Source of the DNA: Anabaena subtropica FACHB-260 | Lineage (GTDB): Bacteria; Cyanobacteriota; Cyanobacteriia; Cyanobacteriales; Nostocaceae | Direction: 5' to 3' | NCBI RefSeq assembly: GCF_014697105.1 | Contig: NZ_JACJRF010000024.1 | Location: 1-64,000 of the forward strand | Length of the DNA stretch: 64,000 bases | In this document: positions 1-64,000 of the stretch, one piece after another | Numbering within the stretch: the first letter of the stretch is position 1 | How the letters are laid out: each line of letters begins with the position of its first letter | Made by a program: the position numbers and the translations under genes | The notes under the pieces: model-generated | What the model was told of the DNA's origin: nothing | The model's database searches: none | Seen by the model: the letters and a program-made list of their open reading frames with translations, nothing else

Positions 1-420
1 GTTAGCCAGCTAGGGGAGTTAGTTATCAGGGTGCATCTACCAATTAATTGTTCTACCGATATGTGACCTTTTCCGGATGAATTTGTCAGAATTGCTGATG
101 GGTGATTGCTAGGCATAAAAAAGCCCCCAGTCGGTGTTAGCCAGCTAGGGGAGTTAGTTATCAGGGTGCATCTACCAATTAATTGTTCTACCGATATGTG
201 ACCTTTTCCGGATGAATTTGTCAGAATTTAGGCATAAAAAAGCCCCTAGTGGTGGCAGCCAACTAGAGGAGCCAGTTATCAGGGTGCATCTACCAACTAG
301 TCTTTCCAACTATAATTGGCTATTTCCGGATAAATGTAGCAGAATGACGATCGCTCTTTGCTAGACATAAAAAATACCTAGTTGGTGTTTGCCAAGTAAG
401 TATTTAGTTATCAAATATTT
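1..420. repeat. Tandem degenerate repeats of a hairpin plus small-ORF 5' end
   Basis: Two identical 93-bp copies lie at 1-93 and 136-228. A diverged copy follows at about 251-345, and a decayed one at about 386-415. Each unit has an imperfect hairpin (CCCC-AGT ... AGCTAGGGG), a purine-rich Shine-Dalgarno-like stretch inside its 3' arm, then the conserved string GTGCATCTACCA. The same arrangement occurs a fifth time at about 529-590, where it forms the start of the 64-aa ORF. In the matching frame, the first two copies read VIRVHLPI then reach a stop after about 15 codons. They therefore look like duplicated and broken 5' ends of that ORF. The 135-bp period and sequence identity suggest recent duplication. 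Confidence 0.75.
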
Positions 421-561
421 TTTTATAAGTTACGTGAAATACTAATTTGTTAAGGTTGTGATAGGGAATTGGTAAATTTTCCCAGCCCAAGACAGTAGAA
501 TAATCTAAGTATATGCTAGTTATAGAAAAAACTCCCAGTCGGTATCATCCAACTAGAGGAG

Positions 562-756
562 TTGAAGATCAAGGTGCATCTACCATTAAACTTTTCTGGG
601 CGGATGCCAATCAATCCGGATAAAGTTGTAAATGTAGAGCAAGCAAAACGATTGACTAGAGAAACATTCAGTAGTTTGGTGCATCTCAAATATCAGCAGG
701 AGCGAGAAATCGAATTGAAACTTTCGCGTTTCAAAATAGATTTAGGAGGCAAGTAG
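562..756 (+). CDS. Small hypothetical protein upstream of CHAT gene
   Basis: Not a recognised family. It encodes 64 aa: an N-terminal part (KIKVHLPLNF) matching the upstream repeats, then a charged, probably helical C-terminal half rich in Lys, Arg and Glu. The listed start is TTG at 562, immediately after AGAGGAG. That spacing is too short, so GTG at 574 (about 12 nt from the GGAG) is an attractive alternative. The motif lies in the 3' arm of a hairpin, AACTCC (530s) against GGAGTT (557-562), which could hide the ribosome binding site. The stop is 8 bp before the CHAT gene, so the two are probably co-transcribed. A small regulator or partner of the CHAT protein is possible, but that is inference. 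Confidence 0.5.
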   Translation: MKIKVHLPLNFSGRMPINPDKVVNVEQAKRLTRETFSSLVHLKYQQEREIELKLSRFKIDLGGK

Positions 757-764
757 GAGAAGTT

Positions 765-3260
765 GTGTCCCAGGAATTTCACATTTCTGTAACCCCAGTA
801 GGGCAGAATGACTACTTGGTGCGGACGGAACAAGTCGCGCCTGGAGTTCCTTTGGCAGAAGAACTGGTGACATGGCCTGTAGCTGATTGGTTGGCGGCGG
901 CTGGGCATTTGATGAATGACCCATTAAAGTCAGTATTGCTGGGAGATGCGTTTATCTCTGGTGGGCGGGAAAGTGCGATCGCTAGAAATTCTGTTAACCT
1001 AGTTGCACTGGGTCAACAGTTGTATAACGCACTGTTTCAAGGCACTCTTAGAGATAGCTTAATTACTGCCCAAGGTATTGCTCAAAATCAACAACAAGTA
1101 CTGCGTCTAAGGCTGGGTCTCAAGGATACTAGGTTAGCACGTCTGCCTTGGGAAGTGATGCACGCAGGCGATCGCCCCCTAGCAACAGGCCCTTATATTG
1201 CTTTTTCTCGCTACCAAAGTGGTATTTCTCCCGCGTCTCGCTTGCTTTCAGCTAGTAGACAAAAACTTTTAGAAGACGGTGTGGTCAGAGTTTTAATGGT
1301 ACTTGCATCACCCACAGATCAAGCAAGTTTGGATCTGCTTAAACAAGAATCTATTAGACTGCAAGCTGAACTACACCGTCGCCTACCCAGATCAATAGAA
1401 GGCAACAATTATCTTCCAGAAATTGACCTCACCCTACTCAACCAACCAGGGAGAGAAGAACTAACCCAAGCCCTAGAACAAGGAAGATATCATGTTTTAC
1501 ACTATTCCGGTCATAGCAACTTAGGGCCGAACGGTGGTGAGATTTATCTGGTAAGTAGTCGGACTGGCTTAACAGAAACCTTGAGTGGTGATGATTTGGC
1601 GGGTCTGTTGGTTAACAATAATATCCAAATGGCGGTTTTTAACTCCTGTTGGGGCGCATACAGCGCTACTCTTGATAATACTGGTGACACAGGAGAACGC
1701 AACCTCACAGATAGCTTAGTTAAGCTCGGTATTCAAAGCGTTTTGGCTATGTCAGAACGTATTCCCGATGAAGTGGCGTTGACTCTCACACAATTGTTTT
1801 ACCGCAACTTGAGTCAGGGTTATCCTGTAGATTTGTGTGTGAGTCGGGTACGCCAAGGATTAATTTCTGCCTATGGCTCACACCAATTGTACTGGGCATT
1901 ACCAATTCTCTATCTCCAGCCGGAATTTGACGGTTTCCTCAGCCCTAAGGTTTCTACTGCTACAAGTGTTGATTTACTGGATGAATATAGTTCACCATTG
2001 GCAACAAATACCGCAGCTACTTATTCTGGCGTACTAGATGATACGGAGATGTCTTTGCCAATTGAGGATATGATCCCCTCTGGCTTAATTCGTGATTCTT
2101 CGGGAATGGACTGGTTAGGTGAAGAAACTTGGGGTGATCTTGTAGATGAAATTGAGTATGATGACCCAAGTTATGCAGAGGATTCTGCTTTTGTTTCGGA
2201 TATATTTCGTCAACTAGATCAGCAAAGCATAGAAGATGAAGAACCTGAACTACCTCCAGAAGTTGGACAACTGCTACAAAATAGTTATGTAGAACAGCAG
2301 ATGTCTACTGCACCGAGGGAAGATATCTCAGTATTTGTACCACCAGCAACGAATCATACTCCTCAAAACTTGTCCCAAGATTTAGAAAATTTCCGTCGTT
2401 TGGCATCGAGAAACCGCCAACGTCGCCAAAGTTGGCAGATTATGGGGATAATTGGGGCTAGTGCGATCGCCATTATGTTGATCTTTAGTTGGTTATGGCA
2501 AAATCGCCAGATATTCTTCGTGCGCGACATACCAGGAATTCCCACCCCATCATTACCAATTGAGACTCAACCCCCCACTAATTTACGGGAAATGTCTACA
2601 GGAATGGTAACAGCCACGGCTACAGAACAATTGAATCAAGGCGATTTAGATGCTGGATTGGCCTCTGTGGAAGAATTACTCGATCGCAACGCACTACAAC
2701 CTGCTCAATCAGCCTTACAATTGGTTTCGTCCGACCAAGAAAAACAAGCATCGGTTAACTTCTTGAGAGGGCGATTAGCTTGGCAGTCTATCCAAACAGG
2801 TGATAAACAATACAGTATTGATGATGCCCGTCGTTACTGGGAAACTGCGGTCAGAGCTAACCCAAATTCGCTGTTATATATTAATGCTTTAGGATTTGCT
2901 TATTATGCTGAAGGTAATATCAATCGAGCAAATGATTCTTGGTTTCAAGCATTAAATTTAGCTCTCAAACAAGGCAATACATTCTTTTCTACAGAAATAC
3001 CTCCCCAATCAGATGTACCTCCAGAAGCTTTACCTGCTTATGCTGGTTTAGCCTTGGGGATGTATAAATCTGCTCGTGGTTTACCACCTGCAAAACAGGC
3101 ACAATATATAAATGAAGCCATTAAATTACGTCAAACAGTCCTAGAAAAAGATCCTATTAATTTTCAGCTAGATGAATTGAGCAAAAATTGGCTCTGGACA
3201 GAAGAAATTCTCCAAGACTGGCGATCGCTCCTACAACAAAAAAGCACTAAGCAGAGATAG
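765..3260 (+). CDS. CHAT domain protein with central TM helix and helical C-terminus
   Basis: An 831-aa protein starting at GTG 765 after AGGAGA. The N-terminal ~400 residues form a CHAT (caspase-HetF associated with TPR) peptidase-like domain. The presumed catalytic pair is present: His250 in HYSGHSN and Cys295 in FNSCWGA. An acidic, low-complexity linker (about 400-540) follows, then a basic stretch and one membrane helix (about 558-579, ending SWLW). The C-terminal ~230 residues look like TPR-type helices (NPNSLLYINALGFAYYAEGN). With one TM segment the CHAT domain is probably cytosolic and the helical repeats on the other side, but topology is not settled. CHAT proteases are known from families such as separase-like proteins and Csx29; the substrate here is unknown. 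Confidence 0.85.
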   Translation: MSQEFHISVTPVGQNDYLVRTEQVAPGVPLAEELVTWPVADWLAAAGHLMNDPLKSVLLGDAFISGGRESAIARNSVNLVALGQQLYNALFQGTLRDSLITAQGIAQNQQQVLRLRLGLKDTRLARLPWEVMHAGDRPLATGPYIAFSRYQSGISPASRLLSASRQKLLEDGVVRVLMVLASPTDQASLDLLKQESIRLQAELHRRLPRSIEGNNYLPEIDLTLLNQPGREELTQALEQGRYHVLHYSGHSNLGPNGGEIYLVSSRTGLTETLSGDDLAGLLVNNNIQMAVFNSCWGAYSATLDNTGDTGERNLTDSLVKLGIQSVLAMSERIPDEVALTLTQLFYRNLSQGYPVDLCVSRVRQGLISAYGSHQLYWALPILYLQPEFDGFLSPKVSTATSVDLLDEYSSPLATNTAATYSGVLDDTEMSLPIEDMIPSGLIRDSSGMDWLGEETWGDLVDEIEYDDPSYAEDSAFVSDIFRQLDQQSIEDEEPELPPEVGQLLQNSYVEQQMSTAPREDISVFVPPATNHTPQNLSQDLENFRRLASRNRQRRQSWQIMGIIGASAIAIMLIFSWLWQNRQIFFVRDIPGIPTPSLPIETQPPTNLREMSTGMVTATATEQLNQGDLDAGLASVEELLDRNALQPAQSALQLVSSDQEKQASVNFLRGRLAWQSIQTGDKQYSIDDARRYWETAVRANPNSLLYINALGFAYYAEGNINRANDSWFQALNLALKQGNTFFSTEIPPQSDVPPEALPAYAGLALGMYKSARGLPPAKQAQYINEAIKLRQTVLEKDPINFQLDELSKNWLWTEEILQDWRSLLQQKSTKQR

Positions 3261-3432
3261 CAAGGTGAAATAATTATAAGGCAGGGGGCAGGGAGCAAGG
3301 GAAAAGAGTTTGGTTTTATTTACTGTCACTTTTGTATCACATTTATTCTTTATGATTTCTAGGCATTAGCTCAAAACAAACAGCTAATAATCTGAATTTA
3401 GCGTGCCTATGGTAAATCTTGAGGCAAACAAA
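3261..3432. other. Intergenic spacer with G-rich repeat tract
   Basis: It contains a purine-rich stretch (GGCAGGGGGCAGGGAGCAAG, about 3282-3301) of a type that recurs in this window at 24050-24130 and 33925-34010. No gene is seen. It presumably holds the promoter of the cation ATPase operon, but no convincing -10/-35 pair was identified. Confidence 0.4.
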
Positions 3433-6171
3433 ATGACAACAACAGTTGAAGGAACCATACAGTCATACCAATGGCATAATCTACCCGCATCAAAGGTAGC
3501 TCAACATTTGGACTCAAATCTAGAGACAGGTTTGACGTTGGATCAAGTGACAAAACGCCAGGAAAGTTTTGGCGCTAATGAACTCAAGGGGAAACGGGGA
3601 GTCAACCCAATCATCAGATTTTTGCTGCAATTTAACCAACCGTTACTATATATTTTGTTGGTTGCAGGTGCAATCAAGGCCTTGATTGGGCAGTGGGTGA
3701 ATGCTTGGGTGATTTGGGGTGTTACCTTAATTAATGCCATTATTGGCTTTATTCAAGAATCAAAAGCCGAAAGTGCGATCGCTGCTTTAGCTTCTTCAGT
3801 TCAAACTAATGCAACTATCTTTCGCAACGGTCAAAAGTTGCAAGTTCCCTCAACAGAGTTAGTCCCAGGGGATTTGGTGTTACTAACTTCTGGTGATAAA
3901 GTACCAGCAGATTTGCGTTTGATCCAGTCCCGAAATCTGCAAGTTAATGAATCAGCACTCACGGGTGAATCTGTCGCCATTGAAAAAAATATTGAACCTG
4001 TGAATGCAGATGCAGTGTTAGCAGAACGGGCTAACATGGCTTATGCTGGCAGTTTTGTCACCTTTGGGACTGGTAAAGGGATTGTCGTAGCGATTGGAAA
4101 AGCTACAGAAACCGGGCGCATCTCCCAACTTATGGAAGAAAGCGTTAGCCTCAAGACCCCCCTAACGCGGAAATTTGATAAATTTAGCCGCACATTACTA
4201 TATGTGATTCTGGGCATAGCGGCGCTCACGTTTGCCGTCGGACTGGGATATGGTAATTCCTGGGCTGCAATGTTTGAGGCGGCGGTGGCTTTTGCTGTCA
4301 GTGCTATTCCTGAAGGATTGCCTGCTGTAGTAACAGTAACGCTAGCAATAGGTGTTTCCCGGATGGCGAGGCGACACGCGATCGTGCGGAAACTACCAGC
4401 CGTGGAAACCCTCGGTGGTGCTACAGTCATTTGTTCGGATAAAACTGGTACTCTCACAGAAAACCAGATGACTGTACAAGCGATTTATGCAGGTGGTAAA
4501 TACTATACAGTTACAGGTACGGGCTATATCCCAGAAGGGGAAATTTTATTAGATGAACAGCCAGTAGATTGGCTTCATTCTCCAGTGTTAGCAGAATGTC
4601 TCAAAGCTGGATTGTTATGTAATGACTCTCACTTAGAATATAAGGATGAACAATGGCAAGTGATCGGCGATCCCACAGAGGGAGCGTTGACAGTTGTTGC
4701 TAATAAAGTTGGACTGGCTAGTAATAGCTTAGAACCAGAAATGCCCAGACTGGATGTCATCCCCTTTGAGTCTGAGTTTCAATACATGGCAACTTTGCAT
4801 GAAGGAGGTAGTCGGGAAGACTCATTAGAAACCAGAACTATCTACGTTAAAGGTTCGGTTGAGTCCATCCTCCAACGTTGTCAGCAAATGTTATATGCGG
4901 ATGGTAATCCTACTCCTGTAGATACCCAAACTTTACATCAAGAAGTAGATGCAATGGCTCATCAGGGTTTACGGGTGTTGGCATTTGCACAGAAATCTGT
5001 CCCGCCTACTCAAGATTCCCTGGATCATGCAGATATCGAAAACGATTTAGTTTTCTTGGGATTACAAGGGATGATTGATCCCCCAAGAGGCGAAGCGATC
5101 GCCGCCGTGGCTGCCTGTCAAAATGCCGGGATTCAAGTAAAAATGATTACAGGCGATCATGCGGTGACAGCACGAGCGATCGCTCAACGCATGGGCTTTA
5201 ATAAACATGGGGAAGTTCTCGCCTTCACTGGCGCGCAACTAGCCCAAATGGAACAATCACAACTGGCTACAGCCATAGAAGATGGGGCAGTATTTGCTCG
5301 TGTTGCGCCAGAACAAAAACTCCGTATCGTGGAAGCACTGCAATCGAAGGGCGAGATTGTGGCGATGACGGGTGATGGTGTCAACGATGCACCAGCTTTG
5401 AAACAAGCCGATATCGGCATTGCAATGGGGGGTGCGGGTACAGAAGTAGCCAAAGAAGCCGCCGACATGATTTTGACTGATGATAACTTCGCCTCCATTG
5501 AAGCGGCAGTTGAGGAAGGACGGACTGTTTACCGAAATTTATTGAAAGCGATCGCCTTTATCCTCCCTGTGAATGGCGGCGAATCGATGACCATCTTAAT
5601 TAGTGTATTACTTGCCAGAGATTTGCCAATTTTATCTTTACAAGTTCTCTGGTTAAATATGGTTAATTCCATTGCCATGACTGTACCCTTAGCCTTTGAA
5701 CCGAAGTCTCCAAGGGTAATGCAATTATCCCCCCGTAGTCCCCGTGAACCATTACTCTCCAAAAGTTTACTCAAGCGCATCTTGGCAATATCTATCTTTA
5801 ACTGGATCTTAATTTTTGGTGTATTTGAATGGATACGGCGCTCCACAGGCAACATCGATTTAGCCAGAACAATGGCAATTCAAGCTTTAGTATCCGGTAG
5901 ACTGTTTTATCTATTAAGTATTAGTCAACTAGGAATTGCCGCAGTTAATTTCTTGCGGGGAGTTAGGCAGCCACTTAGCGATATCTCAGCTATTGCAATT
6001 GGTCTTGCCACTACCATAGTTTTGCAAATAATTTTCAGTCAATGGAGTTTGATGAATATTTTATTTGCTACTGCTCCACTAAATTTAACTCAATGGTTAA
6101 TCTGTTTACTTGTAGGTTTACCAATGATTCCCGTAGCACTTATAGTAAATAGGTTTGACCCTCTTGACTGA
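3433..6171 (+). CDS. P2-type cation-transporting ATPase
   Basis: A P-type ATPase of the PacL/PMA-like P2 group, 912 aa from ATG 3433. That start follows GAGG at good spacing; an upstream in-frame GTG at 3403 would add 10 residues. Visible motifs are TGES (actuator), PEGLP in M4, DKTGTLT with the phosphorylated Asp at 336, KGSVESIL, and [12 protein letters not shown] in the hinge. The M5 segment keeps NGGE, matching the N..E ion ligands of Ca2+ pumps. In M6, the Thr-Asp that follows NLV in Ca2+ pumps reads Asn-Ser (NMVNSIAM), so Ca2+ specificity should not be assumed. The CPA1 antiporter starts 23 bp downstream, suggesting an operon for Na+, K+ or Ca2+ homeostasis. Confidence 0.93.
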
Positions 6172-6194
6172 TACCTTCAATTTTTTAAATCAAA

Positions 6195-7748
6195 GTGAAT
6201 GTAGCTGAATTAGTAAGTATTTCAATTATTCTGCTGCTAGTTGCTACTGTTGTAGCACTGCTGACTCGTTGGCTGCGCGTCCCTTATGTCATAGGTTTGG
6301 TTTTAGCAGGTTTAGCCATCACTGAACTCTTACCACGTCGTATTGGGCTGGACGGTTCGCTGATTTTAAACCTATTTCTGCCCATTCTCGTCTTTGGGGC
6401 AGCCATAAATACTGATGTCAGTCGCCTCCGCAGCATTGTTAAACCCATAGCCTTATTAGCAGGGCCAGGTGTTGTCATTTCTTCAGGTGTAACAGCACTG
6501 TTGTTGAAATTGGTACTAGGACTCAATTGGACAGCAGCACTTTTGGCTGGGGTAATTTTGGCAATTACCGATACCGTTTCTGTAATTGCTGTGTTTAAGG
6601 AGGTGTCTGTTCCATCTCGTCTTTCCAGTATTGTTGAGGGAGAAAGTTTATTTAACGACGGTATAGCGCTAGTTTTATTTAGCTTAATTTTGAAAATTAA
6701 TGCAGATGGTTCCTTACCTGTTTTAGATGGACTGCAAGAGCTATTTGTAGTGATTGTTGGTGGAACTTTAGTAGGCTTGGCTTTTGGTTATTTGAGTGCT
6801 GATTTATTTGTTCGCTCAGATGAGCCGCTTAGTAGTATTTTACTGACTGTAGCTGTAGCATTAGGAGCCTTTCAAGTTGGGCAATGGTTTAGTGTTTCCG
6901 GTGTAGTTGCTGTAGTTGTTGCTGGGTTAATAGTAGGAACTTTAGGACTTTCCGGTAATGTATCCGCTTCTACTCGATTAACTTTACTTAGTTTTTGGGA
7001 ATCTATTGCATTTGGAGTTAATAGTTTTATTTTCTTACTAATTGGTTTAGAAATTGACCTACTCACTCTTTGGCGAGTTCTTCCCGCAGTTCTACTGGCA
7101 ATAGTTGCTTATCAAATAGGACGTATATTATCTGTTTATCCTCTGTTAGCTTTAGTACAATATTTTGACCGTCCCATACCTTGGCGTTGGCAACACGTCC
7201 TGTTTTTGGGTAATATTAAAGGCTCCCTTTCTATGGCGTTGGCGCTAAGTATACCTGCAACAGTAACAGGACGAGAGCAAATAATTGCTATAGTTTTCGG
7301 TACAGTCTTGTTATCTTTATTGGGACAGGGAGTAAGTTTACCTTGGTTAGTGAAACGTTTGCGCTTATCTAGTTCATCGGTACTTTATCAGGAGATTGAG
7401 AATTTACAAGCTAAATTAATCACTGCTAAAGCTGCACAAGATGAATTAGATATTCTATTTAAAACAGGAGTATTACCAAAAGCTATTTATGAAGAAATGC
7501 GTTCAGCTTACCAAGTGCAAATAGCAGCTGCCGAAAAATCATTACGTGAATTTTATAATCATCGTCCAGATGAGTTGGATAGCAAAAGTGATGTGTTGAG
7601 CAAACTTGATGCTATTCGTCGTCGGTTACTATTAGCGGAGAAAGGAGCGCTTACAGAAGCAATGCGTAAGCGAATTCTTTCCGAAGAAATTGTGCAAAAA
7701 ATGATACAAAACCTCGATGAACAATTACTCCAACTGGAAGATGATTGA
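6195..7748 (+). CDS. CPA1-family cation:proton antiporter (NhaP/NhaK-like)
   Basis: A 517-aa membrane protein starting with GTG at 6195. It has about 12 hydrophobic segments over residues 1-390 and the typical CPA1 signature ESLFNDGIALVLF around residue 150, with the transport-linked Asn-Asp. A C-terminal hydrophilic, coiled-coil-like tail of about 120 residues probably lies in the cytoplasm. It is expected to exchange Na+ or K+ for H+ across the plasma membrane. The close upstream cation ATPase and the RCK protein on the other strand support a role in ion and pH homeostasis. The ion preference cannot be read from sequence. Confidence 0.9.
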   Translation: MNVAELVSISIILLLVATVVALLTRWLRVPYVIGLVLAGLAITELLPRRIGLDGSLILNLFLPILVFGAAINTDVSRLRSIVKPIALLAGPGVVISSGVTALLLKLVLGLNWTAALLAGVILAITDTVSVIAVFKEVSVPSRLSSIVEGESLFNDGIALVLFSLILKINADGSLPVLDGLQELFVVIVGGTLVGLAFGYLSADLFVRSDEPLSSILLTVAVALGAFQVGQWFSVSGVVAVVVAGLIVGTLGLSGNVSASTRLTLLSFWESIAFGVNSFIFLLIGLEIDLLTLWRVLPAVLLAIVAYQIGRILSVYPLLALVQYFDRPIPWRWQHVLFLGNIKGSLSMALALSIPATVTGREQIIAIVFGTVLLSLLGQGVSLPWLVKRLRLSSSSVLYQEIENLQAKLITAKAAQDELDILFKTGVLPKAIYEEMRSAYQVQIAAAEKSLREFYNHRPDELDSKSDVLSKLDAIRRRLLLAEKGALTEAMRKRILSEEIVQKMIQNLDEQLLQLEDD

Positions 7749-7793
7749 TAATCCTGATGTTTTCCGTAAATGGGGGAATTTATTTTTTATCAG

Positions 7794-7820
7794 TCTCTTA
7801 CAAAGAAGTGAGAGATTTTT
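7794..7820 (+). terminator. Intrinsic terminator after antiporter
   Basis: TCTCTTAC (7794-7801) pairs with GTGAGAGA (7808-7815), with one G-T wobble, followed by TTTTTAATTTTTT. It lies 45 bp after the antiporter stop and just before the convergent DUF3124 gene, so it may end both transcripts. Confidence 0.7.
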
Positions 7821-7829
7821 AATTTTTTA

Positions 7830-8453
7830 TTATTTTTTTGGATTTTTCAGTACTCTCCCAGGACTAATAAAAGAAATTCCTTGCTGAAAGTCAGTACCAA
7901 TCATCACTGCTTCCACTATTGGTTCAGAGATTTCTGTTGTCGCTACCCACTCCACAATAAAGCTTGCACCTACTCCTCCGCTTGTATTATCTCTTGCCAC
8001 AAAAACATCATAAGCAGCCAGGATATCAAGTTGAATAGGATTCTCTAAATACTCCTTGATTAATTTACCGTTAGAGCCATAGTAGCGTACAGAAGTAATG
8101 ATCAATGGATTGCTCAAGTCAGTATTCCGAATACTCAGAGTTGCAGCTAATTTAAAATCTTCTTGTCTATTGTGATGATAGATATGAGAATAAATAGGAA
8201 CATAAATTGTTTGTCCCATTGCCATCTGAAAATTTTCATCCAAAGTCACTGTTTTTGGATGTGAGTTTACCGGAAAATTATTAGATTTTGACTTTGATTG
8301 AATATCCGTGGATTGACAAGATACAAGAATAAGAAATGTAATTGATAAATACAAAGGTCGATAAAGCTTTAATGGAGCTATGGAACTTTTATTGAATTTT
8401 TGTTGGCATGGTCTACGCTTTGCCCTTAAAAATTTATTACACTTCATATTCAT
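7830..8453 (-). CDS. DUF3124 putative lipoprotein
   Basis: A 207-aa protein. After a basic N-terminus there is a hydrophobic signal ending in a lipobox-like LVSC (about residue 46), predicting lipid attachment and export. The body has a beta-rich DUF3124 character, with segments such as QTIYVPIYSHIY and ATLSIRNTD. The function of DUF3124 is unknown to me. The unusually long pre-lipobox region (about 30 residues) suggests the real start may be an internal codon. It sits convergent to the antiporter and 72 bp downstream of the co-directional RCK protein gene. Confidence 0.75.
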   Translation of the reverse strand: MNMKCNKFLRAKRRPCQQKFNKSSIAPLKLYRPLYLSITFLILVSCQSTDIQSKSKSNNFPVNSHPKTVTLDENFQMAMGQTIYVPIYSHIYHHNRQEDFKLAATLSIRNTDLSNPLIITSVRYYGSNGKLIKEYLENPIQLDILAAYDVFVARDNTSGGVGASFIVEWVATTEISEPIVEAVMIGTDFQQGISFISPGRVLKNPKK

Positions 8454-8525
8454 TCTTTCCTGCTTCCTGTCTTTTTTACCTGTTCCCGCCTATATAAGTA
8501 TGTTGAGAAATCAACGCAGACTAAT

Positions 8526-9203
8526 CTATTTACAGCCTTCGATAAAATCAATAACTTGATGTAAACAGTGTGGTTTTGTGACGATCAGTACAGTTGAACC
8601 GGGTTCTAGTACTGTACTACCATTAGGAATCATTAGATCATCATGGGGATGGGGTTGATAACCAATAATTAGGGAGCCAGTAGGAAAGCGAAAATCTTGA
8701 GCAATTTCAGCAACACTATGACCAACTACATAACAATTATTGGAGATACCCAGTTTTAAAACTTCAATTTGTCCTTGCTCAAAGTGCATCATTGATTCTA
8801 CTTGGGGATACTCAATAGCGTTCACCATTGTTGAAACTGATAGTTCGACGGTACTGATAATATGATTGGCTCCAGATAGACGAAGCGGTTCGGCAAAATC
8901 AGGGTGACGCATCCGGCTTAAAATATGGGGAACACCATAGTGCTTGGCAAGAGTTACCATTGCCAGATTTAAAGCATCACTGCGTAAGACAGCTGCTAAA
9001 GAATTAGCTTTACGAATACCAGCTTCTAACAATACCTCTGTACTCACTGCACTACCTTCAAAAGCCATAGCTCCCACTTGTTCACGAGCATAACGACAAG
9101 CGGTAGGATCAATATCAATCACGGCAACAGTATGACCTAGCTCTACTAGTTTTTTAGCCAAACTCAGCCCCACTAGCCCTGCTCCACCAATTAGCACGTA
9201 CAT
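8526..9203 (-). CDS. TrkA-type RCK (K+ uptake regulatory) protein
   Basis: A 225-aa cytosolic protein with an RCK_N Rossmann domain (residues 1-120, GGAGLVGLSLAKKL nucleotide loop, acidic Asp at the end of beta2 in VIDID) and an RCK_C domain (about 140-225). Such proteins bind NAD(H) or ATP and gate K+ channels or Trk/Ktr transporters. No channel subunit is encoded nearby, so it probably partners in trans or with the adjacent antiporter and ATPase system. The ATG start at 9203 fits the family, whose members begin directly with the Rossmann strand. Confidence 0.85.
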   Translation of the reverse strand: MYVLIGGAGLVGLSLAKKLVELGHTVAVIDIDPTACRYAREQVGAMAFEGSAVSTEVLLEAGIRKANSLAAVLRSDALNLAMVTLAKHYGVPHILSRMRHPDFAEPLRLSGANHIISTVELSVSTMVNAIEYPQVESMMHFEQGQIEVLKLGISNNCYVVGHSVAEIAQDFRFPTGSLIIGYQPHPHDDLMIPNGSTVLEPGSTVLIVTKPHCLHQVIDFIEGCK

Positions 9204-9445
9204 GGCTGCTCCTAATACTGAAAGGTTTTCTACTCCACTTTACCTTACAGGTTAGTCAGCCAGTTTATGAGCTATTTTTTGCGTTCCTTACCGGATGCTA
9301 CACGGATACTGAGGCTACTATCAATTGACTATCTTCTACTTTGACCAAAGGGAATACAAGTAATATCTTTCCCCTGATAGAGACATAAAAACTCACATCC
9401 TGATAAGTTATTTTATGTTGAGATTTTAATTAAGTGAATAAAAAT

Positions 9446-9628
9446 ATGAGTACTGAAAAAAGAATTGAAGCAACTGCTAAAAATATTGAAGGTAAAGTAC
9501 AAGAAGTGATTGGCGAAATCAGTGGAAACCCATCAGATAAAGCTGAGGGTCAAGCTAAACAGGCAGAGGCTCAAGTAATTCATACTACCGAAAATATCAA
9601 GGATGAATTGAAGAAAATAATTGAATAA
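9446..9628 (+). CDS. CsbD family stress protein
   Basis: A 60-aa hydrophilic protein starting MSTEKRIEATAKNIEGKVQE and continuing with alternating Lys/Glu/Ala helical sequence, typical of the CsbD family of general stress proteins. ATG at 9446 is preferred because relatives start there; an in-frame GTG at 9434 would add four residues. Biochemical function is unknown. It is followed by a terminator-like hairpin and then a convergent GlsB/YeaQ gene, another stress-linked small protein. Confidence 0.88.
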   Translation: MSTEKRIEATAKNIEGKVQEVIGEISGNPSDKAEGQAKQAEAQVIHTTENIKDELKKIIE

Positions 9629-9709
9629 CAAATTTTCAACAGACTTTCCAATTCTTAAAATTCACATGGTGCCAAGTTAGTTTTTATAAACTGGTATTTT
9701 ATGATTTAT

Positions 9710-9752
9710 TACTCCACTACTTGTAAAAGTGTGGAGTATTTATATTTTGATT
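9710..9752 (+). terminator. Terminator-like hairpin after CsbD gene
   Basis: TACTCCAC (9710-9717) pairs perfectly with GTGGAGTA (9731-9738). A T-rich run follows (TTTATATTTTGATTTTTTT). It lies between convergent genes and may serve the csbD-like transcript. Confidence 0.6.
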
Positions 9753-9815
9753 TTTTTGATTAAAAAAAGGTTAGTTTTGAATAAATCCACTCTAACCATG
9801 ATTGTTTTCATTTTC

Positions 9816-10091
9816 TTAGTAACTTCTGGAACTTCCAGTAATTAAGTTCCACAGGAAGATAGCAACTATAGCCCCAATAATAGCCACAATTATTCCAGAA
9901 ATACTGAGAGTTGCTGCTGTTAATTGTAGTGTTCCTGTGTCTAAAAGTGTGACGATGGTTCCACCAACTAAAGCACCAATGATACCTAAAATCATAGTTC
10001 CTAAAATGCCTCCACCTTGGCGACCAGGGTAAATAGCCTTAGCTATGGCTCCAGCGATTAAACCAAGAATAATCCAAGCGATAATGTTCAT
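9816..10091 (-). CDS. GlsB/YeaQ/YmgE family membrane protein
   Basis: A 91-aa protein with three hydrophobic helices rich in Gly and Ala. The opening WIILGLIAGAIAKAIYPG and GGGILGTMILGIIGALVGG are the hallmark of the YeaQ/YmgE (transglycosylase-associated) family. These are small inner-membrane proteins, often stress-induced; the old transglycosylase label is not a demonstrated activity. The start is ATG at 10091. Confidence 0.9.
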   Translation of the reverse strand: MNIIAWIILGLIAGAIAKAIYPGRQGGGILGTMILGIIGALVGGTIVTLLDTGTLQLTAATLSISGIIVAIIGAIVAIFLWNLITGSSRSY

Positions 10092-10620
10092 ATTTTTATT
10101 ATGTAAAAACCTAATAGTAATGTATTAATTCCTATTAATTTTTCCTTCTACCAGAAGAGATAGGTATAGTATCTAGATTTATAGATTTCCTATATTCATC
10201 ACTCAAGATAGCAGTTTAGCGATCGCCTAACTTTACCCTGATAATGCTCACAAACTTACTCTCTGTGAGCATCTCTATGAAACTTTCGCCACACTCAGTT
10301 TCAGAACTGGGAAAGACTTAATTTGTGAACTTTTGTAACAATCTAGATAACTTTGTCCCACTGCTACAGAAATACTGATAGAACCGCAACTGTAATCTCC
10401 ATATACCGCGTTCAATAACAGCAGGGATATAGCAGAATTTCTGCTGTTTTCTCTGCCTTCTTTATATAGAAATTGGCTTTGATTTTGTTCGCCGTGTCGC
10501 AGTCATACTTAATTACGTGCGTAGGGAGTGAGGAGTGGGGCAAATGTTCGTTAATACTCTATGATTTTATGTCATGAATAAATGGGAATTAATCATGATG
10601 GATAACTTGGATATGAGGCA
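10092..10620. other. 530-bp spacer upstream of flotillin operon
   Basis: No open frame of note. It contains a GCGATCGC site near 10219 and a short perfect palindrome AGCAGAA-T-TTCTGCT at 10431-10445 followed by GTTTTCTCTG. It presumably carries promoters for the divergent YeaQ-like gene and the NfeD-like gene, but none could be defined. Confidence 0.4.
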
Positions 10621-10941
10621 ATGAATAATTCAATTCTCGTAATTGCAGGTATTGCCGTTGTATTAGGACTTATTGTTGGTGTCTTCATTGTGGGATTAAT
10701 TTATGTCCAACGGCGACGACAAGCAGTAGATAGCCTGATACGTATTGATAATGTAGTTGGTTGTTTTGGTGTAGTGGAAGTCCCTTTAAACCACAACAGT
10801 CCGGGGAAAGTACGTGTCAATCTCAAAGGTTCTCTAGTAGATTTTGTCGCCTTCAGTGATGAAGTTCATCAATTTAATCAAGGCGATTCAGTTGTTGTTG
10901 TCCGAATTGATGGTAATAAAGTTTGGGTAGTTTCTGTTTAG
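10621..10941 (+). CDS. NfeD-like small membrane protein
   Basis: A 106-aa protein with one N-terminal membrane helix (about 5-29), a basic YVQRRRQ stop-transfer segment, and a C-terminal beta-rich domain (VVGCFGVVEVPLNH... DSVVVVRIDGNKVWV) resembling the OB-fold of NfeD proteins. NfeD proteins are commonly encoded beside SPFH/flotillin genes, as here: two SPFH genes follow at spacings of about 30 and 57 bp. It probably assists membrane microdomain assembly. Family assignment rests on domain pattern plus context. Confidence 0.75.
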   Translation: MNNSILVIAGIAVVLGLIVGVFIVGLIYVQRRRQAVDSLIRIDNVVGCFGVVEVPLNHNSPGKVRVNLKGSLVDFVAFSDEVHQFNQGDSVVVVRIDGNKVWVVSV

Positions 10942-10971
10942 AAGAAATTGACTATTGACTATTGACTAACT

Positions 10972-12315
10972 ATGAACTTACTTAAACAAGAATTAAGAAC
11001 TGTTACAGTAGCGCAGATTGATGTAAATCCACCTGTTACTAACAAAGAAAACAACGCTCTTGAAGGTCTGCTTTATAGCGCTCTTCCTGTGGCTCTATCT
11101 ATCTTTAGTGCAGTTGTATTTGTGTGGTTTGTCAAGTCTTTTCTATGTATCTGCAAACCCAATGAAATCTTAATTCTTTCGGGACGCAAATGGCGGACTA
11201 AAGATGGACAAGAGATGGGTTATCGAGTGCTATTAGGTGGACGCGCCATTCGGATTCCCATAGTGGAAACAGTCAAGCGCATGGATGTAACGACTATGCC
11301 GGTCAGGGTGGAAGTGCGAAACGCTTACGCCAAAGGGGGAACGCCTTTAAATATTCAGGCGATCGCCAACGTAAAAATCTCCTCAGATCCGATGGTTGTG
11401 GGTAACGCAATTGAACGCTTTTTAGACCGCGATCGCTCAGAACTCACTCGTGTTTCCCGCGAAACTCTAGAAGGGTATCTCCGGGGTGTAGTTGCTACCC
11501 TCACACCAGAAGAACTCAACGAAGACCGTCTGAGTTTTGCCCAGCGTATCGCCTCCGATGTCAGTCGTGACTTCAGCAAATTGGGATTGCAACTAGATAT
11601 TCTAAAAATTCAAAGTGTTTCCGATGATGTGGACTATCTCAAATCTTGGGGACGTAAGCAAATCGCCTTAGTGATTCGAGACGCAGAAATTGCTGAATCC
11701 AATGCACTCACCCAAGCAGAACAAATCGAAGCTCAATCTGAAGAATACGCCCAAGTCGCCAAAACCCAAGACCAAATAATTGTGCTGGAGAAAGAAAACG
11801 AACTCCGCAAAATCAAAGCCCAGCTAGAACAAAAAGCCAAATCTGAAGAAGAAATTACCACAGCAGCAGCTCAAGAAAAGAAAGCCAAAGCCGAACAAGT
11901 CCTACAAGCATTCAGGGCTGAATTAGAACGCCTACGCCTACAAGCAGATGAAGTCCTCCCAGCCGAAGCCCGCCGTCAAGCCCAAGAATTCCGCGCCAAA
12001 GGGGAAGCCGCCTTCCTAGAAGAAAATGCCAAAGCAGCCGCTTTAGTCAACGATATTCTTTCCCAAGTTTGGCAACAAACCGGTAGCGATGCTTCTAAGT
12101 TGTTCCTGATTCAACAAATTGAAGCCGTCCTCCAAGAAGCGGTGCAGATTCCTAAACGCATTCAACTAGAAAAAGTCAATGTAATTGATAACGGCGATGG
12201 TAAATCCGTAGCCAGTCTAGTCAGCGTTTACCCCGAAATCGTGCTGCAATTCCTAGAAAACGTCAATCGTACCTTGGGTATTGATGTTGCAGGAACCTTA
12301 AGTAATAGGGAGTAG
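10972..12315 (+). CDS. Flotillin-like SPFH (band 7) protein, first copy
   Basis: A 447-aa protein. One membrane segment lies at about 34-56, followed by the cysteine-containing CICKPNEILILSG, an SPFH/band-7 domain (about 60-240, with LEGYLRGVVATLTPEELNEDR), then a long Ala/Glu/Lys/Gln-rich coiled coil (about 245-350) and a C-terminal LFLIQQIEAVLQ segment. This is the flotillin architecture; such proteins oligomerise into membrane scaffolds. It is paralogous to the next gene, with the same motif order, so the pair is a tandem duplication likely forming a hetero-oligomer. Confidence 0.87.
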   Translation: MNLLKQELRTVTVAQIDVNPPVTNKENNALEGLLYSALPVALSIFSAVVFVWFVKSFLCICKPNEILILSGRKWRTKDGQEMGYRVLLGGRAIRIPIVETVKRMDVTTMPVRVEVRNAYAKGGTPLNIQAIANVKISSDPMVVGNAIERFLDRDRSELTRVSRETLEGYLRGVVATLTPEELNEDRLSFAQRIASDVSRDFSKLGLQLDILKIQSVSDDVDYLKSWGRKQIALVIRDAEIAESNALTQAEQIEAQSEEYAQVAKTQDQIIVLEKENELRKIKAQLEQKAKSEEEITTAAAQEKKAKAEQVLQAFRAELERLRLQADEVLPAEARRQAQEFRAKGEAAFLEENAKAAALVNDILSQVWQQTGSDASKLFLIQQIEAVLQEAVQIPKRIQLEKVNVIDNGDGKSVASLVSVYPEIVLQFLENVNRTLGIDVAGTLSNRE

Positions 12316-12372
12316 GGAGAGAAGAAAACTATTAGCTACTGATAACTGACAACTGACTATTGACTAAAAATT

Positions 12373-13608
12373 ATGGAAATTATCGTTTTACTTTTAGGAA
12401 TGTTTGGTACAGGAACCGCCGCAGGTTGGTGGGTGATTCGCAACTTGTACTATATTTGTCAGCCCAGTGAGGTGCTGATTTTTGCAGGTAGTCGGACTGT
12501 GATTGATGATAAGCGATCAGTTGGTTATCGTTTGGTGAAAGGCGGTAGTAGTATTCAAATCCCTCTGTTGGAAAAAACTTTCCGCATGGATTTGACTAAC
12601 ATGATTATTGAGTTGCGGGTGTCTAACGCCTACTCAAAAGGTGGAATTCCTTTAACAGTGGAAGGGGTAGCGAATATTAAAATTGCTGGTGAAGAACCAA
12701 CAATTCACAATGCTATTGAGCGACTGTTGGGTAAAAGTCGTAAGGATATTGAACAATTAGCCAAGGAAACATTGGAAGGAAATCTGCGGGGAGTCTTGGC
12801 GAATCTGACACCGGAACAGGTGAATGAAGATAAAATCACCTTTGCTAAAACTTTGTTGGAAGAGGCGGAGGATGATTTAGAAAAGTTGGGATTGGTTTTA
12901 GACAACCTGCAAATCCAGAATATCTTTGATGAGGTACGTTATCTAGATTCTATTGGGCGCAAGCAACAGGCAGAATTATTGCGAGATGCGCGGATAGCAG
13001 AAGCTGAAGCCAAAGCCCAGTCTATAATTAAGTCTTCCGAAAATCACCGGATTACTAAACTCAGACAAATCGAACGAGATTTGCAAATTACTAAAGCCGA
13101 AGCCGAACGCAGAGTTAGAGATGCACTCACCAAACGCACAGCTGTGATTGCAGAGGTAGAATCGGTCGTTAACGTCCAGATTGCCAAAGTGCAAGCAGAA
13201 GTAGCAGTCCAAACCGAACGGATCAAAAAGGTAGAAAATCAACTACTAGCCGATATTGTCGCCCCAGCCGAAGCAGAATGTCATGGTGCGATCGCTCAAG
13301 CTAAGGGAGATGCTGCCAAAATCATCGAGGAGGGTAAAGCCCAAGCCGCAGGAACCCAGCGTCTAGCGGAATCCTGGCAAAATGCAGGTACATCGGCGCG
13401 GGAAATCTTTATCTTCCAAAAACTCGAACCCCTATTGAAAATGATGGTGGCGGGAGTACCAGAAGTGACAGTAGAAAATTTAACTGTGATTGATGCCAAT
13501 AATGGTGGTAGTGTGCCTAAAATGGCTTCTTTAATCGAGCAGTTGCGTCAAACTACTGGTGTTGATGTTGCTCAAGTGATCAATCAGATCAAGTCTGGTA
13601 AGGAATAA
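12373..13608 (+). CDS. Flotillin-like SPFH (band 7) protein, second copy
   Basis: A 411-aa protein with an N-terminal membrane helix (about 2-20), ICQPSEVLIFAGSRT, an SPFH domain (NAYSKGGIPLTVEGVANIKI; LEGNLRGVLANLTPEQVNEDK) and a coiled-coil region (about 190-320) ending in IFIFQKLEPLLKMM. It parallels the preceding gene throughout but lacks its longer N-terminal extension. It is the third gene of the NfeD-SPFH-SPFH operon. The spacer before it carries the short repeated TGACTA-type motifs seen elsewhere in the window. Confidence 0.87.
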   Translation: MEIIVLLLGMFGTGTAAGWWVIRNLYYICQPSEVLIFAGSRTVIDDKRSVGYRLVKGGSSIQIPLLEKTFRMDLTNMIIELRVSNAYSKGGIPLTVEGVANIKIAGEEPTIHNAIERLLGKSRKDIEQLAKETLEGNLRGVLANLTPEQVNEDKITFAKTLLEEAEDDLEKLGLVLDNLQIQNIFDEVRYLDSIGRKQQAELLRDARIAEAEAKAQSIIKSSENHRITKLRQIERDLQITKAEAERRVRDALTKRTAVIAEVESVVNVQIAKVQAEVAVQTERIKKVENQLLADIVAPAEAECHGAIAQAKGDAAKIIEEGKAQAAGTQRLAESWQNAGTSAREIFIFQKLEPLLKMMVAGVPEVTVENLTVIDANNGGSVPKMASLIEQLRQTTGVDVAQVINQIKSGKE

Positions 13609-13628
13609 GTCCTGGGAATTTAGCGTCT

Positions 13629-13675
13629 CTCTGTGTCTCTGTGTTTTTTCACCGCAGAGGCGCAAAGACACAGAG
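13629..13675. repeat. Inverted repeat with CTCTGTGTCT arms
   Basis: CTCTGTGTCT (13629-13638) is perfectly complementary to AGACACAGAG (13666-13675), with a T-run in the 27-nt loop. It could act as a weak terminator for the flotillin operon. It also resembles a dispersed intergenic repeat. Confidence 0.55.
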
Positions 13676-13699
13676 AAGAAAATACACTTATCTAAGAGT

Positions 13700-14341
13700 A
13701 TGGATGAATTAACCGCACTTGTTAAAGAAACCTGCCAGCATCCAAGGGGTAGCATTGAACGCCAGAAAGGATTGCATGAAATTATCTGGCGGATTCAGCG
13801 AACAGGTAAACTATTACGGGGTGTGGGTGTGCCTGATGCAGAAGAGGCGATACAAAAAACCTGGCTGTATTTTTGCCTCAATCTCTGCGAAGCCACAACT
13901 ACTGAGGAACCCTACGATTCCAGTCAAGGGAGTGTGATTACTTGGCTAAATGCGTACTTGCGGTACAGGCTTAAAGATATCAGCATTCCTGATCAAAAAA
14001 TTATTTATCATTTGTCAGATGAAAATGGCGAAGAAATAGACCCCACAGATTTCATTCCCTCTAGACCAGAACCACCACTCATTCTCGAAGAAATTCAGGA
14101 ATGGTTAAAACAGGAAGCAAAGAATTTACGCCGTATTTATGTAAGTAACCGCCCAGATATCAATTGTTTGGTCTTAATTGAACGTCGTTTACCACCAGAA
14201 ACTTCTTGGAAGGAATTATCTCAAGAGTTTGGTGTTTCCATCGCCACTCTGAGCGGCTTCTATCAACGTCATTGCTTTCCCCGGCTCCTCGATTTTGGCA
14301 TATCCCAAGGTTATTTTGATCATGAGTATGAGTTACCTTAG
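13700..14341 (+). CDS. Sigma-70-like (ECF-type) regulator next to CHAT gene
   Basis: A 213-aa soluble protein. The N-terminal half resembles sigma region 2 (VPDAEEAIQKTWLYFCLNL ... YDSSQGSVITWLNAYLRYRL). The C-terminal part looks like a region-4 helix-turn-helix (SWKELSQEFGVSIATLSGFYQRHCFPRL). It may be a bona fide ECF sigma factor or a derived regulator that no longer binds core polymerase. The next gene, a DUF1822 protein, overlaps its end by about 20 bp, giving translational coupling in a three-gene unit with the sensor-CHAT gene. Regulation of that unit itself is a reasonable inference. Confidence 0.65.
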   Translation: MDELTALVKETCQHPRGSIERQKGLHEIIWRIQRTGKLLRGVGVPDAEEAIQKTWLYFCLNLCEATTTEEPYDSSQGSVITWLNAYLRYRLKDISIPDQKIIYHLSDENGEEIDPTDFIPSRPEPPLILEEIQEWLKQEAKNLRRIYVSNRPDINCLVLIERRLPPETSWKELSQEFGVSIATLSGFYQRHCFPRLLDFGISQGYFDHEYELP

Positions 14342-15488
14342 TGAACAGCAAATCATCTCCATACCCATTCCAGAAAAGTTTCGCCAAACAGCCCTGGAAT
14401 TTGCCCAAGAACAACCAACTGCGGAAAAAGCTAAACAAGTATATCTGAATACCTTGGCGATACAGGTAGTTCATAGTTATTTGACGATGCTGGATATCCC
14501 GACAGAACTAGAAGCTAGCTATAGTTGGCATCCACGAGGACGCTTAGTTGCTGATGTTGCAGATTTACTACTAACTGGTGTGGGACGTTTAGAATGTCGG
14601 CCGATGCGGATGGGCGATCGCTCTTGTAACATTCCCCCAGAAGTTTGGGATAATCGCATTGGTTGTGTAGTTGTAGAAATCAATCACACTTGCAAGGAAG
14701 GTAAAATTCGGGGATTTATTGCCAATGTCACCACCCCAGAAATTACCCTTGAACAACTGCAATCATTAACAGTCTTAATCGAACATTCCCATCTAGTACA
14801 TTTACGGCAATGGCTAGAAGGTATCTATACAAATAACTGGCAAAGTGTAGAAGAATTATCAAGCCAAAGAAGCACTCAATTAGCCTTTCGTTCCAAACGT
14901 GTGCGGGGTTGGGAACTGGATACTCCGGAAAAAGCTTGGCAAGTAGTTGAGCAATTATATCCTGCTCGCAGTTGGGAAAAAAGTTTACCTATGGAACTAT
15001 TAGAAAGTTTTACTTGGAGGAAAGTAGGAAATATAGAAGTATCTCCCACTACTGATGATTACACTAAATTTACTGAGGCGATCGCTCATCTTTTAAAAAC
15101 AACTCCAGAGGAAGAAACTCGCTGGACTTTAGCCGAAATATTATGGACTCTTGAACCTAATCATCCCGCTATCAGTGCTAGACGCATCATCGATTTAGGA
15201 ATGCAACTGGCAGGACATCCTGTAGCTTTAATGGTAGCAATTTTATCCAAACCAGATAGAAATGCTGCTGTCTTATTGCGTGTCTATCCAATGGGAAATC
15301 AGCCTTATCTACCGCCAGGATTACAATTAGTTGGACTAGATGAACATAAAAAATCATTTTTAGAAGTCCAAGCGCGAGAAAATAAAGATGATTACATTCA
15401 GTGCAAATTTTGTGCAGAATTCGGCGAAAAATTTCAAGTTCGAGTTACGATAAATAATATAAGTTTTACAGAAAATTTTGTCATTTAA
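14322..15488 (+). CDS. DUF1822 family protein
   Basis: A 388-aa soluble protein starting MSMSYLSEQQIISIPIPEKF from ATG 14322, overlapping the sigma-like gene. A TTG at 14295 opens the frame but is less likely. The pattern (FAQEQPTAEKAKQVYLNTLA, then VNxYL-like VVHSYLTMLDIPTE, then RLECRPM) is that of DUF1822, a cyanobacterial family of unknown function. Its C-terminal ~80 residues (VALMVAILSKPDRNAAVLLRVYP ... LEVQAREND-like) form a beta-rich segment that may bind a partner. The CHAT sensor gene begins 27 bp after its stop. From memory, DUF1822 and CHAT genes are often adjacent in cyanobacteria. Confidence 0.8.
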   Translation: MSMSYLSEQQIISIPIPEKFRQTALEFAQEQPTAEKAKQVYLNTLAIQVVHSYLTMLDIPTELEASYSWHPRGRLVADVADLLLTGVGRLECRPMRMGDRSCNIPPEVWDNRIGCVVVEINHTCKEGKIRGFIANVTTPEITLEQLQSLTVLIEHSHLVHLRQWLEGIYTNNWQSVEELSSQRSTQLAFRSKRVRGWELDTPEKAWQVVEQLYPARSWEKSLPMELLESFTWRKVGNIEVSPTTDDYTKFTEAIAHLLKTTPEEETRWTLAEILWTLEPNHPAISARRIIDLGMQLAGHPVALMVAILSKPDRNAAVLLRVYPMGNQPYLPPGLQLVGLDEHKKSFLEVQARENKDDYIQCKFCAEFGEKFQVRVTINNISFTENFVI

Positions 15489-15515
15489 TAGACAAATTAT
15501 TACAAGGAAGAAACA

Positions 15516-18500
15516 GTGGGTAAGCTGGTTATCTTCGAGATTGGAGAAGGCAGTTTTCAGCAGGGATTTCCTGTGAAAATCAGAATTGGGGAAGAACGTC
15601 AACCCCATTCTCAGGAAATTCTCGGCAGATTGCCACCAGCATTAACAATTCCTCAACATTATTATGAATGGCAATCAAGTTATCGTCACTTGCCTGCAAA
15701 TTGGTTAATCACTGTTCCCGAAACTCAAATTACCAATGTATCCACCAGAGAGACTTGTCATTATGCTGCTCAAAGGTTTCAATTTAGTTTCAACGAATGG
15801 TTAAATCAACCAGTAGTTAGACAATTAGAACGGCAATTATTACAAAAAGTCGGCGATTGGCAGGATGTGCGTTTTATTTTGCAAACACAAGATGTCTTAT
15901 TACGCCGCATTCCTTGGCATCTATGGGATATTTTTCAGGATAGTCATAATCGCCCAGAAATTATAGTTAGTTCTGAATATGAACCTAATAAACAAAAATT
16001 AAAAAATCCTGTCAAAATTCTGGTAGTTCTCGGCAACAATCAAGGTATTGATATTCAACAAGATTTGGAAACAATCAAAAAATTGCCTGGCGCAATTATT
16101 GAACTGTTGCAAGAACCATCACGCCAACAACTTAGAGATAAATTATGGACTCAGGCTTGGGATATTTTCTTTTTTGCTGGACATAGTTGTAGCCATAATG
16201 ATGATATTTCTGGGCAAATTCAAATTAATCCTCAGGAAACTTTATCTCTAGATAGTCTGCGTCACACACTCCGCCATGCTGTTAATAAAGGATTAAAATT
16301 AGCCATCTTTAATTCCTGCGATGGTATAGGATTAGCCCGCAATTTAGCTGATGTGCGAATTCCTTACACAATTGTGATGCGGGAGCCTGTACCCGATGTA
16401 GTAGCACAACATTTCTTGAGATATTTTTTAACAGCTTTTGCATCTGGTGAATCATTATACGCCTCCGTACAACAAAGTCGCGATCGCTTACAAGAGGAAT
16501 TGGAAAACGATTATCCTTGTGCTTCCTGGCTACCTGTAATTTTTCAAAATCCAGCAGCAGCAGAATTAAAATATCCCCAACCAAGTAATTGGGCAAAAAT
16601 AGGGGTGAGAGCAGCTATTTTGACAGGTTTAGTAGTTACTTTCAGCTATATTTCTACAGCGATTATTAATGAATGGAAATTTCACAGACGCTTTAGTGAT
16701 GGCAATAATATTTTAGTTAAGACATTTATAACTACTCATAAACAAGATGGCATCAAGGCATTTAAACAGGGTAATTACCAGTTAGCTCAAGAAAAGTTTC
16801 AAGATTCTTTGCGCGAGCATTATAATGATCCAGAAACATTAATCTATTTAAATAATGCTAAGGTCGCCAATCAAGCAGGACTAAAAATTGGCGTTGCTGT
16901 ACCTATTGGAAATAACTCCAATGTCGCCCAAGAAATTTTGAGAGGAGTTGCACAAGCGCAGCAAGAAATAAATAAGCAAGGTGGGATTCACGGCAAGTTT
17001 TTAAAAGTTACCATTGCCAATGACGATAATAGACCGGAAATTGCCAAACAAGTAGCCCAGAGATTTGTCCAAGATGCAGATATCTTAGCAGTAGTAGGGC
17101 ATAACAGTAGTGATGCAAGTGTGCCTGCGTCTGATATTTATCAGGCAGGAAAATTAGTGATGGTTTCACCAACTAGCAGTTCTACAAGATTAACAGATCG
17201 CCCCCGCCCTGACAGTGACGGTAACTATATTTATAGAACAATTATCAGCTTTAATGTGATTGCTGAGAGTTTGGCTGAATACGCCAAAACTACTGGTATG
17301 AATAAAATAATGATTTGTAGTGATTCACGAGCTACAGATCAGTCTTTTGAACAAGCATTTGTGAATTCGATCATTTATAAACGCTTACAATATATAAATA
17401 ATATTAACTGTGATTTCGCTTCAGGAAATTTTCGTCCAGAAACTATTGTGAGCAATGCGATCGCTCAGAATGTAGACGCTATTTTACTCAATCCTCAAGT
17501 TGATAGAATGAGTAAAGCAGTGGATGTGGCGAAACTTAATCAAGGTAAGTTGCGATTATTAGGAAATCCCAGCTTACAGACTAAAACCATACTCGATGCA
17601 GGCAATGCAGTCCAGGGAATGGTGATAGCAACTCCTTGGCTAGCAGATGTTTCTCCAAATAAAGAATTTGTGCAGAATGCCAAAAATTTGTGGCGTGAAC
17701 CAGATTTAATTACTTGGCGTACAGCTACAGCCTTTGATGCAACTAAGGCTATCGCCGTAGCACTGAAACAGGAAGATAACACCAGAATTGGTATCCAAAA
17801 AGCCTTCGCTCAAAACTTCTCTCTACAAAGTGCTACAGGGACGATTCAGTTTTTATCTTGGGGCGATCGCAAAGGCGATCGCGTGGGCAATGCTATCTTA
17901 GTAGAAGTGAAACCTGATCTCAAAGCACCTAGTGGTTACAGCTTCGTACCGAAAAACTCGCTGCAACACAGGATCAGTTTGGGAGATAAAATCTTAGTCC
18001 AAGATAACCCTAGTCGTGAGAAACAATCGGGTGTAGAAGCCTTTACGATGGGGAATTATCAGCAAGCGATCGCCCTATTTGAACTATCTCTGCAAAAAGT
18101 ATTTAATGACCCAGAAACACACATATATTTACAAAATTCCTTAGCTGCTCGTAGTGGTAAAATCTTAAAAATTGCGGTTAGTGTCCCCATCGGTAGTAAC
18201 CTGAATGTTGCCAAAGAAATACTCCAAGGTGTGGCGCAAGCTCAAGATGAAATCAATCGAAAAGGTGGGATTCAAGGACACTTACTGCAAGTAGAAATTG
18301 CCAGCGATGATAACAACCCAGAAATTTCTCAACAACTAGCAAGTTACTTTGTTGCCGATAAGCAAATTTTAGCGGTAATCGGTCACAATGCCTCAGATGT
18401 TTCTGTCGCCGCTTGTCCTATTTATCAAGCAGGTAAATTAGTTAATATTTCCCCCACCAGCTTTTCTTTAAAATTAGCGGGATGTGGTGCTTATATATTC

Positions 18501-19220
18501 CGGACTGCACCTAATATTAGGTTACTTGCTGATGTTTTATCTAACTATGCCATCAAAACAATTCGCACGCAAAATTTAGCAATTTGTGTAGATGAGCAAG
18601 CTATAGATAATCAATCATTTCGAGATCAATTTGACTATGCTATTCGTGTAGCTGGGGGTAATATTGTGAATATTAACTGCGATTTATCCGCAGATGATTT
18701 TAATCCCAGCCAAGTAATTACGGAAGCGATTAGTAGTGGTGCTAATGGCTTAGTTTTAGCGCCTCATGTAGATAGAATTAACAAAGCTTTAGATATAGCC
18801 GCAGCTAATAAAGGTAGATTGAGGCTCTTTGCTAGTCCCACACTCTACACATCCCAAACCTTACAACAAGGACAAGCCGATGTGAATAGTTTAATGTTAG
18901 CTGTACCTTGGCATCCAGAAGCCAATACGCAGAATCATTTTAGCAAGGATTCCCAACGTCTGTGGGGAAATTCCGTAACTTGGCGTTCTGCCACCAGTTA
19001 TGATGCAACTGTAGCTGTAATTACTGGTTTACAAAAAAGTAAAACTCGTGAAGGATTGCAAAAAGTTTTGCGTAATCCTAACTTTTATGCAGTTGGTGCA
19101 ACTGGCAAAATTCGCTTTTTCCAATCAGGCGATCGCTATCTCAAAAACGATGCCATCTTAGTAAAAATTCACCCAAACAAAGCATCTACAACTGGTTACA
19201 AGTTTTCCCTAATGCAATGA
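15516..19220 (+). CDS. CHAT-TM-(TPR-PBP1)x2 putative ligand-sensing protease
   Basis: A 1234-aa protein starting with GTG 15516 after AAGGAAG. Residues 1-350 form a CHAT domain with His223 (FFAGHSCS) and Cys268 (IFNSCDG). A membrane helix spans about 358-383. Then come two copies of a module: a TPR-like hairpin (410-450 and 838-878) followed by a type I periplasmic-binding fold of the LivK/Peripla_BP_6 kind (455-805 and 883-1234). The copies share VPIG-NVA-EIL-GVAQAQ-EIN-GGI-G and AVVGHN-SD-SV-A-IYQAGKLV. The binding domains would face the periplasm and the CHAT domain the cytosol, so small-molecule binding could control a protease across the membrane. Ligand and substrate are unknown. Confidence 0.88.
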   Translation: MGKLVIFEIGEGSFQQGFPVKIRIGEERQPHSQEILGRLPPALTIPQHYYEWQSSYRHLPANWLITVPETQITNVSTRETCHYAAQRFQFSFNEWLNQPVVRQLERQLLQKVGDWQDVRFILQTQDVLLRRIPWHLWDIFQDSHNRPEIIVSSEYEPNKQKLKNPVKILVVLGNNQGIDIQQDLETIKKLPGAIIELLQEPSRQQLRDKLWTQAWDIFFFAGHSCSHNDDISGQIQINPQETLSLDSLRHTLRHAVNKGLKLAIFNSCDGIGLARNLADVRIPYTIVMREPVPDVVAQHFLRYFLTAFASGESLYASVQQSRDRLQEELENDYPCASWLPVIFQNPAAAELKYPQPSNWAKIGVRAAILTGLVVTFSYISTAIINEWKFHRRFSDGNNILVKTFITTHKQDGIKAFKQGNYQLAQEKFQDSLREHYNDPETLIYLNNAKVANQAGLKIGVAVPIGNNSNVAQEILRGVAQAQQEINKQGGIHGKFLKVTIANDDNRPEIAKQVAQRFVQDADILAVVGHNSSDASVPASDIYQAGKLVMVSPTSSSTRLTDRPRPDSDGNYIYRTIISFNVIAESLAEYAKTTGMNKIMICSDSRATDQSFEQAFVNSIIYKRLQYINNINCDFASGNFRPETIVSNAIAQNVDAILLNPQVDRMSKAVDVAKLNQGKLRLLGNPSLQTKTILDAGNAVQGMVIATPWLADVSPNKEFVQNAKNLWREPDLITWRTATAFDATKAIAVALKQEDNTRIGIQKAFAQNFSLQSATGTIQFLSWGDRKGDRVGNAILVEVKPDLKAPSGYSFVPKNSLQHRISLGDKILVQDNPSREKQSGVEAFTMGNYQQAIALFELSLQKVFNDPETHIYLQNSLAARSGKILKIAVSVPIGSNLNVAKEILQGVAQAQDEINRKGGIQGHLLQVEIASDDNNPEISQQLASYFVADKQILAVIGHNASDVSVAACPIYQAGKLVNISPTSFSLKLAGCGAYIFRTAPNIRLLADVLSNYAIKTIRTQNLAICVDEQAIDNQSFRDQFDYAIRVAGGNIVNINCDLSADDFNPSQVITEAISSGANGLVLAPHVDRINKALDIAAANKGRLRLFASPTLYTSQTLQQGQADVNSLMLAVPWHPEANTQNHFSKDSQRLWGNSVTWRSATSYDATVAVITGLQKSKTREGLQKVLRNPNFYAVGATGKIRFFQSGDRYLKNDAILVKIHPNKASTTGYKFSLMQ

Positions 19221-19540
19221 TACCTAAGTAGAGACGTTGCATTGCAAAGTTTCTACCCACTCATAACTTTAACCGAACCGTATTGAATGTAGATCATCCT
19301 TATTGGGTAGTCGAGCATAAAAATAGATGTTGTAGCTACAAAATTCAGTCGGTTGATAAATATTCGTATCTACAAATAGGAAGAGTAAATATTGATAGGA
19401 CTTGAGTAATTTAGGACTATAGTGTGTTTTCAAACTGTAACCACAACAGAATGGAAGCGATTGTAATCACTGAAATTACAAGCCAAATAGCTATAAAGGA
19501 TGGGTTTGGAGCATTTTATCAAGTTCTAGAGGAATGAAAA
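19221..19540. other. Spacer with palindrome-like repeats
   Basis: It contains the 13-bp string CCGAACCGTATTG (19273-19285), identical to the ends of a MITE-like element at 24006-24153. It also contains a partial copy of the GAGACGTTGCA palindrome (about 19232). No gene is seen. The promoter of the following small gene is expected here but not identified. Confidence 0.5.
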
Positions 19541-19795
19541 ATGAGTTTAGAAACCTACAATAAGGAAGTAGAACACCTGGGAGAATCGCGGGGTGTTAAA
19601 GACCACGACCATGATATAGTTCACGATCTGAGTCGAAGATTGGATGCCCTATGGAGGTATGATCAATATCTTGCTAATGCTGAGGGGTATGATTCATTAC
19701 AAGCATTTTGGAGAAAGGTTAAGGAACAAGAGAAGAAAAACATAGTGGAGTTAAAAAAACTACTCTCGGAACATATTAAGCTTGGTGATTTCTAA
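19541..19795 (+). CDS. Small His/Asp-rich hypothetical protein
   Basis: An unrecognised 84-aa, highly charged, helical protein. ATG at 19541 is preceded by AGAGGAA at good spacing, so translation is well supported. The segment HDHDIVHDLSRRLDALWRYDQYL carries several His and Asp residues, and could bind metal. The sequence continues as amphipathic helix with YDSLQAFWRKVKEQEKKNI. It lies between the sensor-CHAT operon and the convergent TPR-CHAT gene. Confidence 0.65.
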   Translation: MSLETYNKEVEHLGESRGVKDHDHDIVHDLSRRLDALWRYDQYLANAEGYDSLQAFWRKVKEQEKKNIVELKKLLSEHIKLGDF

Positions 19796-19822
19796 AGGTG
19801 TTTTGGAAAAGCCTCAGTAGTA

Positions 19823-19845
19823 GAGACGTTGCAATGCAACGTCTC
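19823..19845. repeat. Perfect palindromic repeat GAGACGTTGCA-A-TGCAACGTCTC
   Basis: Eleven-bp arms flank a single central A. A partial copy is present at about 19232-19254. This looks like a dispersed intergenic palindrome, and could act as a terminator-like hairpin between the convergent genes. Confidence 0.8.
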
Positions 19846-19935
19846 AAAATATTTAACCACATTAAGAGCGATTTATTTACCCTATCCCCTTTTTCAGGAT
19901 TTGCTGTGGAACTTTTTTCATCTGATTTACCTGCT

Positions 19936-22900
19936 TTAAGGCTTACCTGTAATTATAAAAGCTGCCCAATAGTAAGGATGAGAATATAGATTTTTATCCG
20001 CAGGCATTTTACTGATTCTATATAAATGTGTTGCTAAATAAGCCCTCAGTTTTAGTTCTTCTGGATCAAGATTGTTGAGTAAATCTTCATACCATTTCGT
20101 TAATTCTATCGCCGTTAATTCTCTTAACCAAACAGTGGCTTCAGCTAAAGCAATATTTGCTGGTTTTTCTTGTAATCGGCGGTAAAACTCAATGATAACT
20201 AAAGCGCTAGCCGATGATTCTACAGTCCAAAGAGTACTGACTACGTGAGAAACACCTCTATGGAAGAACGCACTAACTAAATCCACATATTCACTACTAG
20301 TGATTTGGTTAGTATTATTAATAGTTTCACAAGCGGAGATAGTAACTAAGTTATAAGTTGATAAATTTGTTTCGCTGATTTCTTCTAAAGTAAATTTATC
20401 TTCACCCGCTAGTGCTAATTCTGATGTTTTAGGCTCAGTGCAACTATTAATTGCCTGACCTGCAAAATGAAATACATTATAGTTATCAAATAAAGCATCT
20501 TCAAAATTATTTTTAGTAGCTTCCGTACCTTGGAGACGATGTTTATTTTTAAACATCTGGCTCACAACTTCGGCTTCTAGATTAGCAAACCTTAGCATGG
20601 GATAAGCCTTACTATCAGGGTATTCCACACTTAATAATGTTTGATTAGCAAACTGTCCGATATTTGGATTTCTCGCTGATAACCCTGCTTGAATATTCGG
20701 CAGATAGGTAATGTTGACACCTGGTATTTCTTCAGTGGAAGCAGAGATTTGGAACAAGGCATGGAGAGGTAATTTAAATAAATCACGGTGGGGAACTAAA
20801 ATGAGTTGAGTAATACCTTCAAGTTCTGGTTGAATTGTCTCAATTTCCAGAATATTTCTTAGCTGTAATAACTTATCTTCCATCTCCACGCGCCAGGGAT
20901 GATTGCTTTTGCTTTGTTGGTCTTGGGCTTGTTGGCGATAGTCTTGATAGGTTTGTTGCCAATCTTCTAGCCAATTTTCAAATGCAATCAGCCGTCTGCT
21001 AGCTTCAGGTAAAGGTAAATCTTGCAGTGGTGTAGCGTTGATTGTTTCCACATCTTGAACTGGTGTAAAAACGAGAATTGGTGATGGGGCTTGGTCTTTG
21101 ATAATAAAAGTGTGTAATGCGACTGGGCTAATATGCCAATAAATAATTGCGGTGTGGGGATTTAGCAATTTTTGAACCGAGCGATAATTGAGGAATGGAA
21201 TATCTGCATTCCACCCAAATAATAGCCAAGTGCAACCAGCATTCTTTCCCTGTTCTGCTATTTCCCAAGCTTCAACCAAATCACCATATTCTACAGATAT
21301 ATCAACAGCTAATTGTCCAAATCCTGCAAATTTTAGCGCTAGTTGTTTTTTAATTTCTGTGGTGCGAGTCGGTTCACCTAGTAATTGTTGTAATAAATTT
21401 GAGCCGCGTTGCTGTAATTCTTGGGCTTGTGCTGTTTGTCCTAGCCCTAGCAATGATTTGATAAGGGATTGTAAAACTTCTAAATGTAACTGAGGAAAAC
21501 CTGCACTTGTGAGAGTTAATAGGGCTTGATTGTACTCGGTTACTGCTTTGCGCCAATAGTTACGGGATGTAGAATACTGTTTACCTTGTTCGTAATAACT
21601 ATTAGCGATCGCCAGATGCAATCTCCCCCAACCTTCTGGGTGAGTATCTGGGCGAATATGTTTTAAACCTTCCTGATAACTAGCTAATTTACCTTCATAG
21701 CCAGCCTGCTTTAAGGCAGAATTATTTGCGGCTATAGCAGTCAATAAATTTAACGGTGTTTCTGTATCATTTAAATTACCAATAGCCGTCCCTCGACCAA
21801 TCCAAGCTTCCCAGTAGTCGAGTTTGATTTGTAAGGCGTGATCATAACAAACGATCGCTTCTAAAAATCGTTCTAAATAAAACAACGCCACCGCTTGGTT
21901 GTACCAAGCTAGGTGAAAATCTGGTTTAATCCCTATGGCTTGCTTATAGGAGGCGAGCGCTTCTTCTCGGCGACCTGAGTTTTCTAAAGCCACACCCCGG
22001 TTATACCAAGCTAAGTAAAAATCTGCTCGGATGGATAATGCTTTGTCCCAAGATGCGATCGCTTCAGACCACTGTTTTAAATTGAATAAGACTACACCCC
22101 GGTCAATCCAAACCTCGTGGAAATCTGGTTGAATCTCTAAAGCTTTGTCATAAGATGCAACCGCCGCTTCGTATTGTTCATCTACACCTAACGCAATTCC
22201 TCGGTAATACCAATTTTCTTGGTCTTCGGGTGACAAAACTAAGGCTTCATCATAAGAGGCGATCGCATCCCCAATTTGTCCCAACTTCAACTCCGCCCAA
22301 GCCTTACTAGACCAAGCCTCTGGAGTATCAGCCTGAACAGCGATCGCTTGCTTAAACGAGGCGATCGCTTCCTCATACAGTCCTAATTGTCCTAAAGTCC
22401 CACCCCGGTTATACCAAGCTTTGTAGTAATCGGGCTTCAGTTCTATCGCTTGGTCGTAAGAGGCGATCGCTTCCACAAACCGTTCTAAATGGAATAAAGT
22501 TAAACCACGATTGAACCAGTATTCATAGGAATTGGGATTTAATTGAATGGCTTGCTCATAAGTAGCGATCGCTCCTGATAAATCACCACTTTTGGCTTGC
22601 TGCAACCCTTGATAAAATAATGCTTGTGCCTGGATAAAGGCATTTGATCGTTCACTGGTAATCACTGGTTGCTGATTTGTCTGCACGATCAGATTAGCCG
22701 CCAACTGATGGACTAAATTGGCACTTTGATCCAACCGCACCATCAACTCATCCAAGGTATACGCTACATTGGGGTCTAAATTGACTAAAGACTGATCCCA
22801 GTTACTTTGAGTTGATACTATAGCTGCTGAGTTTTGTTCTCTGTAGTCTAATACCAGTTCGCTTAAATTACTGATGACATCTTCCTGAGCCGGCATCAGT

Positions 22901-23832
22901 AAGGCTGGTGCTGTCGTCGCAAATTCCGCCTCTTGATATTCCCAACTCAGTTCCTGTAAATTCTCTGTTGTGTCTTCATCCACTGGTTCAGTCGGGGCTG
23001 TTTGATATTCCCAACTCAGTTCCTGTAAATTCTCTGTTGTGTCTTCATCCACTGATTCAGTCGGGACTGTTTGATATTCCCAACTCAATTCCTGTAAATT
23101 CTCTGTTGTGTCTTCATACACCGATTCAGTCGGAGCTGTTTGATATTCCCAACTCAATTCCTGTAAATTTTCGATTGTGTCTTCATACACCGATTCAGTC
23201 GGAGCTATTTGATATTCCCAACTCAATTCCTGCAAGTTTTCAATTGTGTCTTCATCAACAGGAGAAAATTCTGATGTTGCTCTCAAAGGAGTCGTTCCTG
23301 GTTCTTCCGACTCCCATAATAAGTCTCCCAAACTGCGGATTAATTCCTGCCCTGGAGAATCTGGGATATTTTCGCTAGGTTCTGCGACTTTAGTGGAAGA
23401 TGCTTCTAATTCCTCATCCAAATCATCTATTCCGATAAATTCCCTGTTTAGCAAACGAATACCAATGTCATAGGACAGTTCTCCCACCTTCCCAATCCCC
23501 AATTCGCCCAACTGCACCATTTGTCTACCTAAATGATGATTTGGTGCTGGTGACATCAGTAATTTTTCGCCAAACACTAATAGCCAATCTATCCAGCGTT
23601 CAACACTAATCCGGTCTTCCATCCGTTGCAAGTACTTAATTGCCCACTGCTGACCCCGCCCGTGATTCACACCTTGCAGCAGCTGAGTGAACAACAATTC
23701 CAAATCCGCATTAGTTAGTTCAGGTGGTTCTTCTGCCACCTGTTCTCTGACACCCTTGAAATAATCAGTTTGTTGATCATCAACAGAGTGTTTGTCAAAA
23801 GTTTTAAGCCACTGAAATAGCCGAGTGAGCAT
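19936..23832 (-). CDS. TPR-CHAT protein with Gln in place of catalytic His
   Basis: A 1298-aa protein. Residues 1-130 form a helical N-terminal domain shared with the neighbouring 24163-24834 gene. An acidic linker follows, with five 23-aa tandem repeats (about 190-300, core EDTxENLQELSWEYQ). About ten TPRs (about 400-700) read like AWYNRGVALENLGRYEEAI. After a helical linker, a C-terminal CHAT domain ends the protein. The Cys motif ISACET is intact (Cys1168), but the expected GH(G/A) motif reads HFAGQA, with Gln1126 (codon CAG at 20455-20457). This may be an inactive, scaffold-like CHAT protein, or use the nearby His of HFAG. No membrane segment is seen. Confidence 0.87.
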   Translation of the reverse strand: MLTRLFQWLKTFDKHSVDDQQTDYFKGVREQVAEEPPELTNADLELLFTQLLQGVNHGRGQQWAIKYLQRMEDRISVERWIDWLLVFGEKLLMSPAPNHHLGRQMVQLGELGIGKVGELSYDIGIRLLNREFIGIDDLDEELEASSTKVAEPSENIPDSPGQELIRSLGDLLWESEEPGTTPLRATSEFSPVDEDTIENLQELSWEYQIAPTESVYEDTIENLQELSWEYQTAPTESVYEDTTENLQELSWEYQTVPTESVDEDTTENLQELSWEYQTAPTEPVDEDTTENLQELSWEYQEAEFATTAPALLMPAQEDVISNLSELVLDYREQNSAAIVSTQSNWDQSLVNLDPNVAYTLDELMVRLDQSANLVHQLAANLIVQTNQQPVITSERSNAFIQAQALFYQGLQQAKSGDLSGAIATYEQAIQLNPNSYEYWFNRGLTLFHLERFVEAIASYDQAIELKPDYYKAWYNRGGTLGQLGLYEEAIASFKQAIAVQADTPEAWSSKAWAELKLGQIGDAIASYDEALVLSPEDQENWYYRGIALGVDEQYEAAVASYDKALEIQPDFHEVWIDRGVVLFNLKQWSEAIASWDKALSIRADFYLAWYNRGVALENSGRREEALASYKQAIGIKPDFHLAWYNQAVALFYLERFLEAIVCYDHALQIKLDYWEAWIGRGTAIGNLNDTETPLNLLTAIAANNSALKQAGYEGKLASYQEGLKHIRPDTHPEGWGRLHLAIANSYYEQGKQYSTSRNYWRKAVTEYNQALLTLTSAGFPQLHLEVLQSLIKSLLGLGQTAQAQELQQRGSNLLQQLLGEPTRTTEIKKQLALKFAGFGQLAVDISVEYGDLVEAWEIAEQGKNAGCTWLLFGWNADIPFLNYRSVQKLLNPHTAIIYWHISPVALHTFIIKDQAPSPILVFTPVQDVETINATPLQDLPLPEASRRLIAFENWLEDWQQTYQDYRQQAQDQQSKSNHPWRVEMEDKLLQLRNILEIETIQPELEGITQLILVPHRDLFKLPLHALFQISASTEEIPGVNITYLPNIQAGLSARNPNIGQFANQTLLSVEYPDSKAYPMLRFANLEAEVVSQMFKNKHRLQGTEATKNNFEDALFDNYNVFHFAGQAINSCTEPKTSELALAGEDKFTLEEISETNLSTYNLVTISACETINNTNQITSSEYVDLVSAFFHRGVSHVVSTLWTVESSASALVIIEFYRRLQEKPANIALAEATVWLRELTAIELTKWYEDLLNNLDPEELKLRAYLATHLYRISKMPADKNLYSHPYYWAAFIITGKP
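22932..23260 (-). repeat. Five 69-bp in-frame tandem repeats
   Basis: Units begin at 22932, 23001, 23070, 23139 and 23208 with an exact 69-bp period (23 codons) inside the TPR-CHAT gene. They differ by few substitutions, so copy number may vary between strains. Each encodes an acidic segment with the core EDTxENLQELSWEYQ. Confidence 0.9.
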
Positions 23833-24005
23833 TTGCCATACTCTTGGATTTTACTTACCCTAGATTGTAGCGATCGTTGTGTTAAACAACTCATGATAAT
23901 TCATGATTTACGTGAAATCCAGTAAAATTAACAGATTTTTCAGTATTTGAGAGATTAGGGAGGACTGAGTAAGATATTCTTTCTCTGCTCCCCTCTCCTG
24001 CCTTC

Positions 24006-24153
24006 CAATACGGTTCGGTTAACAGAGTTATCTGTTGAGGCGAGCTGTTCTTGTGCAGGGGGAGAATAGAAGCAGGGGAAGAGAAATTGCTTAATAATAA
24101 CTCTCTTCCCTCCCCTGCCTCCCCTGCACCCCCTGCTTATCCGAACCGTATTG
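24006..24153. mobile_element. MITE-like element with 13-bp inverted ends
   Basis: CAATACGGTTCGG (24006-24018) and CCGAACCGTATTG (24141-24153) are perfect inverted repeats bounding 148 bp. Internally, GCAGGGGAAGAGA pairs approximately with the CTCTTCCCTCCCCTGC region, so most of the element can fold back. A lone copy of the end occurs at 19273-19285. It contains no coding sequence. It lies between two paralogous minus-strand genes. Confidence 0.7.
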
Positions 24154-24162
24154 CCCTGCCTT

Positions 24163-24834
24163 CTACTCCCCACTTCCCGATCCCTGACTAGCAGCGTAAT
24201 ATTGATTCATCAAAGCCTCAACAATAATTTGAGGATCATCTGTCTCAATCGCTAGCTGTTCTGCAATCTGTTGGCGTAAGTTTTCGTCCTCTTGTAACAT
24301 CACAAACAACTGATCAAGGGTGACAGTTTGGTAATCTCCTTCCGGGTTTTCCTCAGTTGCAGAAATGCTTTCCTCTGGGTATAATACATCAGTACTATCC
24401 ATATCTGGGCCATCATATTCCCAAATGGGTTCGCCTTGATTGCGGCTTAATACCTGCATCCCAATATCATAGGCAAAGTCTCCTACTTGCCCAACGCCCA
24501 ATTCACCCAGTTGGACTAATCGAGCAGCTAATTCATTATTTGGTGAGGAGGATGCTAGCAATTTTTCGCCAAAGCGCTTTAACCACTCTATCCATTGTGC
24601 GGTCGTTACACGATGCTCAATATTTTGCAGCCACTTTTCCGCCCAAGCTTGGCCTCGCGCCTGATGCACTCCTTCGAGAAGTTCAGTGAACAGAAATTCT
24701 AAATCTGTGTCACTGAGGGGTGGAGCCGGTTTTTCTGTGACGTTAGAACTAGTTTTAACCGCAGTCTGTTTCCTACCCCTACCAAACAAGCCTTGAAAAA
24801 ACCTTTTAAGCCATTGGACTAGCCGCCTGAGCAT
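24163..24834 (-). CDS. Stand-alone paralogue of TPR-CHAT N-terminal domain
   Basis: A 223-aa protein from ATG 24834; an in-frame ATG at 24846 adds four residues. MLRRLVQWLKRFF aligns with MLTRLFQWLKTF of the downstream 1298-aa CHAT protein. The similarity continues through LELLFTQLLxGVxxxRGQxWA, LxRMEDR/LQNIEHR, WIxWLxxFGEKLL and LVQLGELGxGxVGxxxYDIG. It then ends in an acidic tail with DQLFVMLQEDENLRQQIAEQLA instead of TPR and CHAT parts. The 5' leaders of both genes also match (GATTGTAGCGA and an ATG-GxxA..AAATG start). A duplicated adaptor domain that could bind the same partner is likely. Confidence 0.75.
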   Translation of the reverse strand: MLRRLVQWLKRFFQGLFGRGRKQTAVKTSSNVTEKPAPPLSDTDLEFLFTELLEGVHQARGQAWAEKWLQNIEHRVTTAQWIEWLKRFGEKLLASSSPNNELAARLVQLGELGVGQVGDFAYDIGMQVLSRNQGEPIWEYDGPDMDSTDVLYPEESISATEENPEGDYQTVTLDQLFVMLQEDENLRQQIAEQLAIETDDPQIIVEALMNQYYAASQGSGSGE

Positions 24835-25114
24835 TTGCTGTACCATTTACTATTGTTTCCCCTAAGATTGTAGCGAGCGCAAAGCTCACTATTGCTTTAG
24901 CCAAGTCAATAAATGTATATCAGTGAATTTCACAATCTCTTCTAGGGTATGTCACAGCTCACAATATGGGTGGCAAAGTTTAAAATGGTTTAACTTCATT
25001 CACGATTCAAAATGGCAAGACTCTTTAGGGGTAAAAATTCTCATGATTGGGTGTAGACACATTTAAGAACAACTTAGTAAATAAATCCTAGAAGGTATTG
25101 ACTTTTTTTCACCC

Positions 25115-27100
25115 ATGTCTTATGAACCCCTGCACCACAAGTATCGCCCAAAGAGTTTTGCTGAACTGGTGGGGCAAGAGGCGATCGCTACCACGCTTAC
25201 AAATGCTATCCGTACAGCTAAAATAGCCCCAGCATATTTATTTACCGGCCCCAGAGGTACAGGTAAAACCTCTAGCGCCCGAATTCTTGCCAAATCCCTC
25301 AACTGTCTTAAAAGTGACAAGCCCACTGCTGAACCCTGTGGAGTTTGTGATGTCTGTCAGGGAATCACCAAAGGCTACTCCCTCGATGTAATTGAAATTG
25401 ATGCCGCCAGTAATACAGGTGTAGACAACATCCGCGAATTGATTGAAAAAGCTCAATTTGCGCCTGTACAGTGTCGTTATAAAGTGTATGTGGTTGATGA
25501 ATGCCATATGCTTAGTAGTGCAGCATTCAATGCGCTACTTAAAACCCTAGAAGAACCACCTAAGCACGTAGTCTTTGTTTTAGCGACAACTGACCCACAA
25601 CGAGTATTACCCACAATTATTTCTCGTTGTCAAAGGTTTGATTTTAGACGTATCCAACTAGAGGCGATGGTGAAGCATTTGAGTGCGATCGCCTCTAAAG
25701 AAAACATTAATATTTCACTAGAAGCAGTAACATTAGTAGCCCAATTATCTCAAGGGGGATTACGAGACGCGGAAAGTTTGCTCGACCAATTAGCCTTGTT
25801 ACCTGATGGAGTCACACCAGACAAAGTATGGGATTTGGTTGGTTCCGTTAGTGAACAGGACTTATTGTTATTGTTGGGAGCGATCGCCCAAGATAACCCA
25901 GAATTAGTATTAGACTGTACCCGCAAAATCTTAGATCGTGGTCGAGAACCCCTAACCATTCTGCAAAATCTAGCCGCCTTCTACCGCGATTTACTCATAG
26001 CCAAAACAGCAGCGAATCGTCATGATTTAGTTGCTTGTACCCAGCAAACCTGGGAAGCACTAGTTGAGTCCGCTCAATCTTTGCCCATGAATACAATATT
26101 GCTTGGGCAAAAACACCTACAAGAAGCAGAACTGCAAATAAAAAACACCACCCAACCACGTTTATGGCTGGAAGTGACATTACTGGGATTATTACCCAGT
26201 GCGAATATTCAACCTACATCTGTAGCCTTTGCACCAAGCGACTACCGCCCATCATCAACTCAGCCGCATTCCCAAAAAGCAACACAAAAAAACCCATCCC
26301 CACACCCCACTCTCCCACTCCCCTCATCTTCCAACCATCAAGAAACCGCTAACACATCCACCACCCCCCCATCATCTCCCCCCGTTCCCCCATCCCTTCC
26401 ATCTTCCAACCATCAAGAAACCGCTAACGGATCCACCCCCCCCCCATCTCCCCCTCCCACAGAGGAAGTCATCGACACACCACAATTTGACTTTGCTCAA
26501 ATTTGGCAGCAAGTACTTAGTAATATTCAGCAAATGCCCAGACGTGCCTTACTGGGTCAAATGTGTCATCTCATCGATTTTGATGGCGCTGTAGCTCGTA
26601 TTGGTGTCAAAGGTATGTGGTATGACAAAGTAAAATCAGATGTACCAATGATTACGGCAGCCTTTCAACAGACTTTTAGTCGGGAAATTCAGGTAACTTT
26701 AGAAAAAGGTAACGCCTCAAATCCTTCTACAGTCAGGAAAGTAGTCCCAGCCAACAATAACAGTAGCAGTAATGGTCATAACGGCTCCTCCACTGTAAAA
26801 CAGCCACCGTCACCAACCTACAACCAGAAGCCAGCCGCACCCCCACCACAACAGGCTACACCTAACCTTGCACCAAAAACTGCACCCATAACCCCAAATA
26901 CAGGAGGCGCAACAACACCACCTCCAACCCCGAACAAAGCACCTCTAGCTGAGTGGGAAACAGATGAAGTTGCGATCGCCGCCCAGCGTCTAGCACAATT
27001 TTTTGATGGGCAAATCGTCCGATTTACCGATGATGGCGAAGGATTCTCCGAAATGGCTACATCTGAGTGGGCAGAGGAATCCGATTTAGATGATGAATAA
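25115..27100 (+). CDS. dnaX: DNA polymerase III subunit gamma/tau
   Basis: A 661-aa clamp-loader ATPase. N-terminal AAA+ domain: Walker A GPRGTGKTS (about 45-53), zinc-knuckle cysteines (CGVCDVC preceded by CL), Walker B VYVVDECHML, sensor ATTDPQ, and an SRC arginine-finger region (ISRCQRFDF). A lid and collar domain follow to about residue 370. A Pro/Ser-rich linker contains two copies of SSNHQETAN. A C-terminal domain (QIWQQVLSNIQ...) precedes a further Pro-rich stretch and an acidic tail. No intein interrupts it. The start ATG 25115 fits the family (MSYEPLHHKYRPKSF). Confidence 0.96.
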   Translation: MSYEPLHHKYRPKSFAELVGQEAIATTLTNAIRTAKIAPAYLFTGPRGTGKTSSARILAKSLNCLKSDKPTAEPCGVCDVCQGITKGYSLDVIEIDAASNTGVDNIRELIEKAQFAPVQCRYKVYVVDECHMLSSAAFNALLKTLEEPPKHVVFVLATTDPQRVLPTIISRCQRFDFRRIQLEAMVKHLSAIASKENINISLEAVTLVAQLSQGGLRDAESLLDQLALLPDGVTPDKVWDLVGSVSEQDLLLLLGAIAQDNPELVLDCTRKILDRGREPLTILQNLAAFYRDLLIAKTAANRHDLVACTQQTWEALVESAQSLPMNTILLGQKHLQEAELQIKNTTQPRLWLEVTLLGLLPSANIQPTSVAFAPSDYRPSSTQPHSQKATQKNPSPHPTLPLPSSSNHQETANTSTTPPSSPPVPPSLPSSNHQETANGSTPPPSPPPTEEVIDTPQFDFAQIWQQVLSNIQQMPRRALLGQMCHLIDFDGAVARIGVKGMWYDKVKSDVPMITAAFQQTFSREIQVTLEKGNASNPSTVRKVVPANNNSSSNGHNGSSTVKQPPSPTYNQKPAAPPPQQATPNLAPKTAPITPNTGGATTPPPTPNKAPLAEWETDEVAIAAQRLAQFFDGQIVRFTDDGEGFSEMATSEWAEESDLDDE

Positions 27101-27147
27101 GGGACTAAAGAGAAGACACTATGGACTGTTGACTAATGATTAATATA

Positions 27148-27190
27148 AAAAATGCAAAATCCAAAAATACCTTTTGAATTTTGCATTTTT
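27148..27190. terminator. Bidirectional terminator between dnaX and mgdA
   Basis: AAAAATGCAAAAT (27148-27160) pairs perfectly with ATTTTGCATTTTT (27178-27190), and an inner CAAAA/TTTTG extends the stem. A T-rich tail follows on the plus strand and an A-rich flank precedes it. It sits between convergent genes. Confidence 0.85.
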
Positions 27191-27212
27191 AATTTTTAAT
27201 TACCCTAAGGGG

Positions 27213-28643
27213 CTATTCTCCATTTCCTGTATGTAACGTTTTTACCCACTTCAACCGCTTTGGTCTAAATGACATCCGCGCTGTGGTACTGCTCATGACT
27301 ACTAACCAGTGCAGCATATATAAAGTGCCACGCATTGTTTGTAGCAACAATACAAAAGGGGTATTAACTTGTAACTTTTGTTCTTGTCTAATGCGCCGTA
27401 AACCAGCAAACATACCGACAACGGACATAGTTACAGATAAGCCTGTCACTGGGCCTAATATTGGTGGACGATGGCGGGTAATTGCCATTAGTACATCGGG
27501 AATTGCTGCTGTTGGCAGGATATACATTGTCACCATAAACACCAACATATCCCAAGTTTTCCGCGTCCCCATGCGGTTTTTGAGAATTAAATCCCAATAG
27601 TCTAAATAGCGCTGATAGCCGCCTTCTGCCCAACGATTGCGCTGATGCCAAAGGGCGATCGCTGTTGTTACGCCTTCTTCCTGCACTGCTGGGTAAAACA
27701 AGCATTCAATATCCCACTTGTCAATATGCAGGCGGAAAGTTAGATCCAAATCATCAGTGATCGTTTCTTCATTCCAACCGCCGCAGCTTTCCAAGGCTTG
27801 ACGGCGTACAAATTGACCGTTACCCCGCAGTTCTCCAATTCCTCCCAGGGCTGTACGCTGTTGCTGGAACCAAATATCCAGACACATTTCCGCCATTTGT
27901 CCCTTGATCCAGAAATTTTCCTTGGCGTTGGCGTTCGCGCTAGCGTCTGCTTGCAGAATCGCTTTTCTCACCTGCACCGCCCCCACCTTTTCCCTTTGAA
28001 ATAAAGGTACTACATGGAGTAGCATATCTGATGCAACTTGGGCATCAGCATCAAACACGACGATAATTTCACCTTTAGTTAAGGGTAAAACTTGATTTAA
28101 TGCTCCCGATTTACCACCAGTAGCTTGAGCAGAACGTCTGAGAACTTTTAGTTTGTCGTACTCTTTTGCTAGTTCTGCTAGAACATAATGGGTTTTATCG
28201 GTACTGTTATCGTCAATTATCCAAACTTCGTATTGCCCGTTGGGATATTCCAGATTACAAAGATTTTTAGCTAATTTAGCAATGACAGCTTCCTCATTTT
28301 TCGCGGCTACCAATATAGATACAAAAGGTAAACTACCCTGAATCTCTTTTTGATAGTGGCGGGGTCTAGCGAAAACTACTCCTAAAGCATGAATACCCAA
28401 AATGGTAGTCAACCCTAGTACGAAAATAGACCCCCAGGAAACCAAATGTAGAGCGATTGTACTACTCCAGACGATTGTTAAAACTAGAGCAGCTTTCCCT
28501 CTACGTCCTTGAAAACGGGATGGTTGAGACAAATCCCGTGTTTCTACCACTGATTCCTCAGTTGCTGATAGGTCAGACAACAAGGAATTGAGTGGATCAA
28601 GCTCTTCGTAGGAATCTTTATCGGGCCAGGAATTCGCTGGCAT
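27213..28643 (-). CDS. mgdA: Beta-monoglucosyldiacylglycerol synthase (GT2)
   Basis: A 476-aa membrane glycosyltransferase of family GT2. Two hydrophobic segments lie at about 50-95, then a catalytic domain: VSILVAAKNEEAVI, WIIDDNSTD, FDADAQ (DxD-type nucleotide-sugar/metal site), ITDDLDL (catalytic base region) and QRNRWAEGG (QxxRW). Further hydrophobic segments close the C-terminus. It matches the cyanobacterial enzyme that transfers glucose from UDP-glucose to diacylglycerol, the first step of thylakoid galactolipid synthesis. A short Ala/Asn-rich insert DASANANAKEN (27923-27955) resembles an in-frame repeat-derived insertion. Confidence 0.88.
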   Translation of the reverse strand: MPANSWPDKDSYEELDPLNSLLSDLSATEESVVETRDLSQPSRFQGRRGKAALVLTIVWSSTIALHLVSWGSIFVLGLTTILGIHALGVVFARPRHYQKEIQGSLPFVSILVAAKNEEAVIAKLAKNLCNLEYPNGQYEVWIIDDNSTDKTHYVLAELAKEYDKLKVLRRSAQATGGKSGALNQVLPLTKGEIIVVFDADAQVASDMLLHVVPLFQREKVGAVQVRKAILQADASANANAKENFWIKGQMAEMCLDIWFQQQRTALGGIGELRGNGQFVRRQALESCGGWNEETITDDLDLTFRLHIDKWDIECLFYPAVQEEGVTTAIALWHQRNRWAEGGYQRYLDYWDLILKNRMGTRKTWDMLVFMVTMYILPTAAIPDVLMAITRHRPPILGPVTGLSVTMSVVGMFAGLRRIRQEQKLQVNTPFVLLLQTMRGTLYMLHWLVVMSSTTARMSFRPKRLKWVKTLHTGNGE

Positions 28644-29005
28644 AAGTTACTTGATTCAAAAACCACTATTTGTCTACACCTCAAAAGAAGCTGGGAATCG
28701 GTTAACAACAATTTATTGTTGGCAGAAACTGCAATACCAGTATCCATCACCTTACGGATAAGATTTTAGATGTTATTGCGCCCAGCTTCAAAAAAAGCTA
28801 ATGCAGCCTTATTTTAACTGACATTTTAATATTTCTTAGCAGTAACTTGTGTTACCACTATCATTCTTGGGGGATAGGCGTATGAAGGTGTAAGGGAAAA
28901 AGATTTACCTCTAAACCCTTCATGTGTACAACCCAAATTTTTTGGGAATACTATTGACAACTACTAATATCCCTAGTTGTCAATTAACTTGAGGAATATC
29001 CAAAA
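28644..29005. other. Divergent spacer mgdA / small conserved gene
   Basis: A 360-bp promoter region between divergent genes. No open frame is longer than a few dozen codons and no clear operator is seen. AACTTGAGGAAT just before 29006 supplies the ribosome binding site for the downstream gene. Confidence 0.4.
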
Positions 29006-29380
29006 ATGTCTATTGAGCAACTCCAGCCTGCCACTCAACAACAAGCAAGCGTCTACTTGCCTTATATTCAAGGCACTAAACGTAATTCTTTGCCCCTAGC
29101 TATCAGTCTTTATCAAAAAGGCATTATAGAAGGGCAACGCAAAATAGAAGCAGGTGAAAACGTTCCCTTTGTCGCCTCTTGGAATGTTGCTACTCTACCA
29201 TCAGATTTGACCCGTTGCCGAATGCAATTTGATGGTAACGCTGAGCTAAGCTACGAAATTATGATGGCAAGTTTTGAATTTATGAGTTTTTTAATCGAAT
29301 TAATGGAAAATCACAGACGTTATAAGCTGACAGATTTCTCACAATCTTTTTACCGCAAGCTTCTGCGTATAGATGAATGA
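29006..29380 (+). CDS. Conserved small protein, possibly EbsA-like
   Basis: A 124-aa soluble protein preceded by GAGGAATATCC and starting MSIEQLQPATQQQ. Blocks such as YLPYIQGTKRNSLPLAISLYQKGIIEGQRKIEAG, CRMQFDGNAELSYEIMMASFEFMSFLIELM and FYRKLLR look highly constrained. I recall the type IV pilus biogenesis protein EbsA of cyanobacteria as a protein of this size, and this may be its orthologue. I cannot confirm that from sequence alone. It stands alone, about 490 bp before the Pta-N-like gene. Confidence 0.7.
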   Translation: MSIEQLQPATQQQASVYLPYIQGTKRNSLPLAISLYQKGIIEGQRKIEAGENVPFVASWNVATLPSDLTRCRMQFDGNAELSYEIMMASFEFMSFLIELMENHRRYKLTDFSQSFYRKLLRIDE

Positions 29381-29866
29381 ACATCTGTTGGGGTGCATGA
29401 GTGTAGGAGTGTAGATAAAGAGATACATTCTTGAAACTATGCTCTTATACTCTTATTTATTAATTTTTTCTAAAATATTCCGTCAATTTAAAAATTGACA
29501 AATATCTTTTTTAAGAAAAATTATTTGTTTGCATTTAATAATAATATAAGATTCAGAATTTATTTTTGAAATATAGTTAAAATGGGCAATAACTAACGTT
29601 TTACGTTTGTAGTAGCCATTTCTCGATCCACAGATAAACAGAATTTCAGGCACAAGCTCAGACTATGCCAACAAGAATCAAATCAGATTACTATAGGGAT
29701 AATTTTACTATTAAAATTATCCCTCATTTGCACTAATTTAATTATATAAAAGAAGTACAAGTCGAGAAATTCCTCTGTGAGAGCGCCGGAGGTTTCTGCC
29801 AGAACCAACTAAAATTAGTAAACACCTGGCTGGGTTTTACTGCCTTTTGAAATTAGGAGTGCGTGT
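29381..29866. other. AT-rich spacer, nothing defined
   Basis: 486 bp of mostly AT-rich sequence. It includes a short GC-rich stretch, GAGAGCGCCGGAGG, near 29781. No gene, strong hairpin or repeat was recognised. It presumably holds the promoter of the Pta-N-like gene. Confidence 0.35.
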
Positions 29867-30958
29867 GTGCCAAAATCTGCTAAGTATTTGCTGATTGGCT
29901 CAACTGAGACTTATAGCGGTAAGTCCGCAACTGTACTGGGATTGTCTCATCAGTTACAGCAAAAGGGATTAGACATTGCTTACGGCAAACCATTAGGCAA
30001 TAGTTTGAGTACCTCTGACGGTACTGTAGTTGAAGAAGATGTCCAGTTTATTGCTCTTAGTCTCAACCTGTCGGCAAACCGCATTACTCCCACACTACTG
30101 GCTTTAGATGAAGCCAGTATGCAGAAACGTCTGTTTGGTGAAGACAAAACTGATTATCGGCAGACTTTAGTACAGGAGTACTTGCAAGTTCCTCGCGGGG
30201 ATTTAATTGTGCTGGAAGGCCCTGGGGATCTAGCTGAAGGTTATCTATTTGATTTGTCTTTACTGCAAGTGGCAGATGTTTTAGATGCGTCTGTACTATT
30301 AGTCAGCCGATACAGCTCGCTAATTTCTGTGGAGTCTTTATTATCTGCTAAAAAACGTGTGGGCGATCGCCTAATTGGAGTTGTGATCAACGATATCCCG
30401 CCTGCACAGTTAGCAACCGTTGAGAACTTTGTCCGTCCCTATCTAGAACAGCAAGGTATCGCCGTCTTGGCGATGTTACCGAAAAATGATTTACTCCGTA
30501 GTGTCAGCGTGGGTGAATTAGTCAAACAGCTAAACGCCGAAGTTCTCTGTCGTAGCGATCGCCTAGATTTAATGGTCGAGAGTCTAGCCATTGGCGCAAT
30601 GAATGTCAATTCTGCGGTAAAGTATTTCCGCAAACGTCGCAATATGGCAGTAGTCACAGGAGGCGATCGCGTAGAAATTCAGCAAGCAGCCTTAGAAACC
30701 TCTACCCAATGTCTCATCCTCACCGGACAATTACCACCACCGCAGTTTATTCTCAGCCGTGCTGAAGAATTAGAAATCCCCATCTTGTCTGTTGACTTAG
30801 ATACCCTCACCACTGTAGAAATTGTTGACCGCACCTTCGGTCAAGTACGAGTCCACGAGCCAATTAAAGTACAGTGCATTCGTCAATTAATGGCTGACCA
30901 TTTTGACTGCGATCGCCTGTTATCTAAGCTTGGTTTAACGCCTGTCATTACTCATTAG
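29867..30958 (+). CDS. Phosphotransacetylase N-terminal-like protein (BioD/DRTGG)
   Basis: A 363-aa cytosolic protein starting with GTG 29867. The N-terminal part is a BioD-like P-loop domain (GSTETYSGKSATVLG, LIVLEGPGDLAEG). The second half contains a DRTGG-type domain (about 210-320, VGELVKQLNAEVL ... NMAVVTGGDRVEIQQAAL). This equals the regulatory N-terminal half of long Pta enzymes but lacks the PTA_PTB catalytic domain, so phosphotransacetylase activity is not expected. A regulatory or nucleotide-sensing role is likely. Confidence 0.85.
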   Translation: MPKSAKYLLIGSTETYSGKSATVLGLSHQLQQKGLDIAYGKPLGNSLSTSDGTVVEEDVQFIALSLNLSANRITPTLLALDEASMQKRLFGEDKTDYRQTLVQEYLQVPRGDLIVLEGPGDLAEGYLFDLSLLQVADVLDASVLLVSRYSSLISVESLLSAKKRVGDRLIGVVINDIPPAQLATVENFVRPYLEQQGIAVLAMLPKNDLLRSVSVGELVKQLNAEVLCRSDRLDLMVESLAIGAMNVNSAVKYFRKRRNMAVVTGGDRVEIQQAALETSTQCLILTGQLPPPQFILSRAEELEIPILSVDLDTLTTVEIVDRTFGQVRVHEPIKVQCIRQLMADHFDCDRLLSKLGLTPVITH

Positions 30959-31060
30959 TCCCCAACTCAAAAAAATTAGCAGTATATGACTCAAGTTCGC
31001 TTCGCACTTACACGCTCTTTGGTAGAATAACTTGGTTGTTTAATCTGAATACCTCCGTCT

Positions 31061-31564
31061 TTGAGCCAGTCAACAGACCTTATTAACCTCGATACGTTAG
31101 CGCAAGAATTGGCGACAATCCAACAAACAGGTTCTAAACGAATTGCCTTGTTGGGTTCTCGTCATGTGCCGATTACGCATCAAAATCTGATTGAAATGAT
31201 GACTTACGCCCTGGTTTTGTCAGGGAATCGAGTCATTACCTCTGGTGCTACAGGTACTAACTCAGCTGCCATTAAGGGAGCGATGCGTGCTGACCCCAAT
31301 TTGCTCACGGTAATTTTACCCCAAAGTTTGGAACGTCAGCCTCAGGAATCCCGCCAGCAACTAGAACAGGTGATGCACCTAGTAGAAAATCCTAGTAATG
31401 ATAACTTGTCTCTTGCTGAAGCTAGTTACTTGTGCAACAAAGAAATTGTCTCCCGATGTCAGCAGCTCATCTGCTTTGCATTTCATGACAGCCGCACTCT
31501 CCTACAAACCTGTGGTGATGCGGAAGAACAAAGAAAAGTGGTAACACTTTTCTACTTTGATTAG
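31061..31564 (+). CDS. DprA-related SLOG family protein
   Basis: A 167-aa protein beginning at TTG 31061 (MSQSTDLINLDTLAQELA); no strong ribosome binding site is visible. A Rossmann-like core (RIALLGSRHVPITHQ ... VITSGATGTNSAAIKGA ... LLTVILPQS) matches DNA recombination-mediator DprA/SLOG folds. It lacks the flanking domains of full DprA and is much shorter. Possible roles are nucleotide-ligand binding or DNA processing. A short TGACTA-type repeat spacer separates it from the MAPEG gene. Confidence 0.72.
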   Translation: MSQSTDLINLDTLAQELATIQQTGSKRIALLGSRHVPITHQNLIEMMTYALVLSGNRVITSGATGTNSAAIKGAMRADPNLLTVILPQSLERQPQESRQQLEQVMHLVENPSNDNLSLAEASYLCNKEIVSRCQQLICFAFHDSRTLLQTCGDAEEQRKVVTLFYFD

Positions 31565-31635
31565 TCAACAGTCAATAGTCAACATCTGGACTATGGACTG
31601 ATGACTAATGGCTAATGACTAACTAACCAGAAAAC

Positions 31636-32031
31636 ATGATTATTTTGTTATATTCTATTGCCGCAGCTGCGGTGTTAATTTATCTACCATTTTTGGTGGT
31701 GGGTTATGCCCGTGTGAGTGTTGGATATGATATTTCTGCTCCCCGCGCTATGTTTGATAAATTACCACCCTATGGGCAACGAGCTACATGGGCGCACCAA
31801 AATTCCTTTGAGGCGTTTATGATTTTTGCCGCAGCTGCACTAATGGCTTATGTTACTGGTGTGAATTCTCCCACAGCCGCATGGACAGCGATCGCCTTTC
31901 TGGTGGCTCGTCTGCTATACTCTATCTTCTATATTTTGAATATACCGCCTTTGCGATCGCTGATGTATGCTATCGGCTTTCTTAGTTCTGGTACTCTGAT
32001 TTTTCTGAGTATCATTCAAGCTAATGGTTGA
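31636..32031 (+). CDS. MAPEG family membrane protein
   Basis: A 131-aa protein with four predicted membrane helices. The loop RATWAHQNSFEAFMIFAAAAL is typical of the MAPEG (membrane-associated eicosanoid/glutathione metabolism) family, and LVARLLYSIFYILNIPPLRS matches its C-terminal helices. Members are often glutathione-dependent enzymes; the substrate here is unknown. A glutathione S-transferase gene lies about 1 kb downstream on the other strand. Confidence 0.87.
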   Translation: MIILLYSIAAAAVLIYLPFLVVGYARVSVGYDISAPRAMFDKLPPYGQRATWAHQNSFEAFMIFAAAALMAYVTGVNSPTAAWTAIAFLVARLLYSIFYILNIPPLRSLMYAIGFLSSGTLIFLSIIQANG

Positions 32032-32199
32032 TTGGGGAATGAGCAATTGTAGATTTTTGATTGAACAATCTAAAATTTAAAATACTCGCTGCATCCACTA
32101 CAAAGAGCGCAAATCCAAAGTTGAAGCAGGAGTGAGATTATTCTCAATCCATATCCTGTCCTTCATCTAAAATCTAAAATCGCAAATTTGACATTTTTT

Positions 32200-32691
32200 A
32201 TGGCTTCTACTTATTCCTTTGACATTGTGAGCGATTTTGATCGGCAGGAATTAGTTAACGCTGTTGATCAAGTCATCCGAGACCTAAAAAGTCGTTACGA
32301 CCTCAAAGATACTCAGACCACTGTTGAGTTGGGTGAAGAAAAAATTACTATTGGTACGGATAGCGAGTTTACCTTAGAGTCCGTTCACAACATTCTCCGG
32401 GAAAAAGCCGCCAAGCGTAATCTATCACAAAAAATCTTTGATTTTGGCAAAGTAGAATCAGCCAGTGGTAATCGCGTCCGCCAAGAAATTACCCTGAAAA
32501 AAGGTATCAGTCAAGATATCGCCAAGCAAATCTCTAAATTGATTCGGGATGAATTCAAAAAAGTCCAAGCTTCCATTCAAGGTGATGCTGTGCGAGTGTC
32601 TGCTAAAGATAAAGATGATTTGCAAACAGTCATCCAACGGTTGAAGCAAGAAGACTATCCTGTGGCGCTACAGTTTACCAATTATCGTTGA
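32200..32691 (+). CDS. YajQ family nucleotide-binding protein
   Basis: 163 aa from ATG 32200, which matches the usual length of YajQ proteins; a TTG at 32188 would add four residues. It has two ferredoxin-like halves, with hallmark segments [49 protein letters not shown] and [16 protein letters not shown]. YajQ proteins bind nucleic acid or nucleotides, and some bind cyclic di-GMP. Many GGDEF/EAL proteins exist in such genomes, including one at 49015. Confidence 0.93.
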
Positions 32692-32708
32692 TGTAGCAGG
32701 TGGGTGAT

Positions 32709-32742
32709 GAGTGATGAGTAATGAGTAATGAGTAATGAGTAA
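32709..32742. repeat. Heptamer tandem repeat ATGAGTA
   Basis: About five consecutive units of ATGAGTA or ATGAGTG follow the YajQ stop. Short tandem heptamers of this kind (STRR) are known from heterocystous cyanobacteria. Confidence 0.75.
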
Positions 32743-32844
32743 GAAATATTTACGTATTACTTATTTTGAGTTTTGAATTGATTCATTGCTCATTACTTTA
32801 AAGTCGTCGTAGAATGACGGGGTTTTAGATGCAATTTTTTGATG

Positions 32845-32881
32845 AAAAAGCGGGGATAATATACCTTCCCCGCTTTTTTTT
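32845..32881. terminator. Bidirectional intrinsic terminator
   Basis: AAAAAGCGGGG (32845-32855) pairs with CCCCGCTTTTT (32868-32878), followed by more T. A perfect GC-rich stem between A- and T-runs works in both directions. It lies between convergent YajQ and GST genes. Confidence 0.92.
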
Positions 32882-32889
32882 GGAATTGT

Positions 32890-33447
32890 TTAAGACCGTC
32901 CGCCAATGCTTTTTTTAAATGCTGGTCGTTCAGTTATTTGCTTGATATAGTTCACCACAGCTGGATACTCACTCAAATCTAGTTTGAGCATCATGGGAAT
33001 GTAAGCTAACATAGACCCGACCGCAACATCAGCAACACTGAATTGATTACCCAGTAAAAAAGGTTGACACTCAAAAATCTCATTTAGAGGAGTCAACAGA
33101 CGAGGCATTTCCTTTTCTCGATTGGCTTCTACAAAGATACCAGTCCCAAGGGTGGCATTAGCAAAAAGTACCCATTGAGAAAGTATTCCCCTCTCATCTG
33201 GTGATAGAGAATTTTTACCGTACTTATCTGTAAGATAGAGCAAAATTGCTCCTGATTCCCAAAGCTGAAAATCACCATCTGCGATCGCGGGTAATTTTCC
33301 AAAAGGGTTAATTTTCAAGTAATCGGCTTGGCGATGTTCTCCAGCCTGCATATCTATCAAGACAAATTCGTAAGGAACTTCTAGTTCCTCTAAGTACCAC
33401 TTGACGATTGAAGCGCGGCTAAAAGCGCCTCCATAGAGTTTCAGCAT
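32890..33447 (-). CDS. Glutathione S-transferase family protein
   Basis: A 185-aa cytosolic protein with an N-terminal thioredoxin-fold domain (MLKLYGGAFSRASIVKWYLEELEVPYE ... INPFGKLPAIADGDFQLWESGAILLYL, including cis-Pro and the ES glutathione-binding pair) and a helical C-terminal domain (FSVADVAVGSMLAYIP). Ser12 of FSRAS is a candidate catalytic residue. It is co-directional with the preceding hypothetical gene, spaced 12 bp, and probably co-transcribed with it. Confidence 0.9.
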   Translation of the reverse strand: MLKLYGGAFSRASIVKWYLEELEVPYEFVLIDMQAGEHRQADYLKINPFGKLPAIADGDFQLWESGAILLYLTDKYGKNSLSPDERGILSQWVLFANATLGTGIFVEANREKEMPRLLTPLNEIFECQPFLLGNQFSVADVAVGSMLAYIPMMLKLDLSEYPAVVNYIKQITERPAFKKSIGGRS

Positions 33448-33459
33448 AATTACCTGGGA

Positions 33460-33924
33460 TTAAAGTACTTTGTGAGTATGAGAATGCTGTTTCACATTAT
33501 CGTCTTTTGTCACTACTCTATTAGCATTTAATACCCGCTTGCGGTCAAGAGAATATTTAAAATCTGTATAGGTTGTACCTAGAGGAATCAAAGATTTTGC
33601 ACTTTCACGACGTTTGTATGTACGGGCTGCTGCAAATACTCGTTGTGTAAATTCATCTGCGAACTGAGCCGTATCTGGAAAGCCTGCTGGTAAAATTGGC
33701 TCATCTCCGTTCACCACTGAACCCAAGTTAGTTGCACAAGCCAACTTATATGAGGTAGGAATACCTTTCAAAATCGCTTCCAAAGAAGCGGAGGGAATCG
33801 GTTCAATTACATCGACTTGATGAACTTCTCCATCTTCCTTGATGAAGCAAGTCGCTAGACCGATGACAATATAATCATCAGCATTGAGGTCGGCTGCGTT
33901 TTGTTCAGAAATTGTAGTTGTCAT
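33460..33924 (-). CDS. Conserved hypothetical protein upstream of GST
   Basis: A 154-aa soluble protein without a recognised domain. Blocks such as DDYIVIGLATCFIKEDGEVHQVDVIEPIPSASLEAI and FADEFTQRVFAAARTYKRRESA appear structured; the end is His-rich (KQHSHTHKVL). It starts at ATG 33924. Upstream, GGGGAGAAA (33969-33977) pairs with TTTCTCCCC (33990-33998), a possible leader hairpin. The GST gene follows after 12 bp, suggesting a shared redox or detoxification role, which is only inference. Confidence 0.7.
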   Translation of the reverse strand: MTTTISEQNAADLNADDYIVIGLATCFIKEDGEVHQVDVIEPIPSASLEAILKGIPTSYKLACATNLGSVVNGDEPILPAGFPDTAQFADEFTQRVFAAARTYKRRESAKSLIPLGTTYTDFKYSLDRKRVLNANRVVTKDDNVKQHSHTHKVL

Positions 33925-34235
33925 AGGGAGTGGGGCGTCGGGAAAATGGGGAGTGGGAATTGGGGAGTGGGGAGAAATCTTTGTGTAAGTTTCTCCCCCT
34001 TGCTCCCTTGCCTCTTCCCTGGCATTTTACCGAATTTGTCACTCTTACTACTTGAATAGTCTTAGAGATTAATATTTCTTGTTTCAGGAATTTACCCTGG
34101 GGATGACGTATCTATTACTAGATTGGAGCGTAAATAGTCTGTATCAGGTGTGCTTGTCTTCAAAAGAATTTCTGAAGAAGCTACCGCAACGACTATCAAT
34201 TGATTTCCCAGACCAAGCAGCTAAGGCAGAAAAAC

Positions 34236-34949
34236 ATGAACAGTCACCCATTTTTAGCCTCTGGCGATCAGCAAAATAATTGTCACCAATTTATTGCTAA
34301 GACTAAACTTGACCCTCAAGAACATAGTGATAATGGTGACGATGAATTGGGGTTAGGTGACAGCTACTTACGGTCTTGTGCCTTAAGATCAGCACAACAG
34401 GGAAATTATACGGCAGCGATCGCTCTACTTAACCAATTGATTAATCGCCACCCCTACAACGCGGTCGATTACAGCAACCGGGGGTTGATTTATTTTCAAA
34501 GTGGTCATATCCAACAAGCACTACAAGACTACAACACGGCATTGCAGTTAGATCCTCATTTGGCTAGTGCTTACAATAATCGCGCCAATTATTACGCAGC
34601 CTCTGGAGAATTAGCAGCCGCACTAGCTGACTATGATCGCGCTATTGATTTGAATCCTCGTCATGTGCGAGCATGGATTAACCGAGGCATTACTCTCCGC
34701 GATTTGGGCGAATATGACCAAGCAATTGAGAATTTTGATATTGCTTTAGTTTTCGGTCAGTTAGAGGGTCATATCTGGGCTGAACGTGGCAGAACTTACC
34801 ATATTTGGGGTGATTGGAATTGTGCGATCGCTGACTATCGTCGCGCGGTGACTCAATTACCTGCATTGCATGGTCAAAGAGATGTTCCTGGCTATCGTTT
34901 GCGTTTACAGCTAGAAATTTGGTTAAATGAATTGCTACCCTCGATGTAA
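34236..34949 (+). CDS. TPR repeat protein
   Basis: A 237-aa protein. ATG 34236 follows AAGG with suitable spacing; an upstream in-frame TTG at 34200 is less likely. At least four TPRs are seen, for example AVDYSNRGLIYFQSGHIQQALQDYNTALQLDP, ASAYNNRANYYAASGELAAALADYDRAIDLNP and VRAWINRGITLRDLGEYDQAIENFD. There is no signal peptide or membrane helix, so it is presumably a cytosolic protein-protein adaptor. Neighbours do not reveal its partner. Confidence 0.85.
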   Translation: MNSHPFLASGDQQNNCHQFIAKTKLDPQEHSDNGDDELGLGDSYLRSCALRSAQQGNYTAAIALLNQLINRHPYNAVDYSNRGLIYFQSGHIQQALQDYNTALQLDPHLASAYNNRANYYAASGELAAALADYDRAIDLNPRHVRAWINRGITLRDLGEYDQAIENFDIALVFGQLEGHIWAERGRTYHIWGDWNCAIADYRRAVTQLPALHGQRDVPGYRLRLQLEIWLNELLPSM

Positions 34950-35237
34950 TTCGTAATTTGTTTGTTTTTGGTTCGCCTAGTGTTGTACAGGAGTAGCTTT
35001 TAAACTATCTGTTGCAATTACTGGTATTCAAAATTAACAATTTAAAAATAAGGAATAATTTTGAATTTGAGTTCGTTAAAGTGATGTGGCTAACGGCTAA
35101 AAGATCATAGCTAAAAAAATCAGACCAAACTAGCTATTAACTATTAGCTGTTAGCACTCTGCACCAAAACCCTGTATTTATAAGCCACTGCATCTATAAA
35201 TAATATATATTATCCCCACTCCAAGGCAATATTTTCC

Positions 35238-35651
35238 TTAGGGTAAGGGTGTTGAAGCTTCCACGTCTGGGCGCTCTTCATTCGTCAATACAATGGGGAT
35301 TTGATTAGGAGAGAATCGGTATCCTTGCTGTTGTCTGATACTATTAGCTTGACGTGGATCAAGATTATGGCTCAATTGAGCTTGTAAATCACTGACGCGT
35401 CTTTCCATTTGTTTGACTTCAACATTAACTTCGCGCAATTTACTTTGCTGTGACCAGTGATGAGGTAAAAGTTGCATCAAAGCAGCTGCGGCGGCTGATG
35501 TAATTGCAATATTAACTGCTATCTTGGCTGTAGTTTCTACTGCCATTAGCCGATAAGAACGTTGGCGTAGATGCCTTTTTGGGCGAGGAACAGCCCGATG
35601 TTGTGGTGTGGTGGGTTGTTGCGGAAATTGGGAAGGTTGAAAAGCGTTCAT
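35238..35651 (-). CDS. Bitopic coiled-coil hypothetical protein
   Basis: A 137-aa protein. The basic, Pro/Gln-rich N-terminus (about 1-35) precedes one membrane helix (about 43-63, AKIAVNIAITSAAAAALMQLL). A coiled coil (LREVNVEVKQMERRVSDLQAQL) and a short extended tail follow. The topology recalls FtsL/DivIC-type division proteins, but no family signature is seen and division function is speculation. Confidence 0.65.
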   Translation of the reverse strand: MNAFQPSQFPQQPTTPQHRAVPRPKRHLRQRSYRLMAVETTAKIAVNIAITSAAAAALMQLLPHHWSQQSKLREVNVEVKQMERRVSDLQAQLSHNLDPRQANSIRQQQGYRFSPNQIPIVLTNEERPDVEASTPLP

Positions 35652-36216
35652 GATGCTCTAGAGAAAATTTCCTGATTGACCTGATTGAACAGCCGAAGTG
35701 TCAAGAGCCTACTAGGAGTGATGACGGCTGAGATTAGCTGACATATTACTTCATTTTTTCCAAATTGCTACACGTGTGCTGTTTGTCAAAAGAACACAAA
35801 AGACACGTAGGTAACTGGTTGGCACAACTTTAGGGGATTCAGCCACCAGTATTTGGAAACTGCGCCTTGTCTGCCAGGATTATTATTCTTTTAAGGGTTA
35901 ATGTCAATTCCGAATTGCATTCTCACTTGTGAAGTCCAAGTTACTGTATGATTGTTAGTTTTGTATGTGTTGATTTTTAGAAAAATTAAACTACTCTAAA
36001 GTATCAATCAAAACTTGCATTTGTCAATTTCATTTTTTTAATATCTGCCAATTTTTCGATACTTTTAACCGTTAATGAGTTTTTTAGGTGATATTTTGGC
36101 TGATTAGCAGTATATGGCTTGAGTCATTATTTAAGTATATATACATAAACTTATACTATAAAAGATTACGATTTTGTATCAATAACCAACTGTATAAATG
36201 ACTATCTAACAAACAA
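35652..36216. other. AT-rich spacer upstream of psaM terminator
   Basis: 565 bp without a credible open frame. It contains several T-rich tracts and the sequence around 35760-35820. No repeat, RNA or promoter could be assigned. Confidence 0.35.
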
Positions 36217-36340
36217 AACACAACAATCCAGATATTTTGGATTGTTGTGTTTAGGAGTATGAAGCTTGACACAGCATCAAGTCCATCTGATAACTGAATC
36301 ATGAGAAATTCTCATGATCAGCATTCAAGCAGACTTGATG
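36217..36340 (-). terminator. psaM 3' hairpins
   Basis: Two structures lie downstream of psaM on the minus strand. The nearer has outer arms CATCAAGTC (36275-36283) and GACTTGATG (36332-36340) enclosing a perfect palindrome ATCATGAGAA-A-TTCTCATGAT (36298-36318). The farther is a perfect 14-bp stem, 36217-36230 with 36238-36251, followed on the minus strand by TTTGTTTGTT. The latter looks like the intrinsic terminator. The former may protect the short mRNA. Confidence 0.7.
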
Positions 36341-36350
36341 TTGGGCTTCA

Positions 36351-36446
36351 TTACTTGTAAAGTTCTGTTGCCAAACGCCAAGCTAGAATACCTGGAATCA
36401 GGGCTACAACTAGAGCGATGTACACTTGAGTATCTGAGATGGGCAT
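36351..36446 (-). CDS. psaM: Photosystem I reaction centre subunit XII (PsaM)
   Basis: A 31-aa single-helix protein on the minus strand, too short for usual ORF cut-offs. It starts [16 protein letters not shown] and ends LATELYK, the characteristic PsaM ends (SDTQ near the N-terminus, STELYK/ATELYK at the C-terminus). A perfect AGGAGG lies 7-8 bases before the ATG at 36446. PsaM is an integral thylakoid subunit near PsaB that helps stabilise PSI and its trimers. Strong hairpins follow the stop. The gene is monocistronic and divergent from the sugar kinase gene. Confidence 0.95.
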
Positions 36447-36603
36447 GATTGAAAACCTCCTAAACTCAAATCGATGTTGAATAGTTCGTTTACTACTTTT
36501 CCTTGTTTTCCCAGGATTTTGGAACATCTTGTTACAAGATGCAACAAAAGCACTTCTTAGTCAGTAGTCTTGGTTATTTTTCATTAAAAAAATTTATAAA
36601 AAT

Positions 36604-37857
36604 ATGGGTTGTTATCTGGGAATCGACTTTGGTACGTCTGGCGCTAGGGCAGTGGTAATCGATGAGTCAGCCCAAATCCAGACACAAGTGCGGTATCCTT
36701 GGCTTTGGGCTGATTCCTTAGTGTCTAGTTGGCAGAAGGCTTTGTTGACTCTGTTAGGGCAAATCCCTGAAGAGTTGCGGCGAGATATGAAAGCGATCGC
36801 CATCAACGGCACTTCCTCTACTGTTTTATTATGCGATGCGATTGGCAACCCTGTAGATACCCCACTACTTTACAACGATGCACGGGGATCATTGGTACTG
36901 GAGGAGTTGAAAAATATCGCACCAGCAAATCACACCGTTATAAGTGCTACCTCCAGCTTGGCTAAACTGCTGTGGATGATGCAATTACCATCTTTTGGTG
37001 AGGCGAGATATTTCTTGCATCAAGCCGACTGGTTAAGTTTCTTACTGCATGGACGGTTGGGAATTAGCGACTACCACAATGCTTTAAAGCTGGGGTATGA
37101 CGTAGAAAAGTTGAAATATCCGGAATGGTTAGAAAGTCTGCAAATACCGATTCAGCTACCCAAAGTAGTACCCCCTGGGACTCCAATTGGGGAATTGCGT
37201 CCCGAAATTTCCCAACAGTTTTTATTACCTCAAGATTGCTTGGTACGTGCTGGGACAACAGATAGCATTGCGGCGTTTTTAGCGAGTGGTGCGAAATCTC
37301 CAGGAGAAGCTGTGACTTCCTTGGGTTCAACGCTAGTACTCAAACTGTTGAGTCATACCCGTGTAGAAGATGCGCGATATGGAATTTACAGCCATCGCCT
37401 TGGTGATTTGTGGTTGACTGGCGGTGCGTCGAATACTGGGGGTGCAGTATTACAAGAATTTTTTACTGATGCTGAGTTAGAAAACTTGAGTCATGAGATT
37501 GATCCGACAAAAGCCAGTGAGTTAGATTATTATCCCTTGTTGAGAGTTGGCGATCGCTTCCCTATCAATGATCCCAATTTATCCCCACGCCTCACACCAC
37601 GCCCAGATAATCCAGTCGAGTTTTTGCATGGCTTGTTAGAAAGTATCGCCCGCATAGAAACCCAAGGATATGAATTATTACAAAAATTAGGTGCAGATAG
37701 CTTAGATCAGGTTTATACAGCAGGTGGTGGGGCAAAAAATCCCACTTGGACTGCAATTCGTCAAAGACATTTAAAAGTATCTGTAGTTTCGTCTGTGAAT
37801 ACGGAAGCAGCTTATGGTACAGCGTTGCTAGCGATGAAAGGAGTGGATATTTCTTAA
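36604..37857 (+). CDS. FGGY-family sugar kinase, likely D-ribulokinase
   Basis: A 417-aa kinase with the actin-like ATPase fold. Phosphate-1 motif GIDFGTSGARAVV is at residues 5-17, with INGTSST, the catalytic-base region AGTTDSIAAFLASGA, TSLGSTLVLKLL, and an adenosine motif AGGGAKNPTWTAIRQ near 375. Its length and motifs match the short cyanobacterial/plant-chloroplast sugar kinases (SePSK, AtXK-1), reported to act on D-ribulose. Start ATG 36604; GTT codons follow immediately. A psaM promoter region lies between the divergent genes. Confidence 0.87.
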   Translation: MGCYLGIDFGTSGARAVVIDESAQIQTQVRYPWLWADSLVSSWQKALLTLLGQIPEELRRDMKAIAINGTSSTVLLCDAIGNPVDTPLLYNDARGSLVLEELKNIAPANHTVISATSSLAKLLWMMQLPSFGEARYFLHQADWLSFLLHGRLGISDYHNALKLGYDVEKLKYPEWLESLQIPIQLPKVVPPGTPIGELRPEISQQFLLPQDCLVRAGTTDSIAAFLASGAKSPGEAVTSLGSTLVLKLLSHTRVEDARYGIYSHRLGDLWLTGGASNTGGAVLQEFFTDAELENLSHEIDPTKASELDYYPLLRVGDRFPINDPNLSPRLTPRPDNPVEFLHGLLESIARIETQGYELLQKLGADSLDQVYTAGGGAKNPTWTAIRQRHLKVSVVSSVNTEAAYGTALLAMKGVDIS

Positions 37858-37954
37858 AAAGTTCTATTTCCTAAACTGGAGCGGAGCATCGTTGAAAGCA
37901 AGCTACAAATTTTTTGCTGATGGACTTCCAGATAAAAAAATATCCAATTAGGTT

Positions 37955-38013
37955 GGGTGCGTCAGTGCAAGAAAACCTAGCTGTACCAAGAAATTATTCA
38001 TACTGACGCACCC
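37955..38013. repeat. Inverted repeat GGGTGCGTCAGT
   Basis: GGGTGCGTCAGT (37955-37966) and ACTGACGCACCC (38002-38013) are perfect 12-bp arms, extended by outer GGTT and AACC. It resembles a small dispersed fold-back repeat. It may also terminate the sugar kinase transcript. Confidence 0.75.
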
Positions 38014-38108
38014 TACTAACCGTCAATTTGGAATAATTTGTTTTTTGTGTTCCCTGAGTCTCTGCGTCAGTAAATCACGCTATCATTCAGCAACGCCAAT
38101 TTTCCTTT

Positions 38109-38390
38109 ATCTGGGAGTTAGTGATTACTCCCTATCACAAACTCCCAGATTCTCCTAATTCAGCATCTTCACCTCAGATCAGTATGATTTGTTCACAAAT
38201 ATTTTTTAAATCCGTATCTATCCCAGTGACAATCTACATATCTCGTCTGATACTAGGTTGATTAGATACCAGATTATAGGGTTCCAGGTTCGTCATCTGG
38301 GCAGCTATTTGGGGATAGGTGTTTCGCGGTAAGCGAATATCATCTATCCCTTTAATTATCACTACCAATGGAGATGGTATAGGTAAAGGG
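38109..38390. ncRNA. Candidate structured RNA region (several strong hairpins)
   Basis: An 11-bp stem with a 5-bp extension lies at 38109-38150 (ATCTGGGAGTT with AACTCCCAGAT; GTGAT with ATCAC). Others follow: CCAGAT/ATCTGG (38269-38300); GGGATAG/CTATCCC enclosing TTCGC/GCGAA (38312-38350); and CCCTTTA/TAAAGGG enclosing TACCA/TGGTA (38348-38390). The last two share bases 38348-38350, so they compete or stack end to end. No known RNA family was recognised and strand cannot be decided. The stretch lies between convergent genes, so alternatively these are terminators and fold-back repeats. Confidence 0.35.
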
Positions 38391-38443
38391 TTACAGGGAC
38401 GTGTGACAGGTGACTTGAAAACCCAATTACGTATGTAAAATTT

Positions 38444-38935
38444 TTACAGTTGAAACCAAGCTGTCAAAGCCACAGCCAACGCATCAGAAGCATCATCAGG
38501 CCGAGGAATTTCTGCTAAATCCAACTCTCGTGCTACCGCCTCTTGCACTTCAGATTTATCGGCGTTACCATAACCCGTTAAAGCTAGTTTAATTTGCGCT
38601 GGAGTAAATTCGACATAAGGCAAATGGTGCTGTCCCAGGGCTAACATAACTACACCTCTAGCTTGTGCCACAAGGATAGTACTTGACATACGATAGAAGA
38701 ACAGTTTTTCAATTGCAACTAAATCAGGTTGTAAATTGTCAATCAGGGTGTGCAAATCATCGAACAAGGTACACAAGCGTTGTCCGACCTCTGTATCTGC
38801 TGAGGTTCTGATCACCCCAAAATCCAAGACATTGACTATCGTATCTTGTATTTGGGTAGAACTTTGTTGGCAAGTAATTGCCCCAAATCCTAAAATTGCC
38901 AGTCCTGGATCTAATCCTAAAATTCGCTTTTCCAT
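38444..38935 (-). CDS. ruvC: Crossover junction endodeoxyribonuclease RuvC
   Basis: 163 aa from ATG 38935; a TTG at 38953 is less likely. It resolves Holliday junctions together with RuvAB. The catalytic acidic residues are visible: Asp in [13 protein letters not shown], Glu in VAIEKLFF, and the [11 protein letters not shown] pair near the C-terminus. Length is normal for RuvC. It is monocistronic here, with the YvcK-like gene divergent upstream. Confidence 0.95.
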
Positions 38936-39104
38936 TAAATTTTCTGTTAGCAAGTTACAGTTTTATAGATAACACTGGCAGCCTTGATGACTTGCTTTTA
39001 GTTTCAATGGAACTAAAAGATTCCATAATTTCATACTTGGTGTTAAAACCAGTTAGTGTACATTTTCTGTTAGTTATTCTCTGTACCACGGCTCCGAATC
39101 AGGT

Positions 39105-40475
39105 ATGTCAATCGGTTTTCTCAGACAAGCCCTTAACGCGTTGCAGAAGCAATCGCGCAGTCGAACTTCCCATAGGGTGAACCAGTGGTTTAAATGGTTA
39201 TCTCCTGGATTATCGATCAAACGTTGGTTGCTAATTAGTGTTGGGGGTGTATTACTGGCAATTCTGGGGTTAGCTATTTGGGTGAAGCTGACCCCCATTT
39301 TTTGGATGTTGGAGTTGATTAGGGGTTTTTTGGCAGCCATAGCCAACATTTTACCCAACTATATCAGCGGCCCTGTAGTGATTTTGGGTGGTTTGTTATT
39401 GTTGCTTTGGGGACAAACTCGCACTGTCGGCTCGATTACTCAGGTTTTAAGGCCACATGGGGAAGAAGAACTTATTGACGTACTGTTAGCCCATCGTCGC
39501 TTGTACCGGGGGCCAAAAATAGTGGTCATTGGTGGTGGTACTGGGCTATCTACCTTACTCAGAGGGCTAAAAACTTACAGTGCTAATATTACTGCTATTG
39601 TCACGGTAGCAGATGATGGTGGTTCTTCTGGGCGGTTGCGTCAGGAATTTGGTGTCTTACCACCAGGAGATATCCGCAACTGTTTAGCAGCTTTGGCAGA
39701 TGAAGAAAAGTTATTGACGGAGTTATTTCAATATCGTTTTCGGGCTGGGGATGGCTTGACTGGCCATAGTTTTGGCAATTTGTTCTTAACGGCGATGAGT
39801 GATATCACTGGTGATTTGGAACGAGCTGTTGCTGCTAGTTCTAAAGTGCTAGCAGTGAGAGGACAAGTTTTGCCTGCTACTCTCAGTGATGTTCGTCTCT
39901 GGGCAGAATTAGCCGATGGTCGCCGAATCGAGGGTGAGTCTAGCATTCCCAAGGCTGGTGGTAAAATTGTCAAGATTGGTTGCATTCCTGCTAACCCTCC
40001 GGCTCTGCCATCTGCCATTAAGGCTATAAAAGAAGCTGACTATATTATTATTGGCCCTGGTAGCCTCTATACCAGCTTGATTCCTAACTTATTAGTATCA
40101 GATATTGCTGATGCGATCGCTGCATCTCAAGCCCCACGAATTTATGTCTGCAATGTCATGACTCAGCCAGGCGAAACTGAAGGTTATACTGTGGCTGACC
40201 ACATTCGCGCAATTGATGCTGCTTGTGGCGAAAGACAATTGTTTGATGCTGTATTAGTACACAAAAAATCCCCCTCCGCCCAATCACTCATCCGTTATGC
40301 TCAACAACACTCCCATCCTGTGTTTTTAGACAGAGAAGCTGTATCCCAATTGGGAAGACGAATTGTTTTAGCTAACGTTTTGTACGAAGATGAAACAGGT
40401 TTTGTGCGTCACAATCCTCAAAAGTTAGCTAAAGTCCTACTGAAGTGGTATGGCGGCGCACATCACGGAAAATGA
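39105..40475 (+). CDS. YvcK/CofD-like UDP-sugar-binding protein with TM N-terminus
   Basis: A 456-aa protein. It has a roughly 110-residue N-terminal extension with two hydrophobic segments (about 44-64 and 87-103). The YvcK/CofD-like domain follows: [74 protein letters not shown]. YvcK proteins bind UDP-GlcNAc and affect central metabolism and cell-wall precursor flow. The membrane-anchored form seems typical of cyanobacteria. Start ATG 39105 lies in a short divergent spacer to ruvC. Confidence 0.9.
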
Positions 40476-40744
40476 GGCGATAATTCATCTCCATCTGATG
40501 AGTCATAGCCTACGGTGGAGTCTAGCCAATTTCTACCCTGAAGCAGTATGTTTGAAATCTGCTTGTTTACTGGGTTTTCGCGTAACAGAGGCGTTGGTTT
40601 TCCAAGTTACTAGTGTCAAATGTGAAGCGCGTCTAATACCATTTTTTGTTTTAGATTGGGGATAGAACACTGCCTGGTTTATCTGAGCTTTCTGTGTCCA
40701 TCTGTTGCTATTATTTTTCAAATTGGTATAAGACTTGAATCTGT

Positions 40745-40987
40745 CTAATGACTCCCTTTTGTTTCTGAATTAGATGGTTTATCTTGTTTGATTTTTTTGA
40801 TTAACTCTACGTAGACATTAATTTCACTAACTTCTACATCATGCTCAACTCTTTTTACTTTCCATCTCTCTTTTTGGAGATAAATTTCCTCGCCTATTCT
40901 GGGAGTAAATTGTAAATCATAGAACTTTTTGAGAAAATCTTTTTGGTTTTCTTCCCATACAATGACTTTAGCTACTTCTCTGCTCAT
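40745..40987 (-). CDS. Small hypothetical protein
   Basis: An unrecognised 80-aa soluble protein. ATG 40987 is preceded by CCAGGAAAAACC, giving a usable ribosome binding site. The sequence (VAKVIVWEENQKDFLKKFYDLQFTPRIGEEIYLQKERWKVKRVEHD) predicts alternating strands with a helical, Lys-rich tail. No neighbours hint at function. Moderately likely to be real because the start signal and composition are convincing. Confidence 0.55.
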   Translation of the reverse strand: MSREVAKVIVWEENQKDFLKKFYDLQFTPRIGEEIYLQKERWKVKRVEHDVEVSEINVYVELIKKIKQDKPSNSETKGSH

Positions 40988-41206
40988 TGGTTTTTCCTGG
41001 TTCGTTAATAAATAAAATCAGTATTTTGATGACATACACATAGTCATTTTATTTTACTAATTTGATAAAATAGCGTATTCAAAACCACATTTTTGATGTA
41101 GAAGGTATTAAGATTACCGCATATTTTCATTCTTGACTGTGCAAATTTTAGATTTTCAATTTTGGATATTGAAACTGATTAAGTATTATGGACTACTGAC
41201 TACATT

Positions 41207-41662
41207 ATGAAAATTTCTCTTATAGATACAGACGCGACTCTAAATTTGGGTGTGTCTTTGGGACAAACTTTAAAGCCTGGTAGTGTCATTTTATTAGAAG
41301 GTGACTTAGGTGCTGGTAAAACTACTTTAGTAAAAGGTTTGGGTCAAGGTTTAGGTATCACTGAACCCATTGTCAGTCCTACTTTCACTCTAATTAATGA
41401 GTATACGGAAGGACGTATCCCCCTGTATCATTTGGATTTATATCGCCTAGAGCCGCAAGAAGTATTAAATTTAAATCTAGAAACTTACTGGGATGGTATT
41501 GAGGTGATTCCGGGTATTGTAGCGATCGAGTGGTCCGAACGAATGCCTTACAAGCCAAGTACTTATATTAACGTGCTTTTGACTTATGGCGATGAGGGCA
41601 GTCGTCAAGCCGAAATTACACCATTCAATTGCACCATCAGCGAGTTCATTGCTACTATGTGA
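41207..41662 (+). CDS. tsaE: tRNA t6A threonylcarbamoyladenosine protein TsaE
   Basis: A 151-aa P-loop ATPase of the t6A37 tRNA-modification machinery (with TsaB and TsaD). It shows LLEGDLGAGKTTLVKGLGQGLG (Walker A, about 30-42), the switch-like VSPTFTLINEY, LYHLDLYRLE, and an IEWSERM Walker-B-like motif. Length is normal. The preceding spacer carries a TGGACTACTGACTA repeat-type sequence directly before the ATG. Confidence 0.95.
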   Translation: MKISLIDTDATLNLGVSLGQTLKPGSVILLEGDLGAGKTTLVKGLGQGLGITEPIVSPTFTLINEYTEGRIPLYHLDLYRLEPQEVLNLNLETYWDGIEVIPGIVAIEWSERMPYKPSTYINVLLTYGDEGSRQAEITPFNCTISEFIATM

Positions 41663-42892
41663 ACAGCTTTAGCTCCAAATTGGGTAAAAACGCTGCCTAG
41701 CACTTTAGTCGTATCAGGGTTGTTTGGCACTGAGTAGAAGCAGTAAACAATTTACCCCAAATTACATTAGTATTATCCTAAATTTACCAGCACATCAGCG
41801 TCATACCCAATCACTCTCCACATTATTACGACAAAATTTTTACCGATAGTCGAGAAAGAGTTTCATACTCGTCCTATCTACCACTACCACGCTCATCACA
41901 GAAATTCACTAACATAATTGCCTTCATAATCTTAAAATCGGTGAATTACTCTTCAATAGAACATTTGCTTACTTTTGCCATCTACTGAGTTATTTACTGA
42001 GGTTAGCTAGGATTGCTTATTCTCAAGATCAATCTTGGTGTAGATGGATGAAAACTGAAATCTCAGTGTCTTCAAGAATCTTGTACAGGTGATATCTAGC
42101 AAGCTGCAAGATGTTTTTAATACCTGCCTTTTCTAAAAATTAGATTGACATTAAAACTGGCATAAACTTGTCCTCTGGCAGATCATCTAACTGATAAGGC
42201 TTACAGCAGATTTTGATTAAACCAGTCAATACTGGTAAAGTCTTTTTATTTGTTTGCACTATGGTTATTCCTATTGACCTACTTCTTGGATTGTCTCTGT
42301 AAAATTTGTTCTTTATTGTGCAAGAAAAAATACTGGTTTATCGTTTCTTGCTAGGTTTTGCTAAGTAATGCTAAGATCCTTAGCAATCAACCGCCCTGAA
42401 GCACTAAACAATCAGAAACGTAAGAAATAGGTTTTTAGAACGTACAAATTAAGTGCATATAAAATTTTTATATGTATAAAACATTCTTTTCACAGAAACT
42501 TGCCCGTTTACTTAACCCTATTTTTCTCTACACTTATTTGGTAAAAAATCCGGATAGTTAAACGCAAAAAACTAAGGTGAGAAGCAAAAGGCTTACTACT
42601 TTCCGTACTAATTGCCTAGCTCATCCTCGTACTTAAGTATTCCCAAAACAACTTTAGGATCTATACCCGTAAAGTTACTAATTATTAATTTATAAATTAA
42701 ATTTATCAAATAAAAAGTTTATGAAATTTTTTCTTATCAAGGAAAGTGATCACCTCCGGTGGGCGGAACGCCATCGCTTAAAGAAAAGCTGTTTCCAGTG
42801 AGTGATTGAGTATTGACATGAAAAAATCACAGTATAAATGCTGGCTCTTAGATTAAGAAATAATTATCCCTAGAAATTTTTACGTAAATATA
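41663..42892. other. Long 1.2-kb spacer with few signals
   Basis: No open frame of significant length on either strand. A palindrome TGCTAAG-ATC-CTTAGCA is at 42369-42385. A GC-rich fragment near 42752-42778 (CACCTCCGGTGGGCGGAACG) resembles the REP-like sequences seen elsewhere. The region may be an eroded gene or a regulatory region; nothing more can be supported. Confidence 0.4.
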
Positions 42893-44065
42893 CTAATTAG
42901 CTCTAATAAAAGATGCGATCGCTTTTTTCACCTCAGGCCCGCAATCATTTCTAGTATAAAAAGTACAACCTTTATCAATAAACTTAGATGTAGCATCAAT
43001 TAAATATTCAAGAATATTATCCCTAGCATCATCCATCTCTTCACTAAGTGGAGTTTGCGTAAATCTATTAACTCTTTCTGTTGGTTTGAGAACTTGGCGA
43101 GTATCTTTATAAGATTCCTCTTTTTTCGGTTGAAATCTTTCATTTAAATCAAACTGAAGACGTAAATATCTGTGAGAATTAAATCCGCCCATAATTTGAC
43201 GGCAAATTGTATTGCTGACTTCTGATGTCGGCTCCATAAATATATTAACAAGATGCTGCGCCCAATCTATACCTCGCCAATTCTTTACCTGTTCAAATTG
43301 GTATGGTTCACCAGTTTGACCAGTACCAATAGAAAGGATAGAAATGTCTTCTAATTTGATACCATCTAGATTATATTGTTGTTTAATTGTGGAAGAAATT
43401 GAAGATTGCGACAACCGCATTACTAGGCTGAGTGCCGCTAGTGCTGGGTTGTTAGCAGCAACGCCCCCATCAATATGAGGGAATACCCAATGTCCATATT
43501 TTTCTTTATCCACAGGCTCTAATTTATATGGTGGAAAGAAAGTAGGAGCCGAAGCTGAAGCGGTACATATTTCCCATAGATAGCATTCGTCATACCATCT
43601 ATCGCCTAAATCAGGATGGCAATTAGTAAAGAATGTTGTATTTCGGTAAAGAGTATCGTAAGCCAAAATCAAGATAATCGGACTTTCAATATCCTTAATT
43701 CTTCTATCACCTAATACATTTTTTAGGACATTAGTTAGCCCTTGATGAGAATATTTAGGTGGAGAAAATGCTTCAATAATCGGTTGTAAGCAACCAGGAA
43801 TTTTTTTGTAACGCTCTTTTCTTTCAAGGGGAAATATTTGCTGACCCTGTTCTCTATAAAGTTGAACTAACTCATGACTATTTTTTTTTGCGGCGATTCC
43901 GGCTGTTAATATTGATCCCGTAGAAGTACCAACAATTAAATCGAAGTATTCGTGTAAAGATTTACCTTGTTGCTGTTGAATCTGTCGTTCTACTTCTTGA
44001 AGGATGCGTGCGGTAATAATGCCGCGTATACCACCACCATCCAAACTCAAGATTTTGAAAGACAT
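42893..44065 (-). CDS. Patatin-like phospholipase
   Basis: A 390-aa cytosolic lipid acyl hydrolase. The oxyanion loop DGGGIRG is at residues 9-15, nucleophile Ser48 in GTSTG, and the catalytic Asp in DGGVAANNPA near residue 200, so the Ser-Asp dyad is intact. A C-terminal portion of about 150 residues has no recognised domain. Related patatins serve as membrane-degrading effectors in CBASS defence, but no cyclase or other CBASS gene is adjacent, so ordinary lipid metabolism is equally likely. Confidence 0.88.
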   Translation of the reverse strand: MSFKILSLDGGGIRGIITARILQEVERQIQQQQGKSLHEYFDLIVGTSTGSILTAGIAAKKNSHELVQLYREQGQQIFPLERKERYKKIPGCLQPIIEAFSPPKYSHQGLTNVLKNVLGDRRIKDIESPIILILAYDTLYRNTTFFTNCHPDLGDRWYDECYLWEICTASASAPTFFPPYKLEPVDKEKYGHWVFPHIDGGVAANNPALAALSLVMRLSQSSISSTIKQQYNLDGIKLEDISILSIGTGQTGEPYQFEQVKNWRGIDWAQHLVNIFMEPTSEVSNTICRQIMGGFNSHRYLRLQFDLNERFQPKKEESYKDTRQVLKPTERVNRFTQTPLSEEMDDARDNILEYLIDATSKFIDKGCTFYTRNDCGPEVKKAIASFIRAN

Positions 44066-44207
44066 TTGACTTCTCCTTAGTAGATTAGTTAATTCGTAAT
44101 TCGTATTTAAGATTGGGTACTGGGTAATAATTCCAGAAAGAATCTACCCAGCCCAGTATCTATACTGTTTTACATTTGTACTCTACGTAAAGAGAGAATA
44201 TTATTGG

Positions 44208-45527
44208 CTACACGAAACTTAAAGCTTGACCGCGCACTGATGTGTTTAACTTACCTTTGTCGTAAACAATCTGACCGCCAACTATAGTTGTCACTGCCCA
44301 TCCTGTGAGGTTCCAGCCTTCAAAGGGACTCCAGTGACATTTAGTTAATAATTCCTCTCGCAGGACGGGACGGTATGTATTCAAATCAACAAGTACTAAA
44401 TCAGCATCATAACCAGGAGCGATCGCTCCTTTATTGGGGATACCATAAGCTACGGCTACAGCTTTGGACATCCAGTTGACGACTTGAGAAATGGTACATT
44501 TACCCTCCATCGCCGCAGTTAACATGACGGCTAAGGATGTTTCTACCCCAGGCATTCCAGAGGGGCTGTTGGGATAGGGTTGGGCTTTTTCTTCTAAAGT
44601 GTGGGGGGCGTGGTCTGTAGCGATGAAATCAATCACCCCATCCCGCAAGGCTTGCCATAAGACTTCATTATCGTGGGGCGATCGCAATGGCGGATTCATT
44701 TGTGCTAATGTGCCAATACGTTCATAAGCACTAGTATTTAACACCAAATGTTGTGGTGTCACCTCTGCTGTTACCCAACTAGGTTTGTCTTGACGTAGTA
44801 ATTCTGCTTCGTCGGCGGTGGACATATGCAGAATGTGTAAACGACGCTGATATTTTTTAGAAAGTTTTAATGCTAACTGGGTCGCTAACAGTGCCGCTTG
44901 ATTGTCTTGAATCTGGGAGTGAATTGCTAGGTCTTGAATCCCCGCAAATTCTTGACGGCGTTGATTAATTCTGGCTTGGTCTTCGGCATGAACGGCAATT
45001 AAGCGCTGACCTTGGGCAAATATCGATTCTAATGCAGTCTCTTGATCAACCAACAATTGACCGTGCATCGACCCCATGAAAATCTTAATACCTGGCGTTG
45101 GGTGCGCTGTTAGTAAATCTGGTGTGTTCTCGCCTGTTGCCCCAATAAAAAAGCCATAGTTCACCAAGCACTTGTTGGCAGCACGCTGTAACTTGTCATC
45201 TAAAGCTTGCTGGTTAGTGGTTAAGGGGCGAGTGTTGGGCATTTCTAAAAAAGAAGTCACCCCACCTTTGGCACAAGCACAACTGGCCGTGAATAAATCT
45301 TCCTTATGTTCTAGTCCTGGTTCACGGAAATGCACCTGCGGGTCTATGACTCCTGGCAACAAAGTTAACCCTTCAGCGTCAATCTCTATAACTGGTGTAG
45401 TGCTGACAATTTCCGGGGCTACTTCAACGATTTGGCGATCGCGTGTCAACACATCTCCTACCATAGATTCACCATTCGGTAAGATGATGCCAGCGCGGCG
45501 AATTAGTAAACTTAACGGGGATGACAT
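44208..45527 (-). CDS. pyrC: Dihydroorotase (class I), altered HxH motif
   Basis: A 439-aa amidohydrolase of pyrimidine synthesis (carbamoyl-aspartate to dihydroorotate). The motif usually DxHVHxREPG reads DPQVHFREPG, so the first metal-binding His is Gln. Other ligands remain: Lys in PGIKIFMG, His in IAVHAEDQ, His in LHILHMST, and Asp in FIATDHAPH. The reading frame is intact and full length, with start ATG 45527. Either this branch uses one metal site, or the enzyme has a different activity. The gene is divergent from lepB. Confidence 0.82.
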   Translation of the reverse strand: MSSPLSLLIRRAGIILPNGESMVGDVLTRDRQIVEVAPEIVSTTPVIEIDAEGLTLLPGVIDPQVHFREPGLEHKEDLFTASCACAKGGVTSFLEMPNTRPLTTNQQALDDKLQRAANKCLVNYGFFIGATGENTPDLLTAHPTPGIKIFMGSMHGQLLVDQETALESIFAQGQRLIAVHAEDQARINQRRQEFAGIQDLAIHSQIQDNQAALLATQLALKLSKKYQRRLHILHMSTADEAELLRQDKPSWVTAEVTPQHLVLNTSAYERIGTLAQMNPPLRSPHDNEVLWQALRDGVIDFIATDHAPHTLEEKAQPYPNSPSGMPGVETSLAVMLTAAMEGKCTISQVVNWMSKAVAVAYGIPNKGAIAPGYDADLVLVDLNTYRPVLREELLTKCHWSPFEGWNLTGWAVTTIVGGQIVYDKGKLNTSVRGQALSFV

Positions 45528-45825
45528 GAGGTTAACGATTTTCCAAAGAGGAACTGTAGACTATAAAAAACTATGCTTTTAGGTCAATCTCAGCAGCATT
45601 TTTTGTAATATTTTTTTGCACTTCTTTACAAAAAAGATTATTTTTATCTTATGAATCACGCTATTTTGCTGAGTCAAAACTCAACAATCCAGAGTAGAAA
45701 GCAATAACTAATGACTCATAATCATTAACCAAAGATCACCTAACCTAGTTTCTCCCGTTAAGATTAACAAATATAGTCTCCCTCGGTGAGTTAATTACTT
45801 ACACTTTTCTTACTTCAGTAATTTC

Positions 45826-46470
45826 ATGCAAAATCAAGTGTCTGACAACAACTCAAGTAAACAACCTGATAATTCTTGGATCGCAGAGCTAGGTAGAACA
45901 GTTGTATTAAGTATTGTTCTCGCCTTAGGTATCCGTACCTTTGTGGCTGAAGCACGCTGGATTCCTTCTGGCTCGATGGAACCAACTCTCCACGGTACTC
46001 CAAATCAGTGGGAAGCAGACAAGATTATTGTTGATAAATTGAAGTATAGATTTTCTCAACCGCAGAGGGGAGATATTGTAGTTTTTTCCCCTACAGAAGA
46101 GTTACGCAAAGAACAATATGAAGATGCCTTCATTAAGCGGGTGATTGCCTTACCTGAAGAAACAGTAGAACTGAGAAACGGTAAAGTTTACATCAACCAA
46201 AAACCCCTCAATGAAGAGAAATATTTAGGTTCAAAACAAGCTACCCTCGTTGATGTCTGTACATCAGGTCAACAGCCGGCTTTCTTAGCAAAACCCCAAA
46301 CCATACCGCCCGACTCCTATCTAGTGCTAGGAGATAACCGTAATAGCAGTTACGACAGCCGTTGTTGGGGTATTGTCCCTCGTCAGAATATCATTGGTCG
46401 TGCAGTGCTTCGCTTTTGGCCACTCAACAATGTAGGAGAAATTGATAAATCACCGCTATATCCACAATGA
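45826..46470 (+). CDS. lepB: Signal peptidase I
   Basis: A 214-aa membrane serine protease that removes signal peptides on the periplasmic or lumenal side. One N-terminal membrane helix spans about 24-42. The catalytic Ser50 lies in PSGSMEPTL and Lys104 in FIKRVIALP. The motifs GDIVVF and GDNRNSSYDSR (box E) are complete. ATG 45826 is supported by the conserved spacing to the helix. Confidence 0.95.
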   Translation: MQNQVSDNNSSKQPDNSWIAELGRTVVLSIVLALGIRTFVAEARWIPSGSMEPTLHGTPNQWEADKIIVDKLKYRFSQPQRGDIVVFSPTEELRKEQYEDAFIKRVIALPEETVELRNGKVYINQKPLNEEKYLGSKQATLVDVCTSGQQPAFLAKPQTIPPDSYLVLGDNRNSSYDSRCWGIVPRQNIIGRAVLRFWPLNNVGEIDKSPLYPQ

Positions 46471-46559
46471 AAAAATAAAACAAAGCAGTAGTCAATAGTC
46501 CATAGTCGGGAATTCTTGTTTAATAACTAATAACTATTGACTACTGACTAAAAAATTAA

Positions 46560-47342
46560 ATGCCTTACTTAGCCAAAATTTTCATCTACCCAATTAAATC
46601 CTTAGATGGGGTAGCAGTAGAGCAAACGCGAATCCTTGCCAGTGGCGCACTAGAGTATGACCGGGAATTGGCTATTTTTGACGAACATTCCAGGGTGGTG
46701 AATGGAAAACGCCATCAATCAATTCACCAATTGCGCTCATACTTTAACATCTCCTGTCAAACCTTCTCCCTGCAAATTCCTGGTAAAGATTCAGAATATA
46801 TATTTGATTTACATAGGGAAAGAACAGCACTAACGTCCATATTGAGTGATTTTTTTGGTTTTACTGTCACCTTAGAGCAGAATTCTCTGACAGGATTCCC
46901 TGATGATTTAAAATCACCAGGTCCAACAGTAATTAGCACTGCAACTTTGTCAGAAGTAGCTTCTTGGTTTCCCGGTGTCAGCGTCGATGAAATACGCCGT
47001 CGAATGCGTGCCAATCTGGAAATTGGCGGCGTACCAGCTTTTTGGGAAGACCAATTATTTAGCGAATCAGGTGAGATGATTTCCTTTAGGGTTGGAGATG
47101 TGCAATTTTTTGGAGTTAACCCCTGTCAGCGTTGTGTAGTTCCAACAAGAGATTCTTTTTCAGGTATCGCTTATCCAAATTTTCAAAAAATATTTGTCCA
47201 AAAGCGACAAGCTACTTTGCCACAGTGGGCTGCTTCATCTCGGTTTAAGCATTTTTATAATTTAAGCGTCAATACACAATTACCCAAATCAGAAGCAGGA
47301 AAATTTATCAGAATTGGTGAAAAAGTTGAAATTAGCTTATAG
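46560..47342 (+). CDS. MOSC domain-containing protein
   Basis: A 260-aa protein. The MOSC N-terminal beta-barrel (LAKIFIYPIKSLDGVAVEQTRI) is followed by a MOSC domain with the conserved Cys in NPCQRCVVPTRD. MOSC proteins bind molybdenum-cofactor-linked sulfur or act in molybdoenzyme reactions such as N-hydroxylated base reduction. No molybdoenzyme gene lies nearby. Preceded by a spacer with several TGACTA-like repeats. Confidence 0.85.
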   Translation: MPYLAKIFIYPIKSLDGVAVEQTRILASGALEYDRELAIFDEHSRVVNGKRHQSIHQLRSYFNISCQTFSLQIPGKDSEYIFDLHRERTALTSILSDFFGFTVTLEQNSLTGFPDDLKSPGPTVISTATLSEVASWFPGVSVDEIRRRMRANLEIGGVPAFWEDQLFSESGEMISFRVGDVQFFGVNPCQRCVVPTRDSFSGIAYPNFQKIFVQKRQATLPQWAASSRFKHFYNLSVNTQLPKSEAGKFIRIGEKVEISL

Positions 47343-47787
47343 TAATCAGCTTTTTCTTTAAAAAAAAACATAAAACTACAATATTATTCATAATGAATTT
47401 CTCTCTAGAGTAAGAGTCCAGATTTAGAGAAATTTTCATCGTTGTTTACTGACTGCTATTTAGTGATAATAAAGACAATTTTTTAGTACGGAAGTTTTCG
47501 ATTAATCAGTGTAAACATATCTTGGACTTCATTCAATAATACATATTCATGTATTGTCAGATGAAATAGAACAAATTATGGTGTTATAACAAAGTCTAAG
47601 CCTTTATATCAGGAATAAATACCCCAGAAATAGGAATATATTTATACATACTCTAGTGTTTTTTATATAAGTATCAGCTATTTGCTTGATGCTTTTTGCT
47701 ATTGTAAATAGTACTAACCTTTAATTTGAAGGTAGCTGATATATCGTAGATTCCCTGAAATTAGCATTGGGGAAATTTTTATAAATC
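47343..47787. other. AT-rich spacer
   Basis: 445 bp of AT-rich sequence with no convincing frame, repeat or hairpin. It presumably carried the promoter of the decayed kinase that follows. Confidence 0.35.
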
Positions 47788-49018
47788 ATGTTCGCCAAAC
47801 TGCCGTCCATCAACTTCTGCTACTACTCAATTGGCAAAAACTTTGCCAGAATATCCCTCAGATTAGTTTTTATTATGCCATTTGCGTTGCAAATGTGTTT
47901 GGCAGTGGAACTAGTGAGATATCTAGTGTTGAAAAATGAACAGGAAATATTAATCAAATACTATGATGAACTGGGAATATTTGCTAATTCATTTAATATT
48001 ATATCTAGAGATTTACAAAGATTATTCAATACTGAAATAAACAAGAAAATTGAATTTATCTGTAGCGATCGCTCACAGCTAAAGAGATTAAAACTATTGC
48101 CAAAAATGCAAATTAGCAATAATGAATTAGAAATGGGATTCTCCAGAAAGAATATACTTGTGAAACTCTTAAAAATTCCCATTTATGATGATTCTGGCAA
48201 TATTGTCTTGGCGATCGCTAATTTTAGTGACATCACCAAATGCGAGCAAACAGAGCATTTAGTAGCACAATATGATCATATCTTAAAAACTCAAGTTAAT
48301 AGGCATACCAAAGAACTCAGATTAGCCAATTTGCCAAAATACATCCAAACAGACGAAAGTAAACTACGTCAAGTCTTGCTCAATATTTTAGGCAATTCCA
48401 TTAAGTTTACCGAAACTGGCAGTGTGACATTACGGGTTAAATTGGGAGCAGGGGAGTCTCAAGAGGTAGGAGGCCAGGGAGCAGCGCGAGGTGCGTGCGG
48501 TCTTCAATGCCACCCAAGAGGAGCAAATTCTCCTATCGGAGACGCTACGCGAATCCAAAAGAGGGAACAGAGGAGAGAAAAAAACTCATCTCTCAATTTC
48601 CAATCCCCATGCTTTAACTGCTCACGCTTTTGAAGAACAACGCCAGGCAATGCTTCCAACTTGTTGTGACGATTATATTTGCAAACCGTTTGTACAGGAG
48701 GTATTACTAAATAAAATCCAACAACATCTAGGCGTAAAATATGTATGCCAAGAAGCTATTGCTAAAAATACAGATATGGATTCAAAAATCCCAGCATTAC
48801 CCAGTGAAGCCGAAGTTCTATGGTATGTATAGCAAATGTCCGTAGATTAGCGTAAAAATATATACTATCCTGTAGCAAGCTGTAGTGATGACCTAATTGT
48901 AGAGTTAATCCAGCAAATTTCTCCAGAGAAAAATCTGATTTTCCATTTTTTTAAGGATTTAGCCAATAACTATCAGTTTGAGAAGATTATGGCACTAACT
49001 AGAACAAATCCAGAATGA
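47788..49018 (+). pseudogene. Decayed hybrid sensor histidine kinase
   Basis: Fragments in two frames. 47788-48430 encodes an N-terminal hydrophobic helix, a PAS-like end (PIYDDSGNIVLAIANFSDIT) and a HATPase N-box (DESKLRQVLLNILGNSIKF). The HisKA region with its phospho-His and the G-boxes are missing. After a purine-rich and REP-like insert (about 48435-48580), another frame carries the end of a receiver domain (ALTAHAFEEQRQAML ... DYICKPF). Two in-frame stops (48830-48832 and shortly after) precede a last intact tail, ending NPE at the TGA 49016-49018. That tail overlaps the downstream regulator start (ATGA), betraying an original operon. Confidence 0.85.
48435..48580. repeat. REP-like insertion in kinase pseudogene
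   Basis: A purine-rich stretch is followed by a palindromic repeat containing AGACGCTACGCGAA (48540-48553). Its exact reverse complement is at 63477-63490, inside another broken gene. The insert coincides with the switch of reading frame. Confidence 0.65.
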
Positions 49019-50850
49019 ATTATAAGCAGTTAGACCCATACAAAAAAGATATTTTAATTATTGATGATATGGCAGATAATCTGCGTGTATTATCGTCAAT
49101 TCTTACTAGGGAAGGATACAACGTCCGCAAAGCTTTAAACTGGCAAATGGCTTACACTGCTTGTCAAACATTATTACCAGATTTAATTTTACTTGATATC
49201 ATGATGCCAGAGGTGGATGGTTATGAAGTTTGTCAAAAATTCAAAGCTTGGGAACTGACTGCTGATATCCCAGTGATTTTTATTAGTGCTTTAGATGATG
49301 TTTTTGATAAAGTTAAGGCTTTTAAAGTTGGTGGAGTAGATTACATCACTAAACCTTTTGAATTGGGTGAGGTATTAGTACGTGTCAAAAATCAAATAGA
49401 ATTGCGAACGGCAAGACTAGAAATATTAACTCTCAATGCTGAATTAGAGCAACGGGTAAAACAGCGAACTTGGGAGTTAGAAAAAGCTTTACAAACACTG
49501 CAAATAGAAGTTAATGCGCGTCAAAAATTGCAAAATAAACTGCTAGAGATGGCGCTGCATGATGCTCTTACTGGTTTACCGAACAGAATTTTGTTCATTA
49601 GGCGATTAGAAAAAGCTTTAAATCGTGCTAAACAAGAATTTAATTATCAGTTTGCAGTGCTTTTTTTAGACTGCGATCGCTTCAAATTTGTCAATGATTC
49701 TTTAGGACATTTAGTAGGAGATGAATTACTGATTGCCGTTGCTCAACGTCTCCAAGCCTGCCTTACACCAGACGCTACTCTAGCAAGATTGGGTGGTGAT
49801 GAATTTGGTATTTTGCTAGAAGACATGAAAGATATCCGCATGGTAATTCAAATAGCAGACCGTATCTTACAACAATTATCTATAACTTTTAAATTGTCCA
49901 GATACGAAGTTTTTATGAATGTCAGTATTGGCATTAATTGGGGTCATAGCGGCTATGAACAACCAGAATATTTGTTACGAGATGCCGATACTGCTATGTA
50001 TCGAGCTAAAGACTTAGGAAGAGCTAGATATCATGTTTTTGATCCAGTAATGCACCAGGAAGTTATCAAAGCTTTAGAAATGGAAAATGATTTGCGGAGG
50101 TCTGTTGAAAAGCAAGAATTTGTCATTTATTATCAGCCAATTATTTCTTTAATTACCGGGAAAATTGCTGGATTTGAAGCACTTGTTCGCTGGCAACATC
50201 CAACTAATGGTTTAATTTCTCCTACAGAATTTATTCCTGTAGCAGAAGAAACAGGTTTAATTAATGCTATTAACACATGGGTATTGCGGTCAGCTTGTCA
50301 GCAACTACGCATCTGGCAATCTCATCCAGCAACTCCCAAAAATTTAACTATTAGTGTCAATTTAAGTGCCAAATTATTTTTGCAGTCTAACTTTATATCA
50401 CAAATCGACCAAATTATTCATGAAACTAATATAAATCCATCGAGCTTAGAACTGGAAATTACAGAAACTGTAATTATGGAAAACAATAATGAAATCAAAA
50501 TAATTCTTCAGCAATTAAAAGAGCGTGGCATTAAACTAATTATGGATGATTTTGGCACAGGTTATTCATCTTTAAGTTACTTACACATATTCCCTTTTAA
50601 TGCCTTGAAAATTGATAAATCATTTGTCAATAGGATGTTGGACAATCAAGAAAATATGGGTTTAGTGCCTGCAATGATTAGCATTGCAGGATCTATGGGA
50701 ATGGCGGCGATCGCAGAAGGAGTAGAAACCCAAGAGCAATTAGAACAACTGAAAACTTTAAAATGTGATTTTGCTCAAGGATATCTGTTTTCTAAACCCA
50801 TTCCCCAAAACTTGGTGATGAATTTTATTGCTTCAGCAACTCAATGGTAA
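49015..50850 (+). CDS. Response regulator with GGDEF and EAL domains
   Basis: A 611-aa cytosolic protein. The receiver domain (about 12-130) has phospho-acceptor Asp in LILLDIMMPEVDG and Lys in YITKPF. A coiled linker precedes a GGDEF domain (about 180-345, LGGDEFG intact, so cyclase activity is possible) and an EAL domain (about 360-605, FEALVRW and DDFGTGYSSLSYL, so phosphodiesterase activity is possible). It would adjust cyclic di-GMP. Its ATG overlaps the stop of the ruined kinase, so its own phosphodonor appears lost. Confidence 0.93.
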   Translation: MNYKQLDPYKKDILIIDDMADNLRVLSSILTREGYNVRKALNWQMAYTACQTLLPDLILLDIMMPEVDGYEVCQKFKAWELTADIPVIFISALDDVFDKVKAFKVGGVDYITKPFELGEVLVRVKNQIELRTARLEILTLNAELEQRVKQRTWELEKALQTLQIEVNARQKLQNKLLEMALHDALTGLPNRILFIRRLEKALNRAKQEFNYQFAVLFLDCDRFKFVNDSLGHLVGDELLIAVAQRLQACLTPDATLARLGGDEFGILLEDMKDIRMVIQIADRILQQLSITFKLSRYEVFMNVSIGINWGHSGYEQPEYLLRDADTAMYRAKDLGRARYHVFDPVMHQEVIKALEMENDLRRSVEKQEFVIYYQPIISLITGKIAGFEALVRWQHPTNGLISPTEFIPVAEETGLINAINTWVLRSACQQLRIWQSHPATPKNLTISVNLSAKLFLQSNFISQIDQIIHETNINPSSLELEITETVIMENNNEIKIILQQLKERGIKLIMDDFGTGYSSLSYLHIFPFNALKIDKSFVNRMLDNQENMGLVPAMISIAGSMGMAAIAEGVETQEQLEQLKTLKCDFAQGYLFSKPIPQNLVMNFIASATQW

Positions 50851-50853
50851 TTT

Positions 50854-51680
50854 GTAAGGATTCAGGTAAAAGAGTATTGACAAAGGGGACATTGGAGGTA
50901 GAGTATCACAAATATGAACCAAAACCTGCCTCAAGAACTAGATAGAGAAAGCTTGAACCAGCTGTCGAAGGAAGAACTGGTAGAGATAATCATTGAGCAG
51001 AGCAAAGTAATACGTAAGTTACAGAAAATCATCTACGAACTACAGCAAGAAATAGAACGTTTAAAAGTCAGTAGAGATTTAGACAGTTCTAACTCATCAA
51101 AGCCACCATCTGGAGACATTCACAAAAAGAGCGAAAACAAAAAAGTTCCTCCCCAAGAGGAATCAAACCAGCCGAAAAAGAAACCAGGTGGGCAGCCAGG
51201 ACATCAAGGTAAGACTCGTAAGGGTTTTGGTAGAGTAGATCGCTATGAAATCTTACGACCGACTGAGTGTGCCTGTTGTGGTCAAAAAGCATTTGCTCAC
51301 ACGGCAGTAAAAGTAAAAAAACAGTCTGTAGCGCAACTAGTGGAGCGTCCCATTGAAATAGTTGAGTATCAACGCCATACGTGCCAGTGTGAGTGCTGTG
51401 CCCATCAATGGTGGTATTTCCTTGAAAACCCTGAAGTTCCCCCTGATAACAATCAGGCTGAACGTTCGCTACGTTTGGCTGTCACGAAACGCAAAGTTAG
51501 CGGTGGTTCCCGTTCGATGGAGCGGTTTCAACACACTGCCAATTTGTTGACAGTGGTGCAGACTTGTCGCCGTCAAGGCAGATCTGTCATTGATTTTTTT
51601 GCACAAGCTCTAATTGCTGGCTCTAATAATTATCAGTCTAGCCCTTCTTTGCTTCCGCAATATTAGACCTGAATCCTTAC
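50854..51680 (+). mobile_element. Internally deleted IS66-type element
   Basis: Perfect 14-bp inverted ends GTAAGGATTCAGGT (50854-50867) and ACCTGAATCCTTAC (51667-51680) enclose 827 bp. The 8-bp flanks (GGTAATTT and GATCAGTT) do not match, so no target duplication survives. It begins 3 bp after the EAL gene stop and cuts into an XRE-type gene. The only CDS lacks the catalytic core, making this non-autonomous. Confidence 0.85.
50914..51666 (+). pseudogene. IS66 transposase with catalytic core deleted
   Basis: A 250-aa open frame joins two ends of an IS66 family transposase. The N-terminal coiled coil and DLDSSNSSKPPSGD segment come first, then GGQPGHQGKTRKGF and a zinc-finger-like CACCGQK with its CxCxxC partner. 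The text then jumps from HQWWYFLENPEVPPDNNQAER into the conserved C-terminal DNNQAERSLR-KRKVSGG region. The missing middle would hold the DDE residues. The join is in frame, so a protein may still be made, perhaps a DNA-binding inhibitor. Confidence 0.85.
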
Positions 51681-51681
51681 G

Positions 51682-51832
51682 ATCAGTTCAAGTGCTAGCA
51701 ACACTTGCAGGAATTTCTACTGCTTATTGGTATCAAATAGAACAAGATAAAAGGCAATGGATATCTGAAGAAACCTTGCGTGGAATTGAACAAGCTCTGG
51801 GTATGAACTTAGGGGTGCAGTTTGATGATTGA
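51682..51832 (+). pseudogene. XRE-type regulator fragment, 5' end lost to IS66
   Basis: The last ~50 codons read LATLAGISTAYWYQIEQDKRQWISEETLRGIEQALGMNLGV, a helix-turn-helix of the XRE type. The original start was removed or displaced by the right end of the IS66-type element at 51680. The frame is still open into the element. Confidence 0.7.
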
Positions 51833-51962
51833 TCCTGCTGCCATAAGCTTTAATAGACTTTCTTATATTTCTCTGAGCAAGTGATCGCAACTATCCACAA
51901 AACCAAGAATCCACTTGTGATTGCCTTTGAGCAAACACCATTGAACCAAAATAGGTGGAATC

Positions 51963-52369
51963 ATGAGCAGATCACCATCCCACAAGCGCAACAAAGCCGT
52001 CTCTGCCGCATCCAGTAATTTACAGCGACCAGTAAACCCAGGCGATCCAGCTTCAGTAACTATTGATGTATCTGCTGTTGAGGTTCCCGAACTGAGTGAG
52101 GAAGAAGAACGCGATCGCCTTCACCTAGAACGCAAAGTAGAACGGGCGTTTTTTGAGGCGAGGAAGGCGCTCTCTGCTTGCCTGCCGAGTGTGAGCAGAT
52201 GCGGGTGATTTGCGATCGCATCGCTCGAATATACTCAGAATCACTAGAGGAAACAGTCAAAAGTCTGTTGCAGTCGTTGGGTAAGCTGAATCGCCCTTAT
52301 CTTACGGCGGTGGAAGAAAAATTGTTGAGTGTTCTGGAGTCTGAATATGGCAGAGAGATAACACCCTAA
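51963..52369 (+). pseudogene. Frameshifted small conserved gene
   Basis: Two overlapping frames, 51963-52208 and 52178-52369, read as one protein if a shift near 52190 is corrected. The first gives a Ser/Pro-rich start, then EEERDRLHLERKVERAFFEARKAL. The second continues ICDRIARIYSESLEETVKSLLQSLGKLNRPYLTAVEEKLLSVLESEYG. The N-terminal motif resembles cyanobacterial DUF3102-like proteins (LERKVExAFFEAGKAL), with the middle lost. The function is unknown. Confidence 0.55.
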
Positions 52370-52663
52370 GCAATTTTGGCAATTTGGCAACTAATGTCTT
52401 TTGGTTGCAGTTCCAATGGAGATACCAACACAACGGGACAGTGAAGAAGTTGTACGAGGGAAAAGATAAAACTTCACTTCCCGCTTCTTGACATCCAGCT
52501 ATGCCAGTTGTTTAATTGAGTGCTGTAGAACCCCTCTACATGATTGATACAGCGCTCAACAGAGTTCAGTTAAGGCTCTACAACTGGCTAGAAATGAACA
52601 AAACCAAATAGAACCTCAAAAAATGAGAAATGTAGATAGCTGGATTGCTGTATAGTTTGAGTT

Positions 52664-55600
52664 ATGCCAGATTATACTCCCAAGAGTTGCTCTATGATTG
52701 CTCTAACTGGTATTGCCATCCAAGACAAGATATACGAAAGTTCTAATTCTCTGGTTTATCGAGGCATTAGAGAGGATGGAGTAGGGATCATCGTAAAAAT
52801 GCTAAAGTTTGATTATCCCTCACCTCAAGAACTGACTCGCTACAGACAGGAATATAAAATTATTCGTTCCCTCAATCTGGAAGGAGTTGTCAAGGCATAC
52901 AGCCAGCAAGACTATCAACGCACTCTGGTGATTATCTTAGAAGATTTTGGGGGAGAGTCCCTAGAGCAATGGATGCATAAGCGCCCAGATATCTTTTGCC
53001 CCATGCCTTTATCCACTTTTCTAGGACTTGCGATCGCCCTCACAGACATTCTAGGCAGAATCCATGCAGCCAATGTCATTCATAAAGATATCAACCCTGG
53101 AAACATAGTCTTTAATCTAGATACTGGCGTTGTCAAAATTATTGACTTTGGGATTGCAACCCAATTTAACCGCACGAATCCGACGTTCAAAAGTCCCCAT
53201 GTGTTAGAAGGCACGCTTGCCTATCTGTCGCCAGAGCAAACCGGGCGAATGAACCGGATGCTCGACTATCGCACCGATTTCTACTCGCTAGGCGTAACCT
53301 TCTACGAACTGTTAACTGGACAGCTACCGTTCCCCACTCAAGACATCCTGGAGCTAGTTCATTGTCATATTGCCAAACCGTCGATTCCTGTGCATAAATT
53401 GAACGCTACAATTCCCAAACCCATTTCAGGCATAATTTTGAAGTTGATGGCGAAAAATGCGGAGGATCGCTATCAAAGTGCCTGGGGCATCAAAGCGGAT
53501 CTAGAACACTGCGCCGGGCAACTGGCAGAAATGGGTCAGATCAACGCCATGTCGTTGGGACTACAAGATGTTTCAGAACAGTTTTGCATTCCTCAGAAAC
53601 TGTATGGGCGAGAAGCGGAGACTAAAGCATTATTGGCGGCGTTTGACACAGTGGTTAGAAAACAGACGTTTGGCGAAATTTGTCAACTAGAGTCAGGCAT
53701 AGAAAATGCTCAATTCAATGTCGAACTCATGCTCGTTGCTGGTTACGCTGGCGTTGGCAAAACAGCATTGGTGCAAGAACTCTATAAACCCATCACAGCA
53801 AAGCACGGCTATTTCATATCGGGTAAATTTGACCAATTCAGGCGCAATATTCCCTACAGCGCCATTGTGGATGCCCTGCAAAAGTTGGTGCAGCAACTTC
53901 TGGGGGAACCGGATGAGCAAGTGCAACAGTGGCGATCACGTCTACTCACTGCTTTGGGAAGCAACGGACAAATTATCGTAGATGTCATTCCCGAAGTTGA
54001 GTTCATTATTGGCAAGCAGCCACCTGTGCCCGAAGTTGGAGCAACAGAATCACACAATCGCTTCAATCTCACGTTTCAAAGGTTTGTGCGGGCGTTTTGT
54101 GCAAAAGAGCATCCCCTGGTCGTCTTTTTAGACGATCTACAGTGGATCGATTCTGCGACGCTGAAGTTAATTGAACTCATATTGCTTGACGAGCAAACTC
54201 AATCTCTGTTTTTGATCGGAGCCTATCGAGATCATGAAGTATCTCCAACGCATTCATTAATTTTGATGCTGGAGAGCTTGCGAAAGCAGGGGGCAGCGCT
54301 TCAAGAAATTACCCTGACTCCTTTAACACTGGAACCGTTGACTCAACTGGTGGCTGAGACATTACATCGCAATCCTGATACCGTTCGTTCCTTAGCCCAA
54401 GTCGTGTTGCGTAAAACCGAGGGCAACCCTTTCTTTGTTGGTGAATTTTTGAAGCTGCTGCATAGCGAAAACCTGTTAACCTTTGATGCCCAACAGTTGA
54501 GTTGGCAGTGGAACTTAACTGAGATTGAAGCTCAAGATATCACTGATAATGTGGTGGAGTTACTGCTGCGTCAATTGCAAAAATTACCGGAAGCAACACA
54601 GCAAACTCTCTGCATAGCGGCTTGTGTTGGGTCTGAGTTTGATTTAGAAACGTTGGCGATCGTTTGCGAAAAATCACCAAAAGCAATTTTCCAGGATCTA
54701 CTAGCAGTAATACAAGCGGGATTAATTCAACCTCTGTCTGAATTGGACGAAGATTTGTTAGTTCAAGAGTATAAGTTTCTGCACGATCGCGTTCAGCAAG
54801 CGGCTTATGCTCTGATTGATGAATCGCACAAACAGGTTGTTCATCTCCAAATCGGTCGCAATTTGCTCGAAAAAACTTCACCAGAGCAACGATCTGATCG
54901 GTTGTTTGAAATCATCGATCATCTCAATCAAGGACTTGAGCTAGTCACTGCTCGATCAGAACGAACTGAAATTGCCAGATTGAATTTAATGGCAGGTCAG
55001 AAAGCAAAGGCAGCAACGGCTTATGAAGCAGCTTTTAAGTATTTCACTACAGGGCTTAAACTCCTCAATTCAGAGAGTTGGCAAAGTGAATATGACCTCA
55101 CCTTAGCGCTGTACTCAGAAGCAGCAGAAGCGGCGTATCTCCAGGGTCGCTTTGATGAGATGGAACAGTTGGTGGAAGTGGTACTCGCTCGTGCTAAGAC
55201 AGTGGTTGACAAAGTGCAGGCTTACGATAGCAGCATTCAAAGATATTTGTCACAGGGCAACCTGAAAGAAGCACTAAAAACTGGATTGGAAGCGTTAAAG
55301 CTCTTGGGAATAGATTTAATAGAAAATCCAAGTCAGGCAGATATTCAAAGGGAATTGGAGTCAACGGCTGCATTACTCGCCCAACGAGAAATCGAAAACT
55401 TGATTAATTTACCAGAGATGACTGCACCAGAACCGCTAGCAGCAATGTCAATCCTAGCGAATATAGGGTCTGCTGCATTTATAACGTTACCAGCACTGGT
55501 GATACTGATTGCTTGCAAAATGGTGAATTTATCAATCAACTACGGCAATGCTACCTGGTCACCACTGAATTATGCTGGCTACGGGTTTGTTCTATGTGGA

Positions 55601-58600
55601 GTTGTTCAAGACATTGAACTCGGCTATAAATTTGGTCAATTGGCTCTTAGCTTAGCGGAACGATTGAATACCAAAAAAGGCAAGGTTAAAGCATTACACG
55701 TATTTAGTTACCATGTTATGCAATGGAAAGTACATCTTAAGGAGACGATACCACTGCTGGTTGAGGTTTATCAGGAAGGAGTGGAAACCGGAGACTTTGA
55801 AATCGCTAGTTATGTTGCATATACCGTGTGCCACCACTCGTTTTTCGTCGGTGAGTCACTCACCCAACTGGAACAGAAAATGGCAACCTACAGCAAAGCG
55901 GTTGATCGAATCAGACGGGAAAGCCCCTCGACTTGGATTGCGATAGTGTGGCAGACCATTCTTAATTTGTTAGATAGGTCTCTTAATCCCAGTCACTTAG
56001 TTGGTCGGGTGTTTAATGAAGAGGAGGCGTTACCACACGCTATTGCAGTTAAAGATGGAATTGCAATTCAAATACTCTATTTGCACAAAGTCATGTTGTG
56101 TTATCTATTTGAAGAACACCATCAAGCTGTAAAGACTGCTATTTTGGCAAGGCGACATTTTGAAGAAGCGTCGGCAATAAAGCTTTTACCTGTATTCTGT
56201 TTCTATCATTCTCTAGCGCTTTTGAGCTTATTGCTTGATGCTTCAAACTCTGAAAAAACAGCCTGGCTAAACTGTGTTAGCTCCAACCAAGAAAAGGTGA
56301 AGAAATGGGCAGAACACGCCCCAATGAATTATCTACATGAATTTTATCTAGTCGAGGCAGAGAAAGCACGAGTCTTAGGGCAATTTTTTGAGGCTGAAGA
56401 GTTTTATGAACGAGCGATCGCAGGTGCTACTGAGCATGAGTTGATCCAGGAAGAAGCACTCGCGTATGAATTAGCGGCTAAACATTATCTGGCGCGAGGT
56501 CGAGAAAAAATTGCTCAAACCTACATGAAAGAGGCGCACTATTGCTACGATCGCTGGGGCGCGATCGCTAAAGTTAAAGACTTAGAACAACGCTATCCAC
56601 AGTTCTTTTCTCCGTCGTCTAGAGCCGCTTCCGCATCAGTTCCTATTACTGCTGAAACTATCACTAATCCCTTACATACTGCTTTCGATTTAGCAGCAGT
56701 GATGAAAGCTTCACAGGCGATTTCTCGTGAAATTGAACTGAAGCAATTGCTGCGATCGCTGATGCAAATTTTAATTGAGAATGCTGGCGCACAAACCGGA
56801 TATCTGATTTTAGAAAACTCAGGAGAATGGTCGATTGAAGCGGCTTGTGAACTCAATACCGATGAGAATGCTTGTGCGACTCAGGTGTTACAGTCTATTC
56901 CAATTGCCGAGCAATTGCCAGAATCAATCATTCAATATGTGATTCGGACTCTGAAGCCTGTCATCTTAAATGATGCGACTCGTGAAGGTGCTTTTATTAA
57001 TGAGCTATACATTCAACAGAACCAGCCTCAATCTATTTTCTGTTTGCCGCTGCTGAATCAAGCCAAACTGGTCGGTGTATTGTATCTAGAAAATCGGTTA
57101 GCAGCTGGAGTATTTACACCAGAGCGATCGCAGGTCTTGCAGCTATTATCGACTCAAGCAGCGATCGCCATCGAAAATGCCAACCTTTACTCAGAACTGC
57201 GGGCTAAGGAAAGCAAGATCACCCAGTTCCTCGAAGCGATTCCGGTGGGAATTGCGATCGTGGATGCGGCGGGTCGCCCTTACTATACCAACCAATGCGG
57301 CAATCAACTCACGGGCAAAGAAACTGATACTTCCATCGCACCGGAGCAGATATCAGAGGCTTATCAGCTTTATGTAGCGGGAACGGATCAAATCTATCCA
57401 GCGGAGAGCTTGCCTATTGTGCGGGCATTAAGGGGCGAACGCATTAGGACTGAAGATATAGAAATTCGTCGAGATCATGTCACAATTCTAATTGAGGCAC
57501 GGGGAACACCAGTTTTTGATCGACAGGGCAATATCACTTATGCGATCGCTACCTTTCAGGACATTACAGAGCGCAAACAAGCCGAGAAACTCCTAGCCGA
57601 CTACAACTGCACTTTAGAGCAACAGGTCGCAGAACGAACTGCTGCGTTACAACGCAGTGAAGCCAAGTTCCGAACTATCTTTGAAAACTCGCAGGTTGGC
57701 ATCTACCGAGTCCGCCTCTCGGATGGATTACTTCTCGATGCCAATCAACGCCATGCCAATTTGTTTGGCTTTGATTCACCAGAGGAGATAATTGGGCTTG
57801 AACACGTCATAGGCTATTATGCAGATCCCAGCGATCACCAACACCTCATTGAGTTGCTTAAGCGGGATCGGGAAGTGCGAAGCTTTGAAGCCCAGATGCG
57901 AAAACGAGATGGGACTTTGTTTTGGGGGCTTTTCTCTCTTTATCTGAATGTAGACAATGACTATATTGAAGGGGTGGTTGCAGATATTAGCGATCGCAAA
58001 CAAGCAGAAGCCGCTCTACAAAATAGTGAAGAACGGCTGCGCCTGGCACTAACAGCCACAAATCAGGGACTCTACGATCTCGATTTAAAAACTGAAGAAA
58101 GAATTGTTAACCCAGAATACGCTTTAATGCTGGGCTACAATCCAGCAACATTCCACGAAACCATTTCTGAATGGATTGCTCGTTTGCATCCTGATGACAG
58201 AGAATCAGTTGTCGCAACCTACCGTGCTTACATTGCTGGAGAAATCCCCAGCTATCGAGCAGAGTATCGCCAGCATACCCAGAATGGTCACTGGAAATGG
58301 ACTCTTTCTGTTGGCAAAATTGTTGCCTGGGACGAATCAGGTCAACCCATGCGGATGTTGGGAACCCACGTTGACATTAACGATCGCAAGCAAGCAGAAG
58401 AAGCCCTACAAGCCTCAGAGTCAAAGCTACGGACTCTAATTGAGGCAATTCCCGATCCATTATTTGTACTGACTGCTGAAGGGCGATTCCTTGAAATAAT
58501 GGTACTGGAACAAAATCTGCTATGGCAACCCTTTGAGGAGATGATTGGTAAAACCATGCATCAGCTCGGAAGGGAACAAGCCGATGAATTTCTAGGTTAT

Positions 58601-59374
58601 ATTCAGCAGGTGCTGAGAACCCAACAAACCCTCACGGTCGAGTACAGTGCGTTTCTAAATGGACGAGAAGCCTGGTTTTCGGCTCGCATTGCCCCAATCG
58701 ACCATGATCAGGTGATTTGGCTGGCGCGAGATATTACGGCGCTAAAGCAAGCAGAAGAAGCCTCAATTTTAGAGGAGCGCAACCGCATGGCACGCGAAAT
58801 TCACGACACACTCGCTCAGGCGTTTACAGGCATTCTGGCTCAGGTGGGAGCGGCAAAACAGGTGCTAACGGATGATGTAGAAGCAACTCAGGCACATCTA
58901 GACCTGATCAAAGAACTGGCGCGAACTGGACTGACTGAAGCGCGGCGATCGGTCGTCGCGCTCCGTCCTCAGCTTTTGGAGGAAGGCAGTTTACAGAGCG
59001 CTCTACATCGTCTCATCGCTCAAATCAGAACTGCCGCAATGGATGTCACTCTATATTATGAGATTGAGGGTGCAGTGTATTCTCTACCCACTGAAGTCGA
59101 GAATAACTTACTACGGATTGGGCAGGAAGCATTAACTAATGCGATTAGATACGCCAATGCCGACGAAATTCGAGTGGAGCTAGTCTACGATCGCGACCAG
59201 TTTTGCTTGCGCGTGAGAGACAATGGACAGGGCTTTGGAGTTGGGAGTATTTCAGCCTCTGAGGGTTTTGGCTTACTCGGCATGAGCGAACGGGCAGAGC
59301 GCATCGGCGCACAACTCACGATTAGGAGTCAACCTGGACAAGGAACAGAAATTATTGTCACCGTCAACCCTTGA
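52664..59374 (+). CDS. Giant Ser/Thr kinase-AAA-GAF-PAS-histidine kinase
   Basis: A 2236-aa protein. Order: Ser/Thr kinase-like domain (about 15-285; HKDINPGN catalytic loop with HKD instead of HRD, IIDFGIA), AAA_16-type ATPase (Walker A GYAGVGKTA about 357-365; FLDDLQWID Walker B), a long TPR-like helical region (about 780-1320), GAF (about 1345-1500), four PAS domains (starting near 1519, 1666, 1789 and 1919) and a HisKA_3/HATPase_c module (about 2036-2236) with phospho-His2047 in REIHDTLAQ. The downstream NarL-type regulator is its obvious partner. It can integrate Ser/Thr and His signalling. The stimulus is unknown. Confidence 0.93.
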   Translation: MPDYTPKSCSMIALTGIAIQDKIYESSNSLVYRGIREDGVGIIVKMLKFDYPSPQELTRYRQEYKIIRSLNLEGVVKAYSQQDYQRTLVIILEDFGGESLEQWMHKRPDIFCPMPLSTFLGLAIALTDILGRIHAANVIHKDINPGNIVFNLDTGVVKIIDFGIATQFNRTNPTFKSPHVLEGTLAYLSPEQTGRMNRMLDYRTDFYSLGVTFYELLTGQLPFPTQDILELVHCHIAKPSIPVHKLNATIPKPISGIILKLMAKNAEDRYQSAWGIKADLEHCAGQLAEMGQINAMSLGLQDVSEQFCIPQKLYGREAETKALLAAFDTVVRKQTFGEICQLESGIENAQFNVELMLVAGYAGVGKTALVQELYKPITAKHGYFISGKFDQFRRNIPYSAIVDALQKLVQQLLGEPDEQVQQWRSRLLTALGSNGQIIVDVIPEVEFIIGKQPPVPEVGATESHNRFNLTFQRFVRAFCAKEHPLVVFLDDLQWIDSATLKLIELILLDEQTQSLFLIGAYRDHEVSPTHSLILMLESLRKQGAALQEITLTPLTLEPLTQLVAETLHRNPDTVRSLAQVVLRKTEGNPFFVGEFLKLLHSENLLTFDAQQLSWQWNLTEIEAQDITDNVVELLLRQLQKLPEATQQTLCIAACVGSEFDLETLAIVCEKSPKAIFQDLLAVIQAGLIQPLSELDEDLLVQEYKFLHDRVQQAAYALIDESHKQVVHLQIGRNLLEKTSPEQRSDRLFEIIDHLNQGLELVTARSERTEIARLNLMAGQKAKAATAYEAAFKYFTTGLKLLNSESWQSEYDLTLALYSEAAEAAYLQGRFDEMEQLVEVVLARAKTVVDKVQAYDSSIQRYLSQGNLKEALKTGLEALKLLGIDLIENPSQADIQRELESTAALLAQREIENLINLPEMTAPEPLAAMSILANIGSAAFITLPALVILIACKMVNLSINYGNATWSPLNYAGYGFVLCGVVQDIELGYKFGQLALSLAERLNTKKGKVKALHVFSYHVMQWKVHLKETIPLLVEVYQEGVETGDFEIASYVAYTVCHHSFFVGESLTQLEQKMATYSKAVDRIRRESPSTWIAIVWQTILNLLDRSLNPSHLVGRVFNEEEALPHAIAVKDGIAIQILYLHKVMLCYLFEEHHQAVKTAILARRHFEEASAIKLLPVFCFYHSLALLSLLLDASNSEKTAWLNCVSSNQEKVKKWAEHAPMNYLHEFYLVEAEKARVLGQFFEAEEFYERAIAGATEHELIQEEALAYELAAKHYLARGREKIAQTYMKEAHYCYDRWGAIAKVKDLEQRYPQFFSPSSRAASASVPITAETITNPLHTAFDLAAVMKASQAISREIELKQLLRSLMQILIENAGAQTGYLILENSGEWSIEAACELNTDENACATQVLQSIPIAEQLPESIIQYVIRTLKPVILNDATREGAFINELYIQQNQPQSIFCLPLLNQAKLVGVLYLENRLAAGVFTPERSQVLQLLSTQAAIAIENANLYSELRAKESKITQFLEAIPVGIAIVDAAGRPYYTNQCGNQLTGKETDTSIAPEQISEAYQLYVAGTDQIYPAESLPIVRALRGERIRTEDIEIRRDHVTILIEARGTPVFDRQGNITYAIATFQDITERKQAEKLLADYNCTLEQQVAERTAALQRSEAKFRTIFENSQVGIYRVRLSDGLLLDANQRHANLFGFDSPEEIIGLEHVIGYYADPSDHQHLIELLKRDREVRSFEAQMRKRDGTLFWGLFSLYLNVDNDYIEGVVADISDRKQAEAALQNSEERLRLALTATNQGLYDLDLKTEERIVNPEYALMLGYNPATFHETISEWIARLHPDDRESVVATYRAYIAGEIPSYRAEYRQHTQNGHWKWTLSVGKIVAWDESGQPMRMLGTHVDINDRKQAEEALQASESKLRTLIEAIPDPLFVLTAEGRFLEIMVLEQNLLWQPFEEMIGKTMHQLGREQADEFLGYIQQVLRTQQTLTVEYSAFLNGREAWFSARIAPIDHDQVIWLARDITALKQAEEASILEERNRMAREIHDTLAQAFTGILAQVGAAKQVLTDDVEATQAHLDLIKELARTGLTEARRSVVALRPQLLEEGSLQSALHRLIAQIRTAAMDVTLYYEIEGAVYSLPTEVENNLLRIGQEALTNAIRYANADEIRVELVYDRDQFCLRVRDNGQGFGVGSISASEGFGLLGMSERAERIGAQLTIRSQPGQGTEIIVTVNP

Positions 59375-59386
59375 GTGAGCATTACA

Positions 59387-60016
59387 ATGAGCCAAGCTAC
59401 GACCATTCGGGTTCTAATTGCGGACGATCACGCCATTTTTCGGCAAGGATTAGCCACGATTATTAACCGTGACCCAGAGATGCAAGTGATTGCACAAGCC
59501 GAAAATGGGGAACAAGCGATCGCCTTATTTCGGGAACACCAACCAGATGTCACACTCATGGATCTGCGAATGCCTGAAGTGGAGGGGGTTGCCGCCATCG
59601 GTGCAATTTGTGCGACGGCTAAATCTGCTCGGATTATTGTACTGACCACATATGATAGTGATGAAGATATTTATCGGGGATTGCAGGCAGGCGCAAAAGG
59701 ATACCTGTTGAAAGAAACTGAACCGGACGAGCTTCTGAATGCGATTCGTACCGTTCATCGGGGTCAGAAATATATTCCGCCCGATGTAGGAGCAAAGTTG
59801 GTACAGCGCCTCAGCAATCCAGAACTGAGTGAAAGAGAACTAGAAGTACTCCGCTCACTGGCGCAGGGGATGAGTAATGCTGATATTGCGACTGCTTTAA
59901 GTATCGGTGAAGGCACGGTTAAATCTCATATTAATCGGATTTTGAATAAATTGGATGTGAGCGATCGTACTCAAGCTGTGATTGTTGCCGTTAAGCGCGG
60001 TATTGTCAGTTTATAG
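59387..60016 (+). CDS. NarL/FixJ-type response regulator
   Basis: 209 aa from ATG 59387; an in-frame GTG at 59375, right after the kinase stop, would add four residues. The receiver domain has IADDHAIF acidic pocket and Asp in VTLMDLRMPEVEG, and a C-terminal LuxR-type helix-turn-helix reads LSERELEVLRSLAQGMSNADIATALSIGEGTVKSHINRIL. It sits directly behind the giant histidine kinase of the matching HisKA_3 class, so it is the likely phosphoacceptor. Targets are unknown. Confidence 0.93.
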   Translation: MSQATTIRVLIADDHAIFRQGLATIINRDPEMQVIAQAENGEQAIALFREHQPDVTLMDLRMPEVEGVAAIGAICATAKSARIIVLTTYDSDEDIYRGLQAGAKGYLLKETEPDELLNAIRTVHRGQKYIPPDVGAKLVQRLSNPELSERELEVLRSLAQGMSNADIATALSIGEGTVKSHINRILNKLDVSDRTQAVIVAVKRGIVSL

Positions 60017-60019
60017 GGT

Positions 60020-60196
60020 GTACTTGCAATTGATTCCCAACAGCCTCAGAATTTCACTGATCTGATGAACCGCGAAGCGCAACGAGTCGCCAGTCCAGGG
60101 ACTAAATTTGTTGCAGTTACTGCTCCCTTCGGGCCCAAATACATTGGCACTCGCACCACCCTTGCCATCGCTAGCCATGCTGTGGTCGATGGATAA
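60020..60196 (+). pseudogene. Asp/Glu/hydantoin racemase N-terminal remnant
   Basis: In one frame, from about 60020 to the TAA at 60194-60196: FTDLMNREAQRVASPGTKFVAVTAPFGPKYIGTRTTLAIASHAVVDG. This matches the first ~60 residues of the Asp/Glu/hydantoin racemase family, with the VTAPFGP-Y-I-R signature, but lacks the catalytic Cys and the rest. The first residues before FTDLM appear altered. It is a relic gene end lying between the regulator and AraC genes. Confidence 0.65.
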
Positions 60197-60211
60197 CTAG
60201 CCAATCTTCGC

Positions 60212-61132
60212 TCAAGCTGTCCGTAACCGTTCAATGTCTCGAATGGGCGGCGCACCGAACAGGCGCGAATATTCCCGGCTAAACTGTGACGGACTTTCAT
60301 ACCCCACCTGGTAGGCAGTAGAGGTCGCATCGAAATCCTCAGCGAGCATTAGACGACGCGCTTCTAACAGTCTTAACTGCTTCTGATACTGAAGCGGACT
60401 CATCGAAGTAACTTGCTTGAAATGCTGATGCAACGACGAAGTAGACATGCCGATCTGACTCGCTAAATCCTCGATCCGCATCGGCTGGGTAAAATTAGAT
60501 TTAATTTGTTGAATCGCTGAGGCAATTCGCTGCATATTACTGCCGGATGTGGCGATTTGACGCACGGCTTCCCCTTGTTCACCCATCAGCAGATGGTAAT
60601 AGAGTTCACGAATCATCAACGGTGCCAGCATGGAGATGTGTTGCGGAGTGTCCAAGAGCTTGATGAGGCGAAGGGTACACTCCATCAAGGCTGGATCGAC
60701 GTTGCTAACCGATACACCTCGAACAGAGTTTTCTTTCTTTGCCGAACTGGTACCCATTTGGGCAACCATCTCACACAATTGCATCAAGTCTAAGTTCAGC
60801 TTCAGCCCTAAATACGGCTTGTCAGGTGTCGCCTCAGTTACAAAGCCACTCAGCGGTAAATCAACGGAAACGACGAGATACTTCATTGCACCATACTGAT
60901 ACATCTCCTCACCCAGAAATGCTTTTTTCTGACCTTGAACGACGATCGCCAGAATTGGTTCGTACACGCTATGAGGTGCATTAGATACTGTATCTGAGCG
61001 TGTAAAGTCTAATTGCTCAATCGCCGTGGGTTGAATTATGTTGCCGCTAGATTGGGTATGCCGCATGATCCGTGTGGCAATTTCCTGGCGGTGATCCGCG
61101 ATTACGTCAGGATGAGAGACTACGACTGTCAT
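60212..61132 (-). CDS. AraC family transcriptional regulator
   Basis: A 306-aa protein with an AraC_N-type sensing domain (about 30-190: YEPILAIVVQGQKKAFLGEE) and a C-terminal double helix-turn-helix (PMRIEDLASQIGMSTSSLHQHFKQVTSMSPLQYQKQLRLLEARRLML ... YESPSQFSREYSRLFG). Start ATG 61132. The divergent SDR gene begins 155 bp away, and such AraC regulators often control the divergent dehydrogenase, which is inference. Confidence 0.93.
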   Translation of the reverse strand: MTVVVSHPDVIADHRQEIATRIMRHTQSSGNIIQPTAIEQLDFTRSDTVSNAPHSVYEPILAIVVQGQKKAFLGEEMYQYGAMKYLVVSVDLPLSGFVTEATPDKPYLGLKLNLDLMQLCEMVAQMGTSSAKKENSVRGVSVSNVDPALMECTLRLIKLLDTPQHISMLAPLMIRELYYHLLMGEQGEAVRQIATSGSNMQRIASAIQQIKSNFTQPMRIEDLASQIGMSTSSLHQHFKQVTSMSPLQYQKQLRLLEARRLMLAEDFDATSTAYQVGYESPSQFSREYSRLFGAPPIRDIERLRTA

Positions 61133-61287
61133 AGCAGAGACTCGACTAACTCAATACCTCGCACTTGACCATTATAGAATCTCTGCAAATGATCGCTCTG
61201 GAGAATCAGGCAATCATCGGATAGGTTCAGGCATTTCAAGAACAGCTTTTCAAACCTATGCTGAACACAATAGAGAGGAAAACAACG

Positions 61288-62022
61288 ATGTTAAACATTG
61301 AGAACAAAGTCATTGCGATCACTGGAGCCAGTAGCGGGATTGGCGAAGCCACAGCTAAGTTACTCGCTCGAAACGGTGCAAAGGTGCTTTTGGGCGCACG
61401 GCGCACCGAAAAGCTCGAAAAAATTGTTGAGGAGATCCACACCTCAGGTGGTACAGCAGAATTCAAAGCCGTAGATGTCACCGATCGAGAAGATGTGAAA
61501 GCGTTCATTGGGTTTGCGAAAGACAAGTTCGATCGCGTCGATGTCATCTTTAACAACGCAGGCGTGATGCCTCTATCCCCGATGAATGCTTTGAAGGTCG
61601 AGGAATGGGACAACATGATTAACGTGAATATCAACGGGGTGTTAAATGGCATTGCAGCAGCTTTGCCGATTATGGAAGCGCAAGGTAACGGACAAATCAT
61701 CAATACTGCGTCGATTGGTGCCCATGTGGTAGTACCCACTAGTGCAGTTTACAGCGCTACCAAGTACGCAGTTTGGGCAATCTCCGAAGGACTGCGGCAG
61801 GAGTCGAAAATGATTCGCGTCACCGTCATCTCTCCCGGTGTGGTTGAAACCGAACTCGGCTCTGATATCACGGACGAGCCAACAAAAGGCTTCTTGAAAG
61901 ACCTTCGCAAAGATGTACTCAACCCAGATACGATCGCCAGCGCTGTCCTGTATGCCGTATCCCAGCCGGATGATGTCGATGTCAACGAAGTGATTGTTCG
62001 ACCGATCCGTCAGATGATGTAG
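61288..62022 (+). CDS. Short-chain dehydrogenase/reductase
   Basis: 244 aa from ATG 61288, preceded by GAGAGGAAAAC; an ATG at 61258 would add ten residues but has a weaker signal. The Rossmann fold shows TGASSGIG, the acidic/basic pair GARR (a hint of NADPH preference), NNAG, Ser in INTASIG, and YSATK (catalytic Tyr-Lys). The C-terminus reads SPGVVETELGSD. Substrate cannot be predicted. Likely controlled by the divergent AraC gene. Confidence 0.92.
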   Translation: MLNIENKVIAITGASSGIGEATAKLLARNGAKVLLGARRTEKLEKIVEEIHTSGGTAEFKAVDVTDREDVKAFIGFAKDKFDRVDVIFNNAGVMPLSPMNALKVEEWDNMINVNINGVLNGIAAALPIMEAQGNGQIINTASIGAHVVVPTSAVYSATKYAVWAISEGLRQESKMIRVTVISPGVVETELGSDITDEPTKGFLKDLRKDVLNPDTIASAVLYAVSQPDDVDVNEVIVRPIRQMM

Positions 62023-62256
62023 GCAACAGTTCTTGATCACGTCAGACGGATAGGATTGACCATACAATTAAGCGTTAAATCTAACTTGAGTTAGAGCCTA
62101 CCTTCTATCTTAAGAAGGAGCGGCTGCTCCATCAAATTACAGCCTAAAAATGTTAACTCACTGTAGACGACAACTAAAACCCAATTGCTTATATTGAATT
62201 CATGTGGATTGAGCAAGTGAATCGCAAGGTTCCATGCTTGATACAGATGTAGAAAG
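62023..62256. other. Spacer with two short hairpins
   Basis: CCTTCT...AAGAAGG and GGAGC-GGCT-GCTCC occur near 62100-62130, as a candidate terminator for the SDR gene without a strong T-run. No gene is seen. Confidence 0.45.
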
Positions 62257-62814
62257 ATGATCGACGACCATAGTTCCAGTTCTTTAGTTGTGCCAGCTTC
62301 AACCCAAGATCACAGTCAAGGTGTGCTAAGTGCCGCCGTGGTATTAGTGATGTATGGGGATTATCAATGTCCTAGAAGTGCAGCCGTTTACAAGCTGATT
62401 AAAATCATTCGGCAAGAGCTTACGGTTTCTTTTGGAGAGGATTATTTATGTTTTATCTTCCGCCATTTTCCACAGATCCAGATTCATCCCCAGGCACAAC
62501 GGGCAGCCCAAGCAGCCGCTGCCGCCGCCGCCCAAGGACAGTTTTGGTTAATGAGCGATACTTTATTTGACCATCAACAAAGGTTGGAGAACGGTTATCT
62601 TGTCGAGTATGCCAATGATTTAGGGCTTGACATTCCTCAATTTCTCAAAGAGTTGTCTAAACAAGTGTATGTCGATCGCATCAATGAAGATATCGAAGGC
62701 GGAATACAGAGTGGAGTGACGACTACCCCAGCTCTGTTTATCAATGGAATTCGGTATACCGGGCGCTGGAACACGACGGAGTTGATGGCTGCCATGATTG
62801 CTGCAAGTCATTAA
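62257..62814 (+). CDS. DsbA/thioredoxin-like protein with CPRS active site
   Basis: A 185-aa protein with a DsbA-like thioredoxin fold (VVLVMYGDYQCPRSAAVYKLIK ... FIFRHFPQ ... TPALFINGIRYTGRW, including the cis-Pro loop TTP). The active site keeps only the first Cys (CPRS), so ordinary dithiol oxidase chemistry is impaired; monothiol or isomerase-like, or glutathione-linked, activity is possible. No signal peptide is seen, so cytosolic. Start ATG 62257. Confidence 0.85.
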   Translation: MIDDHSSSSLVVPASTQDHSQGVLSAAVVLVMYGDYQCPRSAAVYKLIKIIRQELTVSFGEDYLCFIFRHFPQIQIHPQAQRAAQAAAAAAAQGQFWLMSDTLFDHQQRLENGYLVEYANDLGLDIPQFLKELSKQVYVDRINEDIEGGIQSGVTTTPALFINGIRYTGRWNTTELMAAMIAASH

Positions 62815-63127
62815 GTTCCCCGATCTTTGCTCTCAATTCATATCTGACTTGCCTGTAAGTGCTGTAAGCCATCTAATTTTGATGGCTAGATTTTGCCTGT
62901 TTCACTGAACAAAATTGCCGCTTTTTGAACCATGCCAACAACTGAATTCCTGCGTATTGATTTAGTGAATTACGCCTGATGTGAATTAGCAACGCCTCTT
63001 ATCCCACAAGAGTTTCAAGACTCACTCAAAATCACAGTTTTGTGAATACGTACAGAATTACAAGGGTTTCAAGACTCATTCACATTAAACGTGAATTACA
63101 AATCGGTATTTCATTGAGGATAGTTCT
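62815..63127. other. Spacer with partial direct repeats
   Basis: TTTCAAGACTCA followed by TCA or TTCA occurs twice (about 63011 and 63066), near two CAAG-AG/GG stretches. No coding sequence. The ribosome binding site GAGGA precedes ATG 63128. Confidence 0.5.
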
Positions 63128-63310
63128 ATGACGCATTCACTAGTACAAGGCAAGAATAATTCTGGGCATGAAGGTACACCTCAGACTGGTTCTCTTCACG
63201 ACTCCTCAGTTAATCATGCCCTGATTGCGATCGCGCAAGAAGTCACTGAGTTGCTAAGACAAGTTTACCCGATACAAACTGACGAAATTGAAACAGGAGA
63301 AACAGAATGA
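63128..63310 (+). CDS. Small hypothetical protein coupled to broken SDR
   Basis: An unrecognised 60-aa hydrophilic protein (SLVQGKNNSGHEGTPQTGS ... ALIAIAQEVTELLRQVYP). ATG follows GAGGATAGTTCT at a good distance. Its stop overlaps the ATG at 63307 of the SDR fragment (ATGA), so the pair were translationally coupled. No membrane or signal sequence. Confidence 0.6.
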   Translation: MTHSLVQGKNNSGHEGTPQTGSLHDSSVNHALIAIAQEVTELLRQVYPIQTDEIETGETE

Positions 63311-63604
63311 TACTGCAAGATAAAGTGGCGTTAGTCACTGGTGAAACTTCAGGAATTGGTCGTACAACCGCGTTAGCGTACCCCTACGGGGAAGCAAGCT
63401 ACGCGTAGCGTTCCGTAAAGCCTGCGGCATAGCTACGCTTAGGGCGCAGCCTCTCGTAGAGAAGGAAAGCTTAACGTTCGCGTAGCGTCTCGCAGAGAAG
63501 TTATCGCATTTGGTGCTGCTGGAGCAAAGGTAGTATTCTCAGGCAGACGCGATGCAGAAGGTGAAAAAACTGCCAAACTGATTCGCGAAACAGGCGCTGA
63601 ATAG
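63307..63604 (+). pseudogene. SDR gene split by REP-like insertion
   Basis: The first part reads MILQDKVALVTGETSGIGRTTALA, an SDR opening (TGxxxGIG with Glu in place of the usual Ala). A palindromic segment (about 63381-63497) interrupts it. The continuation, in another frame, is FGAAGAKVVFSGRRDAEGEKTAKLIRETGAE then TAG at 63602-63604. Together they fit residues 1-60 of an SDR, and the catalytic part is absent. So this is a doubly damaged gene. Confidence 0.85.
63381..63497. repeat. REP-like palindromic insert
   Basis: About 117 bp rich in CTACGCGTAGCG, CTCTCGTAGAGAAG and TTCGCGTAGCGTCT motifs, able to form several hairpins. One motif (63477-63490) is the exact reverse complement of 48540-48553 in the kinase pseudogene. 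It interrupts an SDR reading frame. Confidence 0.75.
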
Positions 63605-63731
63605 CTTATACGTCCATTGAAACAAGTTCACTAACACCACAAGAATCTGACAAATCATTTTAAGCATCTGAAAGCAGTCAAGCATTGGAACTCAAGACAC
63701 TTTAGATAGATAGAACCAAGAGTATTTAATC
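63605..63731. other. Short spacer upstream of SnoaL-like gene
   Basis: No coding sequence or repeat. It may carry the promoter of the 63732 gene. Confidence 0.3.
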
Positions 63732-64000
63732 ATGGTCAACGAGCAAACTGTAGACGGACAAGCAAATTTACAAGCAACTGCCAATTTGACACCAGCCCAG
63801 GAGTCTTTGCAAGCACTTTGGGAAGAGCATTTACAGTACGAGTTTGGCACTCACAGTACTGAAGATGCCCTCGCTACGATGGTTGAAGATGCTTACGTTA
63901 ACCACATCCCGGTAATGACTGGGGGAGTCGGGAAACCAGCACTACGCAAGTTTTATTCCAAATACTTGATTCCACAGATGCCGCCGGACATGGAGTTGAC
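63732..64000 (+). CDS. SnoaL/NTF2-like protein (truncated by window end)
   Basis: An open frame runs from ATG 63732 to the window edge, about 89 codons. LQALWEEHLQYEFGTHSTEDALATMVEDAYVNHIPVMTGGVGKPALRKFY is the pattern of SnoaL-like/NTF2-fold proteins, often annotated as ester cyclase or attached to dienelactone hydrolases. The C-terminal part is not visible, so a single-domain or fused protein cannot be decided. Confidence 0.7.
   Translation, partial: MVNEQTVDGQANLQATANLTPAQESLQALWEEHLQYEFGTHSTEDALATMVEDAYVNHIPVMTGGVGKPALRKFYSKYLIPQMPPDMEL

Follow-up and report, generated by a model that had tools for sequence, protein, structure and literature searches.

What might be the role of a membrane protein that carries a caspase-like CHAT domain and two PBP1 ligand-binding domains in one chain, and whose gene follows those of a sigma-like protein and a DUF1822 protein? 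This arrangement lies in a stretch of 64,000 nucleotides from Anabaena subtropica FACHB-260, hereafter called the window. Our answer, held tentatively and with somewhat less than even confidence, is a membrane receptor-protease controlling a sigma factor, which would make it a form of the predicted EACC2 systems that uses PBP1 sensors. The computed support for it consists of a recurring gene unit, an invariant His/Cys pair, a single transmembrane segment with a bias towards an inside N-terminus, two diverged PBP1 domains beyond that segment and a sigma-like partner.

The three genes form a tight unit on the forward strand (Table 1). Two in-frame ATG starts are possible for DUF1822; with the first, this gene overlaps the sigma-like gene by 20 bp, and 27 bp separate it from the CHAT gene, the packing given in a preliminary description made from the letters alone. 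The domain order proposed there, CHAT-TM-TPR-PBP1-TPR-PBP1, also agrees with our searches. In the 1234-residue protein, Pfam places CHAT at residues 101-361 (E 2.6e-14) and Peripla_BP_6 in two stretches (E 2.1e-56), and hydropathy indicates one hydrophobic segment at about residues 362-384. TPR was seen by Pfam solely for the second repeat, under the cut-off; the two TPR-PBP1 units are 45% identical to each other. The DUF1822 product matches PF08852 (E 3.2e-94). Matches of the CHAT N-terminal part to armadillo-repeat and DARPin-armadillo PDB entries (E 0.001 to 0.23) were set aside as chance.

Table 1. Features of the CHAT locus and of the genes directly upstream (positions in the window)
Feature	Position	Strand	Basis
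Short NfeD-like membrane protein, 106 aa; accessory, membership in the system uncertain	10621..10941	+	Pfam NfeD E 6.8e-6, score under cut-off
SPFH/flotillin-like protein 1; accessory, membership uncertain	10972..12315	+	Band_7 E 2e-20
SPFH/flotillin-like protein 2; accessory, membership uncertain	12373..13608	+	Band_7 E 5e-23
ECF-like sigma factor, 213 aa; region-2-like helices ~19-95, linker, region-4-like HTH ~128-202	13700..14341	+	Gene call, AlphaFold2, Foldseek, relatives' Sigma70_r2
DUF1822 protein; 388 aa from ATG 14322, 386 aa from ATG 14328	14322 (approximate)..15488	+	Gene call, Pfam PF08852
CHAT-TM-TPR-PBP1-TPR-PBP1 putative receptor-protease, 1234 aa, GTG start	15516..19220	+	Gene call, Pfam, hydropathy, alignment
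Conserved N-terminal stretch before CHAT, ~100 aa, presumed EACC2 domain	15516..15815	+	Conserved columns; EACC2 assignment from position
CHAT protease domain (predicted)	15816..16598	+	Pfam CHAT
His223 codon	16182..16184	+	Residue in CHAT alignment
Cys268 codon	16317..16319	+	Residue in CHAT alignment
Single transmembrane segment, residues 366-384	16611..16667	+	Hydropathy, flank charges
TPR-like repeat A	16740..16865	+	Alignment with repeat B; no Pfam TPR match of its own
PBP1 domain A	16881..17945	+	Peripla_BP_6/ANF_receptor
TPR-like repeat B	18021..18143	+	TPR_2 at residues 839-860, E 0.0024, under Pfam cut-off
PBP1 domain B	18162..19217	+	Peripla_BP_6

Does the unit persist in relatives? 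The three genes stay adjacent in many loci: in 102 stretches we counted 34 distinct sigma-DUF1822-CHAT triads (identical CHAT rows removed, and the split gene of L083 filed as 'other'). The sigma-DUF1822 gap is -52 to 84 bp in 33 triads and 554 bp in one, and the DUF1822-CHAT gap ranges from 6 to 315 bp across the 34. Distances among the three proteins correlate (Mantel r 0.79-0.88 with 999 permutations, species relatedness being uncontrolled). Of 292 genomes taken from the phylum, at least 71 contain relatives of the CHAT module; genome counts here and below are lower bounds, since only some candidates were scored per genome.

Among the best 80 of 560 CHAT relatives, surveyed at one CHAT gene per locus, the C-terminal tail holds two PBP1 domains in 9, one in 6, a CHASE2-like region in 53 and something else in 12. 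The tandem and single counts come from a recount of tails, L108 (a split gene) having first been filed as 'other'; our sets overlap, L083 and L108 being one record and L097 and L115 another. CHASE2 was confirmed by Pfam in both tails checked, and nSTAND1 was found in two others (L096 and L115); in L096, a single chain of 1048 residues fuses CHAT and nSTAND1 to the C-terminal portion of DUF1822. With the window, the tandem form is present in ten loci. Sigma and DUF1822 genes lie upstream in eight of the nine testable ones (window included), sigma being retained in seven of the eight that are named records, and neither gene was found in the 2.9 kb of upstream sequence of L109. Six named loci with an intact gene (L101, L103-L107) were compared, and their tandem proteins share 54-70% identity with that of the window. 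Some loci also contain free-standing TM-TPR-PBP1 partner genes.

CHASE2-type loci have DUF1822 upstream in 36 of 51 testable cases and a recognizable sigma gene in 7 of 47. Sigma control therefore cannot be the sole output of the family, so many relatives being devoid of an adjacent recognizable sigma gene. These counts are consistent with an alternative in which CHAT acts as a regulated scaffold or autoprotease and DUF1822 as a chaperone, the output being a released membrane-bound CHAT fragment and not the sigma factor. Autopeptidase activation, as proposed for EACC2 systems (PMC8195603), points the same way. The retention of sigma in nearly all testable tandem loci argues against this alternative, which we consider unlikely.

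The preliminary description had noted both His223 and Cys268 in the CHAT domain. The pair is invariant in 26 of 26 and then in 85 of 85 aligned CHAT sequences (the smaller set comprising the distinct sequences left from 50 matches after length and identity filters); this concerns the residues alone, and catalysis is a prediction. As to topology, flank charges summed over 19 of the 20 PBP1 fusions (the split gene of L083 left out) give 68 Lys+Arg on the N side of the membrane segment versus 45 on the C side, and 6 Asp+Glu versus 30. For the window protein alone, the basic count is ambiguous (3 versus 3) and the acidic count is 0 versus 2. An N-terminal hydrophobic segment is found in all 22 complete free TPR-PBP1 relatives, which would thus be anchored. 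These three elements, a single segment, a net-positive N flank and anchored relatives, predict that CHAT lies inside the cell and the PBP1 domains outside, and do not contradict the split topology first suggested. As the neighbours and the His/Cys pair are kept and the topology is predicted to be split, the original proposal, a ligand outside the cell switching a protease inside with the sigma-like or DUF1822 protein as target or regulator, stays the best reading of the sequences.

Is the 213-residue neighbour a sigma factor? It has no match in Pfam or NCBIfam at E <= 0.1. Of 29 aligned members, window included, five match Sigma70_r2 (best E 2.3e-4) and one matches r4_2 (E <= 0.1). Its AlphaFold2 model (mean pLDDT 86.9, pTM 0.46) has helices at the places of regions 2 and 4, where pLDDT is mostly above 90. 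Sigma factors dominate the 50 Foldseek matches listed against the PDB, none of these at E <= 1e-3, and a profile of the alignment retrieved a weak sigma match from the PDB (E 1.1, fourth of five). By its model, the protein resembles a two-domain ECF-type sigma factor. The regions preceding 12 sigma genes, judged by mononucleotide shuffles with kinship uncontrolled, showed no clear promoter motif: the commonest 8-mer is AT-rich and present in 7 of 12 (at most 5 in shuffles), three of its seven bearers are near copies, and its positions differ.

The DUF1822 model (385 residues, mean pLDDT 79.2) comprises an N-terminal alpha/beta domain, a low-confidence linker at about residues 156-184 and an Ig-like C-terminal beta-sandwich, with Ig-like folds among the Foldseek matches listed. 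The sole listed match at E <= 1e-3, a Kir6.2 channel, has a TM-score of 0.12 and was set aside as meaningless.

Is this kind of system new? The kind itself is not: Kaur et al. predicted EACC2 systems in 2021, in which a constant alpha+beta N-terminal domain and a caspase domain are joined to a variable C-terminal sensor, and genes for an ECF sigma factor and DUF1822 lie nearby in TRADD-N-independent loci (PMC8195603). In the family of the CHAT protein we find the CHAT His and Cys, a highly variable C-terminal region and the sigma and DUF1822 neighbours; the locus fits the EACC2 kind, as a PBP1-sensor variant. What sets it apart is the tandem PBP1 of two lineages, the linkage to NfeD-SPFH-SPFH genes and, in some loci, the free TM-TPR-PBP1 protein; the terms periplasmic, PBP, ABC transporter and SPFH are absent from the main text of PMC8195603. 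In addition, that paper calls DUF1822 a TPR protein, whereas no obvious TPR array is seen in our model.

Two known systems share part of this logic. In the type III-E CASP/Craspase system, a CHAT protease, an ECF sigma factor and a third protein are likewise encoded together, and Csx29 was shown experimentally to cleave the sigma inhibitor Csx30 and so act on CASP-sigma (PMC10028731). Activation there is by target RNA via Cas7-11, whereas the window CHAT protein would be membrane-anchored with PBP1 sensors; a Pfam scan of 20 proteins of the window showed no Cas7-11. Nor does the CHAT protein match NF041237, the NCBIfam model of the TPR-CHAT protease Csx29, at E <= 0.1, and its domain order differs too. 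Csx30 does not appear among the 50 Foldseek matches listed for DUF1822. RseA/DegS also links an envelope signal, a protease and ECF sigma release, but there the anti-sigma factor spans the membrane, while in the window it is the presumed protease that does so and carries the sensor (PMC10028731). The preliminary description knew of no characterized system of this shape. We found none either, nor any experimental work on EACC2 or CHAT-DUF1822-sigma systems in the open-licence literature searched; the claim must nevertheless be narrowed, the kind having been predicted in print (PMC8195603) and the CHAT-inhibitor-sigma logic demonstrated (PMC10028731).

How could the receptor-protease work? The tandem PBP1 units would form a Venus-flytrap pair in the periplasm, and the single helix would relay binding or release of ligand to the CHAT domain in the cytoplasm, altering its geometry or its oligomeric state. 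Once active, this domain might cleave DUF1822, or itself. If intact DUF1822 keeps hold of the sigma-like protein or serves as its chaperone, cleavage would free sigma and redirect transcription, by analogy with Csx29-Csx30-CASP-sigma. Venus-flytrap receptors (ANF_receptor, class C GPCR) combine a PBP1-fold ectodomain, a membrane segment and a cytoplasmic output. The window protein would differ from these in having a caspase-like domain as its output and both flytraps in one chain.

Where do the two PBP1 domains come from, and what could they bind? Both have the LivK-type fold (Peripla_BP_6; 4mlc, 3ipc and LivJ/LivK entries). In a tree of 44 different domains covering at least 280 query residues (23 alone and 21 fused, with L025_1, a cut copy of the L084 fusion, counted as fused), PBP1-A clusters with PBP1 domains from fusions of this family (100/100) and PBP1-B with its counterpart in Calothrix sp. 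NIES-3974, also a B domain (100/99), deeper forks being open. To judge from these groupings, A and B are not sister copies; their different relatives leave a recent internal duplication unsupported.

The best solved relative of both is 4mlc (E 1.3e-21 for A, 4.4e-14 for B), named merely 'extracellular ligand-binding receptor'. Amino-acid binding proteins are also among the solved relatives (3ipc, 2liv and 1usg for A; 3ipc and 4n0q for B), which would suit a nutrient sensor that, like LivJ and LivK, recognizes an alpha-amino acid, branched-chain or other, through its PBP1 domains. The alpha-amino-acid clamp of the E. coli LivK leucine pocket consists of Ser79, Thr102 and Glu226. All ten A and all ten B tandem domains retain the Ser79 equivalent, again in favour of such a sensor. 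However, an acidic residue at position 226 is absent from all 20 tandem domains aligned and all ten B domains have Phe at position 102, so the full clamp is lacking in the tandem domains, and the A and B pockets differ from each other. The nutrient sensor thus seems quite improbable here. Other family members may bind amino acids, since three single-PBP1 relatives (L148, L150 and L163) retain Thr102 together with Asp at 226.

The preliminary description had not mentioned the genes directly upstream of the unit, which encode two SPFH proteins and a short NfeD-like one. Both SPFH genes occupy the same position in L101, L103, L105 and L106, with a remnant of the second in L107, and five of eight testable loci have an NfeD-SPFH-SPFH operon ahead of the unit. 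NfeD with duplicated SPFH genes has been described before, cyanobacteria included (PMC2636767). Within the order, at least 76 of 291 genomes contain relatives of the second SPFH protein (E <= 1e-30), and about 3 Mb separates the two SPFH genes from the CHAT gene in Calothrix sp. NIES-3974 (NZ_AP018254.1); we therefore rejected the view that the two are indispensable to the system. Where the operon is adjacent, as in some species, it may provide a membrane scaffold confining the protease. A more elaborate version of the receptor-protease, which we regard as doubtful, would be a single-chain, two-ligand Venus-flytrap receptor inside a flotillin/NfeD scaffold, its caspase-like output cutting DUF1822 to free sigma. 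Its second PBP1 would have been captured from another lineage, perhaps from a free membrane-anchored TPR-PBP1 protein, and two ligands would be read together, making a one-step membrane-to-promoter relay unlike two-component signalling or classical regulated intramembrane proteolysis.

Could the unit rather be a switch for cell death or immunity? The PBP1 pair would then detect a molecule outside the cell that signals danger or kin, and many host proteins would be cleaved by CHAT, sigma merely boosting expression of the module. All 80 named loci (the best 80 of 560) are cyanobacterial by their titles, many of them from filamentous genera, and nSTAND1 NTPase domains are present in L096 and L115, in agreement with such a role. 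EACC2 systems were grouped with the apoptosis and immunity systems of multicellular bacteria, and broad CHAT cleavage of host proteins was suggested for related conflict systems (Kaur et al., PMC8195603). On the other hand, a single PADLOC row was obtained, at E 0.0048, and a filing as anti-phage was rejected on this ground. The identity among the six intact loci and the retention of sigma fit a signalling relay better than a fast-changing effector. We judge the death switch rather unlikely.

The receptor-protease reading predicts an unusual version of a protease switch, with two different PBP1 ligand-binding domains beside a small sigma factor and its partner. New here are the tandem-PBP1 form, the invariance of the His/Cys pair, the ECF-type model of the 213-residue protein, the non-sister PBP1 units, which differ from each other and lack the acidic residue of the leucine pocket, and the NfeD-SPFH-SPFH linkage. 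As the tandem form recurs across genera and PBP1 family members are routinely studied in soluble form, it is a suitable starting point for work on the class as a whole. If the reading is true, an external small molecule would control transcription via a caspase-like protease within one membrane protein, and CHAT-DUF1822-sigma modules would gain a testable input, the PBP1 ligand, and a testable output, the sigma regulon.

The three genes are tightly packed, as the preliminary description had it: in this 5.8 Mb genome, the sigma-like and DUF1822 genes overlap by 20 bp (counting from the ATG at 14322), and a 27-bp gap separates DUF1822 from the gene for the 1234-aa protein. Beyond the hydrophobic segment of this protein lie two units, each a TPR-like repeat plus a PBP1 domain (referred to as A and B), with 45% mutual identity. 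The proposed order CHAT-TM-TPR-PBP1-TPR-PBP1 is borne out, as is the presence of both His223 and Cys268 in the CHAT domain, and the initial observation holds in each part checked. Read by eye, the 91-bp gap between the second upstream SPFH gene (SPFH2) and the sigma-like gene shows a palindrome resembling a repeat; it may be an interspersed element or a terminator.

Features of the window and of loci fetched from related genomes (L numbers; coordinates within each locus)
Feature	Position	Remarks
Third CHAT protein gene	765-3260 (+)	831 aa; Pfam CHAT E 3.2e-29; P-type cation ATPase and Na+/H+ exchanger genes downstream
NfeD-like gene	directly upstream of unit	106 aa; Pfam E 6.8e-6, below cut-off
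Two SPFH genes	directly upstream of unit	
Palindromic sequence	13630-13690	
Sigma-like gene	13700-14341	213 aa
DUF1822 gene	14322 or 14328 (ATG) to 15488	
CHAT/PBP1 gene	15516-19220	1234 aa
CHAT domain	residues 101-361	of the 1234-aa protein
Hydrophobic segment	residues 366-384	of the 1234-aa protein
Second TPR-CHAT protein gene	19936-23832 (-)	1298 aa; soluble-looking; convergent, 715 bp past the unit's last gene
Hybrid protein gene	52664-59374 (+)	2236 aa; Ser/Thr kinase, AAA_16 ATPase, GAF, PAS and histidine kinase domains
Free membrane-anchored TPR-PBP1 genes beside CHAT-PBP1 genes	L086 285-1706; L090 9686-11068; L094 5314-6663; L095 8950-10299	
Protein kinase gene directly upstream of the unit	L089 3932-5392; L087 9568-11028; same place in L088	486 aa; Pfam Pkinase E 1.3e-30 (L089), 3.7e-30 (L087), the two loci scanned
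CHAT, nSTAND1 NTPase domain and C-terminal part of DUF1822 in one chain	L096 3034-6180	1048 aa
Gene before long-form DUF1822 and CHAT genes	L097 3918-5363	481 aa; near-threshold Sigma70_r4, E 3.4e-5
Tandem-PBP1 CHAT gene in two frames	L108 (same record as L083) 5995-9746	303 + 934 aa

The locus fits the EACC2 systems predicted by Kaur et al. (2021, PMC8195603), described there as a constant EACC2 plus caspase module whose C-terminal domains vary, extracellular CHASE2 and STAND NTPases being among them. Most TRADD-N-independent neighbourhoods are reported to carry an ECF sigma factor and DUF1822, and autopeptidase activation plus a transcriptional step was proposed. The tandem PBP1 sensors and SPFH neighbours are features of the window not named in the main text of that paper, where the terms 'periplasmic', 'PBP', 'SPFH' and 'ABC transporter' do not occur.

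We read the 213-aa protein as an ECF-like sigma factor that has diverged. Searched by itself at E <= 0.1, it matches nothing in Pfam or NCBIfam, but among 29 aligned members of its family five match Sigma70_r2 (best E 2.3e-4) and one Sigma70_r4_2 (E 0.015); profile search yields a weak ECF sigma match (E 1.1). Its AlphaFold2 model (mean pLDDT 86.9, pTM 0.46) is helical in both its N-terminal and C-terminal parts, the latter being of helix-turn-helix type, and the linker between them (about 91-130) is poorly predicted. The 50 listed out of 177 Foldseek matches (E <= 10) are mostly sigma factors or sigma-containing complexes, several of ECF type (1or7, 4nqw, 4cxf), with a target-normalised TM-score of 0.66 for region 2 of sigma-E (5or5); none of those listed reaches E 1e-3. 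The 'sigma-like' label given initially agrees with these results. The 481-aa protein of L097 may belong to a second class of sigma partners that are longer.

The DUF1822 model (mean pLDDT 79.2) starts with an alpha/beta domain and ends in a beta-sandwich; between them lie a stretch of low confidence (156-184) and then a few helices. The TPR array implied by the term 'TPR protein' in PMC8195603 is not visible in it. The 50 Foldseek matches listed include Ig-like folds (e.g. 3d33, 2p9r) and lack Csx30; Kir6.2, in the top rows, was discarded as meaningless (TM-scores of about 0.1). By sequence, the DUF1822 profile matched nothing in the PDB up to E 5.

Is the unit conserved? We fetched 17 CHAT-PBP1 fusion loci, picked from earlier matches, together with three loci of other tails (the part beyond CHAT). 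Of the 17 fusions, 16 have DUF1822 upstream and 13 a BLAST-recognised sigma-like gene; L081 lacks both, and L092, L094 and L095 have a longer DUF1822 and, at the sigma position, an unassigned gene of 382-493 aa. In named genomes, the closest relatives of the 1234-aa protein (best 80 of 560) are cyanobacterial, with tandem PBP1 (9), single PBP1 (6), CHASE2-like (53) or other (12) tails; Pfam verified CHASE2 in both loci checked. The tandem loci (L101-L109) come from Scytonema, Brasilonema (two), Westiellopsis, Calothrix (two), Fischerella (two) and a Leptolyngbyaceae MAG. Sigma and DUF1822 genes are both upstream in seven of the eight with sufficient upstream sequence (six of seven from one survey plus L108; L102 left out), L109 being the sole miss. 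An adjoining sigma gene is rarer with other tails (3/6 single PBP1, 7/47 CHASE2-like), counts in which the profile may miss diverged sigma genes. The split CHAT gene of L108 (Calothrix sp. NIES-3974) may reflect either decay or a sequencing error. L115 encodes a CHAT-nSTAND1 protein with a weak GUN4 match.

Two losses had been named as telling against the proposal, that of the gene neighbourhood and that of His/Cys in orthologues, and we looked for both. We found 34 distinct triads of neighbouring sigma, DUF1822 and CHAT genes across 102 stretches, and the His/Cys pair is kept in 26/26 and 85/85 aligned CHAT domains (in the second set, 84 are from named loci and one is that of the window). The three triad proteins show correlated pairwise distances (r 0.80, 0.88 and 0.79, uncorrected for species relatedness). 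Of 292 genomes sampled from the phylum, at least 71 carry the CHAT part at E <= 1e-40: 61 belong to the window's order or are closer still, 10 lie elsewhere in the class and none of those listed is beyond it, the number of the 292 sampled outside the class not being stated.

Flank charges favour a CHAT domain on the cytoplasmic side and PBP1 domains on the outer side: in the sums for 19 PBP1 fusions, K+R number 68 and D+E 6 within the 15 residues preceding the TM, against 45 and 30 within the 15 that follow it. The split topology assumed initially is consistent with these sums, but the window's own flanks are ambiguous (K+R 3 versus 3). An N-terminal hydrophobic segment is present in 22/22 complete free-standing TPR-PBP1 relatives (24 listed, two cut fragments left out). 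Many genomes of the order encode relatives of such membrane-anchored proteins.

A and B of the window are not sisters in a tree built from 44 PBP1 domains: A clusters with fused PBP1 domains from the same family (support 100/100), and B with its counterpart in Calothrix sp. NIES-3974 (100/99). This pattern suggests that the tandem arose when an old CHAT-PBP1 receptor acquired a second unit from some other PBP1 lineage. We aligned ten A and ten B domains of tandem proteins with E. coli LivJ and LivK, using what we take to be pocket positions 79, 102 and 226. Ser79 is kept in 20/20; position 102 is Ser or Thr (7/10), Asn (2/10) or Glu (1/10) in A and Phe (10/10) in B; none of the 20 has an acidic residue at 226. 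With no acid at 226 and Phe102 in B, a standard alpha-amino acid is not the favoured ligand. Both Thr102 and an Asp at 226 are retained in the single-PBP1 relatives L148, L150 and L163, which suggests that members of the class differ in the ligands they bind.

The order NfeD-SPFH-SPFH-sigma-DUF1822-CHAT recurs in L101, L103, L105 and L106, where the few kb covered past this block have no gene in common with the window. In L107 a 53-residue remnant of SPFH2 precedes sigma; L104 (680 bp of sequence there) and L108 have none, and L102 and L109, with no sigma gene in the sequence covered, are left out of this count. Operons that combine NfeD with one or two SPFH genes have been described (PMC2636767). 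SPFH2 relatives occur at E <= 1e-30 in at least 76 of 291 genomes, and those of Calothrix sp. NIES-3974 sit a long way from the CHAT gene, so a scaffold link to the unit is only a possibility. The most far-reaching interpretation, a two-input flytrap caspase receptor within a flotillin scaffold, appears unlikely.

The closest tested precedent for the proposed logic, with no membership claimed, is the TPR-CHAT protease Csx29; it cuts Csx30, which inhibits an ECF sigma factor (PMC10028731, which we take to be Strecker et al. 2022). The parts list and topology of the unit rest on computation, and we infer the events. In the reading that we tentatively favour, a ligand would gate the membrane protease of the 1234-aa receptor, the gated CHAT domain would cut DUF1822 or itself, and such a cut would free the sigma factor.
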